Origin: a bacterium
Lineage (GTDB): Bacteria; JAMOTN01
DNA: 30,827 nt
Direction: 5' to 3'
NCBI GenBank assembly: GCA_027062325.1
Contig: JAMOTN010000049.1
Span: 1-30,827 of the forward strand
Shown here piece by piece: positions 1 through 30,827 of the stretch; within the stretch, counting starts at the first letter, position 1; each line of letters opens with the position of its first letter. Below the pieces are notes generated by a model that worked only from the letters and a program-made list of their open reading frames with translations, was not told the DNA's origin and made no database searches. A program made the translations under genes and the position numbers.

Positions 1-702
1 TACGATCTTCTTAGATACAGCCACTATTCCGAAAAATCCTGAATTTGCATCAGGATAAAGCGCCGATCTAAAAAATGGTCTAGTTTTTACAAGTTTTTCC
101 TCTTCATATATCGGCTCTCTATAAACAACAACTCCTGTTCTCTCGTATGAATCAAAAGAAAATCTATTGGAAGACGTAAAATCTTCAAGACTCTGTTTTA
201 ACTTCATCCAAAAGCTCTCGGCCGAATTTTCGTCATTAATTTCTGCATCACTCCCATCAATCATCTCTAATAACTCAAGCAATTCGAAAATTTTATCAAG
301 TGCTTCCATACTGACGTATTTTATTTTCTTCAGTTTTTTTTCAAGAACTCTTAAGTTAATCAAGAGATGTGAGAATCTTTCTTTTTTCCCAAAACAATAA
401 ATACTTCTATTTAAAGCTTCGCCTGCTTTGTAAAATTGGGTCCATATTGTTTCCATAAATAACCTATTTACCGGAAAGTAAAAATTGCTACCATTAAACT
501 TGAACAGATTCGTTGTAAGCAAGTTGTTACGTAATTTTGTTGCAATATCTTCACCAAACTTATTTGCCATTTCATCTACTATGAAGGAATAAAGTACATT
601 TGAGGTCACTTCTTCTTTTTCAATTGCCCAATCTTTCCCACTCTTCTGTCCAAACCTTACAGGGGTTGAAAACACTAGCTTAAAGAGATAACACTTGTAC
701 AT
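1..702 (-). CDS. csm4: Csm4-like RAMP protein of a type III CRISPR effector complex (3' part outside window)
   Basis: The reading frame starts at an ATG at 702 and stays open to the window edge (234 codons, no stop). GAGGTGAAGGTG lies just before the ATG. The N-terminus (FKLVFSTPVRFGQKSG, then SNVLYSFIVDEM) follows the Csm4/Cas5-group pattern of a first beta strand, a G-rich turn and an (S/T)xxLYSxI helix. Later FNGSNFYFPVNRL and RFSFDSYERTG...YREPIY match the Csm4 stretches 'yyfPkPl' and 'RtaiDR.tg...y....y'. In type III-A complexes Csm4 caps the crRNA 5' tag and contacts Cas10. It begins 24 bases after the cas10 stop, so both are surely one transcript. csm2 and csm3 do not lie between them, as they would in the usual order. 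Csm5 or another Cas5-group RAMP is the alternative; the missing C-terminus prevents certainty. Confidence 0.75.
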   Translation of the reverse strand, partial: MYKCYLFKLVFSTPVRFGQKSGKDWAIEKEEVTSNVLYSFIVDEMANKFGEDIATKLRNNLLTTNLFKFNGSNFYFPVNRLFMETIWTQFYKAGEALNRSIYCFGKKERFSHLLINLRVLEKKLKKIKYVSMEALDKIFELLELLEMIDGSDAEINDENSAESFWMKLKQSLEDFTSSNRFSFDSYERTGVVVYREPIYEEEKLVKTRPFFRSALYPDANSGFFGIVAVSKKIV

Positions 703-726
703 CACCTTCACCTCTGTTTTTTATTT

Positions 727-3700
727 TTATCCCCAATTTTTAAATTCCGCGTGTTCCCTTTTAATTTGTAAAGAAAAGTTGAGAAGGGATACTAAAATAC
801 TCATGTAATAATGAATTGGCATATCTTTTGAAGATTTCTCTTTCTCATCAGCCACAGTCTCTGAAACAATATAATTTTCTTCATTTAAGAGAAGATTTTC
901 CAGTAGCTTTTCAATAAATGCATGCATATACTTCATAAGTTTTTGTGCACGTTCTCCTCTCCTTTTTAAAGCACGTCCTAAAGAGTACTTCATACGATAT
1001 AACAGAAGCGCTATCTCTTTGATGACTTTATTCCGTAGAATTGCTATCTCCTCGCTAGACAACGACGAAAACATAATCGTTTTACGAAAAGTATGAATGT
1101 AATCTAAAATTTTATGGCACATTTGCAAAAATCGGTAATACCTTCCTGAAATTTCCTCCTCGGTCAAAGCCGTTTTCCAAACCACATGAGCAAAATTTTG
1201 AATATGGCGTTCATACAACTCAGAGGAAGTAAAGTAGTCAGTGTCAGCCAAAAATTTATCAACGATACTCTCCACTTCTTCTGTTCCTACAAATTTTTCG
1301 AAAGTAAACAGATCTATAACCCCAACAGAATTAGCTCCCAAATTAATTCCTAAAGGAGCATACAATCCATTCGCATTAACATAACCTGACTTATCAGTAA
1401 CAGCATAAGCAGTATTGCACTCTTTGTAGAAATAATCTTTAGCAGTTTTTTCTCCTTCCTGAGCTCTTTCGTACAATTTTCTCACAGGATAGGTTGGTTT
1501 AGCCCAGCTAAAACCTGCAGACAGAGAAAGTTTCCCTAAACTATAACCTGCAAACATTTTACTTATCAACCACCCAGCAGTTAGCACATCCTGCCACTTA
1601 CCGAGTAAAAACACGTCGTCTCCTCCTGCAAACACAACATGTAACCTTAGATCAGGTACCACTAAAAACTTTCTTAGATTTTGCAAGAAAACTGAAAACT
1701 GAGAATCATCAAACGTTTGTCGCAAGAGAAAACTCAAAATAGGAAACTCTTTAGCATCTAATCCAGCTAACCGACTAATTTCAGAACCTTTAGAAATCAA
1801 ATTTTTTAGTTCATCTAAAACCTGCTTAACTACCAATTTAAAAAAGTTTTCTAAATAACGAGAAAATGACAGGAACCCACTCAATCTACCTAAGAAAACT
1901 TTTTCGTTTGACAATCCACTTGATAGTATTCCCTCGCAAAACTCCCCAAAGTACCTCACAATAGATCCCAACGAGTTAACATCAAGTAACATTATAGCGT
2001 ACCTTGAAAAAACATTAGTGCTTGAAACAACACTTTCAGAAGCTCCTGAAACCAACACACAAAGATCAGCTATTGGCTTCTCAATTACAAGGTATGCAGA
2101 GGTCTTATCGTCATCCTCAATTTTCTTAATAGAGCCATTCCCAGCGTTATCTGGGCTATTGCTCTCATCAGCTATTTTTTGGAAACTTACAAAATCGTTG
2201 TACTTGAGAGGTACAATTAACTTTTCCTCAGATTCATCTTCTTCTATAGCTTCTTGATTCATAATTATAAACTCCCCCAAACTTTCTTTTTCCACCTCAA
2301 GGGATGTATAGTTGACTATCTCCACTCCTACTCCCAGCTCACCCACCAACATCTCTATTACATCTTGCTGAAAGTTTTTACTCCTCAATTTAACCGTAAA
2401 ACTTTTCCCTTCATTTGCAAACTCCTTCAGTCTTTTAGCAGTATTGAAAACACTTTTACACGAAAAACAAACCTCATCTTCAACATCAGAAGTAGAACAA
2501 AACTCCTTTCCACATAGCTCACAGCTGTTCACAATACAATCAAACTTAATCACATTTTCTGCAACGTAAGAAGCATAATTTTCTTCAAATAAAGGCTGTG
2601 ATTCTGATTGAAGTGATAAATCAATCAAAGATTTTGAAAATAACATTTCACTATGCGGATAAAATCTTTCAAACTCTCCATTAGCTTCACAAAACTCCCC
2701 AACCATCTTAAAAGCCCTGGCTGCTTCTATACCTTTAGAAAACGCCCACGAATATTTAAGTTCAAACCCTTTTCTTTTAAAGCTTAATAAAATTGAGTAA
2801 AGTTTATTTGAAAAAATTCTTTTCAAGCCCTCACTTACTTCATCTTCCGACTCAGCTCCCCTATAAACGAGCAAAGTCATTTTACCAGCTCCAGCCGAAA
2901 GTAGACTGCAAGGATTGTGGAGATTGGGAATAGATTGAGAGGGAAAAGTTGACATCTCAACCAACAAAACCCCTACAAGTTTTATCACCAATTCAATTAA
3001 GAAAGAGCGACTTTTTATATTCTTTAAAAATTTCTGATCAACCAAAGGAACTATGAAATTTTGAATTCCAGTTATGTCAACAACAAGTTGTCCTGCCCTC
3101 AACACAGGATTTTCAGGATTGGAAGAACCTTTGAAGTGACTAAACTTACTGTAGATCGAAGAAAGTTTCTTTAAAAGATCAGTACTTAAATTCGCAGAAG
3201 AAATTGCCTCTAAATCAAGACAAATTTTATCAATCAACTCTTTCAAATCAAATAAAAGATCCTCATGTGCAAGCAGATAATATGATATCAAAACAGATAA
3301 AGCCGCTGTACTCTTTAGATGATCGAATAAACTTATATTTACACGGCTCTCTTCTCGATCTTGATCATTGGTAAATTTACCAGAGGAACTCAAAGTAGAA
3401 TCAGAGTTATCCTCAGAACAAGCGCTAGCCTCTTTCTTGATAAGGGTGCTCACAATATTTCCCGTGAACACTTCAAGTATTGCTTCAAAAAGCCACCAAT
3501 TTTTGTAAAGATTTTTAGTTCGGTGTTTAAGCAAATTCTCAAAAAAAGTAGAATAGCTTATCTCATTTTCTATTTCATTCATTGATTTATTCACTATTTG
3601 AGGAAATGCTATAACACTTCCATTCTCAATTGGAAAAACTTTTGAACTGTGGTATTTCTTGAGATAAACAAGCAAATCATTATTCGAGGTTGAAAATTCT

Positions 3701-4200
3701 ACGCCTGGTGGAACCATGGGATCTACGAGAAAATCTCCTTGCAAAAGTTCCCTTGGAAAACTGCCAATACTTTCCCCCCTTTCCCCTGCCGATAAGTTAT
3801 CTGCTTCATAAACAATAAATGGTATTAACATCGTAAGAATCTTTAATCGTTCCTCACTGAATTCAACTTTTGAAATACTATTCCAGTATTTTTTCAAACT
3901 CTCCACTTTTACAGCAATTTTTTCAAGAGGTTCATCTTTTCTCAAAGAGTGGTGCAACAATATAGTAGCCGACACCGAATTTACTAAAGCTTCTCTCCAT
4001 TTTTCATCCAGTTCTAGCACATCCTCAAATAAATAATGAAGCTTTTGAGAAACAAATTCTGCAACTTCGCAACGGTTGTGACCTTTTTTTCTCTCCTTAA
4101 CTGTCAGTTTCCCTATATCATGCAACATTGCCGAAAAAAACAGTGCTCTACGAAAAAAGTCAACTTCAAACTCTTTTTCTATCCACTTTCTTCTCACCAC
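727..4200 (-). CDS. cas10: Cas10/Csm1: large subunit of type III CRISPR effector (HD nuclease + cyclic oligoadenylate synthase)
   Basis: Residues are numbered from a GTG at 4200, chosen because GGAGG lies 5 bases upstream; a GTG at 4212 would add four residues but has no such site. An HD domain opens the protein (MLHDIGK, H27-D28, then GHN and LLHHSL). Csm1-typical stretches follow: YEADNLSAGERG, ISLFDHLKSTAAL, and LVVDITGIQNFI at the first Palm domain. A four-cysteine zinc finger sits at about C560/C563/C578/C581 (CELC...CFSC). The second Palm has DVNSLG and then FAGGDDVFLLG, with GGDD at about 859-862. So both ssDNase and cOA-synthase sites look intact. At about 1157 residues it is well above the roughly 750-850 usual for Csm1. 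The extra length includes two Ser/Asp/Glu-rich inserts, one before ISLFDH and one after the zinc finger (EAIEEDESEEK, then NSPDNAGNGS). Arginine codons are mostly AGA/AGG. Confidence 0.93.
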   Translation of the reverse strand: MVRRKWIEKEFEVDFFRRALFFSAMLHDIGKLTVKERKKGHNRCEVAEFVSQKLHYLFEDVLELDEKWREALVNSVSATILLHHSLRKDEPLEKIAVKVESLKKYWNSISKVEFSEERLKILTMLIPFIVYEADNLSAGERGESIGSFPRELLQGDFLVDPMVPPGVEFSTSNNDLLVYLKKYHSSKVFPIENGSVIAFPQIVNKSMNEIENEISYSTFFENLLKHRTKNLYKNWWLFEAILEVFTGNIVSTLIKKEASACSEDNSDSTLSSSGKFTNDQDREESRVNISLFDHLKSTAALSVLISYYLLAHEDLLFDLKELIDKICLDLEAISSANLSTDLLKKLSSIYSKFSHFKGSSNPENPVLRAGQLVVDITGIQNFIVPLVDQKFLKNIKSRSFLIELVIKLVGVLLVEMSTFPSQSIPNLHNPCSLLSAGAGKMTLLVYRGAESEDEVSEGLKRIFSNKLYSILLSFKRKGFELKYSWAFSKGIEAARAFKMVGEFCEANGEFERFYPHSEMLFSKSLIDLSLQSESQPLFEENYASYVAENVIKFDCIVNSCELCGKEFCSTSDVEDEVCFSCKSVFNTAKRLKEFANEGKSFTVKLRSKNFQQDVIEMLVGELGVGVEIVNYTSLEVEKESLGEFIIMNQEAIEEDESEEKLIVPLKYNDFVSFQKIADESNSPDNAGNGSIKKIEDDDKTSAYLVIEKPIADLCVLVSGASESVVSSTNVFSRYAIMLLDVNSLGSIVRYFGEFCEGILSSGLSNEKVFLGRLSGFLSFSRYLENFFKLVVKQVLDELKNLISKGSEISRLAGLDAKEFPILSFLLRQTFDDSQFSVFLQNLRKFLVVPDLRLHVVFAGGDDVFLLGKWQDVLTAGWLISKMFAGYSLGKLSLSAGFSWAKPTYPVRKLYERAQEGEKTAKDYFYKECNTAYAVTDKSGYVNANGLYAPLGINLGANSVGVIDLFTFEKFVGTEEVESIVDKFLADTDYFTSSELYERHIQNFAHVVWKTALTEEEISGRYYRFLQMCHKILDYIHTFRKTIMFSSLSSEEIAILRNKVIKEIALLLYRMKYSLGRALKRRGERAQKLMKYMHAFIEKLLENLLLNEENYIVSETVADEKEKSSKDMPIHYYMSILVSLLNFSLQIKREHAEFKNWG

Positions 4201-4249
4201 ATATCCCTCCACTAATTCAGTATCTTAGTACTCTCTTAAATTCATCCCT

Positions 4250-4286
4250 ATTATATAAGTTGTCACTTTCTTTCAAAACGTGACAA
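4250..4286 (-). promoter_or_regulatory. cas operon promoter with an inverted repeat (candidate operator)
   Basis: On the minus strand a perfect TATAAT (4250-4255) lies about 50 bases before the cas10 start. The best -35 at 16-17 bp is poor (TTTTGA, 4273-4278). A 7-bp perfect inverted repeat, TTGTCAC / GTGACAA (4280-4286 and 4260-4266, 13-base centre), occupies the -35 to -10 interval. It extends by three further pairs if one base is bulged. The placement suits a repressor that blocks RNA polymerase. The regulator is not in the window. The promoter call is fairly firm; the operator role is inference. Confidence 0.55.
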
Positions 4287-4360
4287 GCTTCAAACACCAA
4301 TAATTCAACTACCAACAGATACACTACTACTAACAAAGCAAGATCAACTACTTTATAATT

Positions 4361-5464
4361 CTAAATTTTACCACTTTGATTTATTTCTTCAAACCACTCG
4401 AAACATTTCCAATAAGTTGAGAAGTAGCGAGTGGATAGGGGCCAATCACTACCAAAAAGCAAGCGTTTTCTTTCAACGTTTTCAAGAAATTCGGTGAGTT
4501 CACGCATAGTAGAAGGTGAATTTTTAAAGTAAAATGTGGCTGATAAATCAATCCAGAATTGACGTTGAAATGGACGATAAAACCTCATTTCAAATTCTCT
4601 AATCTTGTGGGAACAAACGTGGCAAATCACAAAATCATCGGGGTTTAGCAAAGCAACAGGCGCGAAATTCTTTCCTCGCTCAATCACATCATACAAATGC
4701 TCTTCTGACTTTAATTTATCAACTTTTTCTGAATAAAACTCTTTTATTCTAAAATAAGAGGCTAATACCTCCAAGAACTCGAATGAGTAATCCCCAAAAT
4801 CACCCCAAGTGAAGCAGTCAACAAAAAATTTGACATTTTTAAATCCCTGCTTTTTAGCATACTCCTTCAACTTTTCAAGCTTTTCAATAACTTCAAGAAA
4901 ATATGAATATATATCTACTTCTTTAAGGAAATTTACCAAACTTGAGGCAATCCCTCCACACTTTTGCTCTCTTCTGCCAAGCTGCCTTTCCACTGCTCCT
5001 TTCAGCTTTTCTTCAACCATCAAGCGTGGATGCACCTTAAAGAAGGCTACCTTAAACTTTTCATTCGCCGTGTTTCTGAAAAAAGAAGCAAGTTCTTCAT
5101 CCACTTTAAGCAAGCTGACCGGCAAAGTCACAAATAGATATTTACCTTCCTCTTTTGAACTAGTAGCTGCAAATTTCGATAGAACGTCGGGTCCTATTCT
5201 TTCATACCATAAATTGAATTCATCCTCTGTGTTGAGAATCAGATTCATTCCAAGCCATTTAGAAAACCAGCTGTTAAATGAGCTTTCATTTCTAGAAAAA
5301 AATATACTGTTTACAAATTTTATAAATTCTCTTCCTTCATCTTCTACATTACCCAAGTGAACGTGCCAATCTACAAAGCCTTTTCTAAAAGCAAAATCAA
5401 TGCCTTTCTCTTTATCCTCAGTAACATTCCTCCAAAGTTCCCTCAATAAATTATCAAACTGCAT
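4361..5464 (-). CDS. Amidohydrolase-2 family (COG2159-like) metal-dependent hydrolase/decarboxylase/hydratase
   Basis: A TIM-barrel metallohydrolase of 367 residues. The strand-1 metal motif HxH is FVDWHVHLG (H34, H36). A later histidine pair lies in VICHVCSHK, and the strand-8 aspartate is in LLFGSDWPLS (D340), the typical FGSDWP signature of the amidohydrolase-2 group. That group includes aminocarboxymuconate-semialdehyde decarboxylase, LigI-type pyrone hydrolases and LigJ-type hydratases. The substrate cannot be read from sequence. It is the last gene of a minus-strand run, 23 bases after the RraA-like gene, so the two probably act on one pathway. The middle region carries a charged helical insert. 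No signal peptide is present, so it should be cytoplasmic. No clear terminator follows before the cas promoter. Confidence 0.75.
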   Translation of the reverse strand: MQFDNLLRELWRNVTEDKEKGIDFAFRKGFVDWHVHLGNVEDEGREFIKFVNSIFFSRNESSFNSWFSKWLGMNLILNTEDEFNLWYERIGPDVLSKFAATSSKEEGKYLFVTLPVSLLKVDEELASFFRNTANEKFKVAFFKVHPRLMVEEKLKGAVERQLGRREQKCGGIASSLVNFLKEVDIYSYFLEVIEKLEKLKEYAKKQGFKNVKFFVDCFTWGDFGDYSFEFLEVLASYFRIKEFYSEKVDKLKSEEHLYDVIERGKNFAPVALLNPDDFVICHVCSHKIREFEMRFYRPFQRQFWIDLSATFYFKNSPSTMRELTEFLENVERKRLLFGSDWPLSTRYFSTYWKCFEWFEEINQSGKI

Positions 5465-5487
5465 CGTTATTCACTCCAAGTGGAACT

Positions 5488-6222
5488 TCAATCGTTTATT
5501 TTTTCCTTCAACTTTTCCAATTCTCTAGCCAAACCTGTTAAATCCAGTATTTTATCATCGTAAAGATAACGCTTTAAACATACTGTCTCATACGTAGAAA
5601 GTTTTAAAGTATCAACACAGTAATACCACATATCTTCCTGCTTTTCTATAAACTCAAGGCGTCTTAGCAATTTAGGAGTAATATCTTCTTTCGAGATAAA
5701 AACAACTCCCGTATCATCACAAACCATTATTCCACCATGATAACGCTCTCTATCTTTCTCTCCTTCAGGATGCACTGCACGATCAACTTTTTTGTTGAAG
5801 CAACCAACAGGTGAAAAACCGCGCACCCACAACTTGTAATTTGCAGCCTTAAATCGATGCGCATCCCTCAAATTTCCATCAACCACAACCGCTTCAGCCT
5901 GCCTGTAAAGTAACAGATACTTCGATACTAAATCACCAAAAAGTGCCCGTTCATTACACCCATATTCTTTTACAAAAACTATGCATCCCTCAGGAACACT
6001 TTCGAGTTGCTTATGTAGATACCAGTTAGTTTCATCATGAGCATAGGCAAAAAACACCTCTCCAACACAGTGGAAACCACTGTTTACAGCTTTTACCCCT
6101 GGAATTACTCCTTTTTTCCCAAGAGCATCCGCAACTTCTGTGGTAGAGACACGATTCCTTCTTATATAATCTATGATCTGCCTCTTCAAGACCTCCAATT
6201 TTTCTCTAGCTACATCATTCAT
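5488..6222 (-). CDS. RraA-fold aldolase-like protein (RraA / HMG aldolase family, COG0684)
   Basis: At 244 residues it has the family layout. STTEVADALGKKGVIPGVKAV is close to the 'st..vaDAlgk.gv..gikp' opening. The GCNERALFGDL loop corresponds to GxxxAxxGel, and VVDGNLRDA contains the Arg-Asp pair (R119, D120) that binds pyruvate carboxylate and metal in HMG/CHA aldolases. GGIMVCDDTGVVFIS matches the closing 'GD.v.gD.dGVvvvp' strand. Known members are class II pyruvate aldolases, oxaloacetate decarboxylases or the RNase E inhibitor RraA. The metabolic neighbours favour a C-C lyase. The ATG at 6222 is preceded by a pure G6 tract with a 7-base spacer. The C-terminal 60 residues (YYCVDTLKLSTYETVCLKRYL) go beyond the core domain and are not recognised. 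Confidence 0.72.
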   Translation of the reverse strand: MNDVAREKLEVLKRQIIDYIRRNRVSTTEVADALGKKGVIPGVKAVNSGFHCVGEVFFAYAHDETNWYLHKQLESVPEGCIVFVKEYGCNERALFGDLVSKYLLLYRQAEAVVVDGNLRDAHRFKAANYKLWVRGFSPVGCFNKKVDRAVHPEGEKDRERYHGGIMVCDDTGVVFISKEDITPKLLRRLEFIEKQEDMWYYCVDTLKLSTYETVCLKRYLYDDKILDLTGLARELEKLKEKIND

Positions 6223-6271
6223 TTTTTATCCCCCCAGTCACTTTATGAAAATACCTAGTCAATACCACATT

Positions 6272-7597
6272 CTATTCATATTCAATCTTCACAGAATTAT
6301 ATACTTCGTCTATCTTATTAGAGAGCTCATCATAATCAGAAGCAAATACTATAAAGTAACCATGACGCTTAGTATCATCTTCAACTACTTTAAGCTCATC
6401 TCCCCTAGAGAAATTTAACCCCCACATGTAACATAACTTTTCAACAGTCGGCTCGACAAGCACTCTCTTGACAACTCCCGGTTCAAAATCAAAGAAACGA
6501 AGCGCAGCACATTTACCAAAAGGAAAAACTTTTTTTACTTCCATCTCAAACCTTTTTCTGTCCAATAGATACCAAACCTGTGCCATCTCGTAATCGAATC
6601 TGCAAACTTGAGGAACAATGTCAGAAGCTATAAAGTGTCCTCCGCCCCGTAAAGCAAAATCTATGAGTTTCAGAGAAGTTTTTGCCCTTGGAAAGTTGCC
6701 ATCAGGCTTACCCAACTTAAATTCCAAGTGGACCAAAGCATAAGGAACTTCCCATTTAGAAATAAAATCAGCCTTTGGGTACCTTTCAGCAATATCTGCC
6801 TCAGGAAGTTTCAAAACTTTCTCAATAAATTCTTTCACCTCTTTTTTTTGCGACTCCGTGAGAAAATCATAGTAATCAAGACCAATAGCAACTGCTTTAT
6901 TACGCGCAGAATGTTGTTTTTTCGAAGTAGCAAGGATTGTAAACTCATCATTTAAAACAAATCCCTCAATTGTTATCTCATCCCCACTTTCAAAACTCTC
7001 AACCAACACCACTTTTTGACGTGAAAATAGAAAGGCATTCTCAACGCTCTGAGAAATTCTTCTCTCAAAAGCCTCTAAAGAGACAAATTGAGCACTGTCT
7101 AAAATCTCAACTCCCCGTGACCCTTGATTATCCGATGGTTTTACCACAATTTTTAAATGGTTATTAAAAAAGTTTATGGCTAAAACATTTACTGTTCTTC
7201 TCCAATTGTTCTCAAATAACTCAATGAAAAAGCGTGGATTAAATTCTGGAGCAGTAAGTGCCACTCTTCTTCTCACAATATGCTTTAAACGTACCTGTCT
7301 TGCTACCAAGCAAGGAACGTGGAAATTGCCAAGCTCCTCTGCCACGCACGAGGCAACCTTTTGCCCTATATCAGACTGAGTTGAAAAAATATGCGAACAA
7401 TTAAGTTCTTTCAAAATTTGCAAAATCATCCTTTCATCATCAAAGCCAAAAAACTCATCAGCTAATTCTCGGCAATGTGCTCTATTATTTCCATCAAACC
7501 CAATGATGCGAAATTCTCCTTCTGCTCTTAGTTTTTCAATGAATCTTTTTTGGCTAAATCCCATTGGAAAAACTGCTACTGGTATAACGTTTCCCAT
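6272..7597 (-). CDS. ATP-grasp ligase of unknown substrate (L-amino-acid-ligase-like architecture)
   Basis: A 441-residue protein with an N-terminal pre-ATP-grasp Rossmann-like domain (VIPVAVFPMGFSQ, IIGFDGNN, HIFSTQSDIG). The ATP-grasp core follows: VVKPSDNQGSRGVEI (K153) is the first nucleotide-binding strand and glycine loop, VLVESFESGDEITIEGF is the adenine-side strand, and LRGGGHFIASDIVP (R317) is the Mg/phosphate region. The C-terminal part (GYFIVFASDYDELSNKIDEV) resembles the small closing domain of amino-acid ligases. Such enzymes activate a carboxylate as acyl phosphate and join it to an amine or thiol; the partner is unknown. It heads a minus-strand run with the RraA-like gene (49 bases away) and the amidohydrolase. 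GAGGTG lies 10 bases before the ATG. Confidence 0.78.
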   Translation of the reverse strand: MGNVIPVAVFPMGFSQKRFIEKLRAEGEFRIIGFDGNNRAHCRELADEFFGFDDERMILQILKELNCSHIFSTQSDIGQKVASCVAEELGNFHVPCLVARQVRLKHIVRRRVALTAPEFNPRFFIELFENNWRRTVNVLAINFFNNHLKIVVKPSDNQGSRGVEILDSAQFVSLEAFERRISQSVENAFLFSRQKVVLVESFESGDEITIEGFVLNDEFTILATSKKQHSARNKAVAIGLDYYDFLTESQKKEVKEFIEKVLKLPEADIAERYPKADFISKWEVPYALVHLEFKLGKPDGNFPRAKTSLKLIDFALRGGGHFIASDIVPQVCRFDYEMAQVWYLLDRKRFEMEVKKVFPFGKCAALRFFDFEPGVVKRVLVEPTVEKLCYMWGLNFSRGDELKVVEDDTKRHGYFIVFASDYDELSNKIDEVYNSVKIEYE

Positions 7598-7647
7598 AAA
7601 TAAGCTTCACCTCATCAAGCCAAACACTACAACATTAATTTAGGCTT

Positions 7648-7656
7648 TGTTATAAT
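7648..7656 (+). promoter_or_regulatory. Extended -10 promoter for the gspF-ileS run
   Basis: TGT followed by a perfect TATAAT (7651-7656) forms a TGn extended -10 element, which compensates for a weak -35 (ACAACA, 16 bp upstream). Transcription would begin near 7663, giving a leader of about 50 bases. The Shine-Dalgarno GGAGGGTGAG precedes the ATG at 7716. The site lies in the divergent gap between the ATP-grasp gene (minus) and gspF (plus). Confidence 0.6.
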
Positions 7657-7715
7657 TTAACAAAAATGCCTTAATTATTTTACGCAATCTCACAATTTCA
7701 ACGGAGGGTGAGTAA

Positions 7716-8933
7716 ATGCCCGAGTTTTCTTATAAAGTTAGAACACCTGCTGGAGCAGAGCTTACAGGTACGATTGAAGCAGAAAACGAACAAGAAGCTA
7801 AACAAAAGCTTGAAAGCAAGAATTATACTGTTCTAGAATTGAAGAAACTTCCTGAATACACATGGGAAGAACTGCTTAGCCGCAACAACCGTCCTATTAC
7901 CACAAAGGACTTAATGCTTTTTACAAAGCACCTTGCTGTTCTTGTTAAGGCAGGAATCCCTGTCGTTAAAGCACTGCAAATTCTTGAAAAACAAATTGAA
8001 AATATTCGTCTTCGCAAAAAGATCAAGAAAATTCGCATGTACGTTGAAGAAGGAAATACACTTGCCAATGCTTTTGCACGTTTCCCCGAAACTTTTGATA
8101 ATCTATTTTGCAACTTGATCAAAGTTGGTGAAGAAAGTGGTTTGCTGTACGAGATGCTTACACGTCTTAATGCCTATATTGAAAAAAGTGCACGTATTAA
8201 AGGAAAAGTCAAATCAGCAATGGTTTATCCCATAGTAGTTATGACTATTGCAACAGGTGTCGTAACATTCTTGATGATATTTGTTATCCCCCGTTTTCAA
8301 AAGATGTTTGCATCTTTTGGCGGAGATCTACCCGGTCCAACAAAAGTTGTCATCGCAATATCCAACTTTTTAAAGAGTAAATGGTATATCATATTCGGTA
8401 CAATCGTATTCCTCATATTCCTGTTCAAAAAGTTCAAAAGCACTCCAACAGGAAAAGTTTTATGGGACAAATTCGTGCTGAAGTTGCCTTTATTCGGTGA
8501 TCTGGTTGTCAAGTACTCAATGAGTCAGCTTACTGGAAACCTAGCAGTTCTTTTGAGAAGTGGCATATCCATATCGCGTGCTCTTGCCATAATAATTGAA
8601 TCGGTTGATAATGAAATAGTTAAGAAGGAATTTCAACAAATAAAGGAAGACATAGAAGCTGGACGTGCTATTGGAGAAGCTTTTGAACGCTCAGAAGTTG
8701 TGCCTGTGCTGGTTGCTCAAATGGTGGCTGTTGGTGATCAAACTGGAACACTGGAAAGCATGTTGGAAGAGGTAAGTATTTACTTTGAGGAAGAAGTTGA
8801 TAATATAGTTGAGGCTTTGATGAGTCTTATTGAGCCAATCATGATAGTCTTTCTTGGAACCATTGTTGCAGGTATTCTCATAGCCATGTTCTTGCCAATA
8901 TTCAAAATGGCCAAACTTGCTGGAAAGGCTTAA
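7716..8933 (+). CDS. Type II secretion / type IV pilus inner-membrane platform protein, GspF/PilC family
   Basis: At 405 residues it has the full family length. It opens with FSYKVRTPAGAELTGTIEAE, the usual GspF/PilC start. Two T2SSF repeats follow, the first including KDLMLFTKHLAVLVKAGIPVV and NLIKVGEESG, the second including YSMSQLTGNLAVLLRSGISI and QMVAVGDQTG. Three hydrophobic segments are visible at about 168-192, 222-240 and 376-398. The protein sits in the inner membrane and couples the assembly ATPase to the growing pilus or pseudopilus. No GspE/PilB, GspG-type pilin or secretin gene is next to it, so it is an orphan here. The only assembly-related neighbour is the PilX/GspK-like gene about 4 kb away on the other strand. 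pilC and gspF cannot be told apart. Confidence 0.92.
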   Translation: MPEFSYKVRTPAGAELTGTIEAENEQEAKQKLESKNYTVLELKKLPEYTWEELLSRNNRPITTKDLMLFTKHLAVLVKAGIPVVKALQILEKQIENIRLRKKIKKIRMYVEEGNTLANAFARFPETFDNLFCNLIKVGEESGLLYEMLTRLNAYIEKSARIKGKVKSAMVYPIVVMTIATGVVTFLMIFVIPRFQKMFASFGGDLPGPTKVVIAISNFLKSKWYIIFGTIVFLIFLFKKFKSTPTGKVLWDKFVLKLPLFGDLVVKYSMSQLTGNLAVLLRSGISISRALAIIIESVDNEIVKKEFQQIKEDIEAGRAIGEAFERSEVVPVLVAQMVAVGDQTGTLESMLEEVSIYFEEEVDNIVEALMSLIEPIMIVFLGTIVAGILIAMFLPIFKMAKLAGKA

Positions 8934-8955
8934 ACCTTATAAAGGAGGGGCTTTT

Positions 8956-11900
8956 ATGCAACAGATGCAAAAGGACGAAAAGCAAACTCAAAAATCACAA
9001 GTTGCTCTTCGAGAAGAAGCTATAATGAATTTTTGGCGTGAAAATAAAATTTTCAATAAAGTGCTGGAAAAACGCCGCAATGAGGGGGCACCACTCTTTT
9101 CCTTTTTTGAGGGGCCTCCCACTGCAAACGGTATGCCGCATGCTGGGCACGTGTTAACCCGTGCAATGAAAGATGTATTCATTCGTTATCGCGAAATGAC
9201 AGGGCATTATGTACCAAGAATTGCTGGTTGGGATACCCACGGACTTCCCGTAGAACTTGAAGTTGAAAAAATGCTGGGTCTTAACAATAAGCGTGATATA
9301 GAAAATTACGGAGTTGAAAAGTTCATCCAAAAGTGCAAAGAGAGCGTCTGGAAGTACAAAACTGAGTGGGAAAAAATGACCGAAAGAATTGGGATGTGGT
9401 TAGACTTTGAACATGCTTATATAACTTATGATAATCGCTACATTGAATCGCTGTGGTGGGCATTGAAAAAGTACTGGGAAGCTGGACTTCTTTACGAAGG
9501 ATTCAAAATTGTCCCATACTGCCCCCGCTGTGGGACCGCACTCTCTTCTCATGAAGTAGCACAAGGTTATAAGGAGGTAAAAGAACCTGCCATATACGTA
9601 AAGTTTAAAGTAAAGGGGCGTAATAACACTTATTTTATGGCTTGGACAACTACTCCTTGGACTCTTCCTTCAAATGTGGCATTGGCTGTAAATCCAGATG
9701 TTACTTACGTTGAGGTTGAGCATCGCGGTGAAACTTTGATTTTGTGCAAAGACAGACTTTCTATACTTGAAGGCAATTACAATGTGATTCGTGAGTTTAA
9801 AGGAAAAGAGCTTGAATATACGGAGTATGAACCACTTTTCAACTTTGCTAATCCAGACAAAAAATGTTGGTACGTTGTGTGTGCAGAGTTTGTATCCACA
9901 GAAGACGGTACAGGAATCGTTCACATAGCACCTGCTTTTGGTGAAGAAGACTGGAACGTTGGAAAAGAATACGATTTACCTATGGTAAACCTTGTAGATC
10001 TTCAGGGACGTTTTGTAGAGGGAACTACTTGGGCTGGTAAATTTGTAAAAGATGCAGATCCAGAAATAACAAAGGAGCTTCAAAATCGAGGACTTCTCTA
10101 TAAAGTAGAGGAATACACGCACACCTATCCATTCTGTTGGCGTTGCTCTACGCCCCTCCTTTACTACGCAATGAAAACGTGGTTCATAAAAACAACTGAA
10201 TACAAGGACAAGATGATGGAGATAAATCGGAATATAAATTGGTATCCAGAATATATACGCGAGGGGCGCTTTGGGGAGTTTTTGGAAAACAACATCGATT
10301 GGGCGCTGAGTCGCTCTCGATATTGGGGGACACCTTTACCCGTTTGGACTTGTTCTTCTTGTGGGCACCGCGAGTGCATCGGTAGTGTAGATGAACTCAA
10401 GAGTATGGCAAAGGAATGGCCTGAAGGGGAGCTTGATCTCCATAAACCGTGGATCGACAAAGTAATATTAAAATGTCCGAAGTGCAGTGGAGATATGAAA
10501 CGCGAGCCAGAAGTTATTGATTGCTGGTTTGACTCTGGTTGTATGCACACAGCGCAATTTCATTATCCTTTTGAAAATAAAGAAGACTTTGAAAAGAGAT
10601 TCCCTGCTGATTTTATATGCGAAGCAATCGATCAAACACGTGGGTGGTTTTACACACTTCTTGCTACGAGTGCTTTCTTGTATGGTAAGAGTGCTTACAA
10701 AAATGTTGTAACATTGGGACTTATACTTGGTTCAGATGGACAGAAAATGAGTAAAAGTCGCGGCAATTACGTGCCTCCAGATGAGGTGTTTGATACAGAA
10801 GGAGCAGATGCTGTTCGCTGGTATTTTTACTCATCAACTGTACCATGGAATGCTCGTATATTCTCAAAAGAGCATGTTCGCGAAGCGAATCGTAAATTTC
10901 TAAACAAGATAAGAAACGTAGTCAAGTTTTTCAAAATGTACGCAGACATAGATAAAATAAATCCATTCGACTTTGAGTTCAAAATTTCCTCACTTCCTAT
11001 GATCGATCGCTGGATTTGGGCGCGTTTCGCAGAAACAGTAAAAAATGTGCGCGAAAATATGGACAAGTTCAACGTCACAGATGCAGCGCAAAATATTGAG
11101 AAGTTTTTAGACGATTTAAGCAACTGGTATGTTAGACGCTGCCGTCGTCGTTTTTGGCGTGAGGTCGTGGACGAGGACAAGAAAAAAGCTTACTTTACCC
11201 TTCACAGAATTCTCGTTGAGTTCACCAAACTAATTGCTCCTTTTGTGCCGTTTATAGCAGAAGAGATGTACGAGGAACTTGTTAAAAATTACGGCAAGGG
11301 ACAGATTAGTATCCATTTAGAAGATTATCCTACTTATCAAGAAGAACTGGTTGACAAAGATCTTCTTCACCGCATGGATTTCTTACGCTTGCTGGTTGAA
11401 CTTACACGTGAAGCACGTGGTAAGGCAAAGATAAAGGTGAGGCAACCAATTCCTGCAATATACGTGTGGGCCAAAGATGAAGTTGCACTTTCTGAAGAAG
11501 AACTTTCTCTTATTCTTGAAGAGATAAATGCCAAAGGAGTAGAACTCAAGGATAAAAGCTGGTTTAATAACAAAGTCACATTCCGCCTAACCGTTAATAA
11601 AGCAAAGCTTGGCCCAATTCTTGGATCCGGAATAGTTGAGCTTTCAAACTTGGTAAACGAGAAGCGTGATGAGATCGGTTGGCAGTTAATAGATAAGGGA
11701 ACATTTGAATCTGAAATAGATGGACGCTCACTACTTCTGGAACTTGGAGATATAAAACTTGAAGTTGAGGGTATAGAGCCGTTTTTTGCTGCTGGAAGAA
11801 GGAACATTGTGGTTGCTATATCGAGTGATATTCCCGAAGAACTAGTTGTGGAGGGACTCGCAAGGGAGCTAACACATCATATTCAGAACATGCGCAAAAA

Positions 11901-12099
11901 AAATCGATTTAATGTAACCGACAGAATTAAATTATTTGTCTATTCGGATGATGAACTTGTCAAAAAAATGTGGAGAGAGTTTGCAGACAAAATAGCTTCT
12001 GAAGTCTTAGCTGATGAATACAGTTTTGAAAAACATGATGCTGCAAAAGAAGTAAATTTAAACGGCAGAAGTTGTTGGATATACGTACAAAGAATTTAG
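8956..12099 (+). CDS. ileS: Isoleucyl-tRNA synthetase (type-2-like)
   Basis: A 1047-residue class I synthetase. The HIGH motif is PHAGH (61-65) and the second ATP motif is KMSKS (597-601, DGQKMSKSRGNYV). WWALKKYWEAGLLYEGFKIVPYCPRCGTALSSHEVAQGY and AWTTTPWTLPSN lie in the catalytic and editing (CP1) regions, and GWDTHGLPVE is the usual Ile/Val/Leu motif. CSSC...CPKC near 460-495 suggests zinc sites. The length and the KMSKSRGNYVPP form resemble the eukaryote-like ileS2 group more than the roughly 930-residue bacterial ileS1 group; ileS2 enzymes are often mupirocin-resistant. The ATG at 8956 was chosen because AAAGGAGGGG ends 5 bases before it; an upstream in-frame TTG at 8917 overlaps gspF and was rejected. 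Of its first 11 arginine codons, 9 are CGN. Confidence 0.96.
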   Translation: MQQMQKDEKQTQKSQVALREEAIMNFWRENKIFNKVLEKRRNEGAPLFSFFEGPPTANGMPHAGHVLTRAMKDVFIRYREMTGHYVPRIAGWDTHGLPVELEVEKMLGLNNKRDIENYGVEKFIQKCKESVWKYKTEWEKMTERIGMWLDFEHAYITYDNRYIESLWWALKKYWEAGLLYEGFKIVPYCPRCGTALSSHEVAQGYKEVKEPAIYVKFKVKGRNNTYFMAWTTTPWTLPSNVALAVNPDVTYVEVEHRGETLILCKDRLSILEGNYNVIREFKGKELEYTEYEPLFNFANPDKKCWYVVCAEFVSTEDGTGIVHIAPAFGEEDWNVGKEYDLPMVNLVDLQGRFVEGTTWAGKFVKDADPEITKELQNRGLLYKVEEYTHTYPFCWRCSTPLLYYAMKTWFIKTTEYKDKMMEINRNINWYPEYIREGRFGEFLENNIDWALSRSRYWGTPLPVWTCSSCGHRECIGSVDELKSMAKEWPEGELDLHKPWIDKVILKCPKCSGDMKREPEVIDCWFDSGCMHTAQFHYPFENKEDFEKRFPADFICEAIDQTRGWFYTLLATSAFLYGKSAYKNVVTLGLILGSDGQKMSKSRGNYVPPDEVFDTEGADAVRWYFYSSTVPWNARIFSKEHVREANRKFLNKIRNVVKFFKMYADIDKINPFDFEFKISSLPMIDRWIWARFAETVKNVRENMDKFNVTDAAQNIEKFLDDLSNWYVRRCRRRFWREVVDEDKKKAYFTLHRILVEFTKLIAPFVPFIAEEMYEELVKNYGKGQISIHLEDYPTYQEELVDKDLLHRMDFLRLLVELTREARGKAKIKVRQPIPAIYVWAKDEVALSEEELSLILEEINAKGVELKDKSWFNNKVTFRLTVNKAKLGPILGSGIVELSNLVNEKRDEIGWQLIDKGTFESEIDGRSLLLELGDIKLEVEGIEPFFAAGRRNIVVAISSDIPEELVVEGLARELTHHIQNMRKKNRFNVTDRIKLFVYSDDELVKKMWREFADKIASEVLADEYSFEKHDAAKEVNLNGRSCWIYVQRI

Positions 12100-12131
12100 A
12101 AAAACTTAGGTATTTGTAGGAGGTTTTTAGA

Positions 12132-13115
12132 ATGGGTAAGTTGGATAGAGGAATAAAAAGTGTTGGAAAAGATGTTATAAAAGGTGTTCAAACTTTTGCT
12201 TACGAAAAATACGGCACTGGAGCAGAAATAAAGTGGATTGATGAAAATCATATAAAAGTCAAAGGCAAAAAACATAAGGTTCTAGCAGTAACAGAAACAA
12301 CTTTATGGGCTCGTATTAAGTATTTGCTAGGCGCAATAGCGGTTGGATACATTCTATATCTTTATTTTGAATCTTCTCTCTTTCACAAAGCATGGGCTGA
12401 GTTTAAAAAGAGTGGGCTAGGAATATACACCTTTTTCACAGTACTTTTCATCCCGGGTATGACAGTAAATTTATTTATAGGATATCTATACAAAGCTTTT
12501 AATCTTCAAAGTGAATTCATAATTCTTACAAACAAAGCTCTTATCGTTACACGATGGGACAAAGTGTTTAAAAAAGCCAAAGCTAAAACCAAGGTTACTC
12601 CAAGCGAAGAGGAAGAGCTCCAACCTGTATCAATTGCAAATGCTCAACCCGTACTTAAAAAGAAAAAGCGTCCTAAAAAAGCACTTGTGGTGTCGTACAT
12701 GTATAACCTCGAAGACATAGATGAAGCAAGCGTACGTCCAACAAAATTATGGTTTGCACCATTCATAAACATGATACACCTTCGCACGAAAGATAGCATG
12801 TTTGGTGGCATCACAATTGAAGAAGTTAAAGATAGAGACGCATTTATTGAGTTGCTCATCAAAGCCATAAAGAAACGCAAGAAAAAATTAGCCGAAAAAG
12901 CAGCTCAAAGCACAGCAGACAAAGCCAAAGAAGCAGCCCAAAAAGTAACATCTTCCGACTCTTCATCTCCTAAGGAAGTGGGCGCCACAGATGCGGGACA
13001 ACTAGAAGACGACATAGAAACCGAGCCTTCCGAAGAGACTTCAGAATCTATGGAACATGATGCCGCCGAAGATACTTCCGAAAATGAAGAGAATGAAGAG
13101 GAGGATGAAGATTAA
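12132..13115 (+). CDS. Membrane protein with PH-like segment and long acidic C-terminal tail, function unknown
   Basis: Not assigned to a named family. Of 327 residues, the first 50 are charged (KWIDENHIKVKGKKHKVLAV). Two hydrophobic helices follow (about 61-80 and 96-122, the second with TFFTVLFIPGMTVNLFIGYL). FIILTNKALIVTRWD then resembles the 'y.lTnkrli' strand of bacterial PH-like (bPH) domains. After a basic segment (KKKKRPKKALVV) and a beta-rich stretch, residues from about 255 onward form an Ala/Lys-rich and then Glu/Asp/Ser-rich tail ending EENEEEDED, probably disordered. It starts 32 bases after ileS with AGGAGG upstream, so it is likely co-transcribed with ileS and gspF. It ends 9 bases from the convergent PilX-like gene. 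Confidence 0.7.
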   Translation: MGKLDRGIKSVGKDVIKGVQTFAYEKYGTGAEIKWIDENHIKVKGKKHKVLAVTETTLWARIKYLLGAIAVGYILYLYFESSLFHKAWAEFKKSGLGIYTFFTVLFIPGMTVNLFIGYLYKAFNLQSEFIILTNKALIVTRWDKVFKKAKAKTKVTPSEEEELQPVSIANAQPVLKKKKRPKKALVVSYMYNLEDIDEASVRPTKLWFAPFINMIHLRTKDSMFGGITIEEVKDRDAFIELLIKAIKKRKKKLAEKAAQSTADKAKEAAQKVTSSDSSSPKEVGATDAGQLEDDIETEPSEETSESMEHDAAEDTSENEENEEEDED

Positions 13116-13124
13116 AAGGCTACT

Positions 13125-14840
13125 TTATCCGGCTTTAAATTCAATCCAGCGGTGAGTAGGCTTTGCATACAGCACTACCCAACTTATTTCTCTCCTGAAA
13201 CGTGAATCGTAGTTGATGAATACTATGCGTGGCATGTAAAATTTTCCCTTATTATCGTACCTATTTAACTTTTGGACTACCAAGTTACCATAAATGTTTA
13301 GTCTAATTCTACCGCGTATGCTGTTTTTAGAGTATATGCTAGCTTTTATACTTCCTGCATCACGAATCAGCCTTATGCCATCTCTCACTACAAGTACCAT
13401 AGCAGAAGACGGATCAGCAGGTTTCAAGTCTCCAATGTAAGCATTATCCACACAGAGCACGCCCTTCCCTGAATAGTAACCATCTAATACCGCATCTCCC
13501 TTGACATATATAAATCCATCAATTTGAAATGGCTCATTAAAGGAACCCCTCAACTCTATATCTCCATTCACGCGCACATCCGCATTCTGCGGACTCAAAT
13601 AGGTAATAAGATTACGAGGATCAAACTCATCTGGATGCTTCACAGGATAGTTTTTAAAAGTAGTCCAAGGAGTGTAAAGATCATGACGTGGCATCATATA
13701 CTTTTCTATTGGTCCCGAAAGATTTGCATAAACTGGTGGCAGCACGTAATAGTACTTGAATATCTTACCCTCATAGCGTGTTGCCCAATACATAAATCGG
13801 TCATGCAAACGATTATGACAACCTATGTAACCAACTTCTGGCTTATCCCAACGTGGATCTTTTACAAAGTAATTTATTATGTCATCTATGTCAAAAAACG
13901 GCAAATACACATCTAACTCACCGTTGGTTCTAACTCTCCCTGACTTCAAATATGCTTTAAATATCAAACTCATATCCTCTTCTTCTTTTACTTGAGGCTT
14001 AATCTTAGCCAGCAAATTTCTTATAACTATTAACTTATCGTGCAATGTGGCTGCTTTAGGAAGCTGGGACATTATCATATTTATGTATTCTTGCCTTATA
14101 GGAGCAACGCGACTCATTCCATTAGAAACTATGAAAGTACCATACTTTAATACATCACGCTGAGTCCCAGCTATAAATAAAACGTACTTTGGGGCAACCG
14201 GTTGTAAAGCTCTAACACTAACTGGTTTATAAAGTGAAAATTTAAAATTATAGCGTTTTTCCCACAGATGAATCTGAGTAACAGCTACCGCCCGGTATCC
14301 TGCAAGCGGCATCTTCTTCGTCGCATATACTCTTATTGCATCCGGGTAAAGATCAACACGCTTTTTCAACATCCACTTGACAGCGAATTCAGATTCCGGC
14401 TTAGTGTAATTAAAACTGACTTTTGTTTTAAGGTGCCAAGCCATATCCACCTCCTCAGTCTCATATGTCCAATGAACAACTCTGTGAAGATCCACAATAT
14501 TTAAAAACTCCTCAAGCTCTGCAGCCTCTCTTGAAAATGGAACTTTAAATTTCTCATATGAAGTATTTGCAACACGAGATATCTTTTTCTTTATATCACT
14601 CAAAGCCACCTCTTCCCAGCCAAGTGCCAACCAATAAGCCTGCAACTTTGCAACGTCGCGTAACACAAAGTTGAGTTGTGATTGCCAACTTCCGGTTACA
14701 AACGATATAACAAGAGTCATAATAGCAGTTGAAAGCAAAACAAAAAGTAATATACTTCCTCGCCTGTTGTTAAAATTTATCTTCACAACAGAAGCACTTT
14801 CTCCCCAAAAACTGTCATTTTCTCTCAATCGATGCTCCAT
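13125..14840 (-). CDS. PilX/GspK-like type IV pilin-family protein
   Basis: Near the N-terminus, NNRRG is followed by SILLFVLLSTAIMTLVISF, an arrangement like a prepilin leader plus pilin helix. The helix lacks Glu at position 5, as in GspK. QAYWLALGWEEVALSDI recalls the 'A..lA.aG.e.A' region of PilX/GspK proteins. The C-terminal half has short beta repeats (VNGDIELRGSFNEPFQIDGF, IYVKGDAVLDGYYSGKG) of the type seen in large PilX-like proteins. The start is uncertain. ATG 14840 overlaps the preceding gene by 26 bases and GTG 14849 by 35. GTG 14786 would give a compact leader (MKINFNNRRG) with no overlap, but its GGGGAG is 14 bases away. It could be a minor pseudopilin working with the GspF-like protein. 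Confidence 0.6.
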   Translation of the reverse strand: MEHRLRENDSFWGESASVVKINFNNRRGSILLFVLLSTAIMTLVISFVTGSWQSQLNFVLRDVAKLQAYWLALGWEEVALSDIKKKISRVANTSYEKFKVPFSREAAELEEFLNIVDLHRVVHWTYETEEVDMAWHLKTKVSFNYTKPESEFAVKWMLKKRVDLYPDAIRVYATKKMPLAGYRAVAVTQIHLWEKRYNFKFSLYKPVSVRALQPVAPKYVLFIAGTQRDVLKYGTFIVSNGMSRVAPIRQEYINMIMSQLPKAATLHDKLIVIRNLLAKIKPQVKEEEDMSLIFKAYLKSGRVRTNGELDVYLPFFDIDDIINYFVKDPRWDKPEVGYIGCHNRLHDRFMYWATRYEGKIFKYYYVLPPVYANLSGPIEKYMMPRHDLYTPWTTFKNYPVKHPDEFDPRNLITYLSPQNADVRVNGDIELRGSFNEPFQIDGFIYVKGDAVLDGYYSGKGVLCVDNAYIGDLKPADPSSAMVLVVRDGIRLIRDAGSIKASIYSKNSIRGRIRLNIYGNLVVQKLNRYDNKGKFYMPRIVFINYDSRFRREISWVVLYAKPTHRWIEFKAG

Positions 14841-15369
14841 TTGATGCACCCGCTGATTTTAAAAGATCTTCCCCATCTTTGGCATTCGCCGCACTCTTGC
14901 TCTCACTCCAATGTATCAAAACCATAGAGATTCTAACGAGAATAAAACCTGAAACAAATCCTATTATAGAAAGTATTCCATACTTATACGCTCCAAACAC
15001 AAGCAAAAGAGCAACCACAACAAGCCTAAACATTGCCTGTGCCCGTGCTTTTTTAGGACTCATCAAACCAAGCGTTACTCGTTCAACACTCCACGAAAGA
15101 AGCACAATTTCAATAATTGAAATTCCAAAACCTGCTATCAAACCTCGTATTAATCTCTTTGAGTCAATACAGGATCTTATATCACACGGCAACAACATAA
15201 AAAGTGTTAGCAACACAGCAAATGCAACAACGGCTCCAACTACAGTTTTAAACAAAAAAATCTGATAACGCTTCATAGCCGAACGCAAATCTGAATTAAG
15301 GATGCTCTCTTCGCTATTCTCGCTTCTTGATTCGACTTTTTCATCAATTAAATCACTACTATTTTCCAC
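14815..15369 (-). CDS. Small four-helix membrane protein, AtpI-like (tentative)
   Basis: About 184 residues: a charged, Ser/Glu-rich N-terminus, four hydrophobic helices (FLFKTVVGAVVAFAVLLTLF, GLIAGFGISIIEIVLLSW, LVVVALLLVFGAYKYG, IIGFVSGFILVRISMVLI) and a short polar tail. The spacing and the 'R..A...f........Y......i.GF..GF......' pattern recall ATP synthase protein I (AtpI/UncI), but no ATP synthase genes are nearby, so the name is only a resemblance. GTG 15369 is preferred: a G6 tract lies 7 bases upstream, as for several other genes here. A TTG at 15384 has no such site. It lies between the GH114-like lipoprotein gene (stop at 15394) and the PilX-like gene, in the same orientation. Confidence 0.5.
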   Translation of the reverse strand: MENSSDLIDEKVESRSENSEESILNSDLRSAMKRYQIFLFKTVVGAVVAFAVLLTLFMLLPCDIRSCIDSKRLIRGLIAGFGISIIEIVLLSWSVERVTLGLMSPKKARAQAMFRLVVVALLLVFGAYKYGILSIIGFVSGFILVRISMVLIHWSESKSAANAKDGEDLLKSAGASNGASIERK

Positions 15370-15393
15370 ACTCCTACCCCCCAAACATTAAAG

Positions 15394-16347
15394 CTACTTA
15401 ACCAAGTTTACTATGAAATCTATCTTATTCAAAGCTCTATCTTTATACGCTGCATAAGGAATAAAACCGTATTCCCTACATTTACTTACAAAATTCGTAA
15501 TGCGATTTGCATTGTCACCTGTAAATCCACTTCCATCATCAACGTAATCAATAACAAGTACTGGTTTTCCAACCTCTTTAACACGAAAAAGATAATTTAA
15601 GCGCTCTGCTATATAATCAGATGCATTCTCCTGCAATTCTGTGTAAAACAGATCCTCTACTGCCCATCCATCAATCACTTTCAACAAATCAGCCGAGTAA
15701 TCAAGAATCCTTTCAGCATTTTGTATAACAACTATAAAATTTTTCTTTCTTGCCCTTACATAATCTGCAATTCTCTTCACAAAATTTACCATCTCAACCG
15801 CATACCAACTTTCAGGAGTAGCACTTTCCTTATCAGCCCAAAATTCAAACTCATCAACTTTATCAAGATAAACTCCATCAAATCCTTCGTCAATTATCCT
15901 ATCAAGGTATCCTAGAATCAATCTCTGCCAATCCTCGTACCAGTAACGCACAGCATAATTCCCTGGCCACTCAGAATTTTCTTCCCCTAGCCAATCAGGT
16001 GGATTTTCATCCCAAGCAGTATTCCAATAATATCGGTAATTTTCAGCTTCTCCAATTGATAGGTAGGACAGTAATATTTTGCCATAAAGCTTCATCTTGT
16101 ACATCTCTACAGAGGTAAACTCTCCATCCTCTGTCCCATCCTTTGAGTAATCCAAAACTCCTAAATCAAATTCAGCAGTAGATACAGTAAGCGGATCAAT
16201 GTTCTGCAACCAGCAAAACCAACTTGATACACGAGACAGCGGGGGGCTATCGTTATCATCACACCCCCCCAATGTAAATGCTACAACAATAAAAGCTCCC
16301 ACTACTATTATAAGTAGCTTATGAAATATATTAAATTTTTTCAGCAT
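15394..16347 (-). CDS. Lipoprotein of the GH114 / TM1410 endo-alpha-1,4-polygalactosaminidase-like family
   Basis: A signal peptide (KLLIIVVGAFIVVAF) ends in a lipobox TLGG-C (C29), so the mature protein should be lipid-anchored. The body matches GH114/TM1410-like TIM barrels: LLSYLSIGEAENYRYYW, PDWLGEENSEWPGNYAVRYW, DRIIDEGFDGVYLDKVDEFEFW, and later FIVVIQNAE, DGWAVEDLFY and VLVIDYVD. The acidic residues in SIGEAE and YLDKVDE are the likely active-site region. Characterised relatives cleave galactosamine-containing polysaccharides; the substrate here is unknown. AGGAG precedes the ATG by about 10 bases. A G7 run encodes the lipobox glycines and a C6 run follows 17 bases later. The gene is 58 bases after a chemoreceptor on the same strand. 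Confidence 0.8.
   Translation of the reverse strand: MLKKFNIFHKLLIIVVGAFIVVAFTLGGCDDNDSPPLSRVSSWFCWLQNIDPLTVSTAEFDLGVLDYSKDGTEDGEFTSVEMYKMKLYGKILLSYLSIGEAENYRYYWNTAWDENPPDWLGEENSEWPGNYAVRYWYEDWQRLILGYLDRIIDEGFDGVYLDKVDEFEFWADKESATPESWYAVEMVNFVKRIADYVRARKKNFIVVIQNAERILDYSADLLKVIDGWAVEDLFYTELQENASDYIAERLNYLFRVKEVGKPVLVIDYVDDGSGFTGDNANRITNFVSKCREYGFIPYAAYKDRALNKIDFIVNLVK
16241..16270 (-). repeat. G7/C6 homopolymer pair able to form a GC hairpin inside the lipoprotein gene
   Basis: On the minus strand, seven G (16270-16264) at codons 26-28 are followed after 17 bases by six C (16246-16241), allowing a stem of 6 G-C pairs. The stem lies in coding sequence at the lipobox and the first mature residues. 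The runs stand out in such AT-rich DNA. Slippage in the G7 run would shift the frame right after the signal peptide. Confidence 0.6.
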
Positions 16348-16405
16348 ATATTTAAATCTCCTATTTCACCTCCCTGTGTCACTTTCTCTCTTTACAAAAT
16401 CCCCT

Positions 16406-18358
16406 TTACATCCTTTCTGTCAATTCTTTAGCTTTCTCAGTTATATTCTCCTGTCTCTTCACTTCATCCACAAGTATTTTTATGTACTCCTGACGTAACT
16501 TCTCAATTCCCACTTGTATTTCTGTAATAGCAGCCTTAATCTTCTCAACAGCCAAACTTTCCTCCTCAGTTACATTCTTAATCTTACCCAAATTACGTGA
16601 AAGTTGTGATGTGAATCTCAATAACTGTTCAAGATCAGCACTAACTCCATTTATTATACTCATTTGATCTTGCAGAATTTTATCAGTATTTTCTATTCTA
16701 GCTGACAACTCTTCTACAACTTCAACAAGATGTATGATAACACTCTTAATTTCGTTACTCTCCTTATGAGTACGCTCACTCAAGTTCCTTATCTCCTCTG
16801 CAACAACTGCAAATCCCCTGCCGCTCTCACCAGCACGCGCAGCCTCAATTGCAGCATTCAAAGCAAGGAGGTTCGTTTTTTCTGCAATGCTACTAACTAT
16901 CTCAACAAAGCCTTTAACTTTATTAACAATATCCTCCACCTTTCCCATAAAAGAACTTACCATCTGAAAACTATCTCCAACATTCGTAGAAACACTAACT
17001 AATTTAGCAACAGCCTCTTGACCACTCGAAGCAACTTCTGCCATTTTCATAGCTTCATCTCTTATAGCATTTGCTTCTTGAGCAACCATACGACTTGTAG
17101 TTGACGTCTCCTCAACAGCACTACTAATTTCAGTAACATCTTTTGTTAGATTATCAGCGTACTTTCTAAGCTTTTCAACGATGTCTACAATTGCAGAGGT
17201 AGAAACCGATAACTCTTGGGACTCTGAAATAAATTCCTTCTTGATTTTTCCTATAATCCAGCTCATAAACAACCAAATAATTATCAAAATAATCATTGAG
17301 ATAATAAAAACTTGATTAGCAATCTTATTAAGCATTTCTTTAAGAAACTTATTAACTTTTAAACTTATTCCACTAGCCTTAACATTTATAGGCTTCAAAT
17401 ACAATCCAGAACACAAGACCCAATTAAGACGCGGTATATAAACTGCATAGGAAAGTTTCTTCTCCAAATTATTTGTAACAGGATCCGTGTAGGCGTATTC
17501 TACAAAGACTGCCCCCTTTGCCATCGCTCCTTCAATTAACATTTTTCTGTAAGGAACACCTCTTGGATCCTTCTTATTAACATCAACAAGCTTACCAGAT
17601 AAACTGGGCTTAGGATGAAAAAACATTACAACTTTGTTGGGCCACTGAGATACGTCATAAATCCAGAAATATCCGCGGCCTCCTTCAAAGCGCCACCCTT
17701 CAAGAGCTGTTTTGAACTTCTCCTTAAAATCACTCATTACATCATCAATGTAAGCACCAGTTCCAACTATCCAGCCCCACTCTCTCAAAACAAAAAACAA
17801 ACTCATCTTTTTCTCTTTTCTTCCAGTTTTAGGGTGTGGCCAATAGTATATAGCATAATCCAAACCTTTTTTAGCATTGTCAACAATGAGCTTTATTACC
17901 TCAACATTTTTTAGATTTTTACCCTCAAGCTGTGGCTTTATTGGATGCGCAACCATTACGTAATTCATATCAATTATAAAAAAGTAGCCATTACCATTGT
18001 CATAACGGCACGACTTTACAACAGCCTTTACCATTTTCTTCTTCTCTTCATCAGTTAAAGTCTCATCTTGTATTATACGCGATAACATAACCTTGACACT
18101 TTCAAGAATTTGCCCAATCTTTTTTCTAGTAACCTCTTCAAAATTGCTACTGCTAAGCTGAGATTCGATATACTTCTTACCGTTCTCAACAAAGTCTTGC
18201 AACACCTCTTTGTAAGTATCAATTAAAACTTGACGTTGTAACTCATCACTTCTTTTAAGAACTTCTTTTCCCAATTTTTCAACCACTAAATAAGAAAAAA
18301 AACCAAAAGCACCAACTAAAAGCACAACCGACAGCACTAACAAAGTAGTGTATTTCAT
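16406..18358 (-). CDS. Methyl-accepting chemotaxis protein with tandem Cache sensor domains
   Basis: A 650-residue transmembrane receptor: TM1 at about 5-26, a periplasmic sensor, TM2 at about 346-369, then a cytoplasmic coiled coil. The sensor holds two Cache_2-like units. The first has [17 protein letters not shown] and [17 protein letters not shown]; the second has [21 protein letters not shown] and [13 protein letters not shown]. Such domains often bind small organic acids. The signalling tip is canonical ([18 protein letters not shown], then [14 protein letters not shown]; about 490-525). No clear HAMP domain separates TM2 from the coiled coil. The C-terminus (KAKELTERM) has no CheR-tethering pentapeptide. 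The ATG at 18358 has a G6 tract 6 bases upstream. No che genes are in the window. Confidence 0.93.
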
Positions 18359-18486
18359 TCAAATCCCCCCTGAAAATTAAAACCTTTATCAATACTTATT
18401 CCATCTTGTTATTTACTATTTAATTTTTTTACTTTTATTATTTATTTTAACAAAGAAACTCCAAAGTGTTTGGGGGCTTAATTTTT

Positions 18487-20454
18487 TCACAACACCTCTG
18501 CCAAATCTTGAATACTCATTCTCAAAGTTTGCAGCAAACTTTGTAGCTTCTCTTTCAACTCTTGAGCCTTTTCAAACTCCAGGTTTTCAGCAGCCTCTAT
18601 CATACTCGTATAAATCTCTTTAGCTTTCTCAAGCAACTCCCTTTTATCTAATTCTTTCTCCTGCTCTTCAATCAATTCCTGAATGATCGGTTTGATAACA
18701 GGGCTCGGAGTGATACCATGCTCTTTGTTGTACTTCTCCTGCTTTCGCCGCCTTCTTTTTACCTCTTCTATCATCTCTTTCATAGCACGGCTCATTCTTT
18801 CTGCATAAAGGATACAGCGTCCATTAACATGCCGTGCCGCACGCCCTGCCAACTGTATGAGAGAAGTTTTAGAACGCAAGAATCCCTCTTTATCCGCATC
18901 TAAGATAAATACCGTAGAAACCTCTGGAAGATCTATTCCCTCTCGCAACAAATTAATCCCCACCACACAATCGTAAATCCCTCGCCTCAAATCAGCCAAA
19001 ATCTTTTGTCTCTCAAGCGTCCCAAGTTCTGAGTGCAACCAGGCTGCCTTAATACCCAAATCGCGCAAATGAGCTGCCAATTTTTCTGCCATCTTCTTAG
19101 TAAGCACGGCAACTATCGCTCTTTCACCCCTAGCCTTTAACTTTTTCATCTCCATTATCACATCTTCTGTCTGGATCCTCCAATCTCTAACCTCAACAAG
19201 CGGCTCAAGAAGCCCAGTAGGTCGCACTACTAACTCAGCAACCTCTTCAGAAACAGAAAGTTCCCAATCACCGGGAGTCGCACTTACAAACACTATTTGA
19301 GAAGTGCGCTCTAAAAATTCCTCAAACGTAAGCGGCCTATTATCATAAGCAGAAGGAAGCCTAAAACCATACTCAATCAAACTTTTTTTGCGTGATCTAT
19401 CGCCTTCTCTCATTGCCCTAAGTTGCGGTATAGTTATATGAGACTCATCTATGAAGGTAATGAAGTCCCGCGGGAAAAAACTGATAAGAGTCGCCGGAGG
19501 CTGTCCGGGCTTTCTGCCATCTATGTGACGCGAGTAGTTCTCAATCCCCTTACAGTATCCAGTTTCTTTAAGCATAGCTAAGTCATAACGCGTGCGTTGC
19601 AGCAATCTTTCTGCCTCTAAGAGTTTTCCTCTCTTTTTAAACCATTCAACACGCTCTGCTAACTCTTTTTCTATGCTCTCTATTGCCCGTTCTTTAGCAT
19701 CCTCATCCAGAAGATAAAATGTTGCTGGGAATATGACTGCTGCCTCTGCTTCCGCCGCATCTTGACTAACAACATTGTAGTAAACTATACGCTCAATCTC
19801 ATCCCCCCAAAACTCAACGCGATAAGCCATATCCTCAGCATTAGGTAAAAAAATCGTCACCACATCTCCTGATAATCTGAAGGAAGCCGGTTCAGGTGCT
19901 AAGTCGTTTCTCTTGTATCCCATTTCAAGAAGTTTCTCCACTAATTTCAATGGACTTAATTCATCTCCAACTTTTAATCGTAATATTTTTTTCTCGTAAA
20001 CATCAGGTGATCCCAATCCATACAGACACGAGACCGTTGCAACAACTATCACATCGCGACGCGATACCAAAGCAGATACAGCTTCATGACGTAGTTGATC
20101 AATCTTCTCGTTTAAGGATGCATCCTTTTCTATGTAAAGATCCCTCTCAACTACGTAAGCTTCTGGTTGATAGTAATCGTAATAACTTACAAAATAACAT
20201 ACAGCATTATCTGGAAAAAATTCCTTAAACTCAAGATACAGCTGAGCAGCCAAGGTTTTATTGTGAGAAATTACAAGTGCAGGACGCTCAAGATGAGCTA
20301 TAATATTCGCCATTGTAAACGTCTTACCAGAACCTGTCACTCCAAGCAAAGTTACAAATCTTTTTCCCTCTTTCAAAGCACGACAGACAGCATCAATAGC
20401 TGTTGGTTGATCTCCAGATGCCGAATACGGAGCAACAAGCTTAAATATTCCCAT
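18487..20454 (-). CDS. uvrB: UvrABC excinuclease subunit B
   Basis: The damage-verification helicase-like subunit, which receives damaged DNA from UvrA and recruits UvrC. At 655 residues it has the usual length. Visible motifs: FKLVAPYSASGDQPTAI at the start, Walker A GVTGSGKT (about 38-45), the beta-hairpin region YYDYYQPEAYV, FIDESHITIPQLRAM (helicase II), RPTGLLEP, LREGIDLPEVS and QLAGRAARH (helicase V/VI). A C-terminal UVR domain (LEFEKAQELKEKLQSL) binds UvrC. The start is ATG 20454, with GGGAGG 10 bases upstream; an upstream TTG frame (20478) was not used. The run of T after the preceding terminator leaves only about 40 bases before the start, with no good -10, so transcription may depend on read-through. 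uvrA lies 2.8 kb away on the other strand. Confidence 0.97.
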   Translation of the reverse strand: MGIFKLVAPYSASGDQPTAIDAVCRALKEGKRFVTLLGVTGSGKTFTMANIIAHLERPALVISHNKTLAAQLYLEFKEFFPDNAVCYFVSYYDYYQPEAYVVERDLYIEKDASLNEKIDQLRHEAVSALVSRRDVIVVATVSCLYGLGSPDVYEKKILRLKVGDELSPLKLVEKLLEMGYKRNDLAPEPASFRLSGDVVTIFLPNAEDMAYRVEFWGDEIERIVYYNVVSQDAAEAEAAVIFPATFYLLDEDAKERAIESIEKELAERVEWFKKRGKLLEAERLLQRTRYDLAMLKETGYCKGIENYSRHIDGRKPGQPPATLISFFPRDFITFIDESHITIPQLRAMREGDRSRKKSLIEYGFRLPSAYDNRPLTFEEFLERTSQIVFVSATPGDWELSVSEEVAELVVRPTGLLEPLVEVRDWRIQTEDVIMEMKKLKARGERAIVAVLTKKMAEKLAAHLRDLGIKAAWLHSELGTLERQKILADLRRGIYDCVVGINLLREGIDLPEVSTVFILDADKEGFLRSKTSLIQLAGRAARHVNGRCILYAERMSRAMKEMIEEVKRRRRKQEKYNKEHGITPSPVIKPIIQELIEEQEKELDKRELLEKAKEIYTSMIEAAENLEFEKAQELKEKLQSLLQTLRMSIQDLAEVL

Positions 20455-20490
20455 TAGTACTTCGCCTCCCAAAAGCAAGACAGCAAATAC

Positions 20491-20550
20491 GCAATAAAAA
20501 GAACAAAAGGGGCAGCCTCGCCGTACATTTAAAATGGCAAGACTACCCCT
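20491..20550 (-). terminator. Rho-independent terminator after the second chemoreceptor gene
   Basis: On the minus strand AGGGGTAGTCTTGCC (20550-20536) pairs with GGCGAGGCTGCCCCT (20522-20508). All 15 positions pair if G-T (G-U in RNA) pairs are allowed, with a 13-base loop. TTTTGTTCTTTTT follows. The stem begins about 30 bases after the receptor stop and ends about 50 bases before uvrB, so it separates the two genes or acts as a partial read-through point. Confidence 0.85.
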
Positions 20551-20578
20551 ATTTATGAGGCATTAATTTGACACACTG

Positions 20579-22687
20579 CTATGCTCTATTTATCCTCAAC
20601 GTCTCCTCCACTCTGTCAATAAGTTTTCTCAATTCCTTTACAACGCTTGCAATCATTTTCATTGCCTCAACAATTTCGTCTATTGCATGTACAATATTTT
20701 CCATAACTTGATTAGTCTCCTCAGCTGCTGCAGAAACTTCCTGAGAATGTTGCACCATCTCACTTGTAGTTTGTGCTTGCTCTTCCACCGCTGCTGCAAT
20801 CTCTTCTGCCACCGTCTTAACTCGATTTATAACTTCTTTAACTGCATCAAATTCACCTTTAACATTGGCTGCTTCTCCTCTTATTTCTTCAAGTATAGAC
20901 TTTATCTCTTCGACTCCTTTTATCGTTCTATCCGCAAGGCTCTTTATCTCCTGAGCAACAACTGCAAATCCACGTCCTGCTTCTCCTGCTCGAGCTGCTT
21001 CAATTGAAGCATTGAGGGCTAGCAGGTTAGTCTTGTCTGCAATTCCAATAATAAGATCATTTATCTCCTCTATCTTGTCTATCTTGGAACGCAGCTTCTC
21101 CAGTGCATTTTCAGCTTCTGAGGCAACCCCTTCTGCTTCACTCGCTACCTCATTTGCCGTTTGAGTATTTGCGGCTATAGTCTCTATACTGGCTTTCATC
21201 TCCTCAAGCGCTGTAACCACGGAAATTATGGAGGTAGTTGTTCTATTCATAGCCTCTCTGACTTCAGATATCTGTGTCTTCGTGTGATCTGTCGTCTGTT
21301 TCAACTCCTCAGAGCTTGTTACCAGATTTTCAACTTCTGTTGATATATTCCTTGCCTCTCTCACAAACTCAGCAAAAATTGAGGCTAACCCCACACTTTT
21401 TGTGAAGACATAACTTGCAAGCCAAGCCATAAATACAGCGATTACAAGAATTAGCAGAAGAGTCTTTAATAATTCTTTTATCGCTTTGGCTTTAATATAT
21501 CTTACTGGAGTATAAGCAACAACATACCAGTCCACATTCTTCATGATCTTGTGAACTGCTACTATAAGTTCCTCTTTCAAATCACTAAAACTGAAAACCC
21601 TCCCTATAGCATTCCCCTTAACTTCTGCTTCCTTAAGAACAGGAATAATAGAAGTCCATTTAGTTGCCTCTCCTTTATTCATAGAATAATTATTACCACA
21701 TATAACAACCCCATTTTTGTCAATCAAAGCAAAATTTATCAGTTCTGTAAAGGTCCCTTTAGCAATCTCCCCAATCGACTTATCAACAATTAACTTTTCA
21801 AACTTTTTAAAAGGAACCACTAAAATCAAAGTCCCGACAAATTCATTCGTATTCAGTGAAAAAATTGGAGTCCCAACTAATAAAATCGGCTCACCATAAA
21901 TATTATCTTCATTTAAATACTCTTCTACTTCTACCATCCCTTCCCTTCTATGAGCAGCGACTCTCCTGAATAATTTAGAAATTGGACTATTAAGCCACAA
22001 AGGAGAGGTTAAATTCTGCCCTAAGATAGGACTCTTTGCCACATCATACAGTACTATTCCATCTTTATTCACTAATATCCCATCCTTTATATGCTCAGAC
22101 TTAAAGACAAAAGAAAATTGCTCGTGCCATCTCCTATAAACCTTCTCATAACTCAGTGAAAGATTACTCCCTTCAAATTTCCACTTATCTTTGAAAGCAT
22201 AGGAGTTATTATCAGGATGGATAAACAACCAATGAAGAATTTTTCCTTCCAGAGAATCAGGAATCAACATCTGCATATCCATAGATTCAAAAAACTTATC
22301 CCCAGCATAATAGCTTTTCAATCGCGAAACCAAAGCTTCTGCAGGTGGAAAATTGTGCTTTTCTATCAAATTCTCCCACTCTTTCTTTAAATTCCAAAAA
22401 GCATTTTCAAAATCTTCTAATGCTCTGGATGACAAAACAGCCAAACTCAATGCTGTATTTTTGTAACCTTTTACCATTTCACGAAAAGCATCCTTTTTCC
22501 AAGTAGCCTCAACATTAAGAGCTTCAGCTAAAGTATTTACATTAAATTTATACGAAAAATACATCACCATAAGTTGAGACAATAGGGCTGTAAGAATTAT
22601 AGAAATGAAAACTATAAGTTGAACTTTATGTGTGATCCTCATCTTGGCTTTGGGGCGATTCAGGCTGCGAGCCTCAATCTCACCCAC
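20579..22687 (-). CDS. Methyl-accepting chemotaxis protein with large dCache-like sensor
   Basis: About 702 residues. TM1 lies near 22-43 ([20 protein letters not shown]), followed by a periplasmic region of some 360 residues, TM2 near 405-430 ([20 protein letters not shown]) and a coiled coil. The sensor contains [43 protein letters not shown] and [16 protein letters not shown], which fit a double-Cache fold. The signalling tip is intact ([37 protein letters not shown], about 550-585). A HAMP domain is not obvious. The start chosen is GTG 22687, which has a G6 tract 8 bases upstream; the GTG at 22696 overlaps that tract. A 3' terminator is present. The ligand is unknown and differs from that of the first receptor in this window, since the sensors do not resemble each other. 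Confidence 0.92.
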
Positions 22688-22696
22688 TTTTTTCAC

Positions 22697-23243
22697 CCCC
22701 CTTCTAAATTTTTATTACAGTTTTAAAATATCGAAAACTATAACCGGCAAATTGCAAAAACAAACTCTCTACGCTGTCTGGTGCTATAGCAAGTGCAGCT
22801 ATAAATTGATCCCCTCAGCGCATGGCACTTCAACTGCTGTATCTTGACTTTTCAAAACAATTTCAACAATTAAATCACACTAATTCAACTTATAGCCCCT
22901 ACTTGCTCTTCCTCTGCAAGGAACTGGCAAACAACGCCCATAACTTTAGCATTATTTTAATCTATTAATTTTCCAAAACATATACTACCCCTTCCAAAAT
23001 CCCCAAGGCACCACTCCCTTAACTCAACTTTAAAATTAAAATTCAGGGCGTCTATGCATGCATGCACAATGCCAGTTACCTCCGCAGAGCCTCACACCTG
23101 ACAGTCCCCCAGTCCTTATTATTAAATTATATATTATTCAATCACCTCTTTAAAATAATTCAAAATTGAACAAAAATATTTTTGAAATAAGATCTATTCA
23201 ACTATGCGCATTACTGTGGTAAATTAAATAGTGGTCTAAGGAG
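22697..23243. other. 547-bp divergent intergenic region between a chemoreceptor gene and uvrA
   Basis: No tRNA, known riboswitch core or convincing coding frame was found. Visible items: a perfect 14-bp palindrome CAAAAATATTTTTG (23171-23184) just upstream of the uvrA promoter candidate; a 12-bp self-complementary TGCATGCATGCA (23055-23066) inside a GGC...GCC stem-loop; a TATAGC/GCTATA hairpin near 22785-22803; and a relatively G-rich minus-strand stretch (22985-23110). It is much longer than any other gap here, so an unannotated small RNA or long leader is possible but unproven. Confidence 0.5.
23197..23225 (+). promoter_or_regulatory. Candidate uvrA promoter
   Basis: TTCAAC (23197-23202) and TAAATT (23220-23225) are 17 bp apart and lie about 20 bases before the uvrA start. 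Both hexamers are imperfect. The 14-bp palindrome at 23171-23184 sits just upstream and could bind a regulator. It does not match the GAAC-N4-GTTC form of many Gram-positive LexA sites. Confidence 0.35.
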
Positions 23244-26093
23244 GTGGCCCATATCCAATCCATAAAAGTAATAGGCGCACGGCAACATAACCTAAAGAAC
23301 ATAAACGTTGAAATACCAGCGGAGAAGTTAGTTGTAATAACAGGTCCTTCTGGAAGCGGTAAAAGCAGCCTTGCAATACACGTTTTGTATGCGGAAGGTC
23401 AAAGAAGATACTTGGAGTCTCTCTCATCTTACGCTCGCCAATTTTTAGAAAAGTTTGACAAAGCCAACGTAGACGAGATTATAGGATTATCTCCAACCAT
23501 CGCAATTGATCAAAAAAAAGGAATAGTAACACCACGTTCAACAGTCGGCACCTCAACAGAAATTTATGATCTTTTGAGAATCATATTCGCACGTGCTGGA
23601 ACTCCTTACTGCCCTAAATGTCAAGTTGAGCTTGTTGGAACTACAAAGGAAGAGGTCGTTGAGAATATAAAATCGAAGTTTATCGGGAAAGACATACTTA
23701 TAACTAGCCCTATTGCCGAACAAAAGAAAGGTAGCTTTAAAGACGTATTCGAAAAACTCTACACGGACGGATTTAGTAGAGTAATCGTTGACAAGAAACT
23801 TGTAAAATTAAGGTCTGGTAAACAAAGCGAAATCTCACTTGATAAAAATAAGCGCCACAGTGTAGAAGCAGTAATAGATAGAATAAGACTTACAAATCCC
23901 GATGAACTCAACGCAAGGATATGGCAGGCAGTTGAAAAAGCCATTGAACTTTCTGATGGATGGCTCAAAATTTACATATGGAATGGACAGACAGAATTTG
24001 ACAAAGAAGACGCTCTTTTTTCAACAAAGCTTTCCTGTCCGAACTGTAAAAAAAGCTATCCAAAATTAGATGTTAAATTATTCTCTTTCAACTCTCCAAT
24101 CGGCGCATGCCCACGATGTTCTGGGATTGGTAGTGTTTTCACTATAAACGAGGAGGCACTTGTAGATCCCGTAAAACCTGTGCGCCGTGCAATAAAACTA
24201 CTATCTCTTCCTTTCATGTGGGGAGTTGGAAGCCGCTTCAAAGATGCCCTATGGATTCTGGGAATAGATGCAGATACTCCGTGGCAAGACTTATCAGAAG
24301 AGGAAAAGAACTTCATTCTTTACGGTGGAAACAGTCAATACGGTGAATTCGAAGGAATAGAGTGGCATCTCTTGCGTCTATTTAACTCAACGGAATCAGA
24401 TAAAATTCGTGCCGAAATTAGCAAGTACCTGAAGGAAAATACGTGTCCAGTTTGTAAGGGACAGAGGCTGAACGAATACGCCTTATCTGTACGCCTAAGA
24501 TTCGAAGATTTTGAAATAACAATTGGAGAAGCTGTTGAGACTGAAATCGAAGAGCTGCTGGCTATCTTTAAAATCCACAAACTTCCCGAAGAAAAGTTAA
24601 ATATTTTAAAACGAGCCGTTGACGAACTGATAAAGCGTCTTGAATTTCTAGTTGAGGTTGGAGCAGGTTATTTAACTCTTAACAGGAAAATCTCAACCCT
24701 TTCTGGAGGAGAACATCAACGCGTCAAGCTGGCAAGCCAACTGGGAAGCAATTTAAGTGGTGTTACTTACATCCTGGATGAACCAACAGTGGGCCTTCAT
24801 CCTGTGGACACAAAACGTCTCATAAATGTGCTAAAAAAACTAAAAAATCTTGGAAACAATGTTATCGTAGTTGAACACGACGAAGAAGTAATAGCAGCAG
24901 CAGACTGGATTGTCGAATTAGGACCCGAGAGTGGTGAAAAAGGCGGGGAAGTAGTATTTTCTGGAACTCCAAATGAACTTTTGACAAAAAACACAAAAAC
25001 TGCATTCGTATTGAAAAAAACACAGCAACTTGAAAATAATATGCTTGATGAAAAGATATTTGTTGAGAATAAATTTGTTAGTTATAATAACAATCTTCTT
25101 CCATCCTCAGAACAGAGGAATGCGCAAAATTTTGAAAAATTCTTGATAGTAAAAAATGCTACTCTCCATAACTTGAAAAACATAACTGTACATTTCCCTA
25201 AAAATGCTCTCTCAGTTATTGTGGGCGTATCAGGGAGTGGTAAAAGTAGCCTTGCAGAAGAAATAGAAAAGCAATGGGGAAGGGAGCGTGACATAAAACT
25301 AAAAGTGGTTGATCAATCTCCAATCGGGCGCACACCTCGTTCAAATCCTGCAACCTACACCGGAATTTTCACATACATCAGGCAGTTATTTGCTCAAACA
25401 AAAGAGGCAAAGCTTCGCGGTTTTACACAAGCGCACTTCTCATTCAATGTGGCAGCAGGAAGATGCGAAAAGTGCAAAGGAGAAGGCTTTATAAAGATAG
25501 ATATGCAATTTCTTCCCGACGTATTCGTAAAGTGTCCGCTATGTCACGGAAAACGTTACAATTCAAATGTACTCGAAGTGAAATTTGCAGGCCTTAACAT
25601 AGCAGAAGTCCTGGAGCTGACGGTAGATGAAGCTATTAAAATTTTTGAAAGTTTTCCTCAAATTGCCGATAAACTAAAACTTTTATCTGATGTCGGTCTG
25701 GGGTATTTAAAACTTGGTCAACCTTCCACTACCCTCTCAGGTGGGGAAGCACAAAGAATAAAACTTGCAAAGTGGCTACAAACGCGCAACTTAGAGGGTG
25801 CTGTGTTTCTACTTGACGAGCCAACAGTTGGTCTTCATTGGTTTGACGTGGAAAAGCTAATTGCAGTCCTCAAGCGCTTGGTTGATAAGGGAGCAACTGT
25901 GATAGTAATAGAACACAATTTGCAACTGATAAGCAGTGCAGACTGGGTATTAGAGCTTGGCCCAGAGGGTGGAAAGCACGGCGGCCATCTCATATTTGAA
26001 GGAGAGATGACCGCCTTTCTAAAAGCCAACACAGTAACCGCACGTGAACTAAGAAATTGGTTTGGGATAAAATCTTCCGTTGAAACACGCTGA
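23244..26093 (+). CDS. uvrA: UvrABC excinuclease subunit A
   Basis: The damage-recognition ATPase, about 949 residues, with two ABC modules. Walker A motifs are GPSGSGKSS (about 33-41) and GVSGSGKSS (from about 661); signatures are [12 protein letters not shown] and [12 protein letters not shown]; Walker B motifs are [12 protein letters not shown] and [12 protein letters not shown]. Zinc modules are C265-X2-C268-X20-C289-X2-C292 and C741-X2-C744-X19-C764-X2-C767, both complete. The start is unusual. The only canonical codon between the in-frame stop at 23229 and the conserved core is GTG 23244, which lies inside the ribosome binding site (AAGGAGGTGG). The AGGAGG is ideally spaced (8 bases) for the in-frame ATC at 23253. 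The true start may be that non-canonical codon. The gene ends 4 bases from a convergent gene. Confidence 0.96.
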
Positions 26094-26097
26094 ATAA

Positions 26098-27327
26098 CTA
26101 ATTGCAACCAATCCTGTTCAAAATTTCCAAATTGTACAAATTCTTATCGTTATCTATCAATATTGCTCCCACTCTTTTCCTCGAAACTGCATTTGGGGAA
26201 AAGAGAATAAAACTTTCCGCTCCTCTGTTTGAATCCAGTACATTCACAGGCAAAAGTTTTTTGACACTTTCATTAATTCCACCTAAAACTTCACCTTCTA
26301 AAAGTATGGAACCATCTTTCTGCTTAACAAACTTATAAAGTGCCTGCATATTCAAAGCATCCGATATAATAAAGACCGAAGCAGCTTTTACCCTTGCATT
26401 GAAAAGTTCTACCGGTTCTGCAACCTTCACCTGCAATCCTAAGTTATAAGTTTTATCAATCCTAGAATTTGCAGACATAACCTTGAACAAACCAATACTC
26501 GTTAGAATAAACAACTTATTCCCTAAACTATAAGGTTGGGCAAAAAAGCTTAAATAAAGTTCATCATCATTGTTCTTCTGCAAGTAATATACATCATCTG
26601 CTGAGAATAAAAGTACTCCGTCTTTAAAATTCAAAGCAATCCTATCTCTATCTCCATATGTCTTCCCCACAAATTTAACGTCCGATATCCAGTCAAACAC
26701 GTATCCTTTCTTCAAGTTTCCTTTTACGTTAAGCAACACCTCTGCAACTAGCAAAGTTTTACCAGTAGTGAAGTTCAAAACACAGTAACCATCAATTGCT
26801 CTAAAATTCTTCACATACCATATATTTTTATTTGCTTTCACTTCAAAAGAAAAAGCCAATACCAAATGCAACCTCTTATCCTTACCCGGCAAAGTTTTGA
26901 AACACATTATCCTATATCTCTTTTCAAACTGAATTCGTGAAGTGTAGTAAGCAGCAGCTACCCATAGCTCATTTCTAGGATAACTTTGCACATAAACGTC
27001 TCCTAAAACTCCATTAAAATCAACCTTAACATCACTATCTCCCAAACCTACCCATATACTCCTTACAGACTTTTTAACCCAATAACCCATAGTCTCCAAA
27101 ACTTGCTGTCCTTCAGTTAGATATCTCACAAATAATCCTCTTCCCGTCCTAATATACTCATCATTTCCAAGCTCTTCAATCAACAATGCATCCTTTCTAA
27201 TAACAGGCCACGAGTAGTTATCAAACGGAATCCTACAAACACTTTGCATATCCAGTCTCACATTTGCAGCTAAGTTAAGGATTACAAAAGTCAAAACAAT
27301 TAAAATCCAAAATTTTCTCTTCAACAT
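26098..27327 (-). CDS. Exported protein of unknown function, beta-rich
   Basis: A 409-residue protein with an N-terminal signal-type helix (KRKFWILIVLTFVILNLAANV) and no lipobox. The rest is rich in beta strands and Tyr/Phe/Val, with recurring strand pairs such as KRLHLVLAFSFEV, DRIALNFKDGVLLFSADDVYYL and NKLFILTSIGLFKVMS; this could be a beta-propeller or beta-sandwich. I do not recognise the family. The ATG at 27327 overlaps the DUF1284 gene stop (ATGTTGA), and a G7 tract followed by AG serves as ribosome binding site. It is therefore the last gene of the NIF3-wecB-DUF1284 run and probably translationally coupled. Its 3' end lies 4 bases from the uvrA stop with no terminator between them. 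Confidence 0.65.
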   Translation of the reverse strand: MLKRKFWILIVLTFVILNLAANVRLDMQSVCRIPFDNYSWPVIRKDALLIEELGNDEYIRTGRGLFVRYLTEGQQVLETMGYWVKKSVRSIWVGLGDSDVKVDFNGVLGDVYVQSYPRNELWVAAAYYTSRIQFEKRYRIMCFKTLPGKDKRLHLVLAFSFEVKANKNIWYVKNFRAIDGYCVLNFTTGKTLLVAEVLLNVKGNLKKGYVFDWISDVKFVGKTYGDRDRIALNFKDGVLLFSADDVYYLQKNNDDELYLSFFAQPYSLGNKLFILTSIGLFKVMSANSRIDKTYNLGLQVKVAEPVELFNARVKAASVFIISDALNMQALYKFVKQKDGSILLEGEVLGGINESVKKLLPVNVLDSNRGAESFILFSPNAVSRKRVGAILIDNDKNLYNLEILNRIGCN

Positions 27328-27797
27328 CTTATCAACTCCCCCCCTACAACATGACAGTTAGTAATTGCCTTTACCCTATTCATTTTAAACCACGCACAAA
27401 CATCCTGCCACCTGCACCCTCTACAAACCACCCTGGATATAACAAGTGAATTTCTATTAACAGCTCGAAATACATCCCCAGGACGATACAGAGTCTTTAA
27501 ACCTTTCCAGAAACAACTCTTCTTTAGCACTCGATAAACAGCTTTATCCAATCTGATGATCTTCTCCTCCATTTTGCACATACCATCAATCAAATTTGGA
27601 CACAACATACATACCTCATCTGGAGAAAATGTCAACTTCAAAATTCTGTTGGTATAACCATCAGCAATCTTTTCCACTACAGACTGCAAATTACGTGTAA
27701 AACTATCAGAATAACCATACCCTACAAATCCCTGGAGGCAAACAATATGATGGAATCGCAGCCGTAAACCTTTAAAATTCTCCAGCAGAATCACCAC
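27321..27797 (-). CDS. DUF1284 family cysteine-rich protein
   Basis: 158 residues. LRLRFHHIVCLQGFVGYGYSDSF corresponds to the DUF1284 opening 'lRlRpHHllCllgf.G.gYs..F'. LTFSPDEVCMLCPNLIDGMC matches the following 'pDdiC..CP......C' motif. LDKAVYRVLK follows as in the family. There is an additional C-terminal cysteine cluster (VVCRGCRWQDVCAW). The clustered cysteines suggest a metal or Fe-S site; the family's role is unknown. The GTG at 27797 lies inside the last codons of the epimerase gene (26-base overlap), and its stop overlaps the next gene by 7 bases. The start has only a weak ribosome binding site, which fits translational coupling. No signal peptide is visible. Confidence 0.75.
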   Translation of the reverse strand: MVILLENFKGLRLRFHHIVCLQGFVGYGYSDSFTRNLQSVVEKIADGYTNRILKLTFSPDEVCMLCPNLIDGMCKMEEKIIRLDKAVYRVLKKSCFWKGLKTLYRPGDVFRAVNRNSLVISRVVCRGCRWQDVCAWFKMNRVKAITNCHVVGGELIRC

Positions 27798-29019
27798 TTT
27801 CTTTTAAAATTTTAACAATCTTGTTAGCAGCCTTACCATCTCCATACACAAAACTTTTAACGTAATAGCTCTTCAATTTAGAAAAATCAGTAAGGACTTC
27901 TTTTAAAAAGCTTTTTAACTGCTCTGGCACAGGAAATAACCTAACATTCTTATCCAAAACCTCTATACGCTCAGTCTCTCTTCTCATAACAAAACAAGGT
28001 TTTCCAAGAAATGCTGTCTCCTCCTGTATTCCTCCAGAATCGGTTATTACTAAATCCGCTCCAAGTAACATCATAGAAAACAAAGCATAGTCTAACGGCG
28101 GCAGTAAAAGCGTATTTTCTAACCCATGTCTTGCAAATACTCTTTTAAATTTCTGAGATTGCATATTAGGATGCCAAACAAACGTAAACAGCACTTTCTT
28201 AAACTCCAAAGCAACTTCCAAAATAGCCTGTGCATATTCTGAAGCAGCTTTAAAATTTTCTCGCCTGTGAAAGGTTATAAGAATTAGTTTATCAAATGCT
28301 CTTATGTTAACTTTTTTTAACACATCTTTCAATATAAACTTTAAACCAGACTCGTTCAAATTTTTATAAAGTTCAAAAGTATTACCCTTAAATTCTGAAG
28401 ATAACAAACGCTGCAAATAAGATCTGCTATTCTCCAAATTCAACTTTTTAACCCTTTCACTCAATACAAACACAAGGGAATCTATACCAGTATTTCCAAC
28501 AACCCATATTCTCTCAGGGTTAACTCCTTCACACAAAAGGTTACTCTTAGCTCTATCAGTAGGAGCGAAGTGGTAAGTTGAAAGCTCAGATACTAAACGT
28601 CTATTCATCTCCTCCGGAAAAGGACTTCTCATATTTTTTGTTCTAAGCCCAGCCTCTATATGAACAACCTCTAACCCTTTCAGAAAAGAAGCAAAAGCCG
28701 CTGCAAATGTGGTTGCTGTGTCCCCTTGCACTATTGCAACACTTTTTTTTCTCACTTCTTCATCTAATTTCCCTAAAAATTCTCCAACTGCCTTTAAAAT
28801 ACTACTGTAAATGGACAACAAATCAGTATTATCTTCAAGTTTTAAAAAATGAACATTTTCCTTTAAATCAAACACTTCCAGCAAACCCTTTAGTGTATCA
28901 GAATGCTGCCCACTTATAACAAACTCAACATTTAAATTTTGACGTTTCAATTCCCAAAATAGCGGAGCTAACTTGATAATTTCTGGCCTCGTTCCTGCAA
29001 ACACAAAAAATCTTTTCAA
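27772..29019 (-). CDS. wecB: UDP-N-acetylglucosamine 2-epimerase (non-hydrolysing, WecB family)
   Basis: Interconverts UDP-GlcNAc and UDP-ManNAc for cell-surface polysaccharides. The family start is RFFVFAGTRPEIIKLAPL. The catalytic Asp is in IVQGDTATTFA, and two Glu are in HIEAGLRTKNMRSPFPEEMNRRL. The His is in ITFHRRENF, and the UDP-binding loop is LVITDSGGIQEETAFLGKP. Start: TTG 29019 has AAGGAG nine bases upstream and gives a family-like N-terminus; ATG 29040 would add seven residues but has only a weak site. At about 415 residues it is longer than the usual 360-380, because the segment between NTGIDSL and the HRREN strand is about 33 residues longer than in E. coli WecB. The usual TERPE motif reads TERIE. 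Nine of its first 11 arginine codons are AGA/AGG. Confidence 0.92.
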   Translation of the reverse strand: MKRFFVFAGTRPEIIKLAPLFWELKRQNLNVEFVISGQHSDTLKGLLEVFDLKENVHFLKLEDNTDLLSIYSSILKAVGEFLGKLDEEVRKKSVAIVQGDTATTFAAAFASFLKGLEVVHIEAGLRTKNMRSPFPEEMNRRLVSELSTYHFAPTDRAKSNLLCEGVNPERIWVVGNTGIDSLVFVLSERVKKLNLENSRSYLQRLLSSEFKGNTFELYKNLNESGLKFILKDVLKKVNIRAFDKLILITFHRRENFKAASEYAQAILEVALEFKKVLFTFVWHPNMQSQKFKRVFARHGLENTLLLPPLDYALFSMMLLGADLVITDSGGIQEETAFLGKPCFVMRRETERIEVLDKNVRLFPVPEQLKSFLKEVLTDFSKLKSYYVKSFVYGDGKAANKIVKILKESGDSAGEF

Positions 29020-29082
29020 ACCAAACGACTCCTTACACATGCCACTTAATAAACTTAAAAACCAAACATTTTAAAACAAAGT

Positions 29083-30144
29083 CTAAAATTGTGCATCCTC
29101 ATCTTCTATGAAAAACGTATCAACCTCCAATTTAACTTCGCCAAACCACTTTTTCCACAACTCTCTAGAGGTCCTTTCCAACTCAGTAAAAAGCTCAGCC
29201 AATCCCAACATCTCAAAATCACAACCTACCACTTTCTCACCAAATATTACACTTAAAGGAACATTCCTTCTATTAATCAACCAATCAACGAAGTTTTTAA
29301 CAACTTGAACACACATACGCTCACTCTCATAGTGTCCAAAGCAAACAACAGCTCTCGACTGCTGGAACGAATCGTAAATCGGATGATAGCCAACTTCTCC
29401 TGTTACAAGCAATTTGTAATCTCCATAAACAACACTTGAAGCACTACCAGAGCAAAACAGTATTTTATCTCCTGCTTTTAACCTCTCACCGCGTTTATCT
29501 AAAAGCAACGACGAATCAAAACGAGGTCTAGCATTGTAAAACTCCTCAAGATAAGAAACTAGGCTGTTAAAAGTCACTTCTCCTTCTCTTATAAAAACTG
29601 AAACTGCATAACTTCCCAATCTAAACGGATTTGCAAAATCTTCTTGAGTTATCAAAGTCTCAGAAGTAGGTGTCCCCAAGCTAACCTTTAGACCATTTTC
29701 ACTCAACCATTTAGCTACATGCAAAGCCGCCAAAAAACTTGCTCCAAAAATTGACGAATCCAGATTAACATGCGCAATATACAAATCTACGCCCAACTTG
29801 GCTAATTTAAACAATGCTGACACAGGGTAAACTTCCAAATCAAATTTCTTCATACCCGAAAACACCAACGGATGATGCAAAAACAGTATATCCACAGGTC
29901 TCTTATTTTTTCTGTATTCCTCAAGCTTTTTCAAAACACTCTCTCCGCACCCTAAAGCAAAAGCTATTCTAACTCTTCCTTCTTCCTCAAAACCTGTTAT
30001 GTATTCATCGTTAAGCCGCAACTGCACTCCTGCTGTATCCCACTCAAAAGGCGTATCTCCGAATAAATCATCAAAAAAGCTCTCAATCTTGTCACGCACA
30101 AATCTTCTGCCTGATATATCAGAATGAATAGCTTGAGATTCCAC
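29083..30144 (-). CDS. NIF3-like dinuclear metal centre protein (YbgI/DUF34 family)
   Basis: 353 residues with the family's metal-binding landmarks: EWDTAGVQLRL (the 'E.wDn.GlqvG' motif), the His pair in ILFLHHPLVFSGM, LYIAHVNLDSS, and GHYESERM near the C-terminus, which supplies the last His and Glu. VTGEVGYHP is the strand before it. Members are often listed as 'GTP cyclohydrolase I type 2', but the biochemical role is unsettled. The GTG at 30144 is preceded by GGGAGG with 9 bases spacing, and a good promoter lies about 60 bases upstream. It is the first gene of a minus-strand run leading to wecB, 63 bases downstream. Confidence 0.85.
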   Translation of the reverse strand: MESQAIHSDISGRRFVRDKIESFFDDLFGDTPFEWDTAGVQLRLNDEYITGFEEEGRVRIAFALGCGESVLKKLEEYRKNKRPVDILFLHHPLVFSGMKKFDLEVYPVSALFKLAKLGVDLYIAHVNLDSSIFGASFLAALHVAKWLSENGLKVSLGTPTSETLITQEDFANPFRLGSYAVSVFIREGEVTFNSLVSYLEEFYNARPRFDSSLLLDKRGERLKAGDKILFCSGSASSVVYGDYKLLVTGEVGYHPIYDSFQQSRAVVCFGHYESERMCVQVVKNFVDWLINRRNVPLSVIFGEKVVGCDFEMLGLAELFTELERTSRELWKKWFGEVKLEVDTFFIEDEDAQF

Positions 30145-30209
30145 TCTATCTTTCCTCCCGTGAAGTCAAATTTTTTCATCACAAAAGCAACATTTAACTT
30201 CAAAATGTT

Positions 30210-30237
30210 ATTCTACTACACCTTAGCCGTCTTTCAA
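30210..30237 (-). promoter_or_regulatory. Promoter of the NIF3-wecB run
   Basis: On the minus strand TTGAAA (30237-30232) and TAGAAT (30215-30210) are 16 bp apart, five of six matches to consensus in each box. Transcription would start near 30203, leaving a leader of about 60 bases before the GTG at 30144. This separates the run from the chemoreceptor-like gene upstream. Confidence 0.7.
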
Positions 30238-30255
30238 TTACCAATCGTTATCTTA

Positions 30256-30827
30256 CTAAACTGCTCCTTCAATATCCTTCATCTCCTCCTTGACCTCATC
30301 AAATAGATAAGCTAATACCTCACTTGCCTCTTCTAAATTCCCCACCTGTTGAGAGATATCTTCAACCGTATCTTCCATCTGCTTTGCTACAACTTTAAAA
30401 GTCTGACCCTTTCCCTCTATAAATCGACTTGCCTCCATCTTAGCATTCACAGCCAAAATTCGTGTCGTAGCAAGAATATCCTTCATCTCAAGAATAACCG
30501 CATCCAAATTTCTCGAGAAAGTAAACATTTTCTCACTCAAATTCTCAAATGACTTCAACAACTCACGTACATCGCGTTTTTTCAGCTGCTCTACCATTTC
30601 AACAAAGTCGTAAACAAACTTTGCCCCTTTTGAAGTCAAAAGATCCTGCCTTGAAAAATCCACTTTTTCTATCAAATCATCCCTAACTTTTGGGGAACCT
30701 GTAAGCTCAATAACTAAGTCAGCTTCAGGTAGTAAAGCATCGTAATTATCAGCAGTTGGAACTCCTATCTCTCCTGCTTTTATGATGCCGGGAGCATTTT
30801 TTTGCTTATCAACAACTCCAATAATTT
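30256..30827 (-). CDS. Soluble chemoreceptor-like protein with Rossmann-like N-terminal region (5' end outside window)
   Basis: The frame is open from the window edge to the TAG at 30256; an internal TTG at 30675 is not the true start. The first 50 visible residues (GVVDKQKNAPGIIKAGEIG, DNYDALLPEADLVIELTG) read as a nucleotide-binding-like Rossmann half. The pattern is strand, D at strand end, helix, 'aDlviElTGsp', as in sensor domains with an oxidoreductase-like fold. A linker follows, then a shortened MCP signalling hairpin: ILATTRILAVNAKMEASRF and GQTFKVVAKQMEDTVEDIS correspond to 'e.[16 protein letters not shown]..[12 protein letters not shown]'. No transmembrane helix is visible in this part. 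It may be a cytoplasmic redox or metabolite sensor that signals to a CheA. The missing N-terminus could hold the glycine-rich nucleotide loop. Confidence 0.75.
   Translation of the reverse strand, partial: IIGVVDKQKNAPGIIKAGEIGVPTADNYDALLPEADLVIELTGSPKVRDDLIEKVDFSRQDLLTSKGAKFVYDFVEMVEQLKKRDVRELLKSFENLSEKMFTFSRNLDAVILEMKDILATTRILAVNAKMEASRFIEGKGQTFKVVAKQMEDTVEDISQQVGNLEEASEVLAYLFDEVKEEMKDIEGAV

Follow-up and report, generated by a model that had tools for sequence, protein, structure and literature searches.

Organization of the three-gene locus

The window, that is, the whole 30,827-nucleotide stretch of DNA analysed here, carries three intact open reading frames in succession on the minus strand, each with an ATG start. 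The first (6272–7597) encodes a 441-aa ATP-grasp ligase (ATP-grasp_4, PF13535). It is followed after 49 bases by a reading frame (5488–6222) for a 244-aa RraA-like class II aldolase/decarboxylase-like protein (PF03737) and, after a further 23 bases, by one (4361–5464) for a divergent 367-aa metal-dependent hydrolase of the Amidohydro_2 family (PF04909). The sequence-only reading of this stretch had given the same frames, strand and gaps, which were confirmed. Its assignment of the three families was also upheld, with a strong match for PF03737 and matches just above the cut-offs for PF13535 and PF04909.

A G-rich, ribosome-binding-like stretch (GGGGGG) lies directly 5′ of the RraA start. The intergenic region upstream of the ligase gene (7598–7715, minus strand), common to this gene and a divergent T2SSF/pilC-type gene (7716–8933) read in the opposite direction, is a likely operon start, judged from consensus matches only. 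It holds a promoter-like TTGAAA-16-AATAAT at 7701–7674, a consensus match only, and a perfect palindrome, TTTGTTA-N5-TAACAAA, at 7646–7664. At the other end of the trio, a gap of 148 bases (4213–4360, minus strand) separates the hydrolase gene from cas10 and contains a TATAAT and a perfect inverted repeat, TTGTCAC-N13-GTGACAA (4260–4286). The two repeats bracket the trio and each is the sole exact copy in the window; arms similar to both, with three mismatches or fewer, are expected at chance level, and the number of promoter- and terminator-like sites in the scan did not exceed that in shuffled sequence. The trio looks like a single transcription unit with its promoter side toward the pilC-type gene, and we infer co-transcription from the sequence, which favours one unit. 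The elements in 4213–4360 are probably a separate promoter/operator for cas10.

A type III CRISPR locus next to the trio

A cas10–csm4 pair, absent from the sequence-only reading, lies 148 bases downstream of the trio on the same strand. Its first gene (727–4212, minus strand) encodes a Cas10/Csm1 protein with an HD domain and a GGDD palm; it is the next gene downstream of the trio and was judged to be outside the operon. A Csm4-like gene follows cas10 on the minus strand, within positions 1–4212, and runs off the contig end.

As the trio is located directly upstream of cas10 on the same strand, it could be an accessory operon of the cas10–csm4 pair, whose enzymes might, for instance, produce or use up a signalling or toxic metabolite. 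We consider this very improbable. Between cas10 and the trio lie 148 bases that hold a separate promoter-like site and an inverted repeat, and PADLOC gave no defence or ancillary family match for any of the three proteins. A type III locus on another contig of the same genome (C25) occurs without the trio, Cas10 was found beside none of 71 ligase-family loci, and a literature search found no paper joining type III CRISPR ancillary genes with ATP-grasp proteins.

Positions 1–4212 of the window represent a second, divergent type III CRISPR locus of this genome. In the fuller locus on contig C25 (17000–36900, L038), read from translations at 5347–13087 of L038, one strand carries csm5-, csm3- and csm2-like genes; the opposite strand carries cas6-, cas10-, csm4- and csm3-like genes, and no HD domain was seen in this cas10.

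The ATP-grasp ligase

The ligase scored 27.9 bits against ATP-grasp_4, barely above the curated cut-off of 27, and its residues 367–441 aligned over the full length of LAL_C2 at 27.5 bits, just under the cut-off of 29.4. The domain order, ATP-grasp_4 and then LAL_C2, is shared with L-amino acid ligases of the BL00235/BacD type (PDB 3vot, 3vmm), from which the window protein differs in having about 17 additional residues within the ligase core and an LAL_C2 match under the cut-off. K153, E292, D313 and R317 are kept in an 88-row alignment, the first three as the Lys and acidic metal ligands of an ATP-grasp ligase, with D313 standing where 80 of the 88 rows carry Glu (Asp in 8/88). No PDB chain was matched by the ligase sequence even at E 0.1. 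Structure prediction reached a mean pLDDT of 52.6, which is low confidence, and a Foldseek search with this model, to be read as a hint only, ranked 4dim first and 3vot second.

Several of the stronger relatives of the ligase are encoded beside NeuB, PseG-like, DegT aminotransferase, Gfo/Idh, KduI/IolB-family and polysaccharide genes. L126 (6112–8346) and L128 (6404–8638) and, by marker search, L127, L130–L133, L137–L140 and L142 carry an ATP-grasp/LAL_C2 ligase joined in one protein to an FMN-dependent hydroxy-acid dehydrogenase domain; some of the fused ligases adjoin a class I/II aminotransferase gene. Judged from gene content, these neighbours and fusions are contexts of small-acid/amine metabolism.

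The RraA-like protein

The match of the RraA-like protein to PF03737 is clear (67 bits, cut-off 24.5; E 2.8e-18), and the G-D loop and the DGxxRD motif are kept. One of the two diagnostic motifs of the RraA family is D-X20-R-D; the exact pattern is absent here, the spacing between D97 and the R-D pair being X21. The protein shares its fold family, the G-D loop and the R-D pair with LigK, the HMG/CHA aldolase/oxaloacetate decarboxylase (PDB 3noj), and differs from it in overall sequence (about 25% identity), in one extra residue in the spacer from the D to the R-D pair and in a 45-residue C-terminal tail. D97, R119 and D120 align with the metal/enolate residues of 3noj, which in the HMG/CHA aldolase are described as essential, the arginine among them (PMC5065237). 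Because the RraA fold is not confined to aldolases, occurring also in a dehydratase/decarboxylase of a keto-sugar acid (PMC8563752), the reaction of the window protein cannot be named.

The likeness to LigK raises the reading that the RraA-like protein and the hydrolase degrade a keto- or hydroxy-dicarboxylate in LigK/LigJ fashion, while the ligase makes a storage or export conjugate. Such a small catabolic route is unlikely. Against LigK-type models the RraA-like protein scored 44.2 bits (cut-off 304.5) and 52.6 bits (cut-off 179), far under both, and the hydrolase gave no match to LigJ models. The genes annotated in the 30.8 kb window include no ring-cleavage dioxygenase and no LigI or LigJ partner, and no dioxygenase, transporter or regulator was recognised nearby. 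With 44 bits set against a LigK cut-off of 304.5, and no LigJ-type or aromatic-ring gene among the window genes scanned, we agree with the sequence-only reading that LigJ/LigK fits poorly; aromatic degradation of this type is unlikely, a CRISPR role more unlikely still.

The divergent amidohydrolase

The hydrolase matched PF04909 at 28.2 bits, barely above the cut-off of 26.4, and only in its C-terminal part (residues 270–346). In common with Amidohydro_2 hydrolases/decarboxylases it has the HxH, KxH, H, D pattern and the DLS-T ... FGSD segment, and it keeps HxH (34/36), KxH (143/145), H282, D306 and GSD340. Of the metal-site set of HxH, strand-5 His, strand-6 His and strand-8 Asp, it has HxH, H282 and D340. 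It departs from the family in its 367-aa length with insertions and in the strand-5 metal His: none was aligned at this position in three alignments, while the residue is present in 14 of the 15 compared proteins. Because this His was not found, the metal site of the hydrolase may be unusual. Prediction from the single sequence gave a mean pLDDT of 37, and this model, like that of the ligase (~53), is too poor to show the active site.

Search for the trio in other genomes

The closest relative of the window genome among the genomes searched shares only its domain. No second trio was found in 386 spread bacterial genomes, of which six had RraA relatives and three had ligase relatives (both at E 1e-8); hydrolase relatives at E 1e-3 were present in none of the others. 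One scan of ~85,000 species genomes with the ligase alignment gave three loci of 25–27% identity, all without RraA and hydrolase genes. A wider profile search yielded many distant ligases, and 60 further stretches were checked together with the earlier ones, 73 loci altogether: RraA lay near the ligase relative in none (0/73) and Amidohydro_2 in one, a phage contig (1/73). Single-protein scans of viral contigs with each of the three genes, whose reach is close relatives only, gave no match. The plasmid search was negative with the hydrolase and gave ten distant matches with the ligase; six of these plasmid neighbourhoods were examined, all of them lacking RraA and amidohydrolase genes and belonging to sugar, arsenic/arsinothricin-resistance or other clusters. 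A literature search for the enzyme families together found nothing relevant.

The enzyme families are known ones, the searched data show this combination nowhere else, and the trio appears, as far as known, restricted to this lineage. The gene-neighbourhood check, by which the sequence-only reading would have had its joint pathway judged, gave no support for a conserved pathway: no second trio was found in the 386 genomes, the ~85,000-genome scan, the plasmids and viruses or the 73 ligase loci. That reading had also held that adjacency in this genome alone would refute the joint pathway, and this is what we see as far as searched; the absence carries little weight, given that no close relative was among the genomes searched and that single-protein scans miss diverged relatives of an isolated lineage.

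These results bear on whether the three enzymes belong together at all. They could be unrelated housekeeping or scavenging enzymes, each working alone, that came to be adjacent in a small compact genome. The lack of conserved co-occurrence anywhere searched is in line with such a chance operon, as is the occurrence of related ligases, RraA proteins and amidohydrolases in unrelated neighbourhoods elsewhere. The operon-like spacing of all three genes, the complementary chemistry of the enzymes and the one phage locus with overlapping ligase and hydrolase genes argue in the other direction. On balance a chance operon is a serious possibility, to which we give about one chance in three.

A ligase–hydrolase pair in a jumbo phage

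The phage contig (L039; IMGVR_UViG_3300021964_009390 in IMG/VR) is a 222 kb sequence of an uncultured jumbo phage. It carries a ligase relative at 7854–8912, overlapping by 17 bases the next gene, an Amidohydro_2 gene at 8896–9648. Both belong to a cluster (4437–9648) of WbqC, PIG-L deacetylase, ATP-grasp, Amidohydro_2 and glycosyltransferase family 10 and 25 (GT10, GT25) genes that is probably for surface-glycan modification. The phage and window loci resemble each other in having adjoining genes of the same two families, ligases that share LIDFA-RGGG--IAS and hydrolases without the strand-5 His; they differ in that the phage has no RraA gene and a glycan-cluster context, and the ligases are only ~22–29% identical overall.

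The two hydrolases match weakly (E 2.3e-6 and 7e-5 in two comparisons), and the phage protein is nearer to ordinary amidohydrolases than to the window hydrolase. Asp replaces His at the strand-5 position of the phage hydrolase. The same replacement was considered for both proteins and holds for the phage only, since the middle part of the window hydrolase aligns unreliably there. We also rejected a common subfamily of the window and phage ligases, suggested by the shared motif: the tree does not group them, and Asp at the place of D313 occurs in 8 of 88 rows. Searches of phage records with the L039 ligase and the L039 hydrolase gave no match, and no related ligase was present at 16 genome loci whose amidohydrolases resemble that of the phage. 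The pair is a lead and not proof; as one case in 73, it may be due to chance. That the ligase–hydrolase pair of the window and the jumbo phage is an undescribed unit, attaching and removing or trimming an amide-linked group with RraA supplying the acid in this lineage, is rather improbable.

The phage cluster also bears on surface-glycan decoration, in which the other two enzymes would make or trim a small acid and the ligase would put it onto an amino sugar. Glycan markers were found in 19 of 71 loci of related ligases vs. 2 of 19 control loci, a biased count, as the markers were partly picked from those same loci, so that the enrichment is suggestive only. The window itself has no glycan marker, and its only sugar gene, for a UDP-GlcNAc 2-epimerase, is 20 kb away. 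Taking both sides together, we regard glycan decoration as improbable.

A proposed pathway for the three enzymes

Our best guess, held tentatively and at somewhat less than even chances, is an operon in which aldolase and hydrolase trim a small carboxylic or keto acid and the ligase joins it to an amine. Most likely, the ligase would convert a small carboxylic acid to its acyl phosphate and couple it with an amine, such as an amino acid or amino sugar. Metal-dependent retro-aldol cleavage or decarboxylation, making or breaking a small keto acid, is the most likely reaction of the RraA-like enzyme, and the hydrolase would most likely open or trim the same small molecule. Gene order, spacing, fold families and most catalytic residues are read directly, and it is the chemistry of each enzyme and the action on one molecule that we infer; the sequence does not identify the substrates or the product.

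As support for the trimming-and-joining pathway we counted the short same-strand gaps, the ribosome-binding-like stretch before RraA, the promoter-like elements 5′ of the first and 3′ of the last gene, the metal/enolate residues of RraA, the ATP-grasp_4 and LAL_C2 domains of the ligase, the contexts of its relatives and the L039 pair. Counted against it were the lack of a second trio, the proportions of ligase loci with RraA (0/73) and Amidohydro_2 (1/73), the separate positions of the window and phage ligases in the tree, the absence from the window of any sugar-biosynthesis marker of the set used and the poor structure models. Of what the sequence-only reading proposed, the families and the operon-like layout stand, while the joint pathway, with no second trio, is weakly supported.

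If the pathway is true, it would be a compact, undescribed route tying keto-acid chemistry to amide-bond formation in an isolated lineage, and would assign functions to orphan proteins in three large families; a chance operon would be ordinary. On either reading, members of the ligase family occur in glycan and hydroxy-acid contexts and, within the examined loci, are not accompanied by RraA or Cas10.

Other genes in the window

Two reading frames at 13125–15384, one with a weak GspK/ComGG-like pseudopilin match, may belong, with the pilC-type gene at 7716, to a type II secretion or pilus set. They are followed at 15394–16347 by a gene for a putative GH114 glycoside hydrolase of the MJ1477/TM1410 family (331 bits). 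Three chemoreceptor-type genes (16406–18358, 20579–22696 and 30256–30825) lie within 15 kb, with uvrB and uvrA interleaved.
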